From Oceanospirillum linum (GTDB taxonomy: Bacteria; Pseudomonadota; Gammaproteobacteria; Pseudomonadales; Halomonadaceae), in the NCBI RefSeq assembly GCF_001995095.2, contig NZ_MTSD02000003.1:434001-498000 (forward strand): a DNA stretch of 64,000 bases. The letters run 5' to 3'. A model generated the notes under the pieces. The model did not search any database and was not told the origin of the DNA. It saw only the letters and a list, made by a program, of their open reading frames with translations. Every line of letters starts with the position of its first letter. The stretch's first letter is position 1. The position numbers and the translations under genes are program-made. This document shows positions 1-64,000 of this stretch, in pieces.

Positions 1-1
1 C

Positions 2-31
2 AAAAAAGGGTAGCTCTGACTGCCCTTTTTC
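2..31 (+). terminator. Rho-independent terminator of an upstream gene
   Basis: An A-run and GGGTAG pair with CTGCCC followed by a T-run around a six-base loop. It probably ends a gene lying left of the window. The A-run also allows function on the minus strand. Confidence 0.6.
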
Positions 32-276
32 TTTGTTAACCCGCCGACACCAAATCAAACTAAACAATGATAATCCATTATTTTTCTTACTGATAAAGCA
101 CTGCCTTCTGCTACCGCAACTGTGTTACAGTGAACCTTTCCGTGGCTTGTGCCCCTGCACTTATGGACACCTGTTTCAACCGTTTAAATGGCGGCAACTG
201 AAATTCTGTTGCAACCGTTGACCGCAGGGGAGGCTAAGCCGCCCGCAGACATCTTGATTGAGGAAGATCCTGGGAA
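32..276 (+). other. Leader region of metX, no gene seen
   Basis: These 245 bases hold no convincing reading frame. Near the 3' end (about 228-247) a GC-rich stem is possible, GGGAGGC pairing with GCCGCCC around a tiny loop, without a T-run. I do not recognise a known SAM or SAH riboswitch. AGGAAG at 260-265 is the likely ribosome binding site for metX. Confidence 0.4.
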
Positions 277-1461
277 ATGCCTAATGCGATTCCTGAAGAT
301 TCTGTCGGTATTGTCGAACCGCAGATTGCCCACTTCGACACCCCGCTGGAACTCACCTGTGGCCGTACACTCGACAGCTATCAACTTATTTACGAAACCT
401 ACGGTACGCTTAACGCTGACCGCTCCAATGCGGTACTCATTTGCCATGCCCTGAGTGGCACACACCATGCGGCAGGCTATCACTCGGCAGATGATCGCAA
501 ACCCGGCTGGTGGGATGCCTATATCGGCCCCGGCAAATGTATCGATACCAACCGCTTTTATGTCGTCTGCCTGAACAATCTGGGCGGCTGCAGTGGCTCT
601 ACCGGCCCGACATCCATTGACCCGGCCACCGGCAAAACCTATGGCCCGGACTTCCCGGTGATGACAGTAACGGATTGGGTCAACAGTCAGATACGCCTGG
701 GAGATTATCTGGGCATCCACACCTGGGCCGCTATTGTTGGCGGTAGTCTGGGCGGTATGCAGGCACTGCAATGGTCTATTAACTATCCGGACCGTATGCG
801 CAACACGGTCGTCATTGCGGCAGCCCCGCGTCTATCGGCCCAGAACATCGCTTTCAATGAAGTGGCCCGCCAGGCGATCATGAGCGACCCGGAGTTCCAC
901 GATGGCCGCTATGCTGATCACGGCACCATCCCACGCCACGGCTTACGCCTGGCCCGGATGGTGGGGCATATCACCTATCTGTCCGAACACTCCATGGGCG
1001 ATAAATTCGGTCGTGATCTACGTACCGATAAGATCAATTTTGGCTACGATGTTGAGTTTCAGGTGGAGAGTTACCTGCGCTATCAGGGCGATACGTTTTC
1101 AGAAAGTTTCGATGCCAACACCTATCTGTTAATGACCAAAGCTCTGGATTACTTTGACCCGGCGGCACGCTACGATGGCGACTTGTCTAAAGCTCTTGGA
1201 CAAGCAAAAAGTAACTTTCTGCTGGTTTCGTTCAGCACTGATTGGCGTTTTGCCCCATCCCGCTCCGAAGAGATCGTTGATGCACTGACTGAAGCCGGTC
1301 GCCATGTTAGTTATGCCTGTATCGAATCTCCCCACGGTCACGATGCATTTCTGATCCCCAACGAGCGCTATGAGGCTGTCTTCTCTGCCTTTATGGACCG
1401 TGCAGCCAATGAGGCAGAACAGCAAAAAGCCTGCGAAAAAGGGGAAACAGCATGCACCTGA
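277..1461 (+). CDS. metX: Homoserine O-acyltransferase MetX
   Basis: This alpha/beta-hydrolase acyltransferase activates homoserine by O-acylation, the committed step of methionine synthesis, in the cytoplasm. The 394-residue length is normal for the MetX family. The nucleophile elbow GGSLGG carries Ser157, and the likely triad partners are Asp322 (in TDWRF) and His353 or His355 (in SPHGHD). Family membership is clear, but whether acetyl-CoA or succinyl-CoA is the donor cannot be decided by eye; Pseudomonas-type MetX enzymes can use succinyl-CoA. It overlaps metW by 10 bases, so the two are probably translationally coupled, as is usual for this pair. Confidence 0.93.
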
Positions 1462-2051
1462 CACGCCCTGATTTAGCCATTATTCAAAACTGGATTCAGC
1501 CTAAGAGCCGGGTACTCGATCTTGGCTGCGGCAGTGGTGAACTGCTGGACTTTCTGCAGCAAAAAAAACAGGTTTACGGCTATGGTCTTGAGATTGATGA
1601 CCAGAAGATCACCGAGTGTATCGCCAAAGGCGTTAACGTGATCGAGCAGAACCTTGATGCCGGTTTGAGCAACTTTAAAGACCAGAGCTACGATGTTGTG
1701 GTGATGACCCAAGCGCTACAGGCGATGAAACGCCCGGATCTGATGCTGGAAGAGATGTTGCGTGTCGGCAAGGAGTGTATCGTGACCTTTCCAAACTTCG
1801 CTTACTGGCGCTGCCGCTTCTATCTGGCGATAAAAGGAGAGATGCCGGTTTCCAAATCTCTGCCCCACACCTGGTACAACACGCCTAATATCCATCTGTC
1901 GACCTTTCGGGATTTTGAACAGCTGTGCAAAAGCCGCAATCTGCAGATTATCGACCGGGCTGTCGGTAACAGCGAACATGAAAGTCATTGGGCAACCCAA
2001 CTATGGCCAAACCTGTTCGGCGAAGTGGCGATCTATCGGGTAACACGCTGA
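1452..2051 (+). CDS. metW: Methionine biosynthesis protein MetW
   Basis: MetW is a class I SAM-methyltransferase-like protein always found beside metX, thought to assist or modulate homoserine acylation. The SAM-binding motif [11 protein letters not shown] lies at about residues 20-30, and the 199-residue length is standard. The start overlaps the metX 3' end. The last codons ([10 protein letters not shown]) are echoed in diverged form about 95 bases downstream, described as a separate feature. Confidence 0.92.
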
Positions 2052-2113
2052 TTCTGAATAATAAGTTGAACCTGAGAGCAGCCATAAGCTATGGGGCTCT
2101 CGAAGCCCGCTTT

Positions 2114-2146
2114 AGCGAAGTAGCGCTCTACCGCGTTACCCGTTAA
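2114..2146 (+). pseudogene. Relic of a second metW 3' end
   Basis: The 33 bases encode SEVALYRVTR plus stop, matching the last codons of metW (2019-2051, [10 protein letters not shown] plus stop) at 24 of 33 bases. The differences are mostly at third codon positions. The frame upstream stays open for about 20 codons but no longer resembles MetW. I infer a decayed remnant of another metW allele, not a recent duplication. Confidence 0.5.
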
Positions 2147-2209
2147 CCGGAACCCTGCTGAAAAGCCGAAGTCAGACAGGCAAACCAACCGTTTCTCTGG
2201 AGTTTCAAT

Positions 2210-2674
2210 ATGCGCGTATTAACCATCAATCGTATGCTGCTCAGCCTTATGGCGGGGCTGGCTCTGATGCTGAGCCTGGCAAGCCCGGCTCAGGCGGAAC
2301 AGTTTGAACAGGTGGGCGACTACCAGATTCACTACAACGCTTTTACCACAGGTTTTCTTCAGCCTGAGGTGGCTCAGTCCTACGGTATCGTCCGCAGCCG
2401 CTATCAGGCGATGATCAATATCTCGGTCTTGAAAAAACAGGCTGATGGCAGCTACAAACCCGTGGAAGCACTGGTCACAGGTGATGTAGCCAATCTGGCG
2501 GGGCAAAGCGTTAATCTGGCGTTCCGTACTATCCGTGAACCCAACGCAATCTATCAGATCACCAGCTTTCGTTTTACAGAAGATGAACCCACTCGCTTTC
2601 GCCTGAAAGTGCGCTTTGATCCGAATATAGAACCCTATGACCTGAGTTTTATCCGCCGTTTTTACGGTGAGTAA
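2210..2674 (+). CDS. DUF4426 family periplasmic protein
   Basis: A 154-residue exported protein with an N-terminal signal peptide (hydrophobic stretch about residues 9-27, ending in ASPAQA before cleavage). The rest matches my memory of the DUF4426 family, which sits between metW and rdgB in Pseudomonas relatives. Its function is unknown. A good ribosome binding site (CTGGAG) lies 8-13 bases before ATG. It is separated from metW by about 160 bases that contain the metW relic. Confidence 0.8.
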   Translation: MRVLTINRMLLSLMAGLALMLSLASPAQAEQFEQVGDYQIHYNAFTTGFLQPEVAQSYGIVRSRYQAMINISVLKKQADGSYKPVEALVTGDVANLAGQSVNLAFRTIREPNAIYQITSFRFTEDEPTRFRLKVRFDPNIEPYDLSFIRRFYGE

Positions 2675-2711
2675 AAACCTATTGCCGTCTCGAATATCAG
2701 ACTCCCATAAA

Positions 2712-2795
2712 CGCTACCACGCAGAACGTGGGGGCGAGCAGAGAGTATGGTAAGCAAACAGAAAACTCGTTCCCACGCTCCGCGTGGGAATGCAG
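2712..2795. repeat. Pair of REP-like palindromes before rdgB
   Basis: TTCCCACGC and GCGTGGGAA flank a three-base loop at 2770-2790, a palindrome that is widely dispersed in gammaproteobacterial intergenic DNA. A weaker partner lies upstream (CCACG and CGTGG around 2717-2731), so the two resemble a BIME-like pair. The element ends about 20 bases before the rdgB start. Confidence 0.65.
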
Positions 2796-2810
2796 AAGAG
2801 AACCTCTACT

Positions 2811-3410
2811 ATGAACCAGAAACTCGTCCTTGCCAGCGGTAACAAAGGCAAACTGAAAGAATTTGGCGAAGTCCTCGCCCCCCTGGGCTTCCAGGTAGTT
2901 CCTCAGTCGGAATATAGTGTTCCAGAAGTCGATGAAACCGGCCTGACTTTTATTGAGAACGCCTTGCTGAAGGCCCGGGAGGCCAGCCGTATCAGCGGCC
3001 AGCCAGCGATGGCGGATGATTCCGGTATTGAAGTAGACGCCCTGAACGGTGCTCCGGGAATCTATTCCGCCCGTTTCTCCGGCGAAGGTGCCACCGATGC
3101 CAAAAACAATGCCAAGCTACTGGAAGAGCTAAAAGGTCTGCCTGAGGCGGAACGCACTGCCCGCTACTGGTGTGTACTGGTTTACCTGCGCCATGCGAAT
3201 GACCCAACACCTATTATTGCTCAGGGCAGCTGGGAAGGTCGTATTCTGGAAGCCCCGGAGGGTGACGGCGGTTTTGGCTATGACCCGCTGTTCTTTATCG
3301 ATGAGCTGGGCTGTACCGCTGCGGCCATGACCCGGGAAGAGAAAAACAAACACAGCCATCGCGGTAAAGCGACACTGGATCTGATTACCCAGATGAAAGC
3401 CCGGGGTTAA
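2811..3410 (+). CDS. rdgB: dITP/XTP pyrophosphatase RdgB
   Basis: RdgB removes non-canonical purine triphosphates (dITP, XTP) from the nucleotide pool, giving the monophosphate and pyrophosphate. The HAM1-family start motif [14 protein letters not shown] begins at residue 4, and the catalytic region [11 protein letters not shown] follows near residues 67-77. I chose ATG 2811 (199 residues, typical length) over the in-frame start at 2784, because the latter lies inside the repeat palindrome. The gene is followed 39 bases later by hemW. Confidence 0.94.
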
Positions 3411-3449
3411 CGCCTTAATTTTGCACTACTTGCCTGAAAGAGCCCTGAT

Positions 3450-4634
3450 ATGATCCTGCCGCCTCTGAGCCTCTATATCCACATTCCCTGGTGTGTACAG
3501 AAATGCCCTTACTGCGACTTTAATTCCCACGGAGTTGATCGCTTAAAAGGTGCAACAGATACCCCCCATGAAGCAGGCTTACCGGAGCAGGACTATATCA
3601 AGGCCCTGATGCAGGACCTGGACGCAGATCTGGCCGGAGTACAGGACCGTAAGCTCACCAGCATCTTTTTTGGTGGTGGCACCCCAAGCCTGTTCTCACC
3701 GGAAGCAATTGAGCAAATTCTTCAGGGTGTTGAGCAGCGCATCCCTTTTACAGACGATATAGAGATCACTCTGGAAGCAAACCCAGGCACGGTTGAACAG
3801 GCCCGCTTTGAGGGCTATCGCAATGCAGGCGTTAATCGACTCTCCATCGGTATTCAGAGCTTTGACCCAGCTCAGCTGAAACGCCTTGGCCGGATTCATG
3901 GCCGGGATGATGCCATCCGTGCCGCCGAAAGCGCCCGCAATGCGGGGTTTAGCCGATTTAATCTCGACCTGATGCACGGCCTGCCAAATCAGACAGAAGC
4001 AGAGGCACTTGCCGACATGCAGCAGGCGATTGATCTTCAGCCTGACCACCTTTCCTGGTATCAGCTCACCTTAGAACCTAATACCGCTTTTTATCAGGCT
4101 CCGCCTCCGCTACCGGACGATGACACCCTGTGGGAGATCCAGCAGGCCGGGCAGCAGCTGATTGCCACCGCGGGCTATCATCAATACGAAGTTTCAGCCT
4201 ATGCCAAAACTGGCTCTGAAGCGCGCCATAATCTTAACTATTGGCAGTTTGGTGATTATCTCGCCATTGGTGCCGGTGCCCACGGCAAGATTAGCTGGCC
4301 GACAGCCGGTGGTGGCCTTGAGATTGTCCGAACCAGTAAACAGCGCCACCCCAAGCAATACCTGAACGCGGTGGACTATATATCCCAGCGCACAGCTCTT
4401 GAGCCAGCAGAGCTACCGGTGGAGTTTCTGATGAATGCTTTACGGCTGAAAGAGGGTGTGGATGAATCACTTTATCCACAACGTACCGGACAGCCCCTTA
4501 GCAGCTTATCCCCAGAGTTGAAAAAGCTACAAGAGATGGGACTGATGGAGCTCGGTACAGGTCGACTAAAAACCACAGACGAGGGTTTTATCTATCTGAA
4601 TGCGGTGCTGGAAACCTTTCTCAGCTCCGAATAA
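3450..4634 (+). CDS. hemW: Radical SAM heme chaperone HemW
   Basis: HemW is a radical SAM protein that binds heme and hands it to apo-proteins such as respiratory enzymes; older annotations call it HemN-like coproporphyrinogen oxidase. The [4Fe-4S] motif is C15-x3-C19-x2-C22, without the extra cysteine of true HemN. GGGTPS (about residues 75-80) binds SAM. The length of 394 residues includes a HemW-type C-terminal winged domain. It follows rdgB on the same strand, as in Pseudomonas. Confidence 0.93.
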   Translation: MILPPLSLYIHIPWCVQKCPYCDFNSHGVDRLKGATDTPHEAGLPEQDYIKALMQDLDADLAGVQDRKLTSIFFGGGTPSLFSPEAIEQILQGVEQRIPFTDDIEITLEANPGTVEQARFEGYRNAGVNRLSIGIQSFDPAQLKRLGRIHGRDDAIRAAESARNAGFSRFNLDLMHGLPNQTEAEALADMQQAIDLQPDHLSWYQLTLEPNTAFYQAPPPLPDDDTLWEIQQAGQQLIATAGYHQYEVSAYAKTGSEARHNLNYWQFGDYLAIGAGAHGKISWPTAGGGLEIVRTSKQRHPKQYLNAVDYISQRTALEPAELPVEFLMNALRLKEGVDESLYPQRTGQPLSSLSPELKKLQEMGLMELGTGRLKTTDEGFIYLNAVLETFLSSE

Positions 4635-4658
4635 ACCATTCTCCAACAGGTATACACA

Positions 4659-7115
4659 TTAACCAGGGAGTGGCCTGGACAGCTTTTCTTCCAGATCCAT
4701 GAGCGTGAGAGGGCGACTATAAAGAAACCCCTGACCAATATCACAGCCACTATTCGTCAGAAACTCAGCCTGTTCAATCTGTTCAATCCCCTCTGCAACG
4801 ACACTTAAACCCAGCTGCTGAGCCAGCACAATGATTGTCCGGGTAATGGCGCAATCGTTTTGACCATGGGGCAGGTCTTTAACAAAAGCACGGTCAACTT
4901 TGAGCACATCAATTGGCATCTGTTTCAGGTAAGCCAGCGAAGAATACCCGGTACCAAAATCATCAATAGCCAGACTAACCCCCAGTCGCTTTAGCTCATG
5001 GAGAACTGGCAGCATGTCATCCATACTCTCCATCAGCATGCTTTCAGTGATCTCAAGCTCAACCCATTTAGGATCAACCCCTGTATGCTGCAAAACGGTC
5101 TCCACCTGGCTGACAAAGCCCGGATCCTGGAACTGTCGGGCAGATAAATTGATCGCTATTTTAATGGGCATACGCCCAGTCTGCTGCCAGTTTACGACCT
5201 GTTTACAGGCTGTCTCCAACACCCAGTAACTGATGGGAAGAATTAAGCCTGTTTCTTCAGCAAAGGGAATAAAATCCAGAGGGGGAATCAGACCACGCTC
5301 AGGATCATTCCAGCGAATCAAAGCCTCAACGCCGACAATATTCTGCTTCTTCAGGCATACCTTTGGCTGGTAATACAGCTCAAGCTGATCATGTTGCATC
5401 GCTTTTCTAAGGCGAACTTCAAGATCCATGCGTTTCTGTGCCTGCTGATTAAGCTCCTGTGAGAAAAAGTGACAACTGCTGCCGGTTTGTTGCTTCGCTT
5501 TGTACATAGCCAGCTCTGCATTGCGCAGGGCTTCTGTTGTATCGGTAGCATCCTGGGGTAAAAAAGCAACGCCAATACTGGCGAAAGCATTAATCGTATG
5601 CGGCCCCAGCTTAACGGTGCGGTTAAACTGATAACAAAGCTGATCCAGCCAGTCATTCAGTTTTTCCCGGCTGTTCGTGTAGTGCATAATCGCAAACTCA
5701 TCTCCCCCCAGACGCACCAGCACATCTGAGTCACTGACCACCACTTTCAGGCGATGTGCAGCGGTCTTGATCAGCCGGTCACCCACACTGTGACCCAAAG
5801 AATCATTCACTCTCTTGAAGTCATCCAGATCGATAAACACTAAAACCGTCTGACCTTCAAAACCGGAAGCTTCTGACTCAGCGAAAAACTCATCCAGATT
5901 ATCCAGCAGAAATTGACGGTTTCCGAGACCGGTAATCGGGTCAAAAAAAGCCAGCTGCTGAATCTTGCGGTCCGTTTCCCGCTGTGCCGTCAGATCTTCA
6001 CCAACAGCGACAAAGCCCTCAATCTCACCTTTTGCACATGCAATCGGCGAAATGGACATACTTTGCCAGAACAGCTCGCCATTTTTCCGACGACAAAGCA
6101 ACTCGCCGTGCCAGGGTTTACCCTGCCCCAAGGTGGCTGCCAACTGGCGACGCACCTCCGGAGAAGTACGCCCTGCCGAAAGAAAATCAACATGCCGTCC
6201 AATCACTTCATCAGGAGAAAAGCCGGATACCTGACAAAACTGCCAGTTAACATATTCAATCCTGTACTCTGCATCCGTGAGCATGACACTACTGCCACTC
6301 TGATCCAATGCATTAGAAAGCTTTTCTCTTTCCCGCTCGGCTTCAAGACGGCTCGTAATATCATGGACGATCGAATAAAGTAACTTCTGCCCATGAAGCT
6401 CCACCGGACCGCTATATACCTCAACATCCCTGACTTCACCCGAAGCCAGCTTATGCCGAAAGACAAAGTGATTGCGCTTTTCCTTCTCTGCTTCAACCAT
6501 CGCCTGAGCAATCTCTTCCTCTGACATCACATTGATATCGGAAGCATTCAAAGACGTAAACTGCTCATAGCTGTATCCATAAAAGCGGCAGGCGGCCTCA
6601 TTCGCATCCACCAGATCGCCAGATTCCGGATCAAGTAGTAACTCAACAACCCGACTACGTTTAAACAGTTGGCGATAGCGCTGCTCGCTGTCATCCTGGC
6701 AACTTTGCCATTGTTCCCGGGATACACTGACATCCACTAAGTAGCCACTAAAACCCTCAGGAGCACCGGTATCGGCACGATGGATCATCGTCACACCTGT
6801 CACCCAGATATAGTGGCCATCACGGTGGCAAAGCCGGTAATCATTGTGGGTAATACGGGAGGTATCAGAGTCAATAACCTGCGAAAAGTCACGTAGCAGA
6901 CTCTCAAGGTCATCAGGGTGAACCAGGTCAGAATAGGCCTGTTTTTTTTCCAGAAACGTACTGGCGGTATAACCCGTCAGCTCAGCAATATTATCGCTTA
7001 CATACTGTACCGGCCACAAATCATCAGCAACCGGCCGGGCGCCCCATTTAAAAAACACCACAGGCCCGGTATCAAACAAGCTGGGGTTAATATATGCCTT
7101 CCCTTGCGTATTCAT
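4659..7115 (-). CDS. Three-PAS GGDEF-EAL cyclic-di-GMP protein
   Basis: An 818-residue soluble sensor that can make and/or break cyclic-di-GMP. Three PAS domains come first (about residues 20-130, 145-260, 265-385), then GGDEF (about 385-550), then EAL (about 560-810). The cyclase motif is LGGDEF, intact, with SDSD in place of the RxxD inhibitory site. The phosphodiesterase keeps VEALIRW and the DDFGTGYSSL loop, so both activities are possible. There is no membrane segment. It converges on hemW with only about 24 bases between them. Ligand and direction of output are unknown. Confidence 0.92.
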   Translation of the reverse strand: MNTQGKAYINPSLFDTGPVVFFKWGARPVADDLWPVQYVSDNIAELTGYTASTFLEKKQAYSDLVHPDDLESLLRDFSQVIDSDTSRITHNDYRLCHRDGHYIWVTGVTMIHRADTGAPEGFSGYLVDVSVSREQWQSCQDDSEQRYRQLFKRSRVVELLLDPESGDLVDANEAACRFYGYSYEQFTSLNASDINVMSEEEIAQAMVEAEKEKRNHFVFRHKLASGEVRDVEVYSGPVELHGQKLLYSIVHDITSRLEAEREREKLSNALDQSGSSVMLTDAEYRIEYVNWQFCQVSGFSPDEVIGRHVDFLSAGRTSPEVRRQLAATLGQGKPWHGELLCRRKNGELFWQSMSISPIACAKGEIEGFVAVGEDLTAQRETDRKIQQLAFFDPITGLGNRQFLLDNLDEFFAESEASGFEGQTVLVFIDLDDFKRVNDSLGHSVGDRLIKTAAHRLKVVVSDSDVLVRLGGDEFAIMHYTNSREKLNDWLDQLCYQFNRTVKLGPHTINAFASIGVAFLPQDATDTTEALRNAELAMYKAKQQTGSSCHFFSQELNQQAQKRMDLEVRLRKAMQHDQLELYYQPKVCLKKQNIVGVEALIRWNDPERGLIPPLDFIPFAEETGLILPISYWVLETACKQVVNWQQTGRMPIKIAINLSARQFQDPGFVSQVETVLQHTGVDPKWVELEITESMLMESMDDMLPVLHELKRLGVSLAIDDFGTGYSSLAYLKQMPIDVLKVDRAFVKDLPHGQNDCAITRTIIVLAQQLGLSVVAEGIEQIEQAEFLTNSGCDIGQGFLYSRPLTLMDLEEKLSRPLPG

Positions 7116-7233
7116 TGCCTACTCCGGCGTCGCACGACCTGCACATCCGGAGCATCCTCACGACGCAACCAGCTGCGCGACATTTGTTATTAAAATTATA
7201 TGCAGTCTCTGAGGGTATACCCTAACTCAAACA

Positions 7234-7260
7234 AAAAAGCCCCTGCAAGAGGGGCTTATC
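7234..7260 (-). terminator. Terminator of tolC
   Basis: Read on the minus strand, GCCCCT, a five-base loop and AGGGGC are followed by a run of six T. It lies just beyond the tolC stop and before the start of the PAS-GGDEF-EAL gene's upstream region. Confidence 0.8.
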
Positions 7261-7273
7261 AGGTTAGTAATAA

Positions 7274-8590
7274 TTAACCCGCTTTTTTCTGCAACCACTG
7301 ATCCAGAGCGACAATATCATCCTGTTTTAACGTACCAGCAGCCTGCTTCAGCTTGATCATGCTAATCAGGTAACTGTATCGGGTATCAAGATAGGATGTT
7401 TGTGCACTGTAATAGGCCTGCTCCGCCTGTAAAACATCAACAATGTTACGGGTACCTACCTCATAACCGGAGCGGGTCGCACGCAAAGCACTTTCAGAGG
7501 AGAGCAGTGCCTGACGACGAGCCTCCACCTGCTGCACACTGGTGGTGACCTGAATGTAGTAACTACGGGCGTTCAGAGCTGTAGACCGGCGCTGTAACTC
7601 AAGTCCTTGTTCAGACTGGTTCAGATAGTGGCCAACCTTTCTGATATTGGCACTGGTAGAGCCGCCGGCATAAATCTGCCAGCCCATTTCAAGGCCTAAA
7701 GCCAGATTGGTCATATCGGTTTCGGCAGAAGAGTCCGTATTCTGGTAACTCAGCTCAGCTTTAGCATTAATGTAAGGCAGATATGCAGACTTGGCAGCTT
7801 TTACTGCCGTCGTTGCCACATCTGTCTGCTTCTGAGCAGCCTTCACATCAAGATTGTTCGCCAGGGCCAGATCGATCCAATACTGAACCGTTGCTGGCTG
7901 AGGTGATTCCACTGGAAAGTCCTCTGCCAAAGTATCCAGCTTGCCATAGCTTTTACCCGTCAACAGCTGTAATGATTCCTCACTGATCAGCAAAGCCCCC
8001 TCAGCGCCAATACGGGCAGCACGGGCACCGTCATAAGCGGCCTGAGCTTCGTTAACGCCGGTAATAGGAATCAGGCCAACCTTAAACTGTTGCCTGGCTT
8101 GCTCCAGTTGACGCTTGATCGCTTTTTCCTGGGCCTGGGCAGAGGTCAGGTTATCCTGGGCGCGCAAAACACCAAAGAAAGCTTCCGTTACCCGTACCAT
8201 CAGGTCCATTTCTGCCGTCTGATACTCATAGCGTGCTTTTTCAGTGGTCGCTTCAGCAACACCAATCTGCGCAATATTCCCCACATTCAGCAGAGGCTGC
8301 GTAACGGTCAGCGCCAGCTGTGCCTGATTGTAGTTGTCACCAAAATCACTGCCCTGATAAGTTCCGTCAGGGGAGTTATTCATCAGGCTGCCACCTGCCG
8401 TAACCGTAGGCTTAACACCCGCCCAGGCTACACTTTCATCTTCGATAACCGCATTCAATTCAGACTGGGCTATTTTCAGCTGGTAATCGTTCTCCAAAGC
8501 ATCCTGGTAGACGCCGGATAGGGTTTGCGCCTGAGCATGAATACTCAAAGCAGAGATTAAAGCCGCTGAAATAGCGGTAAGTCGTCGCAT
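7274..8590 (-). CDS. tolC: TolC-family outer-membrane channel
   Basis: This outer-membrane efflux duct forms a trimer that joins type I secretion and RND or MFS pumps. The ATG at 8590 gives 438 residues with a signal peptide (about residues 1-22, ending SIHAQA). It is preceded by GGAG at good spacing; the upstream extension to 8695 lacks both. Two internally similar OEP repeats are visible, each ending in a GTRNIVDVL- or TGVNEAQAA-like turn, as expected for TolC. No pump genes sit next to it, so it probably serves partners encoded elsewhere. Confidence 0.9.
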   Translation of the reverse strand: MRRLTAISAALISALSIHAQAQTLSGVYQDALENDYQLKIAQSELNAVIEDESVAWAGVKPTVTAGGSLMNNSPDGTYQGSDFGDNYNQAQLALTVTQPLLNVGNIAQIGVAEATTEKARYEYQTAEMDLMVRVTEAFFGVLRAQDNLTSAQAQEKAIKRQLEQARQQFKVGLIPITGVNEAQAAYDGARAARIGAEGALLISEESLQLLTGKSYGKLDTLAEDFPVESPQPATVQYWIDLALANNLDVKAAQKQTDVATTAVKAAKSAYLPYINAKAELSYQNTDSSAETDMTNLALGLEMGWQIYAGGSTSANIRKVGHYLNQSEQGLELQRRSTALNARSYYIQVTTSVQQVEARRQALLSSESALRATRSGYEVGTRNIVDVLQAEQAYYSAQTSYLDTRYSYLISMIKLKQAAGTLKQDDIVALDQWLQKKAG

Positions 8591-8899
8591 GGTCTGCTCC
8601 TGCACGTTATCAATTCGTTCAGATAAAGCGATTAACAGTGCCTCCTTCATGGAAACACCAGATAGGTATAAATGATATATCTCAGTATAACGCAAGGCTT
8701 ATCATAGCGAATAAGCGAGGATGCTTCATCGCCGTCGCCAACTATTTTAGATCAGCCTAATATATTTGTTAACCAAAATAATATTCAGCCGGTAAGTCTC
8801 GCAGAGGCTTAAAGCGCGCCCAAGTAAGATAATTAATCGGAGTTACATCTTTAAGCGAAGATTACCTGAATAATTCAGAGGATTGGCGATAATGAAGAA
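8591..8899. other. 309-base gap between tolC and the 138-residue gene
   Basis: No reading frame or RNA gene is recognised here. The part next to tolC is AT-rich and should hold its promoter; a TTGCGT box and TATACT/TTATAC hexamers are present on the minus strand around 8665-8695. No strong terminator hairpin was seen for the gene on the right. Confidence 0.4.
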
Positions 8900-9316
8900 T
8901 TAAGCAGCAAGATTGATCTGACGGGCCAGCTGCTCACCCAGTTCAGGCGTTTCCACAACACGATAGATATTAGTGGCTTGGGCCGGACGAACCCCGGTAA
9001 CCTGCTGAATGTTCGGAAAGACATCAGACAGGGCACGCAAAAAGCTAAAATAGCCACCATAGCCGGAAATCATAGAATGGTTCATAGCGCGGTTAACAGC
9101 CATCGCCGTTTTACGGGCCTTGGTATCTGCTTCCAGATTCTGGCGCTGCAGATCCACCTGGGCGTTGCTGTCAATACCCTGAATATCTGACGCATAGAGA
9201 GGTGTCGTTAACAAACTCAGCAACATAGAGAACTGCCCACCCTGCGAATTATGCAGAGCGGTGTTCATTGACTTTGCAACACCGGTAGACTGTTCTAGCT
9301 GATTAACGATTTTCAT
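8900..9316 (-). CDS. Conserved-looking hypothetical protein, 138 residues
   Basis: I do not recognise this protein with certainty. It is a soluble, mostly helical chain with no signal peptide; its N-terminal half (GGQFSMLLSLLTTP) and middle (ALSDVFPNIQQVTGV) look like packed helices. A distant link to the VC2046/SO_2500 gammaproteobacterial family is possible but unproven. ATG 9316 is preferred to the upstream in-frame start at 9364, because the added residues look like leader sequence. It is divergent from thiC. Confidence 0.6.
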   Translation of the reverse strand: MKIVNQLEQSTGVAKSMNTALHNSQGGQFSMLLSLLTTPLYASDIQGIDSNAQVDLQRQNLEADTKARKTAMAVNRAMNHSMISGYGGYFSFLRALSDVFPNIQQVTGVRPAQATNIYRVVETPELGEQLARQINLAA

Positions 9317-9440
9317 CGGATAACGACCAATAAAAGATGACTGTTCCCTTGCTATCGGCAGCATGATAAATATCTTTACATTTTTTCGCAGTAAACTTTT
9401 CCAGATTGCCGCAAAGCCATATTTCCAAGCCTAAAAGCAC

Positions 9441-9469
9441 TGGACATAAGTTGCCAGCCTACCTAGACT
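9441..9469 (+). promoter_or_regulatory. Predicted sigma-70 promoter of the thiC transcript
   Basis: TGGACA (9441-9446) and TAGACT (9464-9469) are separated by 17 bases. Transcription would start near 9476, directly at the edge of the riboswitch. The prediction rests on hexamer match and position only. Confidence 0.5.
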
Positions 9470-9476
9470 CTTGGTC

Positions 9477-9570
9477 ATCTTGACGGGGTGCACGGTTGGC
9501 TGAGATCGCTGCGAAGCAGCGGAACCCGAAGAACCTGAACTGGGTAATTCCAGCGTAGGAATCGAGAAAA
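9477..9570 (+). ncRNA. TPP riboswitch (THI element) before thiC
   Basis: The conserved thi-box blocks are all present: ACGGGGTGC, GGCTGAGAT, ACCCGAAGAACCTGAACTGG and GTAATTCCAGCGTAGGAA. The RNA binds thiamine pyrophosphate and lowers thiC expression. A variable P3 stem (GCTGCGAAGCAGC) lies between the halves. About 240 bases separate the aptamer from the thiC start, so the expression platform is long and I could not identify its switching stem. Confidence 0.95.
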
Positions 9571-9799
9571 AGAATCCGATAAAGAGTAGATCTGCGCTTC
9601 AGTGATATCGATCATAAAGAAGGGCCAGAACAATGAATAGAGTCGCCCCTGGAGCACGCAAGGCAACTTTATCATCAGGATTCCCCTCCGGCACAGCCAA
9701 CCTTTCACACCGTCGTTGTTATAAATGAAATAGTTACGGACACACTGTTTAACACTGCATGTTTTTCAGTTCAGCCGAGACAGATGACGGTAAAGGTAG

Positions 9800-11710
<1,911 letters not shown>

Positions 11711-11754
11711 ACCTGACGAATATGATACAGACCTAACAGTTATTCCGGTTAAAG

Positions 11755-11780
11755 CCTCCGCATCAGCGGAGGCTTTTTTG
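11755..11780 (+). terminator. Terminator of thiC
   Basis: A perfect 8-bp stem, GCCTCCGC with GCGGAGGC, encloses ATCA and is followed by six T. It is a strong intrinsic terminator 45 bases after the thiC stop. Confidence 0.92.
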
Positions 11781-11782
11781 CA

Positions 11783-11947
11783 AGGCGGCATCGACCAGGC
11801 AGTACGCCAGAGGTATCCACAGGCCACTCTTTATACCACCTACCGTAAACACAAACCGGCCATTACCTGCTGAATGTACTTGAGCAGCTGACACCAGATC
11901 AGACCGGTTTTTTCCTGAGCTGGAAAGGAGAGAAACTGCCATGGTAG
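11783..11947 (+). pseudogene. Frame-broken protein-coding remnant
   Basis: From about 11783 a frame reads GIDQAVRQRYPQATLYTTYR and so on, and stops at 11874. A shift of frame near 11864 gives a smooth continuation, HYLLNVLEQLTPDQTGFF, ending at 11947. The composition looks like a real C-terminal protein fragment whose 5' part has been lost. It could be the end of a LysR-type regulator, but that is a guess from style alone. The rest of the 385-base gap, up to phaZ, holds nothing else I recognise. Confidence 0.35.
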
Positions 11948-12095
11948 CCCTGTAACCGAAATAAGCAAAACAAATACCTGATTATCAGTCACTGAAAAAC
12001 CTTTGCCTGTCCCGTCTCTGTGTCTATTATCAATATTGCTGCGACGCACAAATAACCATAAAAAATAATGTCAGCTCAACACAGAGGATTCTGCC

Positions 12096-13310
12096 ATGCT
12101 CTATCAACTCCATCATAATTACAGCCAGGTTGCCCAACCGGTTCACCTTTGGGCTCAGGCTTGGCGCAAGCAGCTATCACTACCCTGGAACCCTCTGCGT
12201 ATCACCCAAACCGGCAAGTTGCTTACCGCTGCGGCTGAGCTGATCGAACGCTGTACCGATAACTACGAAAAACCCGATTTTGATCTGCCTTTCACTGACA
12301 TTGATGGCCAGCAAGTACGCATCCGCGAAGAGGTCGTTCACACCCTGCCGTATTGTAATCTGCTGCACTTCCGCCGCTCAGGCGAATACCAGCACCCTAA
12401 AGTGCTGATTATTGCACCTATGTCCGGCCACTATGCCACTCTGTTACGGGGGACAGTGGAGCAGTTTATTCCCGACCATGAGGTCTATATCACCGATTGG
12501 GTCAACGCCCGGGAAGTGCCTTTGGAAGAGGGCAGTTTCAGCTTTGATGACTATGTGCGCTATCTGATTGAGTTTCTGCAGCTGTTAGGGCCGGATACCC
12601 ATGTGATCGGCGTCTGCCAGCCCAGCGTGCCCGCTATTGTTGCAACCACTGTAATGGCAGAACAGAAAGATCACTGCGCGCCCAAATCCTTAATTCTGAT
12701 GGGTGGCCCCATTGATACCCGCAAAAATCCGACCGAAGTGAACGACTACGCCTCCGGCAAGGATTATGAGTGGTTTCAGGATCAGGTTATCTGCACGGTT
12801 CCGGAGGGTTACCCCGGTGCGGGTCAGCGGGTCTACCCTGGTTTTATTCAGCTGTCCGGCTTTATGAGCATGAATTTCGACAGTCATGTGAATAAACATT
12901 TCAAGTTCTTTGGCGATCTGATCAAGGGCGATGGTGATAGCGCTGAAGCGCATCGTAAGTTCTATAACGAATATCTGGCGGTGATGGATCTGCCCGCTCC
13001 CTTCTTTCTGGAAACGATCAGGAAGGTGTTTCTCGACCACGACCTGCCTCGGGGTGAAATGACCTATGAAGGCAAAAAGATCAATCCGGCCGCCGTGACC
13101 AGAACCGCACTGATGACCATTGAAGGGGAAAACGACGACATTACCGGCATGGGGCAAACAGAAGCTGCCCATGACATTCTAAGCAAGATTCCAAAAACCA
13201 AGCGCCAGCACTATATTCAACAGGACGTTGGTCATTACGGCATCTTTAATGGCCGCCGCTTCCGGGAAGAGATCGCACCTAAGATTAAAACCTTTATGCG
13301 ATCTCTATAG
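12096..13310 (+). CDS. phaZ: Intracellular polyhydroxyalkanoate depolymerase
   Basis: This cytoplasmic enzyme hydrolyses stored polyhydroxybutyrate granules to 3-hydroxybutyrate units. It is an alpha/beta-hydrolase of 404 residues whose nucleophile box is GVCQPS, with Cys174 in place of the usual Ser, as in the PhaZ1 family. The conserved IAPMSGHYATLLRGTV and YITDWVNAREVP blocks support the call. ATG is preceded by GAGG at about 8 bases. It stands alone between thiC and the heme locus; no PHA synthase lies in this window. Confidence 0.92.
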   Translation: MLYQLHHNYSQVAQPVHLWAQAWRKQLSLPWNPLRITQTGKLLTAAAELIERCTDNYEKPDFDLPFTDIDGQQVRIREEVVHTLPYCNLLHFRRSGEYQHPKVLIIAPMSGHYATLLRGTVEQFIPDHEVYITDWVNAREVPLEEGSFSFDDYVRYLIEFLQLLGPDTHVIGVCQPSVPAIVATTVMAEQKDHCAPKSLILMGGPIDTRKNPTEVNDYASGKDYEWFQDQVICTVPEGYPGAGQRVYPGFIQLSGFMSMNFDSHVNKHFKFFGDLIKGDGDSAEAHRKFYNEYLAVMDLPAPFFLETIRKVFLDHDLPRGEMTYEGKKINPAAVTRTALMTIEGENDDITGMGQTEAAHDILSKIPKTKRQHYIQQDVGHYGIFNGRRFREEIAPKIKTFMRSL

Positions 13311-13354
13311 AGGGAGTTGATGTAGCAGGGGCTGCCGCCCCTTTTGGGTATTTT

Positions 13355-13894
13355 TTATGCCGCCTCTGTGCGTTTTTTATGGCCTTCCCGCAGGTGGTTA
13401 ACATCTTCACCGGCCAGCGAGTTGCCCACCAATGTATAGGCGGCACCAAAACCTTTAACGAAACGTCCGCCCTGGGGTTTGAGACGGAAGAGGCGGAAGT
13501 CAGACAACTGACTCAGATTCCGGATACGTTCACCCAGACGCGCTTCTAAAATATCGACACCCTCCGACCACGCCGCAGAATCCGTTTCCAGCAGTTCTGC
13601 GTTAACCGAATAATTAACCCGTATCCGTGCAAACAGTTCTTTTGCACTATCTTCATCCTGTGCAATCAGTACAGACGCCTCTGGGTTATGCTGCAAATTA
13701 ATCGCATGCAGCGCTATTTCACTCAGCAACACATAAAGGCATTCATCCCCGATAGCAAAGGGTGCATATGATGCATAGGGCTTCCCATCGGGCTGTATGC
13801 TCGATAGAAACAGGCTTTTACGGCTTTCAATAAAGTCCATCACATCACGGTTAATTTTAACCGCCAGCTTTTGCTGTTTTTCTTCGGGGGTCAT
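13355..13894 (-). CDS. hutZ: Heme utilisation protein HutZ
   Basis: HutZ belongs to the split-barrel FMN-binding/pyridoxamine-oxidase-like fold and degrades or stores heme taken up by the HmuTUV transporter. ATG 13894 gives 179 residues and has GGAG six bases upstream, better than the in-frame ATG four codons earlier. The conserved blocks GKPYASYAPF and QGGRFVKGFGAAY are visible. It is divergent from hmuT, with a Fur-box-like palindrome between them, so iron repression of both sides is likely. Confidence 0.88.
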   Translation of the reverse strand: MTPEEKQQKLAVKINRDVMDFIESRKSLFLSSIQPDGKPYASYAPFAIGDECLYVLLSEIALHAINLQHNPEASVLIAQDEDSAKELFARIRVNYSVNAELLETDSAAWSEGVDILEARLGERIRNLSQLSDFRLFRLKPQGGRFVKGFGAAYTLVGNSLAGEDVNHLREGHKKRTEAA

Positions 13895-13963
13895 AGCTAT
13901 CTCCATTGAGCCTTTGTTCTTTTAACCCTCCTACGATAATGCTGAAAACTGATTCTTGCAAAT

Positions 13964-13982
13964 ACTAATTATTATCATTAGT
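13964..13982. promoter_or_regulatory. Fur-box-like operator between hutZ and hmuT
   Basis: The 19 bases ACTAATTATTATCATTAGT form an inverted repeat and match the GATAATGATAATCATTATC consensus at 13 of 19 positions. The site sits in the divergent promoter region, so it may repress both directions when iron is plentiful. Confidence 0.65.
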
Positions 13983-14040
13983 CTTTGCTGAAAGCTGCAG
14001 CATAACCTGCCATTGAATCCGAACCCCATGTGAGAGAGCC

Positions 14041-14916
14041 ATGACCCGACCTAATTCGCCTCTGATCCGTCAGCTACTTTTTGCACTGACACTTACCCTG
14101 TCTGCCGTCAGCTTCGCGGCCGGGAATCAACGTATTATCAGTGCCGACTCTGGCAGCACCGAACTCCTGGTCGCTTTTGGCCTGCAGGATCAGCTGATCG
14201 CGATCGATGTCACCAGCACACAACCGGATACCGATAACCCGCTCCCTTCGATAGGCTACCACCGCAACCTGTCTGCAGAAGGTATTATGAGTATGAACCC
14301 GGATATTCTGATCGGCAGCAACCATATGGGCCCTGACCATGTGATTAAACAGCTGAAACAGAGCCCCGTTAAACTGATTCAGCTTCCCGTAGCCCATACC
14401 ACAGAGCAGCTTAATCAGAACATTCACACTCTGGCTCAGCAGCTGGGACAGCCCCATCTGGGCAACAGCCTGATTGAAGAAAACAAGAAAACGCTGCAGC
14501 AACTGCAAGCACAATCTCTGCAGCAAGAAAACGCTGTTTTTCTGCTAAGCATGGACAGCAAACTGCGTATGGCGGGGAGAAAAACCGGCGGCGGTGCTTT
14601 AATTGCACTGACCGGAGCCCAAAATCTGGCGGATTACGATAACTACCGAAGCATCTCTGTTGAAGCTTTAGTCGCGATGCAGCCAAGTATTATTCTGGTC
14701 TCAACCCGTGACCCGCAAGATGGCATCAGGAAATTCCTGGACAGCAATCCACTGCTAAAACACACACCAGCGGGGCAGCATGGAAAAATTTATGCGGTTG
14801 ATGGCCGAACCATTGTTTCCGGTGGCCTGAGTGTTTCTGCTCTGGCAGAAGCAAAACGCCTGTCCGATAAAGCCCAGGCCAGCGCGTCATTAGCAGACGC
14901 CAAGCATCAGGAGTAA
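14041..14916 (+). CDS. hmuT: Hemin ABC transporter substrate-binding protein
   Basis: HmuT (HutB) captures heme in the periplasm and delivers it to the HmuUV inner-membrane transporter. The 291-residue chain starts with a signal peptide (about residues 1-26, ending SFA before AGNQRII) and has the two-lobed class III binding-protein fold. RIISADSGSTELLVAFG and MAGRKTGGGALIALTGA are family hallmarks. It starts the hmuTUV operon; hmuU follows four bases after its stop. Confidence 0.92.
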   Translation: MTRPNSPLIRQLLFALTLTLSAVSFAAGNQRIISADSGSTELLVAFGLQDQLIAIDVTSTQPDTDNPLPSIGYHRNLSAEGIMSMNPDILIGSNHMGPDHVIKQLKQSPVKLIQLPVAHTTEQLNQNIHTLAQQLGQPHLGNSLIEENKKTLQQLQAQSLQQENAVFLLSMDSKLRMAGRKTGGGALIALTGAQNLADYDNYRSISVEALVAMQPSIILVSTRDPQDGIRKFLDSNPLLKHTPAGQHGKIYAVDGRTIVSGGLSVSALAEAKRLSDKAQASASLADAKHQE

Positions 14917-14920
14917 TATT

Positions 14921-15949
14921 ATGCTCCGCCTGCCGCCTGCTCTGACCGCTTCGGTGCTGTTCGCACTACTGCTACTCGCCGCGCTATCGTCCATTATGCT
15001 GGGGGCGATGCCTCTGCCGGCTCTGGAGAGTCTATTAACGGTTATCGATGCCGCAACCGGCTCTGCTTTCAGTAATCTGCAAAGTTATCAACAGGCCGTC
15101 GTCACAGAACTACGACTGCCTCGCATACTACTGGCTCTGGCGGTGGGGGCTATTCTGGCTCAGTCCGGAGCAGTGATGCAGGGGCTGTTCCGTAACCCGC
15201 TGGCGGATCCCGGCATTATCGGCGTATCATCCGGTGCCGCCGTCGGTGCCGTTATCGCCATCGTTTGGCTACCCGCAAGCATCTCAGCCTGGTCGGTTCC
15301 CGTAGCCGCTTTTATTTCAGGACTGGGAGCAACACTCCTGGTATACGGCCTGTCTCAGACCCGCTCCGGCACCTCCGTGCTGGTACTGCTACTGGCTGGC
15401 GTCGCGTTATCAGCCTTTGCCGGAGCTGCTATCGGCTTTGTCAGCTATTTTGCCAGCGATGAAAACCTACGGGCCCTCAGTCTTTGGCAGATGGGGTCAT
15501 TGGCAGGGAGCGATACCCACAAAATTCTACTGGCCAGCGCCACCTTTGCCCTGTTGGCCTACGCATTCCAGAAACGAGCCGGGGCTCTGAATGCACTATT
15601 GCTGGGCGAAGCCGACGCCCGCCACCTGGGCATTAATGTAGAACGCCTTAAACTGGAACTGATCGTGCTGACCGCCGTCGGCGTCGGCGTCGCAGTTGCC
15701 TGCTCAGGCATTATCGGCTTTGTGGGTCTGGTGGTTCCTCATATTGTTCGTATGACCACCGGCCCCAGTCACAAGACACTGCTGCCGCTGACAGCCCTAT
15801 GCGGCGCTTTGCTGCTGCTGGTGGCGGATCTTTTCTCCCGCCTGGCCGTGCAGCCGGCGGAACTGCCGGTAGGACTGGTTACCGCGCTGATGGGAGCGCC
15901 TTTTTTTCTGTTTATGCTGATTCAGCAACGTCGTCGCTGGAATACCTGA
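14921..15949 (+). CDS. hmuU: Hemin ABC transporter permease
   Basis: HmuU (HutC) is the FecCD/BtuC-type permease of the heme importer, 342 residues with about ten membrane helices. The typical motif LRLPRILLALAVGAILAQSG lies near residues 49-68, and GLFRNPLADPGIIGVSSGA at about 88-106 contacts the ATPase. It is packed between hmuT and hmuV with 4-base and 1-base gaps, indicating one transcript and a 2:2 complex with HmuV. Confidence 0.94.
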   Translation: MLRLPPALTASVLFALLLLAALSSIMLGAMPLPALESLLTVIDAATGSAFSNLQSYQQAVVTELRLPRILLALAVGAILAQSGAVMQGLFRNPLADPGIIGVSSGAAVGAVIAIVWLPASISAWSVPVAAFISGLGATLLVYGLSQTRSGTSVLVLLLAGVALSAFAGAAIGFVSYFASDENLRALSLWQMGSLAGSDTHKILLASATFALLAYAFQKRAGALNALLLGEADARHLGINVERLKLELIVLTAVGVGVAVACSGIIGFVGLVVPHIVRMTTGPSHKTLLPLTALCGALLLLVADLFSRLAVQPAELPVGLVTALMGAPFFLFMLIQQRRRWNT

Positions 15950-15950
15950 T

Positions 15951-16745
15951 ATGACCCTGAAAAAAAACATCAAGGCAGAAAAAGCCATGCTACATCTCAG
16001 CAACCTGCATGTGCAGGTGGGCACCAAAAGCCTGCTGAACCTGGATAATCTGGAGCTTAAAGCTGGCGAGGTCATGGGTGTTCTCGGCCCTAACGGTGCC
16101 GGTAAATCCACACTGTTTAAGGCGATTACCGGTACCATTGAGAACGAGGGCCGTGTTCTGCTCCATGGTAAACCACGCCAGGATTGGCAACATAAGGCAC
16201 TGGCACAACATTTGGGTGTGCTGGCTCAATCCAGCGAATTGACCTTCCCTTTTCTGGCCCAGGAGGTGGTCGCCCTGGGGCTCACCCCACTGACCATAGG
16301 CCATAAAGAGGGCTGGCAGCTGATCTACAACCTGATGGAGCATACCGACTGTCGGCATCTCGCAGAGCGAAGCTATCCATCGTTGTCCGGTGGTGAGCGC
16401 CAGCGCGTACAGCTGGCCCGTGTACTTCTGCAATTAAGTCAGGCGCAAAGTGCACCACTACTGATGCTGGATGAGCCCACATCTGCCCAGGATCTGGGAC
16501 AGCAACACGGTATCCTCTCCCTCGCCCGTGATCTGGCAAAAAACCGGGGCTATGCCGTCCTTGTGATTTTGCATGACCTGAATCAGGCCCTGCAATATTG
16601 CGATCATTGCTGCCTGATTGATAATGGAGAAATTGCCCTGCAGGGTGAACCGGAAACGATTCTGACACCGGAGACCATCGAGCGGCACTGGCAATACCTG
16701 CCAGAGAAGATCCATATGAGTAGCGGCCAGCCTATTCTGATCTGA
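15951..16745 (+). CDS. hmuV: Hemin ABC transporter ATP-binding protein
   Basis: HmuV (HutD) powers heme import. The Walker A box GPNGAGKST is at residues 46-54, the signature LSGGERQRVQLAR follows, and the Walker B box is LLMLDEPTSAQD. The start at 15951 lies one base after hmuU. An internal ATG at 15987 with AAGG upstream would give the more usual N-terminus MLHLSNLHV, so the true start is uncertain by 12 codons. Confidence 0.92.
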   Translation: MTLKKNIKAEKAMLHLSNLHVQVGTKSLLNLDNLELKAGEVMGVLGPNGAGKSTLFKAITGTIENEGRVLLHGKPRQDWQHKALAQHLGVLAQSSELTFPFLAQEVVALGLTPLTIGHKEGWQLIYNLMEHTDCRHLAERSYPSLSGGERQRVQLARVLLQLSQAQSAPLLMLDEPTSAQDLGQQHGILSLARDLAKNRGYAVLVILHDLNQALQYCDHCCLIDNGEIALQGEPETILTPETIERHWQYLPEKIHMSSGQPILI

Positions 16746-16770
16746 CCCACCTCATACCATCATTAACCCT

Positions 16771-16812
16771 AAAAAAAGGGTTGTGCCGGTTAAGGCAACA
16801 ACCCTTTTTTTA
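16771..16812. terminator. Bidirectional terminator between hmuV and hmuS
   Basis: A long stem (AGGGTTGTGCC with GGCAACAACCCT) is flanked by seven A on the left and seven T on the right. It can stop transcription from hmuTUV and from hmuS, which converge here. Confidence 0.92.
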
Positions 16813-16827
16813 TTGCGCAACCGGATA

Positions 16828-17916
16828 TTAGATCGTCCCGGCTTCCTCTGGCTGTTCCAGTGTTTCCAGCAACGTCTGCCATTCGGTCAGCTCTTTTTGT
16901 CCCGGTTTTCTTGCCCCAAACAACTGCAGCACCTGATAGCCCTGTTGATCGAAGAACTCCAGAGAAGAGACCACGCCATCTTCGGTGGGGCGTCGAACCA
17001 GCCAGGCTTCGGAAAAAGTCTCTGTGTTCGCATGCAGATTAAAGCCCGGATCAAGCACGTTAAACCAGGGCCCCATACGCACCAGTTTGTTTACCACTCC
17101 GGTGTGGATCTGCACAATACCTGCGTTACCCACAAAAACCATAATCGGTAAATCTTGCTGAGCCGCCTTTTCTAATGCCTGCTCCAGAACGGTCACCGGC
17201 AAGATCCTGGCCCGCTCTTCCCCTGCCAGACGAAACGCCTGTTTCCGCTCCAAGTCATGTTTTTTCAACAGGTCAGAGAAATCATGCACATCTTTCAGCT
17301 GATCCCAGTCCGCCCGGAAAGCGGTGCGATCGACGTCCGTATCAGCCTGAGCCGGATTGATAACCCACTGATCAGCCTGAGCAGCAAGCTCAGGATCGAT
17401 ATACTGCCCTGGGGACTGATCCTCAACCCGATAGCAGGTAACCAGCTGCTCCAGGCGCTGAATATCCGTGTCAGCATTAGCGTAAACTTTATGTACCGCC
17501 GTGCCGGCCTGGTCAAAAAACTGCAGGCTGCGCCGCTCTCCCTCTGTGACAGAGTAAGCAAAGGACCATTGCTTAAAGAAAATACGCAGATCAATGTCAC
17601 CCAGAAATAAGCCCACCTTTTCACCGCCGCCCAGCTTGCCATAGATGCCGGTTTTTTCGTGAACCACACTGTCATTCCGGGACAGGGCCATGACCGAGTC
17701 CAGTGTGCGCATCTCAGCCATCAATTGACGCAGACTTTCCGGATCAGAACGCAGCCGGGTAACACCATCCCCACAGTTCAGTGCCACCAGCTCCGCTTCA
17801 CTGACCCCCAGAGCATCCGCCACGTTGCGGATTCTCAGCTTAGGATTATCCGCTTTAAAGCGTGCGACGCGCTCGCGCAAACTGTTTAAGCTATCGCGAC
17901 TCAGAGGTTGAATCAT
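16828..17916 (-). CDS. hmuS: Hemin-degrading factor HmuS/HemS
   Basis: HmuS receives heme in the cytoplasm and stores or degrades it. The 362-residue chain holds two tandem HemS/ChuX-type domains (about residues 20-175 and 200-355); the second carries VGNAGIVQIHTG and GPWFNVLDPGFNLH, with conserved histidines. ATG 17916 is chosen because AAGGGAG precedes it by five bases; the GTG extension to 17946 would contain that binding site. It is divergent from the di-heme peroxidase gene, and a strong Fur box lies between them. Confidence 0.92.
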   Translation of the reverse strand: MIQPLSRDSLNSLRERVARFKADNPKLRIRNVADALGVSEAELVALNCGDGVTRLRSDPESLRQLMAEMRTLDSVMALSRNDSVVHEKTGIYGKLGGGEKVGLFLGDIDLRIFFKQWSFAYSVTEGERRSLQFFDQAGTAVHKVYANADTDIQRLEQLVTCYRVEDQSPGQYIDPELAAQADQWVINPAQADTDVDRTAFRADWDQLKDVHDFSDLLKKHDLERKQAFRLAGEERARILPVTVLEQALEKAAQQDLPIMVFVGNAGIVQIHTGVVNKLVRMGPWFNVLDPGFNLHANTETFSEAWLVRRPTEDGVVSSLEFFDQQGYQVLQLFGARKPGQKELTEWQTLLETLEQPEEAGTI

Positions 17917-17963
17917 GCCATCTCCCTTATCTTTTTGATCGATCACTTATTGCCCAAGTTAAT

Positions 17964-17982
17964 GATAGTGATTATCATAATC
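17964..17982. promoter_or_regulatory. Fur box between hmuS and the di-heme peroxidase gene
   Basis: GATAGTGATTATCATAATC matches the 19-base Fur consensus at 16 of 19 positions, the best such site in the window. It lies 48 bases before hmuS and 26 bases before the divergent peroxidase gene, so both should be iron-regulated. Confidence 0.85.
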
Positions 17983-18007
17983 AAAGTCACTTGAAATTGA
18001 ATCCACT

Positions 18008-19261
18008 ATGATCTACCGACCTCCGCATCGCTTAAAATATGCCCAAAGCCCTTTAAAACTGTCCCGCCTTACGCTAGTACTGACTTGCTCAGCTCTTTGC
18101 GCCTGTGGTCAGGGCTCATCAGGCCAAACATCAACCGATGCAACGCAGACCTCTGCCGTAAGCGCTAAAGCAGCTCTTGGGCAGATGCTATTCTTTGACC
18201 CTAATCTCTCCCTGACGCGCAACCAATCCTGCAGCAGCTGCCATGACCCCGACAGAGCCTTTACCGACAGTCGAACAGCGGCTATTGAATCAGGGGTCTC
18301 CATTGGTGATGACGGTATCAGTCTGGGAAACCGCAACGCCCCAACCCTAAGTTATATAGGGCTAACACCTGAATTTGCAGTCGATACCGATATCGATGGA
18401 AATGGAGAGTACGGAAAGTATGAAGAGTACGGAGAATACCTGGGCGGCTTTTTCCATGACGGGCGCGCCAAAACGCTGCAACAGCAGGCAGGTCAGCCAT
18501 TTCTGAATCCGGTGGAGATGGCGATCCCTGACAAAGCAACCTTGATAGCCCGGATCATAGAGCAACCCCGCTATGCGGAGGCCTTTCAACGGGCTTTTCA
18601 GCGTTACGATTTCAGTGATACGGAAGCGGTTTTCTCTGACGTCACCGAGAGTCTGGTGGCGTTTCAGCAAACCGAGCTGTTCCAGCCTTTTGATGCCAAG
18701 TACGACCGCTGGCTGGCGGGGGAAGACGAGCTGACAGCGACAGAGGAGCGAGGCCGAGTGCTTTTTTTCACATCCAGCCAAACTAGCTGCGTCAACTGTC
18801 ACCGTATGGGGGAGGCTAACAACGCCCACTATGAGACCTTTACTCACTATCGCTATCGCAATATCGGCGCTCCGGTTAACCTGGAGCTGGAGCAAAGCAC
18901 CTCGGAGGCTGATCCCGGTATTGCGGCGCAGCCGGATCTGGAGTACGCCACAGCGGGCGCGTTTAAAACGCCCACCCTGCGTAATGTCGCGGTTACAGGG
19001 CCCTACCTGCACAATGGTGCGTTAAAAACACTGGAGGCGGTATTGGAACTCTATAACTTCCGCAGCTGGGGCAATACCAGCAACCCGAATCATGGGATAA
19101 ACCCTGAAACCGGTCTCATCTGGCAGACAGATAGCTATGCCGATCAGCTACACGGGGCAGAACTGGCGATGCCGGAGCTGTCATCCCAGGACAAGCAGGA
19201 TCTGATCGCCTTTTTAAAAACGCTGACCGACCGTCGCTATGAGTCGCTGCTAAACGAATAA
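18008..19261 (+). CDS. Di-heme cytochrome c peroxidase (MauG/CcpA family) lipoprotein
   Basis: A 417-residue exported protein with two c-type heme sites, C75-S-S-C-H79 and C261-V-N-C-H265, each starting one of two cytochrome c domains. This layout is that of bacterial cytochrome c peroxidases and MauG relatives. The N-terminus (LVLTCSALCACGQ) is hydrophobic with a lipobox-like LCAC, so it may be lipid-anchored. The extended loop YGEYLGGFFHDGRAKTLQQQ and the second-domain FKTPTLRNVAVTGPYLHNGA are typical. Its promoter shares the Fur box with hmuS. The substrate is unknown; the setting suggests a link to heme uptake or peroxide defence under iron limitation. Confidence 0.85.
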   Translation: MIYRPPHRLKYAQSPLKLSRLTLVLTCSALCACGQGSSGQTSTDATQTSAVSAKAALGQMLFFDPNLSLTRNQSCSSCHDPDRAFTDSRTAAIESGVSIGDDGISLGNRNAPTLSYIGLTPEFAVDTDIDGNGEYGKYEEYGEYLGGFFHDGRAKTLQQQAGQPFLNPVEMAIPDKATLIARIIEQPRYAEAFQRAFQRYDFSDTEAVFSDVTESLVAFQQTELFQPFDAKYDRWLAGEDELTATEERGRVLFFTSSQTSCVNCHRMGEANNAHYETFTHYRYRNIGAPVNLELEQSTSEADPGIAAQPDLEYATAGAFKTPTLRNVAVTGPYLHNGALKTLEAVLELYNFRSWGNTSNPNHGINPETGLIWQTDSYADQLHGAELAMPELSSQDKQDLIAFLKTLTDRRYESLLNE

Positions 19262-19313
19262 CTCATACCTTTCCAACCAAACGCTATGGGCAGAGAAAAA
19301 CAGACGCAACAAA

Positions 19314-19340
19314 AAAACCCCGCTTATCCGGCGGGGTTTT
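19314..19340. terminator. Bidirectional terminator after the peroxidase gene
   Basis: CCCCGC and GCGGGG enclose a seven-base loop, with A-rich and T-rich flanks. It serves two convergent genes, the peroxidase (+) and the HmuY-family gene (-). Confidence 0.88.
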
Positions 19341-19365
19341 ATCACTCATGGTTGGACGCTGAGAT

Positions 19366-20508
19366 TTACTCCGCCGCCTTCCACTGCTCCACCTGAAGGG
19401 TCAGCGGGCTGTAGCTGCTGAAGTGAATTCGGCCATAAGCATTGCCATCTGCTGATTTTACAATCCAGCCATTGCTGTCGCCTTTATCATGTACGGTGAC
19501 GATATGCGTTGTGCTGTCGTAGTCATACCAGCCACTTGATGGCATTAGTGTTTTTACTGCATCCGCAGCGGTAACACAGTCATCCGCCTTAACCGCATTA
19601 AATTCAGCCAGAGTGTTTGCTGCGTTCAGTTTCTCGAACTCCGCTGCAACCGGGTTACCATCGGCGTCATAAAGCGCATCATACTGATGGGCAACACAGG
19701 CTTTAGCGGAAGCGTTAAGGCTGAAACCTACATACTTCTGATAAGCTATATCCCATGCGGTGTTCGTTGCGGTATCAGCAACCGTGATATCTCCGGACAG
19801 ATCAAGACCTACCGCCGTTCCGCCGGTGGCGTCCAGACTGATCGTTTTCTCTACCGCACCTGTGGCGGCATCAGCATAGCGGATAAAGAGACTGGCGGAG
19901 GAAAGATCACCGTTCTCACCGGTATTACTCAGAACCTGAACTTTATGGTGGTTACCTTCATCGTCGTCAATCAGATAGACCGCAAAGGTTGGCCACATGG
20001 CATGCCCGCCCGCAGCGCCATACTCCAGAGCACCAAAATCACCGGGCGCATTAAAGGCCCCTTCGGAGGAATCGGTAAAATACTTATAAACCTGACTGGT
20101 ATCGGTGGGATCTGTTACATCCCATACGGAGTCCGCTAAAAGAGCACCAACACCCTGAGCATCACCTGCTTTATCGCTACCGACAATCGCGGCCTGACCG
20201 GAGCCTGATGCACCGCCGTTCAGCGAGTAAACCGTGCTATAGCCGGACTTCTCGACCTTAAGCTCCCAATCATCATACTCGGTAACAATACTGTTCGTTT
20301 CAAGATCCCAGTAAACAGCCCCTGAATCCGGTGTCAGACCAGGAGAGGCCGTTGCAGCCTGCCAGGAACCGGCACCAGTCTCACCTACTGCTGTATCACC
20401 ATCGGAATCATCATCACTATCCGACCCTAAGCAGCCGGTCAGTGTCAGTGTTGCCGCCAGAACAGCAGTGCTCAGTAAAGAACGGGTAAAGGGTAACTCT
20501 AAATTCAT
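19366..20508 (-). CDS. HmuY-family heme-binding lipoprotein
   Basis: A 380-residue outer-membrane-type lipoprotein. The signal ends in LTLTGC with the lipidation cysteine near residue 26, followed by an Asp/Ser-rich linker. The fold resembles HmuY, the heme-capturing lipoprotein known from Porphyromonas: the repeated WD-x-A-x-Q-K motif (WDIAYQKYVGF) is visible near residues 252-262. It lies 32 bases upstream of the TonB-dependent receptor stop, on the same strand and downstream of it, so they form one operon. It probably gathers heme or a heme-bearing ligand for that receptor; ligand binding is inferred from family only. Confidence 0.75.
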   Translation of the reverse strand: MNLELPFTRSLLSTAVLAATLTLTGCLGSDSDDDSDGDTAVGETGAGSWQAATASPGLTPDSGAVYWDLETNSIVTEYDDWELKVEKSGYSTVYSLNGGASGSGQAAIVGSDKAGDAQGVGALLADSVWDVTDPTDTSQVYKYFTDSSEGAFNAPGDFGALEYGAAGGHAMWPTFAVYLIDDDEGNHHKVQVLSNTGENGDLSSASLFIRYADAATGAVEKTISLDATGGTAVGLDLSGDITVADTATNTAWDIAYQKYVGFSLNASAKACVAHQYDALYDADGNPVAAEFEKLNAANTLAEFNAVKADDCVTAADAVKTLMPSSGWYDYDSTTHIVTVHDKGDSNGWIVKSADGNAYGRIHFSSYSPLTLQVEQWKAAE

Positions 20509-20540
20509 GATGTTCTCCGTAACGGTTAGCAGAAAAAATA

Positions 20541-22565
20541 TTAAAGATCGACTCTTAAGCCGGAATAGACGAAGCGCCCGGGATGCGGGCCCTGATCATT
20601 GGGATCTGAAGGGTCTTTAGTGACATCAGCCAGATTGTCGACGCCCAGATAAACTTTCAGATGCGGATTGATTTGCTGGTTCAGCTTCAGATCCCAGGTG
20701 CTCCAGGCGGGCGTGTAATGCTCATTGTCGACATCGCTAAAGCTCTTACTCTCATAACTGCCCAGCAGCGAAGCACTAAAACCTGATCCCGGCTTGAGCG
20801 TCAGGCCGGTTTTAAACTGCTGCTGAGGACGACCGGTAAGCTGCTTTCCTGTCGATGCATTTTCGGTATCCATCAAGGTCAGTGCCGCATCCCAATACAC
20901 CAGGTTGCGCCACTGACCTTTTAGCGCCAGCTCGGCACCGGTAATCGTGGCTCGGTCAATATTCAGATATTCGTAAATGACAACGGATGGCGTACTTCTG
21001 GGATGATCGGCATTCGTGGCAGACGTGATAAGGTCGGTCAGATTATTGCGATACAGGCTCAGATCCACACTCAGCCCGGAAGGGAAGCTCAGCTCAGCTC
21101 CAATCTGATAACTATCCGAGCGCTCCGGCTGAAGATCAGGGTTTCCCATGACCATATAGCCCAAATTACTATGATCAAAAACGTAGTAGCGTTCTTTAAG
21201 GTTAGGAACACGGTACCCCATACCCACACCCGCCCTAATACGCACCTCCGCAGAGTCAAGCCAGTCTGGCGTATAAGAGACATTCACCTTGGGTGTGTAG
21301 TGACTGCCAAAATCGGAATCATACTGATAGCGCACACCGGGCAATAACTCCCAGTGACTTCCCAGAAAAATATCGTTCTGAACAAATAGTTCGGCACTCT
21401 TGTTATCCGTTCCGTTACCTATCTCGTCTGTTCTCTGATAGCCGGTCAGGGTGGGCTTATCCAGATATTGCTCCAGTTCTGCCTGGGACAGATCTGCACC
21501 CAGGGTCAGTAGCTGGTTATCTGTCAGAGGCGTGTCCCACTGGACACTACCTCGAAGAATTTTTTGCTCAGCCGTACGAATATCACCCTTTTCGGTGATA
21601 TCACTGAAAGCCTCATGGGTCAGATAGAGCGCCAGCTTATCCTCGCCAAACTGAAAACGTGCCCCTGCATCCAGATGCTTACGCTCCGCAACTTCGGTTT
21701 TATCCCGATAACCCACTCCAGGTGTAAACAGCAGGTTCTCTGCAACCAGATCCTCTTTGTAGTAACTGGGCTCAACAAAATATTCATGACCGGACGCTGC
21801 TTCATAGGCCAGGCGTGCAGAAACATTGGTTTTTGTGCCGGATGAGCCATCTCTGCTGGGGGTATCCAAATCAAGGTCATAGCCGTCGGTATCTCTGATA
21901 CTGCCATTCAGCACAGCGCTCCAGTTACCTTTATTCATGCCAAGATTTAACTGGCCATAACGGGAACTGATATCCTGCTCCCTACCGCCCAGACTCAGAT
22001 CAGAGTTACCGATATTACCCTGGCCATAGCTGCCGGCATCGGCGGTTACAGAAAGACTGAACTCTTTATCCGGGCGACGGGTAATAATATTCACCACACC
22101 ACCCATCGCAGAACTGCCATACAGCGCCGATGTAGCTCCCTTTACGACCTCTATACGTTCAATATCCGCAGTGGCCAGTTGACTGACATCCACCGATGAG
22201 CCTGTGCTGGCTGTGACGGGACGACCATTGACCAGAATCAGAACCCGATCAGCATCCAACCCCTGAAGCCATACCTCTTGGCCGCCTTTACCGTGAATAT
22301 CTTTCAGCATCAGCCCCGGTACCGTTTTCAGCGCCTCCGCAACGTTACGGGCGTGCAGGGTATCCAGCTGCTCCCGGGAGACCACCTCTGTACGTATCGG
22401 CGCATCCTCAAGCAGCCGCTCTGTCCGGGTTCCGGTAACGACCCAAGTCTCTTCCCCGGAAACCCCATCATCTGCGGAAAGCACGACGCCCGAAGACAAC
22501 AGAGCCACTGAGAAAACGATCAGATTTAAGGGATATTTCACAATAGATCCTACAACCAGAGACAT
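20541..22565 (-). CDS. TonB-dependent outer-membrane receptor, probably for heme
   Basis: A 674-residue receptor with a signal peptide, a TonB box-like ETWVVTGTRTE at about residues 39-49, a plug domain (VAEALKTVPGLMLKDI, VEVVKGATSALYGSSAMGGVV) and a 22-strand barrel ending in GRFVYSGLRVDL. It moves its ligand across the outer membrane using TonB energy. The HmuY-family partner and the nearby hmuTUV genes point to heme as substrate. I see no TonB, ExbB or ExbD gene in the window. The start may be a few codons later (an ATG is not obvious closer in). Fur-like sites lie just upstream. Confidence 0.88.
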   Translation of the reverse strand: MSLVVGSIVKYPLNLIVFSVALLSSGVVLSADDGVSGEETWVVTGTRTERLLEDAPIRTEVVSREQLDTLHARNVAEALKTVPGLMLKDIHGKGGQEVWLQGLDADRVLILVNGRPVTASTGSSVDVSQLATADIERIEVVKGATSALYGSSAMGGVVNIITRRPDKEFSLSVTADAGSYGQGNIGNSDLSLGGREQDISSRYGQLNLGMNKGNWSAVLNGSIRDTDGYDLDLDTPSRDGSSGTKTNVSARLAYEAASGHEYFVEPSYYKEDLVAENLLFTPGVGYRDKTEVAERKHLDAGARFQFGEDKLALYLTHEAFSDITEKGDIRTAEQKILRGSVQWDTPLTDNQLLTLGADLSQAELEQYLDKPTLTGYQRTDEIGNGTDNKSAELFVQNDIFLGSHWELLPGVRYQYDSDFGSHYTPKVNVSYTPDWLDSAEVRIRAGVGMGYRVPNLKERYYVFDHSNLGYMVMGNPDLQPERSDSYQIGAELSFPSGLSVDLSLYRNNLTDLITSATNADHPRSTPSVVIYEYLNIDRATITGAELALKGQWRNLVYWDAALTLMDTENASTGKQLTGRPQQQFKTGLTLKPGSGFSASLLGSYESKSFSDVDNEHYTPAWSTWDLKLNQQINPHLKVYLGVDNLADVTKDPSDPNDQGPHPGRFVYSGLRVDL

Positions 22566-22586
22566 TAAGTTAATTTGAAGCTAAAC

Positions 22587-22636
22587 GATAATAATTAGCA
22601 TTAAATTAAAATACAATGGTAATGAGAACTATTTTT
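22587..22636. promoter_or_regulatory. Two Fur-box-like sites before the TonB-dependent receptor
   Basis: GATAATAATTAGCATTAAA (22587-22605) matches the Fur consensus at 14 of 19 positions, and a second site at 22618-22636 matches at 13 of 19. Together they cover the probable promoter of the minus-strand receptor-HmuY operon. Confidence 0.7.
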
Positions 22637-22653
22637 ATTAGTTGGCCAGATAT

Positions 22654-22680
22654 AAAAAAACGGCCTCTCGGCCGTTTCAC
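22654..22680 (-). terminator. Terminator of trmB
   Basis: On the minus strand AAACGGCC, GAGA and GGCCGTTT are followed by more T. The hairpin sits 25 bases after the trmB stop. Confidence 0.85.
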
Positions 22681-22702
22681 AAAAAACAGATGCTTTGATT
22701 TA

Positions 22703-23488
22703 TCAGCTTATCCGCCGATAGATGATATCCCAAACACCATGGCCGAGGCGCTCACCCCGTTTTTCAAACTTAGTGACAGGCCGGGAATCCGGACGTGGTA
22801 CATAATCACCATCGCTGGCGGTATTCTCGTAGCCTTCTGCCACCTGCATCACTTCTACCATGTGCTCGGCGTAGTTTTCCCAATCAGTGGCCATATGGAA
22901 GCGACCACCCACTTTCAGCTTCTTACGCAGCAGCTGAACAAATTCAGGCTGTACGATACGGCGCTTATGATGGCGCTTTTTGTGCCACGGGTCCGGGAAG
23001 AACAGCTGCAAAAGATCCACAGAGCCATCCGGGATGCACTGATTCAGAACCTCAACGGCATCGTCTTCATAAGCACGCAGATTGGTTAAGCCTGCATCGC
23101 CAGCTTCGGCCAGTAACTTACCCACACCCGGCGTGTGCACTTCAATGCCAATAAAATCATGATCGCGCATGGTGTTGGCCTGCTCAAACAGAGAGTGACC
23201 CATACCAAAACCGATCTCGATAACCAGCGGTGCTTCACGGCCAAACACCTGTTGCGGCTCGATTTCACCCTGCTCCAGGGTCAACCCCCATTTTGGCCAG
23301 AACTCATCCATGCCACGCTGTTGGCCCGCCGTCATACGACCGGTGCGCAGTACAAAGCTGCGAATACGGCGCTTATGTTCTTCAGGCGTTTCGTTTTCTT
23401 TTCTTTCCTGGCTTTCTACCGGCTGCTCAGAAACCTCAGCCTCGTTGACAGCTTGATTCGGGTTTTGAGCATCAGTTGCATCAGACAT
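22703..23488 (-). CDS. trmB: tRNA (guanine-N7)-methyltransferase TrmB
   Basis: TrmB forms m7G at position 46 of tRNA using SAM. The catalytic domain starts near residue 85 with [18 protein letters not shown], and the tRNA-binding motif [20 protein letters not shown] is complete. The 261-residue length includes a polar N-terminal extension of about 50 residues rich in Glu and Gln, longer than in E. coli. It is encoded downstream of thiG on the same strand, as in Pseudomonas. Confidence 0.95.
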
Positions 23489-23601
23489 TGTCGTTCTTTA
23501 AACCTGTATGGTGTTATTTAAAAAGTGAGGGTATCGATAGAGAACATCGGCAAGCCCGTCTCAACAGGCCTGCCCGGATCTCAGCGCACCTACGGATAAA
23601 C

Positions 23602-24399
23602 TCAGCCAATCAGCCCATCCAACGGAGATGATGCGCTGGCATATTTTTTACGGGGCATACGACCGGCCCGATACGCTTCACGACCAGCCTCAATCGCCTT
23701 ACGCATGGCAGAGGCCATCAGCACCGGGTCTTTCGCTCCGGCAATGGCGGTGTTCATCAAAACCGCTTCACAACCCATCTCCATAGCGATCGCAGCATCA
23801 GAAGCTGTACCCACACCGGCGTCAACCAGCACAGGGATATTGGCACTTTCCATGATGATGCGGATGTTGTGCGGGTTCAGAATACCCAAACCGGAACCGA
23901 TCAGGGAACCCAACGGCATAATGGCACAGGCTCCCATATCCTCCAGCTTTTTCGCCGCAATCGGATCATCATTGCAGTAAACCATGACATCAAAGCCGTC
24001 GGAGATCAGGGTCTTCATCGCCTTCAGCGTTTCTTCCATATCCGGGTACAGCGTCTTCTGATCACCCAGTACTTCCAACTTCACCAGATTGTGACCATCC
24101 AGCAACTCACGGGCCAGGCGGCAGGTACGCACGGCATCTTCAGCGGTAAAGCAACCGGCGGTATTGGGTAGAATCGTGTACTTATCCGGTGTAATCACAT
24201 CCAGCAGATTCGGCTCATCCGGGTTCTGTCCGATATTGGTACGGCGAACCGCAACGGTGACAATCTCTGCGCCACTGGCCTCAATCGCCAAGCGGGTTTC
24301 TGCCAGATCTTTATATTTACCGGTACCCACCAGTAAACGGGACTGGTAACTTTTACCCGCTATGGTCAGAAGATCGTCGTTTTTTATCGAATCCGTCAT
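23602..24399 (-). CDS. thiG: Thiazole synthase ThiG
   Basis: ThiG joins deoxyxylulose phosphate, dehydroglycine and sulfur from ThiS-thiocarboxylate to make the thiazole half of thiamine. The TIM-barrel blocks [41 protein letters not shown] (with the Schiff-base lysine) and [20 protein letters not shown] are all present in 265 residues. thiS lies 58 bases upstream on the same strand; the two act together. Confidence 0.96.
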
Positions 24400-24457
24400 C
24401 GAATGGTTTCCCCTGTCTGTGTTTATTATGTTCCGTGATTAAGCGCTTACGGCGATA

Positions 24458-24658
24458 TCAGCCACCGCCGATGGCGTGCACAATCTCAACCTGATCATTC
24501 TCATTCAGGTGGGTTTCCCCATGCTGGCTACGCGGTACAATCTCAGCATTCACTTCCACTGCGATACGCTTACCTGTCAGCTCCATTTGGATGATTAAAT
24601 CAGCCAACGTCGCCTGATCCGGCAACGTCTTCGGCTCGCCATTAACCAGTATATTCAT
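24458..24658 (-). CDS. thiS: Sulfur carrier protein ThiS
   Basis: A 66-residue ubiquitin-like sulfur carrier. The C-terminus IGGG provides the Gly-Gly end that is adenylated by ThiF and thiocarboxylated before sulfur transfer to ThiG. The start at 24658 (MNILVNGEP) matches the family; the longer open frame upstream to 24808 is non-homologous and is rejected. It heads the thiS-thiG-trmB group. Confidence 0.93.
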   Translation of the reverse strand: MNILVNGEPKTLPDQATLADLIIQMELTGKRIAVEVNAEIVPRSQHGETHLNENDQVEIVHAIGGG

Positions 24659-24845
24659 AGGTTTGTTACCTGATCTGTCGATTGCTTTTCTGTATTTAGG
24701 GCAAGCGGCGTGAAATCTGGTCTGATGGACGCTATATTTCTCCGCGCCATTGTTCATAAGCTTTTGCCTAAACCACTGCCGCTGAAAAAGGCGGATATTG
24801 TACCTCAAACCTATGGCTTTGCGGCCTTAAATCTGGAGTTACCCA

Positions 24846-25277
24846 ATGCTAAATTCCCCGGAGTCATCGAAAAAAATGCTTTTTTATTTTTACGGACTGC
24901 TCTGGCTATTAACAGGTTTGCTTGGCGCATCCTCTGTCTTTCTTGATGCCTGGCTGAGCCATGGTTTTACCAGTAGTGACAGCGATGTACTCAGCAGCCT
25001 GCAAACGGCAGTTCGCTATCAACAATTTAATAGCCTGACATTGGCGCTTAGTTTATGGGTCGCAGGGGGAGCATTACGGCAAGGGAGGCCGATAAGCGGA
25101 TTAAGTCTTGTGCCCGGCCTCTTATTTCTGCTGGCAATTTTTGCTTTCTGCGGCGGAATTTACGGTAAACATCTGCTGGGCTTTACGACCGGAGCCATCA
25201 CACCAGTCGGTGGTTTTCTGATGGCTCTGGGTTGGTTAAGTCTGGCTCATTACGGTTTTTATCAGCACAAACGTTGA
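24846..25277 (+). CDS. DUF423 (YgdD/TMEM256-type) membrane protein
   Basis: A 143-residue inner-membrane protein with four predicted helices (about residues 12-32, 58-72, 84-104, 117-135). The C-terminal ITPVGGFLMALGWLSL is the usual DUF423 signature, and the YQQFNSLTLAL segment aligns with the family's YHxxHxLAL block, though the common His is replaced. Function is unknown. It is divergent from thiS. Confidence 0.75.
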   Translation: MLNSPESSKKMLFYFYGLLWLLTGLLGASSVFLDAWLSHGFTSSDSDVLSSLQTAVRYQQFNSLTLALSLWVAGGALRQGRPISGLSLVPGLLFLLAIFAFCGGIYGKHLLGFTTGAITPVGGFLMALGWLSLAHYGFYQHKR

Positions 25278-25311
25278 TTATCGGCTGAGGGGCTGCCAGC
25301 GCAGGCGCTGA

Positions 25312-25339
25312 TTGTCGGGCTAAAGCCACGACCTACAAA
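25312..25339. repeat. Imperfect palindrome of a dispersed type
   Basis: TTGTCGGGCT and AGCCACGACCTACAA form an imperfect inverted repeat around AA. GTCGGGCTTTAGCCCGAC-like palindromes are common repeats in gammaproteobacterial intergenic DNA. It lies between DUF423 (+) and the thioesterase gene (-) and may also weakly terminate both. Confidence 0.5.
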
Positions 25340-25374
25340 GATTATGGTGGGCCGTTCTTCAGGGCGATACCGGA

Positions 25375-25848
25375 TCAGCGCGGTGGAATCGAATAGGTCG
25401 CAGTGACATGGGCCACCGGCTCATCATCACCTTCTGAGCAGATACTGATCTCGCCCACCGCCAGGCGCTTACCCAATTTCAGCAGACGTGCCTCAGCAAT
25501 AATAGCCCGGGCTGGTTCTGGCTTTCTGAGAAAGTTGATATTCAGATTAGTGGTTACCGCCAGAGCCACCGGGCCGATCTGCCCAAGAATCGCGACATAG
25601 AGACAGATATCCGCCAGCGCCATCATCGTGGGCCCGGAAACGGTTCCTCCGGGACGCAGATGGGCATCATCCACATTCAGTCGCATCACAGCGCTATTCC
25701 TGCCCATCTCAGTTACGACACCGATATGCTGAGGGAACTCTTTGTGAAGAAACTGATTGATCTCATCTACCGTCATGACAGTGTCTGACTGCCCGGCTGT
25801 ATTCTCTGGGGTAGAGGTTGCTTTTGTTGTTATTGTTGCAGTGGTCAT
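25375..25848 (-). CDS. PaaI-type hotdog-fold thioesterase
   Basis: A 157-residue hotdog-fold acyl-CoA thioesterase-like protein. The helix region LRPGGTVSGPTMMALADICLY (about residues 84-104) holds the family's general base region, and AVTTNLNINFLRKP is the usual beta strand. The start gives a Thr-rich, disordered first 25 residues, which are atypical; an internal ATG at 25779 (MTVDEINQFLHKEF) is a credible alternative start. The substrate is unknown. Confidence 0.8.
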   Translation of the reverse strand: MTTATITTKATSTPENTAGQSDTVMTVDEINQFLHKEFPQHIGVVTEMGRNSAVMRLNVDDAHLRPGGTVSGPTMMALADICLYVAILGQIGPVALAVTTNLNINFLRKPEPARAIIAEARLLKLGKRLAVGEISICSEGDDEPVAHVTATYSIPPR

Positions 25849-25942
25849 AACGACTCCTGAGCCTGTTTTTATTATGCATCACAGTATTTGCTTGTTTACA
25901 TGTTCCACGTGGGAGCCCACCTAAACATAACACAGAATCCCC

Positions 25943-26014
25943 GTAGGTCGGATAAGCGCCCTAAACGGCACGATTAAGAATGCACCGCGGGTTATTGGCG
26001 CGCCATCCGACATC
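25943..26014. repeat. REP-like inverted element between thioesterase and dgt genes
   Basis: GTAGGTCGGATAAGCGCC near 25943 and GGCGCGCCATCCGACATC near 25997 are inverted partners around a loop of about 36 bases. The ends resemble enterobacterial REP/PU sequences. The element lies just downstream of dgt and upstream of the thioesterase gene. Confidence 0.55.
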
Positions 26015-26038
26015 AATTCAGGCAGGCACGAAGCTTCA

Positions 26039-27403
26039 TCAGCCATTCAAACGGCCACCCATCTCCTGCGCCAGATCCACCGCGTAGTTGTCGGTCATAC
26101 CACCAATAAAATCCAGTACCCGACGATAAGCCTCATAGCGGCTCCAGCCAGTATCGGGAATATTCTCACCGATCAGCGACAGCACTCGTTTGTGTTTAAA
26201 GCTTAACGGTGCATCCGATCCGGTCTCTTTAAGCAGGCTCAACTCATCCACTGCGCCGCAAAAGTTCTCCAGCAAAACACCCAGAGTGGTGTAAGCCCCT
26301 ATCTCCAGCTTAGCTTTACGCGGATGATCAAAAATACGCTGCTGAGCCATCCGCTTCGCCTGAGCCACTCCCTGGGCAATATCCGGTGGGCAGGCATCAA
26401 TCAGATCCCGGTTAAAGCGGCCGGCAAGCAGCTCTTCCTGATGCTCCACAAAGGCTTTCGATACCGCGGCAACAACCTGCTCCATGGCTGCTCCCCGCAG
26501 AGCAGCGACCCGTCGCCGGTTCGAGGCCTTTGCCAACCGGCGATACCCCTCCGGTTCACTACCTGCGATCTGCAGCAGCAGACCTTCCACTTCCTGATAG
26601 GCCAGAATCTCCATCTCAAGACCATCTTCCAGATCCAGAAGGGCGTAACAGAGGTCATCTGCAGCCTCCACCAGATAAACCAGTGGGTGGCGGCACCAGC
26701 GCTGATCGGCTAACTGAATCAGGCCAAGGGCTTTTGCGGTTTCCTGCAGCATAGGCAGTTCCGTCTGGTAACAGCTGAATTTACCGGCACTTTTAGTATT
26801 ATCAGGACTTGAAGCATATGTTGCCGTCCAGGGATATTTCAGAAAAGTCCCGAGAGTGGCGTAGGTCAGCTTCATACCACCGGCAAATTGGTTGTACTCC
26901 ACCTGAGTCACCATACGAAAGCCCTGAGCGTTGCCCTCAAAGGTGATCAGGTCTGCTTTCTGCTCCGGAGTCAGACCATCAAGCCGCCCCTGTTTTTCCG
27001 CCTGCAGAAACCAGTCACGAATGGCATATTCACCGGCATGACCAAAGGGCGGGTTACCAATATCGTGCGCCAGACAGGCACTTTGCACAATAACGCCAAG
27101 ATCAGCAGGGGAGATATTATCAGGCAGGTGGTGCTGCAGGCTGTCAGCGACCATCATACCGAGGCTGCGCCCGACACAACTCACTTCAAGGCTATGGGTT
27201 AGCCGGGTGTGAATATGATCGTTTTCTGCTAACGGGTGAACCTGGGTTTTACGGCCCATACGTCTGAAGGAACCGGAAAAAACCACACGGTCATGATCTT
27301 TATGGAAGGGAGAACGCCCGACATCATCGATACCATGTCGGGACATACCTTGCAGCCGCTGGCTGGAGAGTAATTGCTGCCAGGACATTATCTGTTGACT
27401 CAT
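26039..27403 (-). CDS. dgt: Deoxyguanosinetriphosphate triphosphohydrolase
   Basis: This HD-domain enzyme splits dGTP into deoxyguanosine and triphosphate. The HD metal ligands are in RLTHSLEVS and CLAHDIGNPPFGHAGE (about residues 66-120). The 454-residue length is that of the longer Dgt class. ATG 27403 has AGGGAG six bases upstream and is preferred to the upstream in-frame start at 27436. Dgt enzymes can also limit phage DNA synthesis, but the location here, away from the defence island, argues for housekeeping. Confidence 0.92.
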   Translation of the reverse strand: MSQQIMSWQQLLSSQRLQGMSRHGIDDVGRSPFHKDHDRVVFSGSFRRMGRKTQVHPLAENDHIHTRLTHSLEVSCVGRSLGMMVADSLQHHLPDNISPADLGVIVQSACLAHDIGNPPFGHAGEYAIRDWFLQAEKQGRLDGLTPEQKADLITFEGNAQGFRMVTQVEYNQFAGGMKLTYATLGTFLKYPWTATYASSPDNTKSAGKFSCYQTELPMLQETAKALGLIQLADQRWCRHPLVYLVEAADDLCYALLDLEDGLEMEILAYQEVEGLLLQIAGSEPEGYRRLAKASNRRRVAALRGAAMEQVVAAVSKAFVEHQEELLAGRFNRDLIDACPPDIAQGVAQAKRMAQQRIFDHPRKAKLEIGAYTTLGVLLENFCGAVDELSLLKETGSDAPLSFKHKRVLSLIGENIPDTGWSRYEAYRRVLDFIGGMTDNYAVDLAQEMGGRLNG

Positions 27404-27477
27404 GCATTGCTCCCTATAAGCACTATCATAAGCCAACAGATTGCCGCTAAATCAGTTTCAGATCAAAGGGGTTGTGA

Positions 27478-28026
27478 TCAGAAGTTCATCACAAAACCAA
27501 AATTCAGGCTACTTTCCAAATCATCGGAACCTGCGCCCACATCAACTTCCATTTTCCGCCAACCCAGATAGACATCCACATCCTGAAGTGCCTGGTAGTA
27601 GGCCCGCAAAGAAAGGTCTGTCATGCCATCAACATCACCAAACGAGACAACCTGAGGGGCAAAATAGAGGTGGCCACCAAAGCGCATCTGGGGAATCTGC
27701 TGAAAAGAAAAACTTCCCTGAAGACCCAGACCTACAGCGGCTCCATCAAAATCACCTGAGCCGGTCAGAGCATAGATACGCCCACCGACACCAACGCTAT
27801 AGGTTGCGGTATCTTCCTGCGTATGCAGCCCCAAATGCCCCACCAGGGCATCTGAGCCGTTCTCTTCATGATAAAGAGCGCCTACGGCCATATTCAGGCG
27901 ATTCTGGGGCAGAGGTGCGTCGTATTCCGCACGAATTGTTTCGTTATTGATATTCAGGTCAATGGTGGCTGCCTGAGCTGTCACCGCCATTCCCGCAGTT
28001 AATGCCGCTAAAGCTAATCGTTTCAT
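27478..28026 (-). CDS. YfaZ-family outer-membrane protein
   Basis: A 182-residue exported beta-barrel protein. The signal peptide ends AVTAQA near residue 19. Alternating hydrophobic strands and the terminal phenylalanine (FGFVMNF) are those of a small outer-membrane barrel, and GLGLQGSFSFQQIPQMRFGGHLYFAPQ fits the YfaZ family as I recall it. Start ATG 28026 has GAGG upstream; the longer frame to 28074 lacks a signal. Function is unknown. Confidence 0.72.
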   Translation of the reverse strand: MKRLALAALTAGMAVTAQAATIDLNINNETIRAEYDAPLPQNRLNMAVGALYHEENGSDALVGHLGLHTQEDTATYSVGVGGRIYALTGSGDFDGAAVGLGLQGSFSFQQIPQMRFGGHLYFAPQVVSFGDVDGMTDLSLRAYYQALQDVDVYLGWRKMEVDVGAGSDDLESSLNFGFVMNF

Positions 28027-28132
28027 CGGAACCTCGGATAAGTGCAATCGATAAAATTCTCTGGCGATATGCATAAAAGATTCGCCAAAATCAATAAAAT
28101 ATCTTTATTCAGTGCAGATCTATGCCCGGTAT

Positions 28133-28780
28133 TCAGATACCGTACTGCTCGCGATACTGCCGAATCGCATCTGCATGCCGTTTGGCGCTGTCATCACCTT
28201 TATCATCCAGATACAACAGAACCTGTTCCAGCGTGATGATACTCACCACCGGCATATTGAAGTCACGTTCGACTTCCTGAATAGCAGACAGTTCACCCTT
28301 GCCACGCTCTTGACGATCCAGTGCGATCACTACGCCGCCAGGTTGTGCACCATTGGCATCAATAATCTGCATCACTTCACGGATCGCAGTGCCCGCAGTG
28401 ATCACATCATCAATGATCAACACCTTGCCTTCCAGGTCAGCACCCACCAGGACACCACCTTCACCGTGATCTTTGGCTTCTTTACGGTTAAACACATAAG
28501 GTACATCGCGGTCGTGATGATCCGCCAATGCAACAGCTGTAACGGCTGCCAAAGGGATACCTTTATAGGCCGGGCCAAAGACGACATCATATTCAACTTT
28601 TGATGCAGAGATCGCCTGCGCGTAGAATCGGCCTAAACGGGCTAAAGCCTGACCCGATTTGAACAAACCCGCATTAAAGAAATAAGGGCTGATTCGGCCT
28701 GATTTGAGGGTAAATTCGCCGAAACGTAGTACATTTTGCTCAATTGCAAACTCAATAAACTCGCGCTGGTAGTCTTGCAT
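28133..28780 (-). CDS. pyrE: Orotate phosphoribosyltransferase
   Basis: PyrE makes orotidine monophosphate from orotate and PRPP in pyrimidine synthesis. The PRPP-binding motif [16 protein letters not shown] lies at about residues 119-134, and [14 protein letters not shown] near residue 27 is a family block. The 215-residue length is standard. It is divergent from crc, the order found in Pseudomonas. Confidence 0.97.
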
Positions 28781-28871
28781 TCATGAAACTCCGGTAGATT
28801 TGGCTGCTGAGTATTTACCAAAACGTCTAAAGCTCGGGTATCATACACGCTCGTCGTAGCAGGAACCACGT

Positions 28872-29633
28872 ATGAAGATCATCAACATTAACTTAAACGG
28901 CATTCGCCGGGCCGTAGACAGAGGCTTTCTGGACTGGCTTCAACAGCAGGATGCAGACGTTATCTGTGTACAAAATCTGCAGGCCAAGTCCTATGAACTG
29001 GACGATTCAGTCCTGTATCCACAGGGTTATGAAGGCTACTTTTTCGATGCAGATCAGGACAACTTTGGCGGTGTTGGCGTTTATTGCCGCAAACTACCCA
29101 AAGCGATTATGACAGGTCTTGGTTTTGAACAGGCGGATTTTGAAGGCCGCTTTATTCAGGCAGACTTTGATAAGTTCAGCATCGCGTCTTTTCTGATGCC
29201 GGATAACAGCGATCCACAGGCAAAATATGCCTTTATGGAGCAGTTCAACGAGTATCTGAAAAAACTGCGCCGCAAGCGCCGTGAGCACATTATCTGCGGC
29301 AGCTGGTATATCGCCCACAAAACGATTGATCTGGCGGACTGGGCTAACAATCAGGACACACCAGGGTTCCGACCGGTGGAGCGTGCCTGGCTGGATCAGG
29401 TATTTGGCCCCATGGGCTTTCTGGATGCGTTCCGTGAAGTGAACCGCGAGGAAGGCCAGTACTCCTGGTATCCAGAGGTTGATAAACCACGTAACCGACA
29501 GGATGGCTGGCGGATCGACTACCAGGTAACAGGGCCGAACATGCGGCGCAATATCGTAAACGCCTGGTTTGATACTCAGGCTAACTTCTCAGAGTTCGCA
29601 CCTCTGGTGATTGAGTACGATATCGACCTGTAA
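28872..29633 (+). CDS. crc: Catabolite repression control protein Crc
   Basis: Crc works with Hfq to hold A-rich mRNAs and block their translation during carbon catabolite repression. The 253-residue chain has the exonuclease III/EEP fold but lacks catalytic residues. The metal-binding Glu of ExoIII is Gln in VICVQNLQ, the Asp of CGDWNIAH is Ser in CGSWYIAH, and the final catalytic His is absent in SEFAPLVIEYD. The RRKRREHIICGS block is strongly Crc-like. Position next to pyrE and rph matches Pseudomonas. Confidence 0.88.
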   Translation: MKIININLNGIRRAVDRGFLDWLQQQDADVICVQNLQAKSYELDDSVLYPQGYEGYFFDADQDNFGGVGVYCRKLPKAIMTGLGFEQADFEGRFIQADFDKFSIASFLMPDNSDPQAKYAFMEQFNEYLKKLRRKRREHIICGSWYIAHKTIDLADWANNQDTPGFRPVERAWLDQVFGPMGFLDAFREVNREEGQYSWYPEVDKPRNRQDGWRIDYQVTGPNMRRNIVNAWFDTQANFSEFAPLVIEYDIDL

Positions 29634-29640
29634 TTCTGGT

Positions 29641-29800
29641 ACCCGGGAAGATACCTGCACCTGCCGGATTTTTTACCCTCTGCCGTTTCAGGACGACAAC
29701 GATCAGATTCAGATCAAAAGCAGGGTTCTGGCTTACGATGAATGCGGCACACAGAGAAGACTCTAACGTGCCGCCCAGAAGGTGCAGGGGCACCCCGGGA
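29641..29800. repeat. Inverted-ended intergenic element after crc
   Basis: CCCGGG plus CCTGCACCT on the left (29642-29662) is mirrored by AGGTGCAGG and CCCGGG on the right (29780-29799), enclosing about 117 bases without a gene. This could be a small non-coding mobile relic or a large stem-loop. No target-site duplication was identified. Confidence 0.35.
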
Positions 29801-29820
29801 GCTTGTCAGGCAGGTGACAA

Positions 29821-29864
29821 AAAGAAGCCCGTGATCGCTTTCAACAGTGATCACGGGCTTCTTT
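29821..29864. terminator. Bidirectional terminator between crc and rph
   Basis: A perfect 16-bp stem, AAAGAAGCCCGTGATC with its complement, encloses 12 bases. The A- and T-rich ends allow termination of crc (+) and rph (-). Confidence 0.92.
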
Positions 29865-29930
29865 GCATCTGCCGTTAGACAAGCGCACCTTTTACACTGC
29901 AGAAAATCTATCTACAGCAAAGAGTGCAGC

Positions 29931-30653
29931 CTATTCCGCCAACGCCTGTTGCTGCATCTCAAAGAGCTCGGTACAGCCTTTCTTCGCCAGCTCCAACATC
30001 GCCAGCAGCTCTTCCTGAGTATAAGGTGCACCTTCCGCAGTACCCTGAACCTCAATAAAGCCACCCTGATCCGTCATCACCACATTCATATCGGTTTCAG
30101 CCGTAGAGCCTTCCGGGTAATCCAGATCCAGAACCGGCATACCTTTGTAAACACCCACAGAGATCGAAGAGATCATCTGCTTCAGAGGATCACCCTTGAT
30201 CATCTTCTCACGCTGCATCCAGCGGATCGCATCCACCAATGCCACACAGGCTCCTGTGATCGACGCTGTACGGGTGCCACCATCCGCCTGAATCACATCA
30301 CAATCGATCTGAATGGTGTGCTCGCCCAGAGCCTGCATATCAACCGCTGCACGCAGAGAACGACCGATCAGGCGCTGAATCTCCTGAGTACGACCGGACT
30401 GCTTACCACGAGCCGCTTCACGCCCCATACGACTACCGGTAGAACGCGGCAACATGCCATATTCCGCCGTAACCCAACCCTGATTTTTACCACGTAGAAA
30501 ACGAGGAACAGACGCATCAACCGACGCCGTACAGATCACCTTAGTATTACCAAATTCAACCAGCACAGAACCTTCTGCATGGCAGGTATAGTTGCGGGTG
30601 ATTTTCACCTCGCGCATCGCATCAGATGCACGTCCACTCGGACGAGAAACCAT
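29931..30653 (-). CDS. rph: Ribonuclease PH
   Basis: RNase PH trims tRNA precursors by phosphorolysis at the 3' end. The 240-residue chain begins with [16 protein letters not shown] and has [19 protein letters not shown] (phosphate-binding Arg) and [20 protein letters not shown], all family hallmarks. No frameshift like that of E. coli K-12 is present. It is divergent from yicC across a 399-base gap. Confidence 0.97.
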
Positions 30654-31052
30654 AAAACACCTTTTCGTTTGTTTAATTGAAAACCAATGAGTTAAAACTG
30701 AAGAATTTTTGTCGCTTAGCCTTTTTTATAAAAAAAGATAAGCAAAACCGCAGCGGGCAAAAACCTTAAAACTTGATGACGCCAACACCACTCAGCATAA
30801 CCATGTCAGTAACACGACACTGCAGCAGATAACGCCAGCGCGAAGATCAGATGCGCCAATTATACACGTTAAGCCAGTACCCGCGGAGACTTTCCCCGGC
30901 TAAAGCCAACAACTCTCATTTTTCATTGCCCAAGTGCGCTAAACATTAGCCCGCGCTTTCGCTAAACTAGCGCCAGCATAAAAAGACTTAAAGTGGCACC
31001 TATTGCACCCCACCATCGGCGCAACTGCCTCAACATCCGACCGGAGCACACA
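30654..31052. other. 399-base divergent promoter region of rph and yicC
   Basis: No gene is seen. Near 30715-30750 an A/T-rich imperfect hairpin (CTTAGCC, T-run, A-run, GATAAG) lies upstream of rph. AATTATACAC at about 30860 and the sequence around 30960-30985 could hold -10 elements for the two directions. Nothing else is recognised. Confidence 0.4.
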
Positions 31053-31916
31053 ATGACTCACAGCATGACCGCCTTTACCCGTCAGGAAGAACAGCATCCC
31101 TGGGGCACTCTCAGCTGGGAGATCCGCTCGGTCAACCAACGTTTTCTGGAGCCCCACTTCCGCCTGCCGGATACCCTGCGGGAGCTGGAACCTGCCATTC
31201 GGGACCTGCAACGTAAAAGCCTGAACCGAGGCAAAGTGGAATCCGTGCTGCGCTTCCATCCGACCCAGGTCAGCGACAGTCTCAATATCGACGAACAGCT
31301 GGTAAAACAACTGGCCAGCGCCGCCGAAACCATCAGCGGCCACCTGAGCAAACCGGGTTCCATCAACCCGCTGCAAATTATGCAGTGGCCCGGCGTACTG
31401 CAGAATGAAGAAGTGGACGCCGATCAGCTGAAAAAAGCCGCCCTTGATCTGTACAAGAAAGGCCTGCAAGATCTGATCGCCATGCGGGCACGGGAAGGGG
31501 AAGAGCTCGCCAGTCTGATCAACCAGCGACTGGACGGCATCGACGCCATCGTTGTACAGGTACGCGCCGCACTACCGGGAATTCTGGAGCGCCAGCGTCA
31601 GCTGATTCTGGATAAACTGGACAGCATTAAAGATGACCTGGATCCTGCCCGCCTTGAGCAGGAGATGGTACTCATCGCCAACAAAACCGACGTCGCCGAA
31701 GAGCTTGACCGCCTCGACACCCACGTTAAAGAAGTACGCCGCACCCTGAAGAAAAAAGACCCTGTAGGCCGCCGCCTCGACTTCCTGATGCAGGAACTGA
31801 ACCGCGAAGCCAACACCCTGTCCTCAAAGTCCATTGTCACCGAGACAACCCAGTGCGCGGTAGAACTTAAGGTACTGATTGAACAGATGCGCGAGCAGAT
31901 CCAGAATATTGAGTAG
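31053..31916 (+). CDS. yicC: YicC/YloC-family endoribonuclease
   Basis: YicC-type proteins are ring-forming endoribonucleases implicated in small-RNA turnover. The N-terminal block MTHSMTAFTRQE and SWEIRSVNQRFLEPHFRLP, and the C-terminal GRRLDFLMQELNREANTLSSKS, are characteristic. ATG 31053 has CGGAG upstream and gives 287 residues, the standard length; the upstream extension is rejected. It is normally followed by gmk, but here the accessory island intervenes. Confidence 0.93.
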   Translation: MTHSMTAFTRQEEQHPWGTLSWEIRSVNQRFLEPHFRLPDTLRELEPAIRDLQRKSLNRGKVESVLRFHPTQVSDSLNIDEQLVKQLASAAETISGHLSKPGSINPLQIMQWPGVLQNEEVDADQLKKAALDLYKKGLQDLIAMRAREGEELASLINQRLDGIDAIVVQVRAALPGILERQRQLILDKLDSIKDDLDPARLEQEMVLIANKTDVAEELDRLDTHVKEVRRTLKKKDPVGRRLDFLMQELNREANTLSSKSIVTETTQCAVELKVLIEQMREQIQNIE

Positions 31917-31940
31917 CATGTAACCGATTGTTTATCATAA

Positions 31941-31971
31941 GCAAAAGGATCTAAAAGATCCTTTTGCTTTT
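31941..31971 (+). terminator. Terminator of yicC
   Basis: GCAAAAGGATCT, three A and AGATCCTTTTGC form a perfect 12-bp stem followed by TTTT. It marks the left edge of the accessory island. Confidence 0.88.
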
Positions 31972-32003
31972 CAAACTGTACGCCCGCAAGCATTAATGAT
32001 TTT

Positions 32004-32018
32004 CTTATAGACTATAAG
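32004..32018. promoter_or_regulatory. Palindrome in the promoter of the defence operon
   Basis: CTTATAG, A, CTATAAG is a perfect 7-bp inverted repeat, 36 bases before the GHKL gene start. It overlaps TATAAG, a possible -10 box, so it could be an operator. No dedicated regulator gene lies in this operon. Confidence 0.4.
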
Positions 32019-32053
32019 CTACTTTACACACCTCCATATCAAAGAGATTTTAA

Positions 32054-33568
32054 ATGGACTTTGAGATTTCCCCTCCCAGCGCTGCGGCCATGCTCGAGTC
32101 GCTCAGGGCCTATGGTTATTCGCTCAATTCCGCTATCGCAGATCTGATAGACAACTCCATCACGGCCAAGGCAAAAAATATCTGGATTACCCTTCGTTGG
32201 GATGGTGAGAACTCATGGATCACCATCCGAGATGATGGGACTGGAATGAGCGAAAAACAGCTTTCCAAAGCCATGGTCGCGGGTAGCCAAAGCCCTCTCG
32301 ACCAGCGAGAGGAACACGATCTAGGTCGCTTTGGACTTGGCCTTAAAACAGCCTCTCTCTCACTTGCACGATCACTTACCGTCGCCTCAAAAACCGGAAG
32401 TACTCCGTTAGCGCTCAGAAGATGGGATCTTGACTACATAGCGGGCCAACAAACAAATGAGTGGCGACTGTTGAAGAGCGGCAGAAGCAATTCAGAGGAA
32501 AAGCTCGCAGGTATCGATAATCAAGAATCCGGCACGGTAGTCCTTCTGGAAAACCTCGACAAACTATGTGCAGGCACTGTCACCAAAAGTCCGGCGCATA
32601 GAGATGAGTTCTACCATCAAATTGACTCTTTATGTGATCATCTTGGCATGATCTTCCATCGTTTTCTGGCCACTTCTTCCAGATTGAAGATCTACATCAA
32701 TGGTGAAACCGAGGCCCATCTCGTAAAGCCTTGGGATCCGTTCTTCTTAAAAAATAAAGCGACAGAGCCCAAGCCAGTCACCAAAATTCCATTTGGTGAA
32801 ACAGTGACGACTGTCCAAGGAGTTATCCTCCCCCATAAAGATATGCTCACTCAGGATGAATATGAGGAAGCAGGCGGCCCGCTTGGCTGGAATGCCCACC
32901 AAGGTTTTTACGTTTATCGCGGAGATAGGCTTCTGGTATGCGGCTCGTGGCTGGGGCTCCGGGAAGGTATTTCAAAGTGGCGCGCAGAAGAACACTACAA
33001 GCTTGCTCGAATTCGTGTCGACATCACCAACGAAATGGACAGTGACTGGAAGATCGATGTCAAAAAGTCCCTAGCAACTCCCCCACAGACTGTCGCACTT
33101 GCCTTAGTTCAGTATGCCTCTCAAGTGAGAAAAGAGGCTCGGGAAATCTTTGCCCACCGAGGTAAGTACGGTAAACGAGAACGCAGGGAAAAAGTTGGCA
33201 AGGTATGGATGGCCAGACAGACTCGTGGGCAGAACACCTATCGTCTTGATCGCAACCACCCCGTTATAAAAAGATTTCTTGAACGTCTTGGAGACCGCAA
33301 AAACGAAGCCGAAGCTATTTTCAGATTGATAGAGGAAACAGTTCCGGTAGAGCAGATTTGGCTCGATTCCGCAGAGTCGCCAGAAAAGAGGTCATCGCCG
33401 TTCGGTGCAGCCTCAGAAAATGAAGTCATCGAGGCTGCGACTGCTTACCTAGACTTGCTTCAAGATGGCAACTCAGCACCGACCGACGAAATAATCAGTG
33501 AGATCTGCGAGCTGGAGTGCTTTTCAGACCATAAAGAAATTATTTACGCACATTTTGGAGCCAGATAA
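32054..33568 (+). CDS. GHKL (MutL/MORC-like) ATPase of a defence operon
   Basis: A 504-residue ATP-binding protein. The Bergerat fold fills about residues 20-130: IADLIDNSITA (N box), IRDDGTGMSEKQL (G1) and GRFGLGLKTASLSLA (G2), the arrangement of MutL and MORC ATPases. The remaining 350 residues are helical and charged and match no family I can name. It is the first gene of a tight operon; the next start is two bases after its stop. GHKL ATPases of this kind were proposed from comparative genomics (Iyer and colleagues) to act as ATP-driven clamps in restriction systems; the role here is inferred from that. Confidence 0.88.
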   Translation: MDFEISPPSAAAMLESLRAYGYSLNSAIADLIDNSITAKAKNIWITLRWDGENSWITIRDDGTGMSEKQLSKAMVAGSQSPLDQREEHDLGRFGLGLKTASLSLARSLTVASKTGSTPLALRRWDLDYIAGQQTNEWRLLKSGRSNSEEKLAGIDNQESGTVVLLENLDKLCAGTVTKSPAHRDEFYHQIDSLCDHLGMIFHRFLATSSRLKIYINGETEAHLVKPWDPFFLKNKATEPKPVTKIPFGETVTTVQGVILPHKDMLTQDEYEEAGGPLGWNAHQGFYVYRGDRLLVCGSWLGLREGISKWRAEEHYKLARIRVDITNEMDSDWKIDVKKSLATPPQTVALALVQYASQVRKEAREIFAHRGKYGKRERREKVGKVWMARQTRGQNTYRLDRNHPVIKRFLERLGDRKNEAEAIFRLIEETVPVEQIWLDSAESPEKRSSPFGAASENEVIEAATAYLDLLQDGNSAPTDEIISEICELECFSDHKEIIYAHFGAR

Positions 33569-33570
33569 AC

Positions 33571-36408
33571 ATGGAATTTCTTGATGAAATCGGTGCGATG
33601 GTCTCAAGTACCATCCAACTTAAGAAAAAAATGAATGGTGGCAAGATTACGCGGGAGCAGCTTTGTGAAGCTGTGGATGCGGTTTTGATAATGACTCCCT
33701 ACAAAGACGACCAGAAAGTCAGAAACAAGTTGATAGAAAATGCTGAGTTCAACAACAAAACATGGATGGACTCAGCACACACCATGGCATCAGAAGACAG
33801 GAACTGGACGGCCTGGCTTACCAAAGCCAAACCCGATATTCAGTGGCTTTACTGGAATCGTTACGAAGAGCTTCTAAGAAAAGAAGGGTGGCCACCGAGA
33901 GTTATCGAAAAGCTGGATGAAACTATTGATGAAACTCTGGGGCAGCTGACTAACCCGGAACAGAAAGGAAGCTGGGACCGCAGGGGCATGGTTGTTGGTT
34001 CTGTTCAGTCAGGTAAGACGGCCAACTACACAGGTTTGATCTGTAAAGCCGCTGATGCAGGCTACAAAGTAATTATCGTCCTCGCCGGTTTCCATAAGAA
34101 TCTTCGCTCCCAAACCCAAATCCGTATTGAAGAGGGCTTCCTAGGGTACGACAAAAGTGATCCGGGAAATCCAAAATTTATTGGCGTTGGAGAGATTGCT
34201 CACGATCACAAAAAGCTGTGGCCCGATGCTGCCACCACTCGGGCCGACAATGGTGACTTTATGGCCAGTGCGACCAAAAATTTTGCTAACAGCATAGACC
34301 GTCCATTGGTCTTTGTGGTCAAGAAGAACAAGTCAGTACTGGAAAACCTGATTGGATACCTAAAAGGCCAAGGTAGAGCCCAGAAAGGCATCACCGACCC
34401 AGCGCAATACGCCCCAATTTCAGAAATTCCACTCCTGCTGATTGATGATGAGTCAGACCAAGGTTCGATCAACACCAATAAATCAAACATCAGGGACCCA
34501 AAGTCCGAAGATATTAAGGAAGTCGACCCAGAGGTGGATCCGACTGTCATCAACGGCCTGATTAGAACGATTTTGAACACTTTCGAGCAATCAGCCTATG
34601 TCGCATACACGGCAACTCCGTTTGCAAACATCATGATCCATAAGGACTCTGACTCGCAAAGTTTCGGAGAAGACCTGTTTCCGAGAAGTTTCATCACCTG
34701 CATTCGGCCACCGACAAATTACGTCGGTCCGCAGAGAATGTTTGGTTATACGGACGCTGAAACCGGGCAAGAAACCGAGGGCTTGCCGCTTACTAGAAAA
34801 ATATCTGATTACGCCGATAGTATGGCCCTGAATGAAAAAAAGGGCTGGATGCCTCCTAAGCACAAAAGCAGTCATATTCCGAAATTCCAAGGCGAATCGA
34901 GGGTACCACCTAGCCTTTATAAGGCACTTCTATCTTATTTGCTCTCGTGCAGCGCAAGACTTCTGAGGGGCCAGGGAAGTAAACACTCCTCAATGCTGGT
35001 ACACGTCACCCGGTTCACTGATGTTCAAAACAAGGTGACCACCCAAGTAAAAGAAGCTTTAACGAGCATCCGTCATTGCCTCGTTTATGGTAGTGATGAT
35101 CCAAACTTTTCAGTCTGGAAAGATCTGAAACATCTGTGGCAAGAGGATTACACCAAAACCACCACCTCAATAAATGAGGAACGCTGCCCTGCTCATGAGT
35201 GGCGTGAAATTGAACAGGTTCTTCCGAAAGTTGTTCAAACCGTTATAGTGCGCGAGATCAATGGAAGTGCAGGTGATGTGCTGGACTATGAACGGCATCG
35301 TGGCACTGGGCTCAACGTCATAGCAATTGGCGGAGACAAGCTTTCTCGAGGGCTCACACTTGAAGGCTTGCTAGTTAGTTACTTTACGCGTCCAAGCAAA
35401 ACTTACGACACGCTGATGCAGATGGGCCGATGGTTCGGATACAGAGATGGTTTTGTAGACCTCACACGGCTTTTCGCTCCAAAAGAACTTATCAACTGGT
35501 TCCGCCATATTTCAGATGCCGACATTGAACTGAGAAATGATTTTGAAACGATGTGTGCTGTGGGGGCGACCCCCGAGAATTTTGGGCACAGGGTTCGAAC
35601 CCATCGGCTTCTGCAAGTAACGTCGCCCGTCAAGATGCGAGATGGGCAGAAAGAAAAGTGCAGTTATAGCGGCGACTTCGTACAAACCATTGTTTTTGAT
35701 GCAAAAGAAGATTCTAGAAGCCAAAACCTCGTTGCCGTTAAAGCACTACTCCATGAAGCTGAAAAAAATGGCAAGTTTGACCTCAATAGTTCTGAACATC
35801 GTCCACTTTGGCATGAAGTCCCCGTAAAGCCTGTACTGAACTTTCTAGAGTCATATAAGTCTGGTTCCGACGGTACTATTCGGAGGGTCGATACTCGCCT
35901 GCTTGCTAAATACATCGGCGCTCAGAACACCAAAGGCAACCTTAAAGACTGGACCGTCCTAGTTTCAGGTATCACTCCCAAAGACGAAGAAGGAACTCTA
36001 AACTTGGGAGGCTTTCAAGTTGGACTTCGAAATCGCGGTGAAAGAGAAGGAACAGAGGAATACTTCCGTACCGGGGTACTCACTGAACCGACAGATGAGG
36101 AAGTAATCGTTCTCAATGAACAGGACTACCAACGGGCACTTGCCGAAAGACGGAAAATCGTGGAACAAAAAAAGGGGCCGGAGGAAGCCGCAAAGGTCCA
36201 ATCGCCAGGCGGCCCACAACTTCGAAAATATCGTCCCAATGCAAAAGGGCTGCTTATCATCTATCCGATAGATCGCAGGGCACACAAACTCGATGAGGTG
36301 AAAGTCCCCTTCATGGGCTTTGCAATCAGTTTCCCAGGTATCGATGGTGATCAAGATATTCCTGTCGAGTACATTGTGAACTCTGTAGGACAACAGACTG
36401 ATGGTTAA
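33571..36408 (+). CDS. Z1-domain SF2 helicase-like protein
   Basis: A 945-residue P-loop protein of the Z1 family, a superfamily-2-helicase-related class found beside restriction genes. The motifs are Walker A GSVQSGKT (143-150), DDESDQ (292-297, motif II), YTATPF (346-351, motif III), and the C-terminal core GDKLSRGLTLEG and QMGRWFGYR (617-625, motif VI). Residues 1-140 and about 700-945 are extra domains of unknown fold. It probably translocates on or opens DNA for the nuclease encoded next. Its 3' end overlaps the PD-(D/E)XK gene by 8 bases. Confidence 0.9.
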   Translation: MEFLDEIGAMVSSTIQLKKKMNGGKITREQLCEAVDAVLIMTPYKDDQKVRNKLIENAEFNNKTWMDSAHTMASEDRNWTAWLTKAKPDIQWLYWNRYEELLRKEGWPPRVIEKLDETIDETLGQLTNPEQKGSWDRRGMVVGSVQSGKTANYTGLICKAADAGYKVIIVLAGFHKNLRSQTQIRIEEGFLGYDKSDPGNPKFIGVGEIAHDHKKLWPDAATTRADNGDFMASATKNFANSIDRPLVFVVKKNKSVLENLIGYLKGQGRAQKGITDPAQYAPISEIPLLLIDDESDQGSINTNKSNIRDPKSEDIKEVDPEVDPTVINGLIRTILNTFEQSAYVAYTATPFANIMIHKDSDSQSFGEDLFPRSFITCIRPPTNYVGPQRMFGYTDAETGQETEGLPLTRKISDYADSMALNEKKGWMPPKHKSSHIPKFQGESRVPPSLYKALLSYLLSCSARLLRGQGSKHSSMLVHVTRFTDVQNKVTTQVKEALTSIRHCLVYGSDDPNFSVWKDLKHLWQEDYTKTTTSINEERCPAHEWREIEQVLPKVVQTVIVREINGSAGDVLDYERHRGTGLNVIAIGGDKLSRGLTLEGLLVSYFTRPSKTYDTLMQMGRWFGYRDGFVDLTRLFAPKELINWFRHISDADIELRNDFETMCAVGATPENFGHRVRTHRLLQVTSPVKMRDGQKEKCSYSGDFVQTIVFDAKEDSRSQNLVAVKALLHEAEKNGKFDLNSSEHRPLWHEVPVKPVLNFLESYKSGSDGTIRRVDTRLLAKYIGAQNTKGNLKDWTVLVSGITPKDEEGTLNLGGFQVGLRNRGEREGTEEYFRTGVLTEPTDEEVIVLNEQDYQRALAERRKIVEQKKGPEEAAKVQSPGGPQLRKYRPNAKGLLIIYPIDRRAHKLDEVKVPFMGFAISFPGIDGDQDIPVEYIVNSVGQQTDG

Positions 36409-37411
36409 CGATTTTGATCGTATCGTTAATGCATGGAATAGCTTGCTTGATGAACCAGGTGCTCTAACCCAAACAGCGAGGTATCGCATCTGTGGTTCTT
36501 CCAATTTCGGTGCTTACCTCGCGATCCGTTTTGATGACAAAGCCCCGATCCTCGAAATCGGACCGATTACTCCCGATATCTTGAAGGATGCTCCCCTGCC
36601 GATAATCAAGGGAGTTGACTCCGAGCTTTCGTATCACAGTCAGGAAATGTTTCTATCGCTTACTCTTAAGCAAACCGCCTCAATCGATATTTTCCTGACC
36701 TTGGCTGCCCGTCTCACTGATGAGCTTTCAGATGTGGAGCATCCAATCACTGGATATGGAGTGATAAGAAAAGTCCTGATCGTCTGGCGAGCTTTCTTTT
36801 CTTCCGAGAAGAAAATGCTTTCAATTTCCGAGCAAACAGGGCTGGCAGGAGAGCTTATATTAGCGATCCTGTTCATGGATAACAGCATTGAAGTAGCCAC
36901 TGTTATCCGAGCGTGGAAGGGTAGCGAGAGAAGCCATCATGACTTCCAACTTCCTCTCGCTTCTGTCGAGGTAAAAGCCACTATCGCACACAACATTGAA
37001 ACTGTTTCCATCAGCAGCTTGCGTCAACTCGACCCTACAGGGACCCAAAAGCTGTTCCTTGCTCAGGTGGCAATGGACTCTCATGATCATGGGGATCAAA
37101 CACTGCCTCACCTCGTAAAGAACATTCGCCAACGCCTCTCATCTTTTCCGGCTTATAGGCTCGAGTTCGAGGAGAAACTCCTTGCCTCAGGCTATCGCGA
37201 CAAGGATGAATCTCATTACTCTCAGCAATCGTTTCAGGTAAGAAAAGTTCGATCATTCTGCGTTGATGACAACTTCCCAAAACTCACACACAACTCAATC
37301 CCGGAAGGGATCGTAGAAGCAACATACCAGATCAATCTGGGCACAGTGGCCTTGCAAGCCCTCACGTTCGACGAATTAATTCTAGCAATCTCGAGTAACC
37401 AAAATGATTGA
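36401..37411 (+). CDS. PD-(D/E)XK-motif protein, probable nuclease
   Basis: A 336-residue protein of the PD-(D/E)XK motif family (DUF4420 type). The likely active site is HDF (Asp181) followed by VEVKAT (Glu190, Lys192), with the preceding helix TGLAGELILAILF. The RAWKGSERSHHDFQLP block is typical of the family. This is the most likely cutting subunit of the system. Both ends overlap neighbours by 8 bases (ATGGTTAA and ATGATTGA), which suggests coupled translation and fixed stoichiometry. Confidence 0.85.
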   Translation: MVNDFDRIVNAWNSLLDEPGALTQTARYRICGSSNFGAYLAIRFDDKAPILEIGPITPDILKDAPLPIIKGVDSELSYHSQEMFLSLTLKQTASIDIFLTLAARLTDELSDVEHPITGYGVIRKVLIVWRAFFSSEKKMLSISEQTGLAGELILAILFMDNSIEVATVIRAWKGSERSHHDFQLPLASVEVKATIAHNIETVSISSLRQLDPTGTQKLFLAQVAMDSHDHGDQTLPHLVKNIRQRLSSFPAYRLEFEEKLLASGYRDKDESHYSQQSFQVRKVRSFCVDDNFPKLTHNSIPEGIVEATYQINLGTVALQALTFDELILAISSNQND

Positions 37412-39479
37412 CTCCGGCGTCCAAGAATTCCGATATCAGCTTCTCGCAGACATTTCTGACCCTGATAATGGAAATCTATCTGAAGAATACCCTGTGGAAA
37501 GATTTACCGAATACGCGACATCACTACTCTCGGAATCAGGTGTATCGTTCGATCTTTCTATCGGACACATACAGCGACAGTTCGGCTCTGGTAGTGTTCG
37601 TTGTGATGCCTGGGGTGCTGATCTTTCTGAAGGACGGTTAGACTTGGTAGTTTCGGATTATTTTGGATTTGATAACCCTGAATCTATCAACAAGTCGAAC
37701 CTTGAAACCTCACTGAAACGCGCTATTCGACTACTCGACTTCTGCCAAAAAACGCAGCTGTCGGAAATTGAACCTTCTTCCAAGACTTACGACTGCGTTT
37801 CGTTAATAAAAGAATCCTTAGGATCAATCAGCCAGATCCGACTCCACTACCTGACTGACTCCGAGATTTCTCTCAGGGAAGAGCCTAGCATCCAGGGGCC
37901 TGCTGGCATCGATCTCCAAATTCACAAGTGGGATATTGTCCGACTCAGCAGAGCACAGGCATCAGATGCCAACCAAGAATGTATAGAGATAGACTTGGTT
38001 GAACGCTTTGGACGCGGCCTGCCATGCCTATCCATGCAGGGGAACAGTGATGAGTACAGCGGCTACCTCGCAATTCTGCCCGGAGAGTGGCTGGCTGATC
38101 TCTACGAGGAATACGCTGGAAGACTGATGGAGCTGAATGTCCGTTCATTTCTCCAACAGAAAGGTAAGGTCAACAAGGGTATCAGAAACACCATTCTCAA
38201 TGAGCCAAGCCGATTTTTAGCATACAACAACGGAATTTCAGCAACAGTAGAGTCTCTCAACATTGAGCAAAACGATTCGGGCCAAGAAATCATTACCTTC
38301 ATACGCGGACTCCAAATTGTAAATGGAGGTCAGACAGTGGCTTCCATCCATCGTGCGAAAAAGGCTGATAAATGCCCTCACCTTAACCGGGTAGCCGTTC
38401 AAGCAAAAATCACCAAGGTTAATCCGGAGAGCCTTGATGAATTGGTTCCCCAAATCAGCCGATACTCGAATACCCAAAACAAGGTAAACGAGGCTGATTT
38501 CGCAGCGAATGATAGCTTTCACGTTGAAATTGAGCGGCTTTCTCAGACAGTCTGGGCACCTGGCCAACAGTTTAAATGGTTCTACGAGCGCGCACGCGGT
38601 CAATACCAAGTTGCTAAGAGCAGGGCGTCAACAACTCCAGCAAACCGTAGAAAGTTCGAAAGCATAAACCCTTCTAACAAAAAGTTTGTGAAAACCGACC
38701 TTGCTAGATACCAAAATGCATGGGCACAGCTTCCGCATATTGTTTCACGAGGAACACAAAAAAACTTTGTCTATTACATGTCAAAAGTGAAGCAGGAAAA
38801 ATTAACCCCAGATATCAGCTTTTATAAAGATCTCATCGCAAAAGCAATTATTTATAAAAAAGCGGAATCAGTTGCAAGACATCATGCATTTCCTGCATAT
38901 AGAGCTAATGCTGTCGCCTATACTGTCTCTCTGTTTTCTGCAAAGACATACGGAAGATTATTGCTTAGCAAAATTTGGAATCGACAAGATGTTAAACCAA
39001 TTGTCGAGCAAGTGATTCATGATTGGATGCCAATAGTTTTAGACTGCATTATTGAGTCATCTCGAGGGAGAAATGTTACCGAATGGGCTAAAAAAGAAGA
39101 CTGCTGGAGAGAGGTGCTTCAGCTAAACCTTCCAATCCCTGATGAATTAGAATCAGAACTCTCAGAAGGAGACCACTTGCCTACAGTAGGGGCTGAAGCA
39201 AGAAGTGGTAAATTATCAATCACAACTGAAGACCGCCAGAATATTGCCTTAGTTATGAGCATTGATGGTGATACTTGGTGGGAAATCACTAAAGTCGGAC
39301 AAAGCAATGGGCATCTTTCAGAGTTTCAATGTAGTTTAGCTAATACCATGGCCGGATATGCTGCGGGATCTTGGGCAAAAGTCCCGTCTGTAAAACAAGC
39401 AAAACATGCAGCTAAAATTATTAAACATTTAAAAGAAAAAGGAACACTAGACTCTATTCAATTAATAGAAGCTCACTAA
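37404..39479 (+). CDS. AIPR-family (abortive infection phage resistance) protein
   Basis: A 691-residue protein with the AIPR core: FLAYNNGISATVESL (about residues 272-286) and GLQIVNGGQTVASIHRA (about 302-318), followed by ISRYSNTQNKVNEADFAANDSFH. AIPR proteins occur in phage-resistance loci, but their biochemistry is poorly known. It ends the four-gene operon and overlaps the convergent methyltransferase gene by 26 bases. Base composition falls sharply within the gene: 58% G+C at 38041-38100 but 30% at 38821-38880 by direct count, suggesting a recombination joint. Confidence 0.88.
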   Translation: MIDSGVQEFRYQLLADISDPDNGNLSEEYPVERFTEYATSLLSESGVSFDLSIGHIQRQFGSGSVRCDAWGADLSEGRLDLVVSDYFGFDNPESINKSNLETSLKRAIRLLDFCQKTQLSEIEPSSKTYDCVSLIKESLGSISQIRLHYLTDSEISLREEPSIQGPAGIDLQIHKWDIVRLSRAQASDANQECIEIDLVERFGRGLPCLSMQGNSDEYSGYLAILPGEWLADLYEEYAGRLMELNVRSFLQQKGKVNKGIRNTILNEPSRFLAYNNGISATVESLNIEQNDSGQEIITFIRGLQIVNGGQTVASIHRAKKADKCPHLNRVAVQAKITKVNPESLDELVPQISRYSNTQNKVNEADFAANDSFHVEIERLSQTVWAPGQQFKWFYERARGQYQVAKSRASTTPANRRKFESINPSNKKFVKTDLARYQNAWAQLPHIVSRGTQKNFVYYMSKVKQEKLTPDISFYKDLIAKAIIYKKAESVARHHAFPAYRANAVAYTVSLFSAKTYGRLLLSKIWNRQDVKPIVEQVIHDWMPIVLDCIIESSRGRNVTEWAKKEDCWREVLQLNLPIPDELESELSEGDHLPTVGAEARSGKLSITTEDRQNIALVMSIDGDTWWEITKVGQSNGHLSEFQCSLANTMAGYAAGSWAKVPSVKQAKHAAKIIKHLKEKGTLDSIQLIEAH

Positions 39480-41019
39480 CAACTTTCGCAAGCTGTACTG
39501 CTAAAAATGGCGGTACAGCATTGCCAACTTGCACGTATTGTTGCGTACGGTTCCCTTCAAAAAAATAATTATCAGGAAAAGTCTGAATCCTTGCAGCTTC
39601 ACGTACGGTCAGACTTCGGCATTGAGTAGCATCTGGATGGATAAAGTAGTGGCCATCTTTTGAAATATGACTTGTAACAGTTGTTGCAGGCCTTCCTTTT
39701 CGCTGCACCCGAAAACGGTCGGCAAACTTACCACTTTTCCAGTTAGCATGATCCGGAGCCAAGAGATCAGGATAGTCTTCCGCTTTTGGAAATGGCTTAT
39801 CACTGCTTCCAAATACACTAGGATCGGCCCAACATGCACTAAACAAATAACGCGCCAAATCACTATTCATATGCCCACGAGCATGATGGTTCAGTACTTT
39901 GTTAGGCCTTTGTGACAACAACCATCGAGTTAGCACTGATTCATCAAGTTGACTTGGTAATTCAGGATAGCTTTCACCAACAATCGGGGATGAAAATTTT
40001 AGCTGTTTCGCAGCTATCTTCATTTGCTCTATAACTGCTTTGTATTTTTTATTCCCTTTGAGTGACTGAGCCAAGATAGTTACTTGGTCACAAATTACTT
40101 CCTTCCATTTAGCATCTGAATCTCTCTCTTTTGAGAGTTTGCTACGGAGCGAAGGCAAACCTTTTAGAACATCTTCGACAGGAACAGTTGTCTTTTGACG
40201 AAGTATTCTAGGCCGCGCAGACGAATCTTCCGCAACCCCCAAAAGAATGACCCGATGTCGTGCTTGCGGTACCCCATAATCCTCAGCTCGAATAATGAAG
40301 TCTCGATTATCGGAATATTTTGTATCGAAAAGCTCATTACAGTCAGGCAGCTTAACAAAAGAGTAAATATGATATTTCCGACCATCTTTAATTTTGTTAA
40401 TGGCAAAGCTTGGATTCTTGAGATCCTCTAAAATACGAGGAAATATAAAATCGCCCTGAACCTTCGAGGAGAGAATGCCTTTTACATTCTCCATCACGAA
40501 TACATCAGGCTGGATTATAGAAAGAACATTCAAGTATTCCTGATACAGAAAGTGTCTATGATCTGCTTCTGCAGTGTATCCCTTAATACCTTTATTCCTA
40601 GCACGACCAACCAGTGAATACGCCTGGCATGGCGGCCCCCCAATAACAACCCAAGGTTCACCTTTATACCGTTCTTTTAGTTGCTGAAGTTTAGGGATAA
40701 TTCTATCGTTATCATCGCCTAGTGCTGTTGGTTCACCAAGAGTCTCAGCTGATGCTTCTTTCCAAAGATCAGCATGCCGCTCTACTAGCACTTCTTTGCT
40801 AATGCGACCTTCCACATAATCAAAGTAAGAGAGCTCTTTGCCTTGCGCTTTGAGTAATCGAAAAAATGCTCTTAGTGTTAGGGTTTTATGGGCACTTACT
40901 TCGCGCTCTACGGACATTCTGATTTTGAACTGAGTTTTATCAGATTGGAACGCGCTAAAGCCCTCACCCAGACCACCAGGGCCTGCAAATAAGTCGATGA
41001 TATTTACAGTTTTTTTCAT
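39454..41019 (-). CDS. DNA (cytosine-5) methyltransferase
   Basis: A 521-residue C5-cytosine methyltransferase, long for the family because of inserts of about 60-100 residues between motifs I and IV and before motif IX. Motif I is IDLFAGPGGLGEGF, motif IV GGPPCQAYSLVGRAR has the catalytic Cys131, motif VI is FVMENVKG, motif VIII QARHRVILLG, and motif X QVGNAVPPFLA. Motif IX is GRPATTVTSH. It is convergent with the GHKL-Z1-nuclease-AIPR operon and probably protects host DNA from it. Target sequence is unknown. It is A+T-rich (35% G+C at 40021-40080). Confidence 0.93.
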   Translation of the reverse strand: MKKTVNIIDLFAGPGGLGEGFSAFQSDKTQFKIRMSVEREVSAHKTLTLRAFFRLLKAQGKELSYFDYVEGRISKEVLVERHADLWKEASAETLGEPTALGDDNDRIIPKLQQLKERYKGEPWVVIGGPPCQAYSLVGRARNKGIKGYTAEADHRHFLYQEYLNVLSIIQPDVFVMENVKGILSSKVQGDFIFPRILEDLKNPSFAINKIKDGRKYHIYSFVKLPDCNELFDTKYSDNRDFIIRAEDYGVPQARHRVILLGVAEDSSARPRILRQKTTVPVEDVLKGLPSLRSKLSKERDSDAKWKEVICDQVTILAQSLKGNKKYKAVIEQMKIAAKQLKFSSPIVGESYPELPSQLDESVLTRWLLSQRPNKVLNHHARGHMNSDLARYLFSACWADPSVFGSSDKPFPKAEDYPDLLAPDHANWKSGKFADRFRVQRKGRPATTVTSHISKDGHYFIHPDATQCRSLTVREAARIQTFPDNYFFEGNRTQQYVQVGNAVPPFLAVQLAKVVSELLLIE

Positions 41020-41102
41020 TTTTCACACGCACGAAGGTTTGCGGCAGGATAATGCTAATCAAGATAAATAGCTAGGAACACATTGATCGTGGATGGATAC
41101 TT

Positions 41103-41441
41103 TTAATGATGCAATTGGCTGCAAAGCTCACGGATAAACGTCACCATAGGTTCAGGTTCTTCTGAGGTGAAAATATCAACACAATCCGAGCGATCGTAAA
41201 TCTCCGGACATTCTGCATCACCCAAATTCTCGGCTTCGTGAAGACTGAAACGTAGACTTTCAGGATTTTCACGGTCTTCTTTATTCAGATAGTCGATCCA
41301 CAGCTGGTAAAACTGGTCACCGATTCTAAACTGGTCACCGATTCTAAAGTAGTACGATGGGCAAATATCATTACCATAACTGTTATCAATGAGTTTTACG
41401 GGTAGATCACTACTATAAATCCCCTGATTCCAAGCTTTCAT
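41103..41441 (-). CDS. Hypothetical acidic protein, second gene of SOS-type operon
   Basis: I do not recognise this 112-residue protein. It is acidic and soluble, with no signal or membrane segment. The frame contains an exact 18-base tandem duplication (41311-41346) that repeats RIGDQF in the protein, giving FRIGDQFRIGDQF. ATG 41441 overlaps the stop of the preceding gene (ATGA) and has GGGAG eight bases upstream. It lies in the LexA-box operon and 84 bases before the methyltransferase start on the same strand. Confidence 0.65.
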   Translation of the reverse strand: MKAWNQGIYSSDLPVKLIDNSYGNDICPSYYFRIGDQFRIGDQFYQLWIDYLNKEDRENPESLRFSLHEAENLGDAECPEIYDRSDCVDIFTSEEPEPMVTFIRELCSQLHH

Positions 41442-41797
41442 TGCACAGCTCCCTGCTGACTTACAAGCCACGCATCCACATTATCGATTACCCGGTTGAA
41501 GCAATTGATCACCTCAGCAACGTCAAGCTCCGCCCAGTTGTAGAATGAAGCATGTCTACTCTCTGCATCCTGCTCATCAAGCAGATACATATTCCCGTCC
41601 ATATAGTCATGAATGTCTGAAAATCCGGTCAGATTTTCCGGCAAAATCTGCCGTTTGATATCTTCCTGAATCAGTCGTTTAGCGATTACTGAACGATATG
41701 AAACAACGTCTTCAATGCTCACTAAGGAATGGATATCGAGACCTTTAACAACATCCAGATACGCAACGCGATCTTCAAGAACTGAAATAGCATCCAT
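41438..41797 (-). CDS. Hypothetical protein, first gene of SOS-type operon
   Basis: An unrecognised 119-residue acidic, mostly helical protein (for example VVSYRSVIAKRLIQEDIKR, WAELDVAEVINCFNRVIDNV). ATG 41797 is preferred: CGAGG lies eight bases upstream, and the longer frame to 41878 would run through the LexA-box hairpin. The four-base overlap with the next gene indicates an operon of two partners. Small size, pairing and SOS-type control are reminiscent of toxin-antitoxin or phage-response pairs, but nothing in the sequence proves that. Local G+C is about 40% (41641-41700). Confidence 0.65.
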   Translation of the reverse strand: MDAISVLEDRVAYLDVVKGLDIHSLVSIEDVVSYRSVIAKRLIQEDIKRQILPENLTGFSDIHDYMDGNMYLLDEQDAESRHASFYNWAELDVAEVINCFNRVIDNVDAWLVSQQGAVQ

Positions 41798-41802
41798 ACT
41801 AA

Positions 41803-41846
41803 AAACCTCGCCTATACTGTTTTTATATACAGTATAGGCGAGGTTT
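41803..41846 (-). promoter_or_regulatory. LexA (SOS) box in an 18-bp inverted repeat
   Basis: TACTGT, eight bases of T/A, ACAGTA (41815-41834) matches the gammaproteobacterial LexA consensus completely. It is the core of a longer perfect repeat, AAACCTCGCCTATACTGT and its complement, with an eight-base loop. On the minus strand TATACT can serve as -10, with TTAGCA 17 bases upstream as -35, so bound LexA would block the promoter. The 3' arm contains the GAGG ribosome binding site of the gene at 41797. Confidence 0.82.
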
Positions 41847-41874
41847 AAGTTTTTGCTAATTTTTTCGCACAAAA

Positions 41875-42744
41875 TCACACAATCGGCAGATAAATATCCG
41901 TTATCAGCTCGTGTTCATCCACTTCCGGGAAGAAGTTGTGGTAGTGGAAGTAACAGGGGCTGTCGCGGAGTTCTTCGCCGCTTTCCGGTAGCCATTGTCC
42001 GTACAGGTAATAGACCTTGGCATCCAGCCCTTCGTGGGGGCCGTGGTGGCGCACTACCGCGCAACGGCCTGCGGCCATGGTTTTGTTGATGATGCTAAAG
42101 GCATTTTCCGGAACCGGTTGCGGGACTTCGCCGGCGATATCAAAGCGGAAATCCTCCGGGGCGGCATTTTTCGGGTCGCACAAAATAATACCGAAGGTTT
42201 TGCAGCTGGCGATAGGGGAGTAGCCGGTTTCGATACGCCACTGGCGGAACTGTCCGGCGGAGGCCATGACGGCTTCCATGGGGCCTTTGTGTTCCAGTAC
42301 GGCGATCTGCATCTCGGGTTGGGTTACGATATTGACGTTCACAGGTGTCTCCTGTTGATGATCTGGTGTCGGATTTTGGTAGTGGTGGTTCCAGAGCATC
42401 CAGTCGGCCTGATGGCGAAATTCGCTGGGAGACTGAGCAAAACCCCGTCTGAAAGCACGGGTAAAGGACTCCGGGCGTTCAAAGCGGGCATCAAAGGCAA
42501 TATCGGTAATGGGGCGATCCGGCTGAAAGGCCAGCTGGTAGGCGGCCCGTTTCAGTCGCAGTTGCTGCACAAAGCGGGTGACGCTCACGCCCATAAACTG
42601 GCTGAACTGCCGGTGAAAGTGATAGCGGGAAAAGTGCGCTACCTGACTCAGCTCATCCAGAGTCAGATCACGATCCAGATGTTGGTAGATGTAGTCACAT
42701 ACCGCCAACATGCGTTGTTGATAGCGCTGTTTTGCCTGATTCAC
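41875..42744 (-). CDS. AraC-family regulator with GyrI-like effector domain
   Basis: A 289-residue transcription regulator. Two helix-turn-helix units fill residues 8-108 (LTLDELSQVAHFSRYHFHRQF and ITDIAFDARFERPESFTRAF). The C-terminal half (about 130-289) is a GyrI/SOUL-type small-molecule-binding domain, as in Rob and BmrR partners. It lies about 100 bases downstream of the toprim gene on the same strand. Composition returns to high G+C here (63% at 42001-42060), unlike its left neighbours. Target genes are unknown; a link to the condensin-like operon is only positional. Confidence 0.88.
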   Translation of the reverse strand: MNQAKQRYQQRMLAVCDYIYQHLDRDLTLDELSQVAHFSRYHFHRQFSQFMGVSVTRFVQQLRLKRAAYQLAFQPDRPITDIAFDARFERPESFTRAFRRGFAQSPSEFRHQADWMLWNHHYQNPTPDHQQETPVNVNIVTQPEMQIAVLEHKGPMEAVMASAGQFRQWRIETGYSPIASCKTFGIILCDPKNAAPEDFRFDIAGEVPQPVPENAFSIINKTMAAGRCAVVRHHGPHEGLDAKVYYLYGQWLPESGEELRDSPCYFHYHNFFPEVDEHELITDIYLPIV

Positions 42745-42846
42745 TCCGCCCCCTGATTATCTTGTCTGATGATGTTTACTGTCGGCTACAAGCCTGAGTT
42801 CTGCTGAAGGAACCACCTTCTGATACCAGTATGCGATGACGCCGCA

Positions 42847-43758
42847 CTAACAACCTGACCCATCTTGCGCTTTATCGGGATAGATATTCAGAATGCGCAG
42901 TGCTAAACCCTGCATCTTTTGCTGACGCAGCCCTCGTTGTTTCAGAGTGGGCAGAAGTGTTTGTAGCGCAGGATTAAGTTGTGCCCGATAGGTTTGCAGC
43001 GTGTGATTAGAGGTATCCTGCTTCTCCGGGTTCATCAGGGGACGGGCGTGTGCTTCCAACTGATCGTCGGGCGGTAACAGCAGCTGCTGATAACCTTCGC
43101 TGATGGCAATTTTAACGCCGGCGGGATCAAAATCACCAAAATAGATCATGGGATGCGTCTTATCATCGGGGTACAGAGCTTGCCATGCCTGCCGAAGCTT
43201 TTTTACGCCTCGGGCATAGAGCTGATCACCCCGATAAACAATCAGGTCATCTGACTGCGGGCTGAGGCAAAAATCCGCCAGCCGATAGAAGCAGTCGAGA
43301 TTTTCAACGGTGATCAGGCGGCTAAAGCGGCTGAGATCCAGGGCGGTTACGTCAAGATCCACAACCGGAATCTGTCCTGTCAGTTCACAGGGCAGAGGTT
43401 TCGGCAGATAAACCAGTACGCGGTTTTCCCGGGGTTTAAGGCCCTGCTGTTTATCTTCCTGATCGCTTTGTTGCGCTTGCTCCATTCGGGTTTTGTCGCT
43501 CAGATCATCCCGGAAGCTGTGGTGCCCCAAAAGCCGTTGGCGCTGATCAATGGCATTCAGTAGTTCAGCGGTGAGATAAAACTCATTCAGTTGCAGGCTA
43601 TTAGCGGGACAAAGATCTGAGGGCAGATCCTGATCGAGACACCATTGGATCAGCTGGGTTAGGGTTTTACCGCGTTTTACTTTCGCCCGATGTTCACGGC
43701 GAACTTGGGCTTCTTTATCCCGCAGCCAGCGATTTACATTACCCGGTAAAACGTCCAT
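42847..43758 (-). CDS. jetD: Toprim nuclease subunit, JetD/MksG-like
   Basis: A 303-residue protein with a C-terminal toprim domain, the plasmid-cutting subunit in Wadjet and MksBEFG systems. The toprim glutamate is in ITVENLDCF (about Glu152), and the metal-binding aspartates are in IYFGDFDPAGVKIA (about Asp209 and Asp211). The N-terminal 140 residues should bind the SMC complex. It follows the broken kleisin frame by 27 bases and is the last gene of the operon. The family call rests on motif spacing and context; length is shorter than many JetD proteins. Confidence 0.8.
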   Translation of the reverse strand: MDVLPGNVNRWLRDKEAQVRREHRAKVKRGKTLTQLIQWCLDQDLPSDLCPANSLQLNEFYLTAELLNAIDQRQRLLGHHSFRDDLSDKTRMEQAQQSDQEDKQQGLKPRENRVLVYLPKPLPCELTGQIPVVDLDVTALDLSRFSRLITVENLDCFYRLADFCLSPQSDDLIVYRGDQLYARGVKKLRQAWQALYPDDKTHPMIYFGDFDPAGVKIAISEGYQQLLLPPDDQLEAHARPLMNPEKQDTSNHTLQTYRAQLNPALQTLLPTLKQRGLRQQKMQGLALRILNIYPDKAQDGSGC

Positions 43759-43785
43759 TTGGTGCCTCCTGTAACGTCTGAATGC

Positions 43786-45058
43786 CTACACCCGCAACTG
43801 CAGCTGAATATCCTGAATCAGCATCAGGTTGTTGGTGGCAGATGCCTTGGCTTCCTGATTGGTCAAGCGGAACAGGCGCTGATCCTGTCGGGGCAGGGCC
43901 TGATAATCGGAGATAATCTGGTAAAGCCAGATCTCAGGGTCCCATTCCAGCTGCTGCTCATCCCGATAAGCAAGGGCACTGACAACAGGCTGGTGCTCGG
44001 CCAGCTCCGGGGTTTCGGTGGCGCGGTCGATGATATACAGATAAAAGTTTTCCACATCCTGTTTCAGCGCTTTCTGTCGGGCTGCGACCTCTTCATTCGC
44101 AAATGGCGCGGTGAAAGTGGCGCTCCTGGCATCCGGTGTCGGGGTGTGATCACTTTTCGGCAGATCATGCACCAACTCGGCCAGACGCTGACGCTCTCCG
44201 GCCCGGTCAAAAGCTGCTGCACCCTTCAGCTTTATTGGTGCTGCCTGATTAAACAGCTCCGGTACGCTACTGCGATGGGGGGTAATCTGCCGGGCTATAA
44301 GCGGGGTGCTGCCTGAGGAAGCTGACCATATTGTTAATCAACAGTGACCGGGACTGCTGCTGACGGAATTTTGCTAACAGAGCGATCAGGCGCTTCTGCA
44401 CTTCCAGCAGACTGCCATGATGCCCACTCAGCTGATGCTGCAGGCGGCTAACCAACAGCTTACGCAGATGGCTGTTACCCTCTGCCAGCTCGATCATCTG
44501 GTTAAAGTCGATCAGTTGCAGTCCATCCAGCAAGCGTCTCAGCTGTTGCTGGGCACGCTCGTTTTCACGAATCTTTTCGTTCAGGCTACCAACAAAACCG
44601 AAGTCGGTGTTCAGTCGGTTCCAGAGACTGTCGATCGCTTCTTCAAACTGACCGGACAGGTCATGCACCAGCTCGGTAAGACGCTGCAGTTGCATCTCTG
44701 CAACGGTGTAATCGCCTTTAAATTGCGCTTCTTTGTAGGCCTGAACCCGGTTGTGAATCTGCTCCAGCTTTTGGGCAACATCGGCATTCACCTGTCGGCG
44801 GTTTTCATCCGATACCATGCTGGCGATCAGCTCACTCAACTGAGGTCGCAGGGTGAGGGACTGCGTCTCATCCGGTCGCCAGAGAATACGGGCAGCAATC
44901 AGTTTTTTCAGGGCACTATCACTAAGCTCAGTCTCTTCGACAAAGCCCTGCAGATAGCCCTGCATCAGCACCTTATGGTATTTACCCAACAGCGCCAGCC
45001 GCTCGGCCCCAATGGTGAACAGGCTGGAGGTGAGATTGCGGTCTGCTGCATCCGCCAT
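43786..45058 (-). pseudogene. jetA: Kleisin-like subunit JetA/MksF, split by a frameshift
   Basis: One gene is divided into two frames. The 5' part (45058 to 44267) reads a winged-helix and helical kleisin-like protein of 263 residues ending PADYPPSQ. Deleting one base from the run of six G at 44277-44282 (+ strand; six C in the coding sense) joins it to the 3' frame as PADYPHRSSVPEL, which then runs open to 43786. The repaired product is 423 residues, close to the family size. The start shares one base with the preceding stop (TGATG). It may be a real mutation, phase variation, +1 slippage or a sequencing error. Confidence 0.75.
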
Positions 45059-45678
45059 CAGAGCAGTACCTCCTGGGTCGGATCATCCTCCACCGGCAGG
45101 TGCTCTTCGTCACGGATAAAGCGAATCATATCCAGCAGATAATCAATTTTGCCGGTCACCACGTAATAGTGGCGATCGCCGTGGGGCTGTTGCAGATAAC
45201 CGTGATCTTTCAGGCGGCGGAAAATCAGTTTTACCTGCTGATCCAATGCCTCACTCTGGCTGTTAAAGAAGCGGTCGTTAGCCAGAGTCTGCAGTCGCTG
45301 ACGCAGACTCTGGTTGTCCTCTGCCCGCAGAACAAACTCCTGCAGCTTGAGGGTATCGCCAGCACTGAGGGCGCTGTCATGGCCCAGAGTTTCCTGCACC
45401 AGCTGCAGCCATTCCAGTACCGGCAGCAGGGATTGTACGGTCAGAGCAAACTGCTGGCTGATCTGCTCCCGTGCTTCAGGGGTCAACTCCTGATAGGCAA
45501 GAAAGTAGACGCTTTTGTCATCATTAGACGCCAGACGTCGGTTCAGGGGGCGCAGGTAATGATTAATGGCGTCACGGGTTTCGCCATCACTCAGGTGACG
45601 ATAACCATCAGGATCACTGATGGCGCAGACAAAATCACCCGCAAGCAGGCGCTCTAACAGAGGGCCGTGTTGAATCAT
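45058..45678 (-). CDS. jetB: MukE/MksE/JetB-like condensin accessory protein
   Basis: A 206-residue winged-helix protein (HLSDGETRDAINHYLRPLNRRLA near the N-terminus; VKLIFRRLKDHGYLQQPHGDRHYYVVTGKIDYLLDMI at the C-terminus), the layout of MukE and MksE, which bridge kleisin and SMC. It overlaps the SMC gene by four bases (ATGA) and the kleisin gene by one, so it is co-translated with both. The assignment rests on predicted fold and position. Confidence 0.75.
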   Translation of the reverse strand: MIQHGPLLERLLAGDFVCAISDPDGYRHLSDGETRDAINHYLRPLNRRLASNDDKSVYFLAYQELTPEAREQISQQFALTVQSLLPVLEWLQLVQETLGHDSALSAGDTLKLQEFVLRAEDNQSLRQRLQTLANDRFFNSQSEALDQQVKLIFRRLKDHGYLQQPHGDRHYYVVTGKIDYLLDMIRFIRDEEHLPVEDDPTQEVLL

Positions 45679-48600
45679 GCTGAGGTCTCCTGATGGATTG
45701 CAGAGCTGGCCTGTTTCTCGGCCAGACGCTCCGCCAGTTTGCTGACTTTAGGTTGAATACGCTTGAGTCGGCGCAGGTCCGGACGCTGCTGATCCGCTTC
45801 AATCAGGTATCGGTGCCGGAACAGCATAAGCACATCAGATTCCGGGTTCGGGAAGGCTCCCACCACGACAATCCGGTTGCTACTGCAGGCCTGGAACAGA
45901 CGTTCGACGTTGTGATACGCCAAGGTGCCGATCTCATCAATCGGCCAATGCAGAGTAACGTCCGCATCGCCTTTTAACAGGCGGGTAAACGCCAGCAAGT
46001 ACTTACATAGAATCAGGTACGCCATACCGTGGCTGGAGGATTCCAGCAGCTGACGATCATTTTTGATCACCAGATCCGACCCGCCTTCACTCAGGTGTAG
46101 TTCCAGTCGCAACAGAGATTCAAAGCTGTACTGTTCATCGGAACGCAGCAGCTCGGCTACATCGGACAACGCATTCAGATATTCGTCAGTCGGTTCGTCG
46201 TGACCACTGTCACGCCACTGATCGTAGAGCTTGGCGAACTTTTTCAGCGGCTGCCAGAAACCCAGCTCATCGATGGTGGAAAGAATACGTACCTCGGAAC
46301 GGCTGATCCCTTCCAGCACCAGATCATCAGAGACCGCTTCACTCAGTCGCCGACTCTGGCGGTTGATACGGCGGTTGATGTCGCTGAACACATCGAAGAA
46401 TTTTTTCAGATCACCGCCAATGTTTTCACCCATCTCCAGCAGCTGCTGTTGCTGATCTTTCAGGATATGCAGCAGGTCGGTGAGAATCGGCAGTTGTTCC
46501 CGGGTTCCGGCAAAGTCCGGCAGCTTACTTTTCTCATGCTCAAGGCGATCAATAAATTCGCGGCTGGCATTTTTATTCAGCTCGCTCTCAAACTGACTGA
46601 CATTCTTATCCAGCAAAGCAAGTTGCTTACCGCGTTGCTCCAGCGCTTCATTGGCCCGCGCCAGTCGCTCCGTCAGGTCGCTGCCATCAGGCTGCTCAGC
46701 CGGAATACTACCCAACAGATCCAGTTCATCCAGTCGAAGCAGAACATTACGCAGCAGGCCCAGCGTTTCTTCCGCCTGACGGATGCGGTTCTGATGCGTT
46801 TCTTTATCACCTTCCAGCTGTTTGCTCTGACGGCTGAAATCACTTTTCAGCTCACTCAGAGCCTGCTGCAGATTACGCTGCTGCTGCTTGAGTTCGGTTT
46901 CTTCCGACAACAGCTGTGGGCGACGCTGCTGCCAGTCGACCTGCATAAAATCCTGCCACTGACGCAGGCTGTCCTGACGCTCTTCCACCTGACGGATCTG
47001 CTGTTTCAGCTGCTCCTGGCGTTGCTTCAGTTCGCTGAGACGCTTCGGATCAATCCCTTTGGCGGACAGCTCCTCTTCAAAGGCTTTCTGCAGCTCTTTA
47101 AGCTGCTTGCGGTTTTCTTCCCGGCGCTCTGCCAGTTGCTGATCCAACTGCTCGACCTGGTCATCCAGCTGCTGCAAGGCACCTTGCCAGTCGGCTTTCA
47201 GCTCCAGGCGCTGATTCTGGTGATCATCCTTCATCGCCTGCAGATCCAGCTGCTGACGGGAGGTGATCTGTTCCAGCTGCTGTTTTTTCTCATTCCACTG
47301 ATCAGACAATTGCTGCTTGCGGGCATTAAGAGCGGCTTTCTGTTGCTCTCTTAAGCGATCACGGGCATCACGTACGTAGTCGATATTCTGTTCGTGTTCC
47401 TGCTGCTGCCACTGCACCTGTTCCAGTGCGGCTTTAGCTGTCTCAAAGTTTTCGTGACAGGCTTTGAGCATTTTTTCCGCATCCGCCTGCCCGGCTTTCG
47501 CAGTGGCCAGCTGCAGCTCGGCCTGCTGGATGCGGTGTTGGATCGCGGCTTCATCCTGGGCGTAATCCGGCAGATCCAGCTGATTCAGTTCCAGCAATAA
47601 ACCGTACAGGCTGTGTTCGGTCTCTGAACCTGCTTCCTGAGACAGTGCTTCGCTAAGGCGGGGCTGCAGATCACTGCGCTCCAGAAGCTCAGGGGCGATC
47701 ACCTTGCCCAGTGTTTGCTCCCAGTCCTGATAGCTCCCACGGAGGAAATGGCGCAAGCTGCCCTGTTCCGGGGTCAGCTGACGCTGCAATTTCTGCCGCT
47801 CTGCATCCGCCTGCTGTACCAGCTGACGCTGACGGCCTAACTGATCATCTGCCTGCTGCTGAGCCGTTCGTGCTTCGTCCAAAGCTTGTCGGCTACGCTG
47901 TACCTGCTGCTGGTGCTGACGGGCAACCTGCTGCGCGTCTTCCAACCGGGCATCGGCTTCTGCCAACGCTTCCCGTTCCTCTTCGGTTTCCAGCGGGGCA
48001 TTCAGCTGGCTTTCCAGTACGGCGATAGCACTCTGACATTCGGATTTCTGCTCGGCGAACAACTCCTGTTGCTGCTGAAAACGGCTCTGGAATGCCTGAT
48101 CCAGTTCCGCCAGCTGATTCTCCTGCGCTTCCTGCTTCTCACGGATCTCCAGCTGCAACGCCTTGACCTTACGGCCATGCTGCTCGCTATGACGGTCCAG
48201 GGCTTCAGACAGTTTAATTTTGCGCAGATCCAGTTGACGCTCCAGATCGCCCTGTTGCTCGGCCATCAACTGATACTGTTCCTGCAGGTCCTGGAGTGTT
48301 TCCCGCCAAAGAGGCAGGGAATCAGTATCCCGCTGCAACTGCGCCATGTCCTGCGCTTCGTAGTCGTCGAAACGTTGCTGCATGCGATCCAGTCGGGCCT
48401 GAGTCTCTTTCAGGTCGTGGCTGGCTTTGCTCAGGCTGCTGTTGATGGCGCTTTCCTGCTCCTGAAACGTTTCTTTCAGGTGGCTGATCTGTTTGCGCAG
48501 ACCATGCAGAATCTCTTCGCTATCTGCTTTTTGCTGCAGTTGTTGCTGCTGATCGTTTTGCAACAGAGGCTGCAGACCAACCAGCTGAGACTCCAGGCCT

Positions 48601-49391
48601 TCCAACTGTCGCGCCAGCTGTTTCAGGTCATCCAGTTTCTGCTGCAGATCCTTCAGCCCCTTGGACTGACGCATCTGTTGAATCCATTCACGGGCCTTGG
48701 TGTTTTTCACCCGGGTCGCCGGTAAAACAACGCCATCTTCTTCAAAAATCGCGGCCAGCATCGCCTTCAGCGTATCCATCTTGCCTTCTTTGGCATGTAC
48801 AGCACTGACCAGCTTTTCAATATGCCGCAGTTTGTGCGCGCCACTGACCAGACTGAAATTAGCGGCCAGACGTCTCAGGCGAATGCTCTCCGCGCTATTA
48901 CCCCGCAGAGCACTGGTGTCATTCTGAATGATACTGCGATATTCGCTGGTGGCACTGATCTTAGGCGAGACCAGACCTGCGGCCTGATGCCGGACCAAAC
49001 TGGCCCACTCGCTGTAGCTGAAGGTCGTGCAGCCGCCCTTGCCATCTTCCTGCAGATAATGCTCGCTGTTATAGGGAATGCCGACTAACCGGTATTCCAG
49101 ACCACCATCACTCTTTTTGGTAAGTACCGTCTGGCAGATATCGCCGTTGTCGCGTCGGTATTCGTAGATGATGTAGCTGTTACTGAAGGGCAGATAGAAC
49201 TCATCAAACTTTTTGCGGGTTTTCGGTACAACGCGATTGGGCAGCTCACCGTAAAATACCGGTACCAGGCGTTGCAGGGTCGTTTTGCCTGAGGCATTCG
49301 TACCGCAGATATTCGCATGCTCATCCAACTGCAGTTCCACCACGCCATTCAGGTGGGTGTTAATCAGTACGATACGAAGTAGTTGCGACAT
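45675..49391 (-). CDS. jetC: SMC-like condensin ATPase, JetC/MksB-type
   Basis: A 1238-residue SMC/MukB-like ATPase that would load on and extrude DNA loops. Walker A is GTNASGKT (30-37). Two long Gln/Glu/Leu-rich coiled-coil arms run from about residue 235 to 900, with a hinge near the middle. The C-terminal head has SSSHGMAYLILCKYLLAF (signature-like) and VTLHWPIDEIGTL (Walker B, about 1153-1165). The ATPase appears intact. It is the first gene of the operon, whereas canonical Wadjet and MksBEFG operons place it third. Confidence 0.85.
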   Translation of the reverse strand: MSQLLRIVLINTHLNGVVELQLDEHANICGTNASGKTTLQRLVPVFYGELPNRVVPKTRKKFDEFYLPFSNSYIIYEYRRDNGDICQTVLTKKSDGGLEYRLVGIPYNSEHYLQEDGKGGCTTFSYSEWASLVRHQAAGLVSPKISATSEYRSIIQNDTSALRGNSAESIRLRRLAANFSLVSGAHKLRHIEKLVSAVHAKEGKMDTLKAMLAAIFEEDGVVLPATRVKNTKAREWIQQMRQSKGLKDLQQKLDDLKQLARQLEGLESQLVGLQPLLQNDQQQQLQQKADSEEILHGLRKQISHLKETFQEQESAINSSLSKASHDLKETQARLDRMQQRFDDYEAQDMAQLQRDTDSLPLWRETLQDLQEQYQLMAEQQGDLERQLDLRKIKLSEALDRHSEQHGRKVKALQLEIREKQEAQENQLAELDQAFQSRFQQQQELFAEQKSECQSAIAVLESQLNAPLETEEEREALAEADARLEDAQQVARQHQQQVQRSRQALDEARTAQQQADDQLGRQRQLVQQADAERQKLQRQLTPEQGSLRHFLRGSYQDWEQTLGKVIAPELLERSDLQPRLSEALSQEAGSETEHSLYGLLLELNQLDLPDYAQDEAAIQHRIQQAELQLATAKAGQADAEKMLKACHENFETAKAALEQVQWQQQEHEQNIDYVRDARDRLREQQKAALNARKQQLSDQWNEKKQQLEQITSRQQLDLQAMKDDHQNQRLELKADWQGALQQLDDQVEQLDQQLAERREENRKQLKELQKAFEEELSAKGIDPKRLSELKQRQEQLKQQIRQVEERQDSLRQWQDFMQVDWQQRRPQLLSEETELKQQQRNLQQALSELKSDFSRQSKQLEGDKETHQNRIRQAEETLGLLRNVLLRLDELDLLGSIPAEQPDGSDLTERLARANEALEQRGKQLALLDKNVSQFESELNKNASREFIDRLEHEKSKLPDFAGTREQLPILTDLLHILKDQQQQLLEMGENIGGDLKKFFDVFSDINRRINRQSRRLSEAVSDDLVLEGISRSEVRILSTIDELGFWQPLKKFAKLYDQWRDSGHDEPTDEYLNALSDVAELLRSDEQYSFESLLRLELHLSEGGSDLVIKNDRQLLESSSHGMAYLILCKYLLAFTRLLKGDADVTLHWPIDEIGTLAYHNVERLFQACSSNRIVVVGAFPNPESDVLMLFRHRYLIEADQQRPDLRRLKRIQPKVSKLAERLAEKQASSAIHQETSA

Positions 49392-49690
49392 ATCACATCC
49401 TTCAGGCTGGTCGGTTAAAAATGGGGGTTATTCTACCTGCTGCATCCAAAACTGGCGCGGATTTATCTTATCACCTGATCGCAAAGATGCTATTTGACGG
49501 TTAGTGCGATGGCACTGGATCACATCTTGAGCGAAACCAGTAAAAACCCTCGGTGCAAGTCAGGAAATATCTGTCATACTTGTCATCTTAATACTTATTT
49601 TAACTGGCCTCGTTTTTATGCCTGAAATGACCCCGGGTATTTCTTAAGCAGCCTTCAGATACTTCTGAATTTACAGAACGGAACTCTGCT
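49392..49690. other. 299-base divergent promoter region
   Basis: No gene is seen between the SMC gene (-) and the diguanylate cyclase gene (+). The stretch next to jetC contains GGATGTG as a plausible minus-strand ribosome binding site. CTTGTCATCTTAATACTTATTTT around 49585 is A+T-rich and could contain a + strand promoter. Nothing else is recognised. Confidence 0.4.
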
Positions 49691-51403
49691 ATGGCAGGAT
49701 TATTAAAAACCTTTGTCATGATGCTGGTATTTGCAGCACAATTTGCTTACGCATCCCGCTCCGCTGTACTGATCGACTCTCACGACGTTAACCTGACACA
49801 CTTCCAGATGAGCTATTTTATTGACCACTCTGGAACTCTGTCTTTTGAAGAAGCACGAGCACAAACATTTACCTTATCCCCTAACCAGGTTTCCCTGGGT
49901 ACCGAGGCCAAAACCACCTGGTCTCAGATAGAGATCAAAAACCTGACCGACCAGCCTAGACGACTTTTTCTTCATCAGCCCCAGGCTTACCACAACCGTC
50001 AGCTTGTATTTTATGAACAGCAAACGGAAGGCTATAAGCAACAGCAACTGGAGATGGATACCGCCGCCAGCAGCCCTTTGATGTACAGGGGTAGTGCCAT
50101 TTTTGAGTTCTGGCTGGATGCAAAGGAGAGTAAACGCCTCTATGTGAAAAGTGTCTCTTTCTCCCACCAGTGGTTCTCTCTGCTGATTTTGGATGAAGAC
50201 CACTCCCGTCGGGCCCTGCTGGGTATCGGAGCTCATAATGATATTGCGCTGATGGTCGGCATTCTTCTGGCGCTGGTGGTCTACAATTTTCTGCTCTATT
50301 TTTCCTCTAATAAAAGAGAAAATATTTTTTATTCTCTGTATCTGATCTCCGGTGCTCTGTGGGTAGCACTCTCCTATGGGCTTCTGGCCAGCCTGTTCAA
50401 TATTTATGGGGCCGACACGCTTAAAATGCACCTGTCGCTGATCTCTATGCCCATCTTTCTGATTCTCTTTATGATGGATATTTTTCAAACCGGAAAGCAC
50501 CATCTGAGGGAGCATCGTTTCCTGCAGTGTATTCTGCTGCTACTGGTATTAAATTTTATCTACGGGTTCTTTGATATTGTTCCTGCTCTGCGCCATACCA
50601 GCTCACTGGCCGCCCTAATGATGCTGGTAACCACCTCTGTCAGCATCTCGCTGCTGAGAAAAGGCGACCCTCTGGCGAAGTATTTTCTGTTCGGCCATAG
50701 TTTGTTCGTTGTCTTCAGTGGCATAGCGGTACTTTTCTATAAAGGCATTATCAGCTTTAACTATATCAGCAGCCACGGGGTGGGCATCGGTATTATTCTG
50801 GAGTCCCTGATGCTGGCTTTTATCATCTCCTATCGCATCAAAATACTTGAAGATATCAAGGCTTCGCAGGATGAACTCAAGCTACTGGCGGTAACCGATC
50901 CCTTAACGCAGCTCTATAATCGCCGTTATTTCTATACAGAAGCCAACTACCTGCTTGAACAGGCCCGAAAGACACGAATGCCTCTGACCCTACTGATTAT
51001 GGATATCGACCGCTTCAAAGCCATTAATGATGGTTACGGTCATCAGGTTGGGGATCAGGTGATTGTTGCCCTCGCTAACCTGTTACGTTTAAACAGCAGG
51101 GACGGTGAGTTGGTAGCCTGCTTCGGCGGAGAAGAGTTTGTTATGCTTCTACCCAATACCTCCGAGGAAAAAGCACAACAAAGGGCGGAGCAGATTCGCA
51201 GTGCAGTTCAGTCCCTCAGCCTTGATCAGCAAGGTGACAGCCTGAATTTCACCATCAGTATCGGCGGAGTCGCGATCAACAGTGAGCGGGAAACCATCGA
51301 CACCGCCCTTAATCTGGCCGATATCGCACTCTATGAGGCTAAGAATACCGGGCGCAATTGTGTACGCTTTTCTGAGTGCCAGCTGGCATCCTTAACCTCC
51401 TGA
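49691..51403 (+). CDS. 7TM-DISM diguanylate cyclase
   Basis: A 570-residue membrane sensor that makes cyclic-di-GMP. A signal peptide (about 1-21) precedes a periplasmic 7TMR-DISM extracellular domain (about 25-175), then seven membrane helices (about 185-390), then a GGDEF domain (about 405-565). The active motif is CFGGEEF, which is functional in many enzymes. The upstream inhibitory site reads RDGE in place of RxxD, so product inhibition may be weak. It sits at the right edge of the island, divergent from jetC and upstream of gmk; whether it belongs to the island or to the ancestral locus is unclear. Confidence 0.88.
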   Translation: MAGLLKTFVMMLVFAAQFAYASRSAVLIDSHDVNLTHFQMSYFIDHSGTLSFEEARAQTFTLSPNQVSLGTEAKTTWSQIEIKNLTDQPRRLFLHQPQAYHNRQLVFYEQQTEGYKQQQLEMDTAASSPLMYRGSAIFEFWLDAKESKRLYVKSVSFSHQWFSLLILDEDHSRRALLGIGAHNDIALMVGILLALVVYNFLLYFSSNKRENIFYSLYLISGALWVALSYGLLASLFNIYGADTLKMHLSLISMPIFLILFMMDIFQTGKHHLREHRFLQCILLLLVLNFIYGFFDIVPALRHTSSLAALMMLVTTSVSISLLRKGDPLAKYFLFGHSLFVVFSGIAVLFYKGIISFNYISSHGVGIGIILESLMLAFIISYRIKILEDIKASQDELKLLAVTDPLTQLYNRRYFYTEANYLLEQARKTRMPLTLLIMDIDRFKAINDGYGHQVGDQVIVALANLLRLNSRDGELVACFGGEEFVMLLPNTSEEKAQQRAEQIRSAVQSLSLDQQGDSLNFTISIGGVAINSERETIDTALNLADIALYEAKNTGRNCVRFSECQLASLTS

Positions 51404-51495
51404 TATCTCAGGCTGGCATTTCAGCCCTAAGAGTCGCATCCGATCCTGAATACCGATAAAATCCTTGCTCAGAATACTGGTTTTAGGAATCCGAC

Positions 51496-52149
51496 ATGCC
51501 ACAGAACATTGCCCATAATACTCCCGAAAAAAGCCATGCTAAGGGTACACTTTATATTGTTTCCGCACCCTCAGGCGCCGGTAAATCCAGCTTAGTTACA
51601 GCGCTTCTGGAGCAAACCCGGGATATTAAAGTGTCTGTATCGCACACCACTCGGGCCCCGCGTCCCGGAGAAGAAGATGGTGTAAACTACAACTTTGTCA
51701 CTGTGGATCAGTTTAAAGAGCTGCTGGCGGAAGATGTTTTTCTGGAATATGCCGAAGTTTTCGGTAATTTTTACGGTACGTCCCGCATCTGGCTGGAAGA
51801 GCAGCTTAATGCCGGCACTGACATTATTCTTGAGATTGACTGGCAGGGTGCACAGCAGGTACGTCAGCTGATGCCGGAGTCCATTGGTATTTTCATTCTG
51901 CCGCCTTCGAAGGAAGCTCTGCAGGAACGACTGGATAACCGTGGGCAGGATTCTGCTGATATTATTGCCGGGCGTATGGCTCAGGCTGTCAGTGAGATGT
52001 CACATTTTGATGAATATCACTATGTCATTATCAATGATCGCTTTGAAGTCGCTCTGAATGAGCTACGATCTGTTATTATTGCCCAACGCCAGCTGCTGAA
52101 TAACCAGAAGCTGCGCCAGGGTTCGCTGATCAGCGACCTTCTGGCATAA
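51496..52149 (+). CDS. gmk: Guanylate kinase
   Basis: Gmk phosphorylates GMP to GDP. The P-loop [12 protein letters not shown] is at about residues 24-35, and the GMP-binding blocks [20 protein letters not shown] and [15 protein letters not shown] are complete. The 217-residue length includes a 17-residue polar N-terminal extension beyond the usual start. TAGGA lies before ATG. The rpoZ gene follows after about 110 bases. Confidence 0.97.
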
Positions 52150-52259
52150 ACCCTGCCGTTTATGGGATTTAGTTATCACGATCTCTTGTCAGAGAAAGCC
52201 GTAATTCAGTAAACTGGGTGATTCTCTGCTGGTTGTCATTATTTATTTGGGGATACCAA

Positions 52260-52502
52260 ATGGCTCGCGTTACTGTTGAAGATTGTTTAGACAATGTAGA
52301 AAACCGCTTTGAACTGGTTATGGTTGCCAGTAAACGTGCTCATCAACTGAGCACCGGCGGTAAAGATCCTATGCTGGCATGGGAAAACGATAAGCCGACG
52401 GTGATGGCTCTGCGCGAAATTGCAGAAGGCCATGTAACCAGTAAGCTGCTGCGGGATGCTGAAGCGATAGGTCGTGAATTCCAGGGTGACGACGAGGAGT
52501 AA
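52260..52502 (+). CDS. rpoZ: RNA polymerase omega subunit
   Basis: Omega helps assemble RNA polymerase and forms part of the ppGpp-binding site. [30 protein letters not shown] is the universal N-terminus (given here only as family memory). ATG 52260 with GGGG upstream gives 80 residues; the longer frame to 52218 is rejected. It precedes spoT, the usual order. Confidence 0.96.
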
Positions 52503-52577
52503 GTCGCCTATGTTGGCACAGATAAAGACCCCCTATACCGGCAGCTTTATTAGCAAATCAGTTTAAGGAGCTGCACT

Positions 52578-54716
52578 GTGTCAACGATTGAAGACTTAGT
52601 GGATCGCCTGCGCGGCTATCTGAAACCTGAAGAGATTCAGCAGGTACGCCGGGCTTATTATTTTGCCGAGCAGGCCCACGATGGCCAACGCCGCCGTAGC
52701 GGTGAGCACTATGTCACTCACCCTCTGGCGGTTGCCACAATTCTTGCCAATATGCACATGGATCATCAGAGCCTGATGGCGGCCATGCTGCACGATGTGA
52801 TTGAAGATACCCCGGTTACCAAAGATGCCCTCGCTAAACAGTTCGGCGATACGGTGGCCGACCTCGTGGATGGCGTATCTAAACTGACCCAGATCCACTT
52901 TGAGGATAAAGCCCTCGCCCAGGCGGAAAATTTCCAGAAAATGGCTCTGGCTATGGCGAAGGATATCCGTGTAATTCTGGTGAAACTGGCGGACCGTCTG
53001 CACAATATGCGGACACTGGGTGCTTTACGCCCGGATAAAAAGCGCCGCATCGCCCGTGAAACTCTGGATATCTATTCTCCGATTGCCGCCCGCCTGGGGA
53101 TCAATACGATCCGCACTGAGCTGGAAGAGCTGGGTTTTGCCGGTATGCACCCCATGCGCTACGAGCGCCTGAAACGTGCGGTGCAAAGTGTTCGCGGTAA
53201 CCGTAAGCAGGTGATTCGAGAGATCCAGAACGCTCTGCAGACCTGTATTGACGATGAAGAGCTAAGCGGTAAGGTGTTTGGTCGCGAAAAACACCTGCTC
53301 AGTCTGTATCGTAAAATGCGCGCCCGGCGTAAATCCTTCTCAGAAGTGATGGATGTTTACGGTTTTCGTATCGTGACCGATAAGGTGGACACCTGCTACC
53401 GCATTTTAGGTGCCATTCACAACTTATATAAGCCGGTTCCCGGCCGCTTTAAAGATTATATCGCCATCCCCAAAGCAAACGGCTATCAGTCACTGCACAC
53501 CTCCCTGATCGGTATGAACGGCATACCCATCGAAGTGCAGATCCGTACCCGGGAGATGGAGTCGATGGCCAATAACGGCATCGCTGCCCACTGGCTCTAT
53601 AAGTCAGAACAGGAAGAAAGCGCCAAAGGTATGACCGGGGCAAGCCACGCCCGGGCTCGCCAATGGGTAAAAGGTTTGCTGGAAATGCAGCAGCGAGCCG
53701 GAAACTCACTGGAGTTTATCGAGCACGTGAAGATGGATCTCTTCCCCGATGAGGTTTATGTGTTCACTCCGAAAGGTGACATTATGGAACTGCCGTCCGG
53801 GGCAACCGCTGTGGATTTCGCCTATGCGGTACATACCGATGTAGGTAACTCCTGTGTGGCAGCTCGCATTAACCGACGCCTGTCCCCTCTGAGTGCTCAC
53901 CTGGAAAGCGGTCAATCCGTCGAAGTCATTACCGCGCCAAGCGCCCGTCCCAATCTGGCTTGGCTCAGTTTTGTTGCTACGGCAAAAGCCCGAAGCGCAA
54001 TCCGTCACTACCTGAAAAATCAGCAGCGTGCGGAACCTGTTTCCCTGGGCAAACGCCTGCTGAACAAGGCGCTGGATGCCTTCGATAAGCAGTACGATGA
54101 TATTCCGAAAGCTCAGATTGAAGCCCTGTTGAAAGAGTTCCAATACGAAACAGAGCAGGATCTGCTGGACGCTATTGGTCTAGGTAACCGAATGGCTTTT
54201 GGTGTTGCCCGGGCATTAATTGGCCAGGAAGGTAATTCTGCGGAGCAGGAGCCGACACCATCTCAAGGCAACAACAAACTGGCCATCAGCGGTACCGAAG
54301 GTATGGTCACCTCCTATGCACGCTGCTGTCACCCGATTCCCGGAGACCCGGTCGTCGGTCATATCAGCAGTGGTCGGGGTATCGTGATCCATATGGATAC
54401 CTGCCGCAATATCGCAGATATCAGGGATGACAGTAACCGCTGTGTGCCCATGGACTGGTCTGAGGGTGTGACAGGTGACTTCACCGTAGTGCTCAGGGTT
54501 GAAGCTGAACATCAGAAGGGCTTTATCGCCTCACTGGCAGCTCTGATTACAGAAGCCGATGCCAATATTGAGAAAATTACCACTGAAGAGCGGGATGCCC
54601 GCCTGACGATGGTCAATATCGAAATGGGTGTCAGCAACCGCGTCCATCTTGCGAAAGTGATGCGCAGAATCCGCACGCTGACGAATGTCAGTCGCATCAG
54701 TCGGGCCCGTCGCTAA
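52578..54716 (+). CDS. spoT: Bifunctional (p)ppGpp synthetase/hydrolase SpoT
   Basis: SpoT makes and hydrolyses the stringent-response alarmone. The order is an HD hydrolase (AAMLHDVIEDTPV near residue 70), a synthetase (YGFRIVTDKVDTCYRILGAI and GRFKDYIAIPKANGYQSLH, the RxKD form of bifunctional enzymes), TGS (YVFTPKGDIMELPSGATAVD) and ACT (C-terminal). The 712-residue length is standard. Translation starts at a GTG preceded by AAGGAG. Both catalytic sites appear intact. Confidence 0.97.
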   Translation: MSTIEDLVDRLRGYLKPEEIQQVRRAYYFAEQAHDGQRRRSGEHYVTHPLAVATILANMHMDHQSLMAAMLHDVIEDTPVTKDALAKQFGDTVADLVDGVSKLTQIHFEDKALAQAENFQKMALAMAKDIRVILVKLADRLHNMRTLGALRPDKKRRIARETLDIYSPIAARLGINTIRTELEELGFAGMHPMRYERLKRAVQSVRGNRKQVIREIQNALQTCIDDEELSGKVFGREKHLLSLYRKMRARRKSFSEVMDVYGFRIVTDKVDTCYRILGAIHNLYKPVPGRFKDYIAIPKANGYQSLHTSLIGMNGIPIEVQIRTREMESMANNGIAAHWLYKSEQEESAKGMTGASHARARQWVKGLLEMQQRAGNSLEFIEHVKMDLFPDEVYVFTPKGDIMELPSGATAVDFAYAVHTDVGNSCVAARINRRLSPLSAHLESGQSVEVITAPSARPNLAWLSFVATAKARSAIRHYLKNQQRAEPVSLGKRLLNKALDAFDKQYDDIPKAQIEALLKEFQYETEQDLLDAIGLGNRMAFGVARALIGQEGNSAEQEPTPSQGNNKLAISGTEGMVTSYARCCHPIPGDPVVGHISSGRGIVIHMDTCRNIADIRDDSNRCVPMDWSEGVTGDFTVVLRVEAEHQKGFIASLAALITEADANIEKITTEERDARLTMVNIEMGVSNRVHLAKVMRRIRTLTNVSRISRARR

Positions 54717-54851
54717 CTCAACCCAAAAGCACACAATTCAAGCAGCAGACCCCTTGTGGTCTGCTGTTTCAGTTTTCTGATCCGGTTAATCCGTCAGAGC
54801 ATGAAAAGTAACACTAAAGAACGCAGCAAATAATAAAACGGAGATTATGCA

Positions 54852-55235
54852 ATGAGTAATAAAAGCGTTATCCACACAGACAAGGCTCCGGCAGCGATCG
54901 GAACTTATTCACAGGCCGTTAAGGCAGGCGATACCATTTATCTATCTGGTCAGATTCCTCTGGTTCCTGAAACCATGGAGATCATCTCCGATGACTTCGC
55001 TGAACAAACAGAGCAGGTATTTAAAAATATCTCTGCTGTGGTTGAAGCTGCAGGTGGCCAGTTGTCCGATGTGGTAAAACTGAATATCTATCTGACAGAC
55101 CTGTCAAATTTCGCTACGGTCAACGAAGTGATGGGCCGCTTCTTTAAGCAGCCTTATCCGGCACGTGCTGCGGTGGGTATTAAAGAGTTACCAAAAGGCT
55201 CTTTGGTGGAGATTGAAGGTATTGTCGTTGTTTAA
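54852..55235 (+). CDS. ridA: Reactive intermediate deaminase RidA
   Basis: RidA hydrolyses reactive enamines and imines made by PLP enzymes such as threonine dehydratase. The 127-residue trimeric fold has the signature [19 protein letters not shown] and the C-terminal [21 protein letters not shown], which includes the active-site Arg. It lies downstream of spoT, as in Pseudomonas and E. coli relatives. GGAG precedes ATG. Confidence 0.95.
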
Positions 55236-55255
55236 TTAAGCATCGGAAGCCTATG

Positions 55256-55303
55256 AAAAAGGACAAAAGCAATAATCAACGATTGATTGCTTTTGTCCTG
55301 AGT
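55256..55303. terminator. Bidirectional terminator between ridA and the chemoreceptor
   Basis: GGACAAAAGCAAT pairs with ATTGCTTTTGTCC, and the interior ATCAA with TTGAT extends the stem. A-rich sequence on the left gives a T-run for the minus strand gene; ridA probably also stops here. Confidence 0.82.
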
Positions 55304-55322
55304 CACCTGCCGCTCGCTCTAC

Positions 55323-56633
55323 TTACAGCCGACTTTTCAGACTGCTGACAGTAGTCACCACTTCCTGAGCACCAGCCTGCATCTCTGCCATCGCTTTACC
55401 CGCTTTTTGGGATAGCTCACCGGCCTCTGATACCTTCTCCAGGCTTTGTTCTATAAGACTGACCGCTTGCTCTGTCAGCTGTTTATTGCGCCCCACGACC
55501 TCAATAATTTCCCGTGTTGCCTCACTTGTCCTCAGGGCTAGCTTGCGGACTTCATCGGCAACAACTGCAAAGCCTCTGCCTTGTTCACCGGCTCGGGCAG
55601 CCTCAATAGCAGCATTCAGAGCCAATAGATTCGTCTGCTCTGCAATACCCTGAATACCACTGACCAATGCAGATACCTGCTCAGACTGCGCATTCAGATC
55701 AAAGACTCCCTGGCTTGCCTGAACCATCTGCTCTGAAAGATCCGTCATGGTCTCAACTGTATTCTCAATAAGCTCAAGGCCTGCTGAAGCATCAGCATCC
55801 GTTTTTTGTGAAATGTCATAAGCTACGTCAGACGTTTCAGCAATCGCAAATTCATGCTGCATTCTTTCGGTGATGTCGGTAGCAAATTTAACAACCTTGT
55901 ACAGCTCACCATCATCATTATGGATCGGGTTGTAGCTGGCCTCCAGCCAAATCTCACGCCCCAGGTGATCCAGACGCTTGAAGCGGCCAGAGACATATTC
56001 ACCCTGTCCTAGTCTCTGCCAGAACATCCTGTACTCCTCGCTGGCCGCTTCCTGTGGATCACAAAAAATCTTATGATGCTGGCCGACGATCTGGTCTTTC
56101 TGATATCCGATGGCTGCCAGAAAGTTATCATTGGCCGTCAGAATTTCACCCTGCGGGGTAAATTCAATAACCGCCATAGACCGGTGCAAAGCTAGCAGCA
56201 GATCACTTTCCTGCCGGGAACGGGTGATGGTTCGGGTCAGCTCGACAGCAAGCACACGGCTTTCAGGCTCACCTTCACTGGACTTAGCCCGGTACATGAT
56301 CAGTCGATACCAGCCATCACTATCATCGGCCTTGCGCAGGCGCACCGCTCCATGCCAATGTTTACCGGACCGGATCGCTTCCAATAATAGCTGCTGATGC
56401 TGGTTACCCGAGTGAACAGGCAATAGATAGCGCTCTATAGAAGAACCGATCAGCTGCTCCCTTCCATAACCGACTGATGCCAGAAAGTCAGTGTCTGCGT
56501 CACGAAAACGCCCTGAACGGTCGAGAGAAAACCAAAGCATCTCCTGACGAAGGGTTTCTTTCATCCCACGATAAAAAGCTAGCTCTTCTTCAAGTTCGTT
56601 GATGCGCGCTTTGTCACGCCTTCCAGTAAACAT
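55323..56633 (-). CDS. Soluble PAS-PAS chemoreceptor, BdlA-like
   Basis: A 436-residue methyl-accepting-type protein without a membrane segment. Two PAS domains (about residues 35-145 and 150-270) are followed by a signalling hairpin ([20 protein letters not shown] at about 331-350, [17 protein letters not shown]). This layout is that of BdlA, which controls biofilm dispersal in Pseudomonas, and of Aer-type sensors. Both redox and small-ligand sensing are possible. It probably couples to a CheW/CheA complex encoded elsewhere. Confidence 0.88.
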
Positions 56634-56695
56634 ATCGGGACACCCTTTGGATAATAGATTAACAGCACAGGCTGCTTTGTTTATGTCGAACGAAC

Positions 56696-57571
56696 TTAAG
56701 ATCCAGATTTAATCTTGGCTTTCACAGCCTGCAGAGCATCCCAGTAGCCTTCCCGGTATGTCGGATAGGTAAATTTATAACCGGTACTCAACAACAGGCG
56801 GTTATCACAAATTTTACTGGTACGACGACGGGTTGGTGACTCGACGACCTCGGTTGGTGTCACCTGAAGCACTTCTGCCATCCAACTCATCACCTCAAAC
56901 AGCGGCACAGAGCCCTTATCCGTTGCCAGATAAATCAGCTCCGGTGTTTTACCCGACTCAACCATCGCAACCAGATGAGCTAAAACACCGGCGCAGTCGT
57001 CACTGTGAATACGGTTAGTATATTTTACTGGCACCTCAGGTGCTATACGCCCCTGACACACCTGTCGGATCAACATATCACGCCCCGGACCATAAATACC
57101 GGAAAAGCGAACACAGCTATGATTCAAGCCGCTGTTACGTAAGGCTTCTTCTGCTTTCAGCATAATACTGCCGGCAAAACCCGATGGGTTTGGCTGAACA
57201 GCTTCATCAACCACTTCCCCTTCCGTCTGCCCATAGACACTGGAGCTGGAGACAAACAGAATATGCCTGGGCGTATGCTTGCTCTTTTTTAACCAATGCA
57301 GCATCTGCTGTACACCATCCAGATATGCGCTCTGATAGAATGCTTCCGAGAAACCACCTGCGGCCACAGAGTAGATGATGTAATCAGGCTTTAGGGTCAG
57401 TGCCTGCCATGAATCAGGGTCGGCAACATCCAGCGTGACAGGGTGCACCTCTTCCGGTAAGTTTTGTGGATTACGACGTGCACCATAGACCTGATAATTT
57501 TCTGCCAGCAGTCGGGCAGTACGACTGCCGATATCTCCGCACCCTACGATCAAAATCTCCTGAGCACTCAT
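56696..57571 (-). CDS. NAD-dependent epimerase/SDR-family protein (YeeZ-like)
   Basis: An atypical short-chain dehydrogenase of 291 residues. The Rossmann motif is [14 protein letters not shown] (residues 6-19); [15 protein letters not shown] and [14 protein letters not shown] resemble the catalytic and substrate regions of the YeeZ/extended-SDR group. ATG 57571 is preferred to the longer frame to 57640. Its substrate is unknown. It is divergent from recG. Confidence 0.82.
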
Positions 57572-57747
57572 CTTTCTTATCTCCCTGGGAATCTCTATTA
57601 TCTGATGTATCCGGCACCGAATGGACAGGCCCACACGCATCCTTAAGCTGTATTGATTCAGCGTCAGTCATCATACAAGCAAAGTGTGCAGCTAAACTAC
57701 CGTCAGTCATCGCCGGCGAACCTCTTATAAATACAGATGGACAGGAT

Positions 57748-59871
57748 ATGCCAACAACGCCAGTAACCCGCCCGACCAGCAGCCCTAAAAAAACCGGCCT
57801 GGGTTCGGATCAGCTTGCTCAACCCGTCACTATTCTGAAGGGTGTTGGGGCTGCATTGGCGGAGAAACTGGCAAAACTTCACATTTCCACCGTTGAAGAC
57901 CTTCTGTTTCATCTTCCGTTGCGGTATCAGGATCGTACACGGATCACGCCAATGGGAGCTATTCGCCGTGGTGACGAAGTCGTCGTGGTTGGCCAGGTTG
58001 CTCTGGCGGATGTCACCAAAGGACGGCGACGGGCTTTGATTGTACGGCTGGGGGATGGCACCGGCAGTATTACTCTACGTTTCTTTCATTTTAATATGAC
58101 GCAGAAGAATCAGTTCCGAAAAGGAGCTCTGGTGCGCTGTTACGGTGAAGCACGGCCCGGTGCCAGCGGTCTGGAGCTGTACCATCCGGAGTATAGCCTT
58201 GTATCTCAGGATCAGACAGTATCCGTTGATGATCACCTGACCCCCATCTACCCCCTGACCGAAGGCCTGACGCAAAATCGCTTACGCCAACTTATTCAGC
58301 TTGCTCTGGCGGAGCTGCAAAAAACAGAAGTGGTCGACTGGTTGCCAAAAAGTCTGTTTCCCAACCTGCCATCACTGAAAGAATCCCTGCAACTGTTACA
58401 CGAGCCACCACCGGATGCACCGATTGACGAGCTGACACGTTATAAGCATCCGAGTCAGCACCGGCTGATTATGGAGGAACTAATTGCCCAACAGCTGAGC
58501 CTTTTAAAACTGCGGCAACAGCACAAACATCATCAGGCTCCGGTATTTAAAGCTACAGGCCAGCTAGGTCAGCAGATGTTAGCCCGGCTGCCTTTCCCGC
58601 TGACAGGTGCCCAGAGTCGAGTCATCGGCGAAATTACACAGGATATCCAGCAACCCAGCCCTATGCTACGCCTTGTGCAGGGCGATGTAGGGGCCGGTAA
58701 AACTCTGGTTGCCGCTATAGCGGCTCTGCAAGCTATTGAGGCGGGTTATCAGGTGGCTGTGATGGCTCCTACAGAGATTCTCGCTGAGCAGCACTACAGC
58801 AACTTCAGGCAGTGGTTTACTCCTCTTGGTCTGGATGTGGCCTGGATGGCAGGTAAACTCAAAGGAAAGGCCCGGCAAGCTCAGCTGGAACGGATCGCCG
58901 CCGGAGCCCCTATGGTTGTCGGAACCCATGCACTGTTTCAGGAAAGCGTCGAATTCAACAAATTGGGGCTGATTATCGTCGATGAGCAACACAGGTTTGG
59001 TGTCCACCAACGCCTGAGCCTGCGAGAGAAAGGCCAGCAGGGCGACCTCTACCCTCACCAGCTGATTATGACCGCAACCCCCATTCCCCGGACGCTGGCA
59101 ATGAGCGCCTATGCGGATCTGGACACCTCCGTTATCGACGAGCTGCCACCCGGGCGTACACCGATAGAAACCGTCGCACTCCCTGATAGCCGCCGGGATG
59201 AGATTGTTGAGCGTATCGCAACAGCTTGCTATCAGGGTAAACAAGCCTACTGGGTTTGTACTCTGATTGAGGATTCTGAAGCGCTGCAGTGCCAGGCAGC
59301 AGAAACCACCTTTGAAGACCTCAGCGTCCGGCTCAAAGGGCTGAACATCGGTCTGATACACGGTCGTATGAAAGCACAGGAAAAAGCAGAGATCATGGCT
59401 CGCTTCAAAGCAAACGAGCTGCAGCTGCTGGTGGCAACCACGGTTATCGAAGTCGGCGTTGATGTGCCCAATGCTACACTCATGGTCATTGAGAACCCGG
59501 AACGCCTTGGTTTGTCTCAGCTGCATCAGCTGCGGGGAAGGGTTGGCCGGGGAGATCAACAGAGTTACTGTGTTTTACTCTATCACAGCCCTCTATCCCG
59601 GAATGGCAAAGCCCGCGTGGCTGTTATGCGGGATACTCAGGATGGTTTTCAGATTGCAGAAAAAGATCTGGAGCTTCGGGGACCAGGTGAAGTGCTAGGC
59701 ACACGCCAAACCGGACTGGCTCAAATGAAGATCGCAGACCTGGTGCGAGACCAATACCTGTTAGATGAGGTCAATATCGCAGCCAACCAGCTTCTCCGGC
59801 ACTATCCTCATCATCTGCCCCCCTTGGTTGACCGCTGGCTTGGTAGTGCAGACCAATATGCTCAGGTCTGA
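57748..59871 (+). CDS. recG: ATP-dependent DNA helicase RecG
   Basis: RecG reverses stalled forks and processes D-loops and R-loops. The wedge/OB domain (about 45-215) is followed by the SF2 helicase: QGDVGAGKTLVAAIAALQA (motif I), IIVDEQHRFGVHQR (DEQH, motif II), MTATPIPRTLAM (motif III), and ATTVIEVGVDVPNA and LRGRVGRG (motifs V-VI). ATG 57748 gives 707 residues, the usual length; the open frame reaching back to 57466 overlaps the divergent SDR gene and is rejected. Confidence 0.96.
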   Translation: MPTTPVTRPTSSPKKTGLGSDQLAQPVTILKGVGAALAEKLAKLHISTVEDLLFHLPLRYQDRTRITPMGAIRRGDEVVVVGQVALADVTKGRRRALIVRLGDGTGSITLRFFHFNMTQKNQFRKGALVRCYGEARPGASGLELYHPEYSLVSQDQTVSVDDHLTPIYPLTEGLTQNRLRQLIQLALAELQKTEVVDWLPKSLFPNLPSLKESLQLLHEPPPDAPIDELTRYKHPSQHRLIMEELIAQQLSLLKLRQQHKHHQAPVFKATGQLGQQMLARLPFPLTGAQSRVIGEITQDIQQPSPMLRLVQGDVGAGKTLVAAIAALQAIEAGYQVAVMAPTEILAEQHYSNFRQWFTPLGLDVAWMAGKLKGKARQAQLERIAAGAPMVVGTHALFQESVEFNKLGLIIVDEQHRFGVHQRLSLREKGQQGDLYPHQLIMTATPIPRTLAMSAYADLDTSVIDELPPGRTPIETVALPDSRRDEIVERIATACYQGKQAYWVCTLIEDSEALQCQAAETTFEDLSVRLKGLNIGLIHGRMKAQEKAEIMARFKANELQLLVATTVIEVGVDVPNATLMVIENPERLGLSQLHQLRGRVGRGDQQSYCVLLYHSPLSRNGKARVAVMRDTQDGFQIAEKDLELRGPGEVLGTRQTGLAQMKIADLVRDQYLLDEVNIAANQLLRHYPHHLPPLVDRWLGSADQYAQV

Positions 59872-59992
59872 AGCCTGAAGACTCTATCCGCCATAAAAAA
59901 ACATTGAAAACACATGTTCATACGCCATGTTCATATATCTTCTGCTAGGGCATAGTAGGTATAATTACAGGAGTTTTTAGTTGGAGATGACA

Positions 59993-61390
59993 ATGTCCTT
60001 TAAAGGATTAGTACTGGCGCTTCAGGAAGCTTTATCTCAGTCCGTTTCACCGGATAATTTTCCTGAACTGCTGAAAAACCGCCTTGTACCACGCAACCGC
60101 GCAACCGCCAGACAGCTAATACGCTCCTCCGTTCTGGAGAGTTCCGATGGTGTGCGTCATTTACTGGCTTTTCCGGCTCATTGTCTGCTAGATATGAAAC
60201 TTTATCAGGGATATCAGGCGATCTCTCCTAATGCCAAACAGTCTCTGCTAAAACGCAAAAAAATCCAGTCCGTTCCAGCTTTACCCGAAGTGATTGACTA
60301 TAACCTTATTGTTGATAGTCGCTGTTTTGATCCCGAAATTATCTTTACAGAATCCGGTGACCCCTCCTGGTTACTTGAATTCACCAGCGAAGAATACAGA
60401 TCACTGACCGAAGAGTTCAGCAGCGCCAGGATTGAGCAATTTGCGATTCCTCTGGTTTCAGTCCGTCCCAACCTGACGGCTGTCGATCAGGATGAAGCCG
60501 AAATTAAAACAGCGGTGGAAACCATTACGTCCCGACGTATACGTACCCGTCTGGCAGAAAGTATTGAGATTCCACCGCTACCTCTCAGTGCGCACAATAT
60601 CATTATGTTACGCAATGATGAGAATGCTGATGGTGATGAACTCGCTTCTATTGTCGAATCGGATCCAAGCCTTGCATCACAGGTGATCAGCTGGGCTAAC
60701 TCCCCCTACTATGGCTTACCCGGACAGATCCATTCCATTCAGGATGCGGTTATTCGTGTGCTTGGTTTTGACCTGACCATGAACCTGTCTCTCGGCCTGT
60801 CCATGGGCAAAAATATTAAAATGCCCAGTGATGGCGTGTTTGGCTATCGGGGTTACTGGCGTGAAGCTGTCATGAAAGCGATGCTGATGGAACGCCTGGT
60901 GAAGCAGATCCCTGCAGCCCACAGGCCGGTTATTGGCCTGAGTTACCTTTCAGGTCTGGTGAATAATTTCGGTTATTTGGTCATTGCAGAAGTATTTCCA
61001 CCTTACTTCTCGCTATATTGCCGCTACCAGGAAGCCAACCCCCATGTGCCGGCAATGTATATCGAGCGCTTTCTTTTTGGTATCACCCGTGAGCAGATCG
61101 GCAGTTTTCTCTTCCAGACATGGGGAGTTCCCGATGAGGTATGCAGTGCGATCCGGCACCTGCACAACCCTGCCTATGAGGGCCGGCACCACCAGTATGC
61201 CAACTTGCTTTATATCGTGAACCAGCTGGTATGTCATGACGGGGAGATACGCCTTGGCAAGCTACCGGAGGCGATTCTGAACCGTCTGCACCTGGAGCGC
61301 GCTCTGGTTGAAAAGACCATAGACGAAATAAGCGACTTCAACGAAGAACTGAACTCGTTGGCGGAGATGCTGGAAAAAGCCAGCAAATAA
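59993..61390 (+). CDS. YbaK-like plus HDOD-domain protein
   Basis: A 465-residue regulator-type protein. The N-terminal 150 residues (HLLAFPAHCLLDMKLYQGY, ALPEVIDYNLIVD) resemble the YbaK/ProX aminoacyl-tRNA deacylase fold. The C-terminal HDOD domain (about 195-400) has IPPLPLSAHNIIMLRNDENADGDELASIVESDPSLASQVI. HDOD proteins are found in signalling but lack hydrolase residues. GGAG lies six bases before ATG 59993; a TTG at 59981 and an ATG at 59987 are alternatives. Function is unknown. Confidence 0.8.
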   Translation: MSFKGLVLALQEALSQSVSPDNFPELLKNRLVPRNRATARQLIRSSVLESSDGVRHLLAFPAHCLLDMKLYQGYQAISPNAKQSLLKRKKIQSVPALPEVIDYNLIVDSRCFDPEIIFTESGDPSWLLEFTSEEYRSLTEEFSSARIEQFAIPLVSVRPNLTAVDQDEAEIKTAVETITSRRIRTRLAESIEIPPLPLSAHNIIMLRNDENADGDELASIVESDPSLASQVISWANSPYYGLPGQIHSIQDAVIRVLGFDLTMNLSLGLSMGKNIKMPSDGVFGYRGYWREAVMKAMLMERLVKQIPAAHRPVIGLSYLSGLVNNFGYLVIAEVFPPYFSLYCRYQEANPHVPAMYIERFLFGITREQIGSFLFQTWGVPDEVCSAIRHLHNPAYEGRHHQYANLLYIVNQLVCHDGEIRLGKLPEAILNRLHLERALVEKTIDEISDFNEELNSLAEMLEKASK

Positions 61391-61476
61391 AGCGCCACCA
61401 TATAGCGTTACAACACATTTATTACAGCGACCACCACTGGAAACAGAAGCGTTATCGCAACAAACCTTTCCGGCAT

Positions 61477-61512
61477 AAAAAAACCCGCAGTGCTTAGCAT
61501 TGCGGGTTTTTA
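61477..61512. terminator. Bidirectional terminator between the HDOD gene and hup
   Basis: AAAAACCCGCA and TGCGGGTTTTT enclose an 11-base loop, giving a strong hairpin usable in both directions by the convergent neighbours. Confidence 0.92.
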
Positions 61513-61531
61513 TGTGCCCGGGAGCTTAGGC

Positions 61532-61807
61532 TTAGCAGTCAACTGCATCTTTCAGCTTTTTACCCACTTTAAAGCCTACCGTTTTGCTTGCCGGAATATC
61601 CATCGGCTCGCCAGTCTGAGGGTTTTTACCCTTGCGGGCACTACGCTCACGTACTGAGAAAGTACCAAAACCGATCAGGGAAACCGAATCACCTTTAGCA
61701 ACGGCACCTGTGATCTCATCCAACATCGCATTCAGAACTTCATTTGCTTTGTCTTTAGACAGCTCCGCCTTTTCTGCGATCGCTGCTGCCAGTTCAGGCT
61801 TACGCAT
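61532..61807 (-). CDS. hup: HU-family DNA-binding protein
   Basis: A 91-residue nucleoid protein that bends DNA. The helical base (MRKPELAAAIAEKAELSKDKA) and the arm motif (GKNPQTGEPMDIPASKTVGFK) are those of HU. AGAGGA precedes ATG. It stands at the place where Pseudomonas also has an HU gene near recG. Whether it is the alpha or beta type is not decided. Confidence 0.94.
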   Translation of the reverse strand: MRKPELAAAIAEKAELSKDKANEVLNAMLDEITGAVAKGDSVSLIGFGTFSVRERSARKGKNPQTGEPMDIPASKTVGFKVGKKLKDAVDC

Positions 61808-61933
61808 GCGTTATCCTCTTTATTATTACTATTTAATCCGTACGAACGAAGATATTTAAGCAGCCCCCCATGCGGGATGCAAAGGTTTTTTGTCCTTCTG
61901 TGATAGAATTCACTCTCCTTAAAAGATGGAATA

Positions 61934-62515
61934 ATGAGGCATGTGTTGGATTTGCAGCAACTGACATCCCAACAGGCGGCTTCCCGCCAGGAGTGGGGGA
62001 AACTCAACTGGATGCGCCCCCATACGCCGGGACAGATACACCCCGATGAAGAATGGCTTGATTGGCTCACCGATGCCTCCTCTCTGACCCGTCGGTTGAG
62101 ACAGGTTAGCCAGCAGCACTTTCATGTTCAGCTATTGCAACAAAAACTGCTAAAGCCGGCGCTGAATGAGTGTCGTCTTCTGGGTATGGCAACGCAGGAA
62201 TATGCACTGGTTCGCCAGGTGGTTCTGCATGGCCTCAATCAACCCTGGGTTTTTGCACGTACCGTGATCCCCTTGCCAACCCTGCGTCAGGGCAACCGGC
62301 ACCTGATGTTGCTCGGTAATCGCTCTTTAGGTAGCGTATTGTTTAAAAATACCCATACTCAGCGGACTTCTCAGGAGATCACGCCGTACCACGCGGATTT
62401 CTGCGCCCCCTTTGTATGGGGCAGGCGTTCGACTTTTGAGATTCGTCAGGCTCCGCTTCTGGTGACAGAGTTATTTCTGGAGCCTTTTCGCCAACATCTA
62501 CAGCTTCAGTTCTGA
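61934..62515 (+). CDS. ubiC: Chorismate--pyruvate lyase UbiC
   Basis: UbiC makes 4-hydroxybenzoate from chorismate, the first step of ubiquinone synthesis. The 193-residue chain has WLTDASSLTRRLR near residue 36, RQVVLHGLNQPWVFARTVIP (product-binding Arg), and a C-terminal RRSTFEIRQAPLLVTELFL with the catalytic Glu. It is followed 45 bases later by ubiA, which uses its product. Confidence 0.9.
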   Translation: MRHVLDLQQLTSQQAASRQEWGKLNWMRPHTPGQIHPDEEWLDWLTDASSLTRRLRQVSQQHFHVQLLQQKLLKPALNECRLLGMATQEYALVRQVVLHGLNQPWVFARTVIPLPTLRQGNRHLMLLGNRSLGSVLFKNTHTQRTSQEITPYHADFCAPFVWGRRSTFEIRQAPLLVTELFLEPFRQHLQLQF

Positions 62516-62560
62516 ATAAACTGATAAAGCGTCTGATATAAGCCCCGGAGGGGAGTTCTG

Positions 62561-63433
62561 ATGACAACATCTGTATTTACCCAGCAGCTTCCCCATTACA
62601 TCAAGCTGATGCGGATAGACCGGCCCATTGGCACCTATTTACTGCTCTGGCCGACACTCTGGGCGCTTTGGATTGCAGCAGAAGGTGTTCCGGACGGAGA
62701 TATTCTGATCATCTTTATTTTAGGTGTCATCAGTATGCGGGCTGCGGGCTGCGTCATTAATGACTTTGCCGACAGAAAAATCGATGGTCACGTAGAACGT
62801 ACCAAAGAACGCCCACTGGCAACCGGTGATGTGACAGCCAAGGAGGCTATCGGCCTGTTTGTTTTTCTGGGTCTGGTATCTTTCGCTCTGGTTCTTATGA
62901 CCAACCCGCTGACTATTCTACTCTCTCTTGGCGGCATTCTACTGGCCTTTATGTATCCTTTTATGAAGCGCTATACCCACCTGCCTCAGGTCGTTTTAGG
63001 TGCAGCCTTCTCCTGGGCAATACCCATGGCTTATGCCGCACAGACCAATAGCGTTCCTGTGGAAGCCTGGTTGCTGTTCGCCGCTAAACTGCTTTGGACC
63101 GTGGCTTACGATACTCAATACGCCATGGTTGACCGCAACGATGATGTCAAAATCGGTGTCAAATCCACGGCTATTCTTTTTGGGGAGCTGGACCGGCATA
63201 TTATTGCTTTATTGCAGGCTCTGGCAGTGATTGCACTACTGATTGTAGCCGCATACAAAGGGCTGGGAGTATTTTTCTATCTGGGGCTTGCCGGAGGCGT
63301 GACACTCTTTGTCTACCAGGCCAAACTGATCGTCCATCGCAAACGGGAAGATTGCTTTAAGGCTTTCCTGAACAATCACTGGGTTGGTGTTTTAATTCTA
63401 TTGGGTATCGTCGTCGACTATGCTGTGAAATAA
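62561..63433 (+). CDS. ubiA: 4-hydroxybenzoate octaprenyltransferase UbiA
   Basis: UbiA attaches the polyprenyl tail to 4-hydroxybenzoate in the inner membrane. The 290-residue chain has eight to nine helices and both Asp-rich motifs, [21 protein letters not shown] at about residues 66-86 and [19 protein letters not shown] at about 185-203. GGAGGGGAG precedes ATG. It shares the ubiC transcript. Confidence 0.95.
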
Positions 63434-63488
63434 CATCTGTTGCTGGCTTATCTGCTTTAAAACAGAGGAATTTCACACAAACGTCATC

Positions 63489-63506
63489 ATGTCATCTTAC
63501 TGTCAT
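63489..63506 (+). promoter_or_regulatory. Pho box before phoB
   Basis: ATGTCATCTTACTGTCAT matches the CTGTCATAWAWCTGTCAT consensus at 15 of 18 positions, with both TGTCAT half-sites perfect at 11-base spacing. It implies autoregulation of phoB by phosphorylated PhoB. Confidence 0.8.
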
Positions 63507-63567
63507 ATTTACTCGCTGTAATAATAGCGTTACTGATGACATAACCGACTTAGACGGGAACACGGAA

Positions 63568-64000
63568 ATGACAGGAAAAACCGTCCTGATTGTGGATGAC
63601 GAAGCTCCGATCAGGGAGATGATCGCTGTTGCGCTTGAAATGGCTGACTACGACTGCCTGGAAGCTGAAAATGCACAGCAGGCCCATGCGATGGTAATCG
63701 ATAAACGCCCTGACCTGATTCTTCTGGACTGGATGATGCCGGGCACCAGTGGTGTTGAGCTGGCACGCCGTCTGAAGCGTGACCCGGCCACCGCAGAAAC
63801 GCCTGTTATTATGCTGACAGCTAAAGGTGAAGAAGACAATAAAGTGCAGGGTCTGGAAGCTGGGGCGGATGATTATATCACCAAGCCTTTTTCACCCAGA
63901 GAGCTGGTTGCCCGCCTGAAAGCAGTACTACGCCGCACAACACCAAAGGGTATTGAAGACCCTGTTGATGTAGATGGACTGGAGTTGGATCCGGCAAGTC
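63568..64000 (+). CDS. phoB: Phosphate response regulator PhoB, cut by the window end
   Basis: The first 144 codons of an OmpR/PhoB-type response regulator. The receiver domain has the acidic pair DDE (residues 10-12), the phosphorylation site DLILLDWMMPG, Thr in LTAKG and Lys in ITKPFSP. The DNA-binding domain is just beginning at the edge. A Pho box upstream and the ubiC-ubiA neighbourhood support PhoB; phoR is expected beyond the window. Confidence 0.9.
   Translation, partial: MTGKTVLIVDDEAPIREMIAVALEMADYDCLEAENAQQAHAMVIDKRPDLILLDWMMPGTSGVELARRLKRDPATAETPVIMLTAKGEEDNKVQGLEAGADDYITKPFSPRELVARLKAVLRRTTPKGIEDPVDVDGLELDPAS

Follow-up and report, generated by a model that had tools for sequence, protein, structure and literature searches.

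An MzaA-less branch of the Mza systems with a convergent cytosine methyltransferase in Oceanospirillum linum

Systems of the kind described here were predicted by Iyer (2008; PMC2292703). The sections of that paper covered here describe a third type of MORC/paraMORC restriction–modification operon that contains a GHKL ATPase, a superfamily-2 (SF2) helicase with a C-terminal DThhQXuRhFG motif, a restriction endonuclease (RE)-fold protein with E-D-ExK, DCM and Vsr; they note AIPR proteins but leave their role open, propose DNA looping as the mechanism, and give neither an AIPR fold nor an exchange of methyltransferases. Related operons are now catalogued as MZA (NCBIfam NF041932–NF041935, PADLOC MzaB–E), and MZA is named among the detected systems in some papers. 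In the part of the text covered here, Miller (2022; PMC9523054) calls mzaABCDE 'validated' and describes, from computation, a 'Type II' with a methyltransferase, comprising a Z1 protein of ~925 aa, a DUF4420-type nuclease, a C5-methyltransferase and AIPR, with ~20% identity to mzaBCDE and with mzaA in a few members only. A strict literature search on the Mza gene names gave no match.

The window, a 64,000-nucleotide stretch of Oceanospirillum linum DNA, carries four plus-strand open reading frames between positions 32054 and 39479, separated by 2, −8 and −8 bases. They encode an MzaB-like MORC/paraMORC GHKL ATPase (32054..33568, 504 aa), an MzaC-like Z1 superfamily-2 ATPase (33571..36408, 945 aa), an MzaD-like DUF4420 PD-(D/E)XK nuclease (36401..37411, 336 aa) and an MzaE-like AIPR protein of the long form (37404..39479, 691 aa). 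A minus-strand C5-cytosine DNA methyltransferase gene (MTase; 39454..41019, 521 aa) converges on mzaE with a 26-base tail-to-tail overlap. This layout, and the reading of the genes as an ATP clamp, an SF2-type motor, a nuclease and an AIPR protein faced by a C5-MTase, were proposed in the first-pass annotation and are borne out by gene coordinates and profile matches. All five proteins exceed Pfam cut-offs (MzaB, HATPase_c_3, E 4.9e-31; MzaC, Z1, 1.9e-76; MzaD, DUF4420, 2.4e-60; MzaE, AIPR, 3.3e-96 and AIPR_N, 6.8e-32; MTase, DNA_methylase, 6.9e-43), and PADLOC, which also matches the MTase, gives E values of 7.8e-122, 3.6e-211, 7.5e-32 and 2.8e-106 for MzaB to MzaE. A sequence search of solved structures with MzaC, MzaD and MzaE gave no match at E ≤ 0.1.

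Inactive catalytic residues would have counted against the first-pass proposal, and alignments of homologues show the motifs of MzaB, MzaC, MzaD and the MTase to be intact. MzaB retains D30/D33/N34, D60-x-G62-x-G64 and G91-R-F-G94-x-G96, conserved in at least 93% of 91 aligned rows. MzaC has G143-x-V-Q-S-G-K-T150, D292-D-E294, T347-A-T-P350 and D613-T-L-M-Q-M-G-R-W-F-G623, the last being the DThhQXuRhFG helicase motif of PMC2292703. The E-D-ExK residues of MzaD (E151, D181, E190-x-K192) and Q209 are conserved, and the MTase contains D9-x-F11..G16, P129-x-C131, E177-N-V179, Q252-x-R254-x-R256 and G499-N500-x-V502. With GHKL motifs, DThhQXuRhFG, E-D-ExK and a DCM nearby, the operon has the features of the Z1 type of Iyer (PMC2292703), the precedent to which the first-pass annotation had pointed.

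As a candidate system the locus is not undescribed: the kind is already present as MZA in NCBIfam and PADLOC and in the covered part of PMC9523054. The window shares with MZA the B, C, D, E order and the abutting or overlapping genes, and local identity to one E. coli MZA locus is 44% for B, 44% for C, 29% for D and 35% for E. However, scores fall below the four NCBIfam equivalog cut-offs (481/850, 804/1500, 158/420 and 454/1050 bits), the AIPR protein exceeds E. coli MzaE (598 aa) by about 90 residues, and the operon lacks the sigma-70-like MzaA of MZA: yicC lies directly upstream, and an MzaA profile built for this analysis had no match in the window. Because MzaA is absent and all four cut-offs are missed, we file the operon as an MzaA-less sister branch of Mza, with the MTase usual among its relatives, and as neither MZA proper nor a new system. 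Its gene set also fits Miller's 'Type II', as defined in the covered part of PMC9523054; the likeness is by description, with identities to Mza of 29–44% here against ~20% there.

The five families had been proposed to form one defence system, with co-occurrence in other genomes named as a check, and they do co-occur. Of 80 genome loci retrieved with an MzaC alignment, 76 hold the complete B, C, D, E set, which is therefore not due to chance; headline counts cover loci L004–L083, L003 (the window) and L084 (the same place as L074) having been dropped. In 53 loci BCDE is flanked by 3.5 kb or more on each side; of these, 50 contain a C5-MTase, 45 Vsr and 3 a MutY-like, HhH-glycosylase-like HhH protein, giving one or the other of these last two in 48. 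T:G repair is needed by a cell whose MTase really makes 5-methylcytosine (5mC), and because genuine 5mC would demand it, we count the Vsr and HhH genes as support. Against this, two of the three flanked loci without a C5-MTase also lack Vsr, and no Vsr match was found beside the window MTase or elsewhere in its genome (98.5% complete). Only three C5-MTase genes were found in this 3.78 Mb genome, which by our estimate puts chance proximity at a few per cent. When the window MTase was used as the query instead, its four best plasmid relatives, among the 12 of 275 records listed, proved to be on MzaC-carrying plasmids, at 1.7 to 3.5 kb from MzaC in three and 6.6 kb in the fourth. That MTase and T:G-repair-type genes accompany BCDE so often suggests that the catalogued MZA (A–E) omits a component which regularly belongs to the system in hosts other than E. 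coli. By contrast, none of the four E. coli MZA loci viewed, from 55 genomes with a match, has an annotated C5-MTase in the stretch shown; together with the three genome loci that lack one, this suggests that the methylation mark may be dispensable, or that a host MTase may serve instead.

We think it probable that the operon is an ATP-dependent, restriction–modification-like anti-phage system. The MTase would place 5mC on the host's own sites, MzaB (the GHKL clamp) and MzaC (the Z1 motor) would assemble on DNA without the MTase mark, and MzaD, which has a full active site, would be brought in by MzaB and MzaC to cut the unmarked DNA, with MzaE as a putative DNA-contacting, nucleotide-gated reader or licensing subunit.

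The MTase varies where the rest of the operon is nearly constant. Between the window and two Marinobacter operons, B, C and D are 80–91% identical whereas the MTases are 43–44% identical, and in most of the strong exchange cases B, C and D are about 77–97% identical despite the exchanged MTase. These comparisons indicate that the MTase can be exchanged and is no constant fifth subunit. An endonuclease of fixed specificity would not tolerate such exchange, a point that counts against our reading, and exchange at near-constant BCDE argues against a fixed target as in Type II restriction–modification. Of the first-pass claim of a single system, the association stands (76/80 loci for BCDE, 50/53 for the C5-MTase) and the MTase as a fixed component does not. 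The same exchange would fit a different account, in which BCDE is a methylation-independent anti-phage system, for example one of abortive infection set off by a phage structure, as E. coli Mza may be, and the MTase belongs to a module of its own that hitch-hikes or acts like an antitoxin. The four E. coli loci without an annotated adjoining C5-MTase also speak for it, as does the AIPR family name, which refers to abortive infection; but the presence of a C5-MTase in 50 of 53 loci and a T:G-repair-type gene in 48 is too tight for a hitch-hiker, and the Mza linkage of the four best plasmid relatives among the records listed also weighs against it. We regard this account as rather unlikely.

Within the restriction–modification-like reading, AIPR could be the specificity and licensing subunit of the whole class, parts of it being exchanged along with the MTase while MzaB, C and D stay, a proposal that we consider doubtful. 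A dead nuclease-fold DNA-binding domain and a ParB/sulfiredoxin (Srx) nucleotide switch would then recognise the target of the linked C5-MTase, and exchange would have left a low-GC block, formed by the 3′ part of mzaE and the MTase, joined inside mzaE. The 3′ part (residues 506–691; 38919..39479, plus strand) has a GC content of 39.4% and is 61% identical to L004 and L005, compared with 91–92% for residues 1–505. A rule that the C-terminal part of AIPR always matches the MTase was rejected: strong in the window, L004 and L005, it is broken by L017 and L030, which are 92% identical over E413–590 and have MTases only 50% alike.

In all 75 loci that have BCDE plus an MTase at least 300 aa long, identity of each protein was compared with that of the MTase, controlling for the remaining three; the partial correlations were 0.00 for B, −0.11 for C, 0.25 for D and −0.01 for E. 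For D and E they were 0.24 and 0.23 where the MTase is upstream (24 loci), and 0.42 and −0.23 where it is downstream (51 loci). With distant pairs near saturation, these values point mostly against AIPR and mildly towards MzaD. In a close-pair set (113 pairs from 38 loci in 10 clusters), the correlations were 0.53 for A (87 pairs), 0.46 for E1–200, 0.46 for E201–412, 0.29 for E413–590, 0.00 for Cc and −0.12 for D, and were reached in 1, 2, 16, 44, 83 and 1052, respectively, of 2000 within-cluster label shuffles. The shuffles ignore kinship and there are few independent exchanges, making these close-pair correlations a lead rather than a result.

AIPR proteins occur in many restriction-like operons, and the covered part of PMC3506569 predicts an N-terminal HEPN toxin in them. 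Our structure model of this branch differs, with a predicted PD-(D/E)XK nuclease fold at residues about 1–190, a predicted ParB/sulfiredoxin fold at about 200–412 and a helical C-terminal remainder; HEPN is absent among the 50 structure matches listed, which does not speak against such a fold. The N-domain best matches AF1548 (Z 9.3, 116 residues, rmsd 3.1) and AspBHI (9.1, 135, 3.6), followed by FokI (8.7, 156, 4.5) and MspJI (8.6, 134, 4.0). The (D/E)xK active-site motif was not found in an 87-row alignment of this domain: position 68 is D in the window but in only 12% of rows (S in 50%), and D80, present in 85%, has V or F, not K, two residues on. The core, in which NNG and VNGGQT are invariant or nearly so, best matches PadC (Z 6.3, 97 residues, rmsd 3.9) and pNOB8 ParB (5.6 and 5.5), followed by sulfiredoxin (4.8 to 4.3) and ParB (3.5); 10 of the 11 matches listed belong to the ParB/sulfiredoxin superfamily, at Z scores under 8, those of ~6 being in the grey zone. 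With Foldseek alone, neither AIPR model had a match at E ≤ 0.001 (core E only 0.075). Because the N-domain lacks (D/E)xK and the core models as ParB/sulfiredoxin-type, cutting is most likely not the task of AIPR but probably that of MzaD, and AIPR may be a nucleotide-gated reader. The core resembles the SspE/DndB/ParB-CTPase fold proteins (SspE Z 4.4, 121 residues, rmsd 4.5), from which the nuclease-fold N-domain sets AIPR apart; PMC3506569 linked DndB to AIPR in the part covered here, and PMC12704722, on this fold, nowhere uses the word AIPR.

The AspBHI and MspJI matches might suggest modification-dependent, type IV-like restriction, with the complex attacking modified DNA and the MTase serving something else. 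We consider this highly improbable: AF1548 and FokI tie with them, AIPR lacks (D/E)xK, attack on 5mC next to an active C5-MTase would be suicidal, and the match is to the C-terminal part of AspBHI and MspJI, which we take to be the nuclease domain, not the 5mC-reading domain.

Long AIPR proteins go with absence of MzaA: AIPR is ~600 aa where MzaA is present and usually ~695 aa where it is absent (Fisher p 1.7e-9, not independent evidence because both traits change only twice on the MzaC tree). This pairing is new here, as are the frequency of MTase and T:G-repair partners, the MTase exchange and the AIPR fold model. Relatives of the operon offer testable clues to the role of AIPR, a poorly understood protein, in particular the natural pairs formed by the operons of the window, M. 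daepoensis and M. zhejiangensis, in which the MTase is the most divergent part.

The operon was acquired laterally into a variable slot between yicC and an AraC-like gene. In the congener G004 this slot holds an HNH-nuclease gene instead, which bounds the inserted unit at about 31917–41874. Z1 is found in 4 of 58 relatives, and among 369 genomes of the class 7 have MzaC at E ≤ 1e-60, too few for close-pair analysis; both counts include the window's own genome. MutL/Vsr-like repair of deaminated 5mC rather than defence, in a gene set that mirrors very-short-patch repair and, according to the covered part of PMC2292703, parallels MutL–MutH/Vsr–UvrD, is scarcely credible given this patchy distribution, the variable slot and the description of mzaABCDE as validated in PMC9523054, the Vsr or HhH gene in 48 of 53 loci notwithstanding. 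Two small minus-strand open reading frames (41103–41471, 122 aa, and 41438–41878, 146 aa), neither of which matches a family in PADLOC, Pfam or NCBIfam, lie beyond the five genes of the first-pass annotation yet inside the inserted unit.

The operon genes mzaB, mzaC, mzaD and mzaE (32054–39479, plus strand) and the C5-cytosine methyltransferase gene facing them (39454–41019, minus strand) have the open reading frames, strands and gaps given in the first-pass annotation, and Pfam recovers the five families named there, with HATPase_c_3, Z1, DUF4420, AIPR_N plus AIPR, and DNA_methylase each above the curated cut-off. PADLOC assigns the four operon genes to MzaB, MzaC, MzaD and MzaE, and matches the methyltransferase to many DNA methylase models, with DrmMII at the top (best 25 of 56 matches). 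NCBIfam names the same four Mza families, but all four scores fall far below the equivalog cut-offs, so the operon is a relative of MZA and not MZA in NCBI's sense. These operons are predicted to be restriction–modification systems in excerpts of PMC2292703; excerpts of PMC9523054 describe a methyltransferase-bearing Type II and term mzaABCDE validated, and those of PMC5379612 report an island with Z1, DUF4420 and DCM in Corynebacterium. An experimental mechanism for these operons was not found in the literature searched, a body that most subscription journals and preprints lie outside. The operon is a genuine member of this known kind, acquired laterally and probably functional, and its value lies in leads on AIPR and in natural pairs that have exchanged methyltransferases.

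Dead catalytic residues, which the first-pass annotation had raised as grounds for doubt, are not borne out for MzaB, MzaC, MzaD or the methyltransferase: in family alignments of 91, 99, 92 and 78 rows, respectively, the motif residues conserved in at least 93% of rows are all intact in the window proteins. Window MzaD retains E151, D181, E190, K192 and Q209. The intact residues include those of the GHKL, SF2 and methyltransferase motifs. The Z1 motif DThhQXuRhFG and the E-D-ExK motif are defined in PMC2292703 (in excerpt).

The operon lies directly downstream of yicC. In the congener genome G004, whose yicC is 97% identical, window positions 31914 and 41875 align with positions 1476 and 2711 of the corresponding stretch (L108), and the same slot holds a gene for an HNH_2 protein. 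Because these breakpoints flank different gene content, the inserted unit spans about 31917–41874. GC content is 49.2% in mzaB, 47.3% in mzaC and 47.1% in mzaD, against 50.6% for the window; it is 45.5% in codons 1–505 and 39.4% in codons 506–691 of mzaE, 42.1% in the methyltransferase gene and 41.7–42.5% in two small minus-strand ORFs (41103–41471 and 41438–41878). Close to the insert's right edge (41803–41846) lies an inverted repeat with arms of 18 pairs and a T-rich stretch after it; no copy of its arm occurs in L108 with up to three mismatches allowed.

The yicC–gmk interval (31917–51495) is variable in the genus and is an insertion hotspot, measuring about 19.6 kb in the window, 4.3 kb in G004, 14 kb in G003 (where a HipA-like gene adjoins yicC) and 36 kb in G001, the four genomes with both genes on one contig; in G002 and G005 they are on separate contigs. 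It also contains a minus-strand SMC operon (42847–49391) encoding a DUF3584 protein (E 1.8e-248) together with proteins that are MksE-like and, weakly, JetD-like, a divergent Mks/Wadjet-like set. Much of this operon recurs in the same interval of G003 (L109). One of its genes looks broken in the window, because two ORFs of 263 and 129 aa (43786–45058, minus strand) correspond to a single 412-aa ORF in L109.

Genome contigs were scanned with a three-sequence MzaC alignment, the best 80 of at least 559 confirmed relatives were retained, giving a sample biased towards the query, and ORFs were typed by profiles built for this analysis. The expectation that the families co-occur elsewhere holds: MzaB, MzaC, MzaD and MzaE are found together in 76 of the 80 loci (exceptions L045, L049, L051 and L071), and a C5-methyltransferase accompanies them in 50 of the 53 with at least 3.5 kb on each side. 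The other three are L011, L050 and L035, the last with a Vsr match. Among these 53, Vsr is present in 45 (Pfam confirming two examples, one a profile seed), a MutY-like HhH protein in three and either repair-type gene in 48; the glycosylase label for the HhH protein is our reading, Pfam showing only a sub-threshold HHH motif. Regardless of flanks, 65 of the 76 loci have the methyltransferase and 62 a repair-type gene. Methyltransferase copies (53) lie downstream on the minus (24) or plus (13) strand, or upstream on the plus (11) or minus (5) strand, 43 of them within 1 kb of the operon. Among the matches listed, the window methyltransferase has its four best plasmid relatives on MzaC-bearing records, about 3.5, 3.2, 1.7 and 6.6 kb from mzaC. 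In L004 a MutY/EndoIII-like HhH protein is encoded between mzaE and the methyltransferase gene (16000–16662); its relatives occur in L005 and L009, and at many other loci a Vsr gene sits close to the methyltransferase.

AIPR is about 600 aa where the sigma-70-like MzaA is present and usually about 695 aa where it is absent. The 53 loci comprise 38 with MzaA and short AIPR, 12 without MzaA and with long AIPR, three without MzaA and with short AIPR, and none with MzaA and long AIPR, L013 and L019 being scored as lacking MzaA. Each of these two has a downstream 1100-aa Sigma70_r4 protein (L013:15941–19336, L019:15899–19249) converging on the operon just after mzaE, and no upstream MzaA match. AIPR length requires two changes on a FastTree phylogeny of 89 MzaC rows, as does MzaA presence. 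All MzaA-bearing rows fall within one 64-row group (support 100) that excludes the window, which is therefore placed, like L004–L007, in the portion of the tree lacking MzaA; the operon belongs to this less studied branch. Within the MzaA group, L039, L057, L077 and L081 make up a small clade that has no MzaA match and carries the methyltransferase directly upstream of mzaB. Of four E. coli MZA loci examined, two have an mzaB apparently split by an IS421 element (L101:5798–8610, L112:8759–11610), and E. coli ES5 (L001:1–14260) has a second mzaC-D-E set upstream of a complete mzaA–E, with an integrase pseudogene between the sets and the upstream mzaC partial at the stretch edge.

The operons closest to the window's are those of Marinobacter daepoensis (L004) and M. 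zhejiangensis (L005), whose MzaB, MzaC and MzaD are 80–91% identical to the window's. Their methyltransferases, 95% identical to each other, are on the opposite strand and only 43–44% identical to the window's, falling to 28% (L004) over residues 270–420 in an alignment of the window with L004–L007, a region that in C5-methyltransferases bears target recognition. Window AIPR is 91–92% identical to theirs over residues 1–505 and 61% over 506–691; between L004 and L005 the values are 98% and 95%, whereas their MzaB, MzaC and MzaD are only 80–85% alike. Across all loci, MzaC cores are at least 80% alike in 113 pairs, drawn from 38 loci, and in 58 of these pairs the best methyltransferase match is below 60%. 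The strong cases, with MzaB above 80% and MzaD near or above 80%, are the window with L004/L005, L026 with its group, L034/L036 with that same group, L017 with L030, and L058 with L065; in every one the methyltransferase is also on a different side or strand. A co-variation test on close pairs points to MzaA and AIPR as the methyltransferase's partners, but on the whole locus set it does not.

AIPR was modelled with AlphaFold2 on a 60-row alignment drawn from 87 AIPR rows (mean pLDDT 85.2, pTM 0.56). Residues 1–190 match PD-(D/E)XK folds: AF1548 (Z 9.3, 116 residues, rmsd 3.1), AspBHI (9.1, 135, 3.6), FokI (8.7, 156, 4.5), MspJI (8.6, 134, 4.0) and HamAB (7.4, 148, 4.0). A (D/E)xK motif is neither conserved in the family alignment of this domain nor present in the window protein. 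Excerpts of PMC3506569 predict an N-terminal HEPN domain for AIPR proteins, with which the model, for this branch, does not agree. Residues 200–412, modelled alone on 46 of 85 rows (pLDDT 81.4), match PadC (Z 6.3, 97 residues, rmsd 3.9), pNOB8 ParB (5.6, 115, 5.4), sulfiredoxin (4.8, 96, 4.2) and Caulobacter crescentus ParB (3.5, 92, 4.0), and 10 of 11 structure matches belong to the ParB/sulfiredoxin superfamily. The literature searched did not call AIPR a ParB/sulfiredoxin fold; the step is short, because PMC3506569 links AIPR to DndB, which PMC12704722 describes as ParB-like (both in excerpt). In AIPR the motifs NNG and VNGGQT show no or almost no variation.
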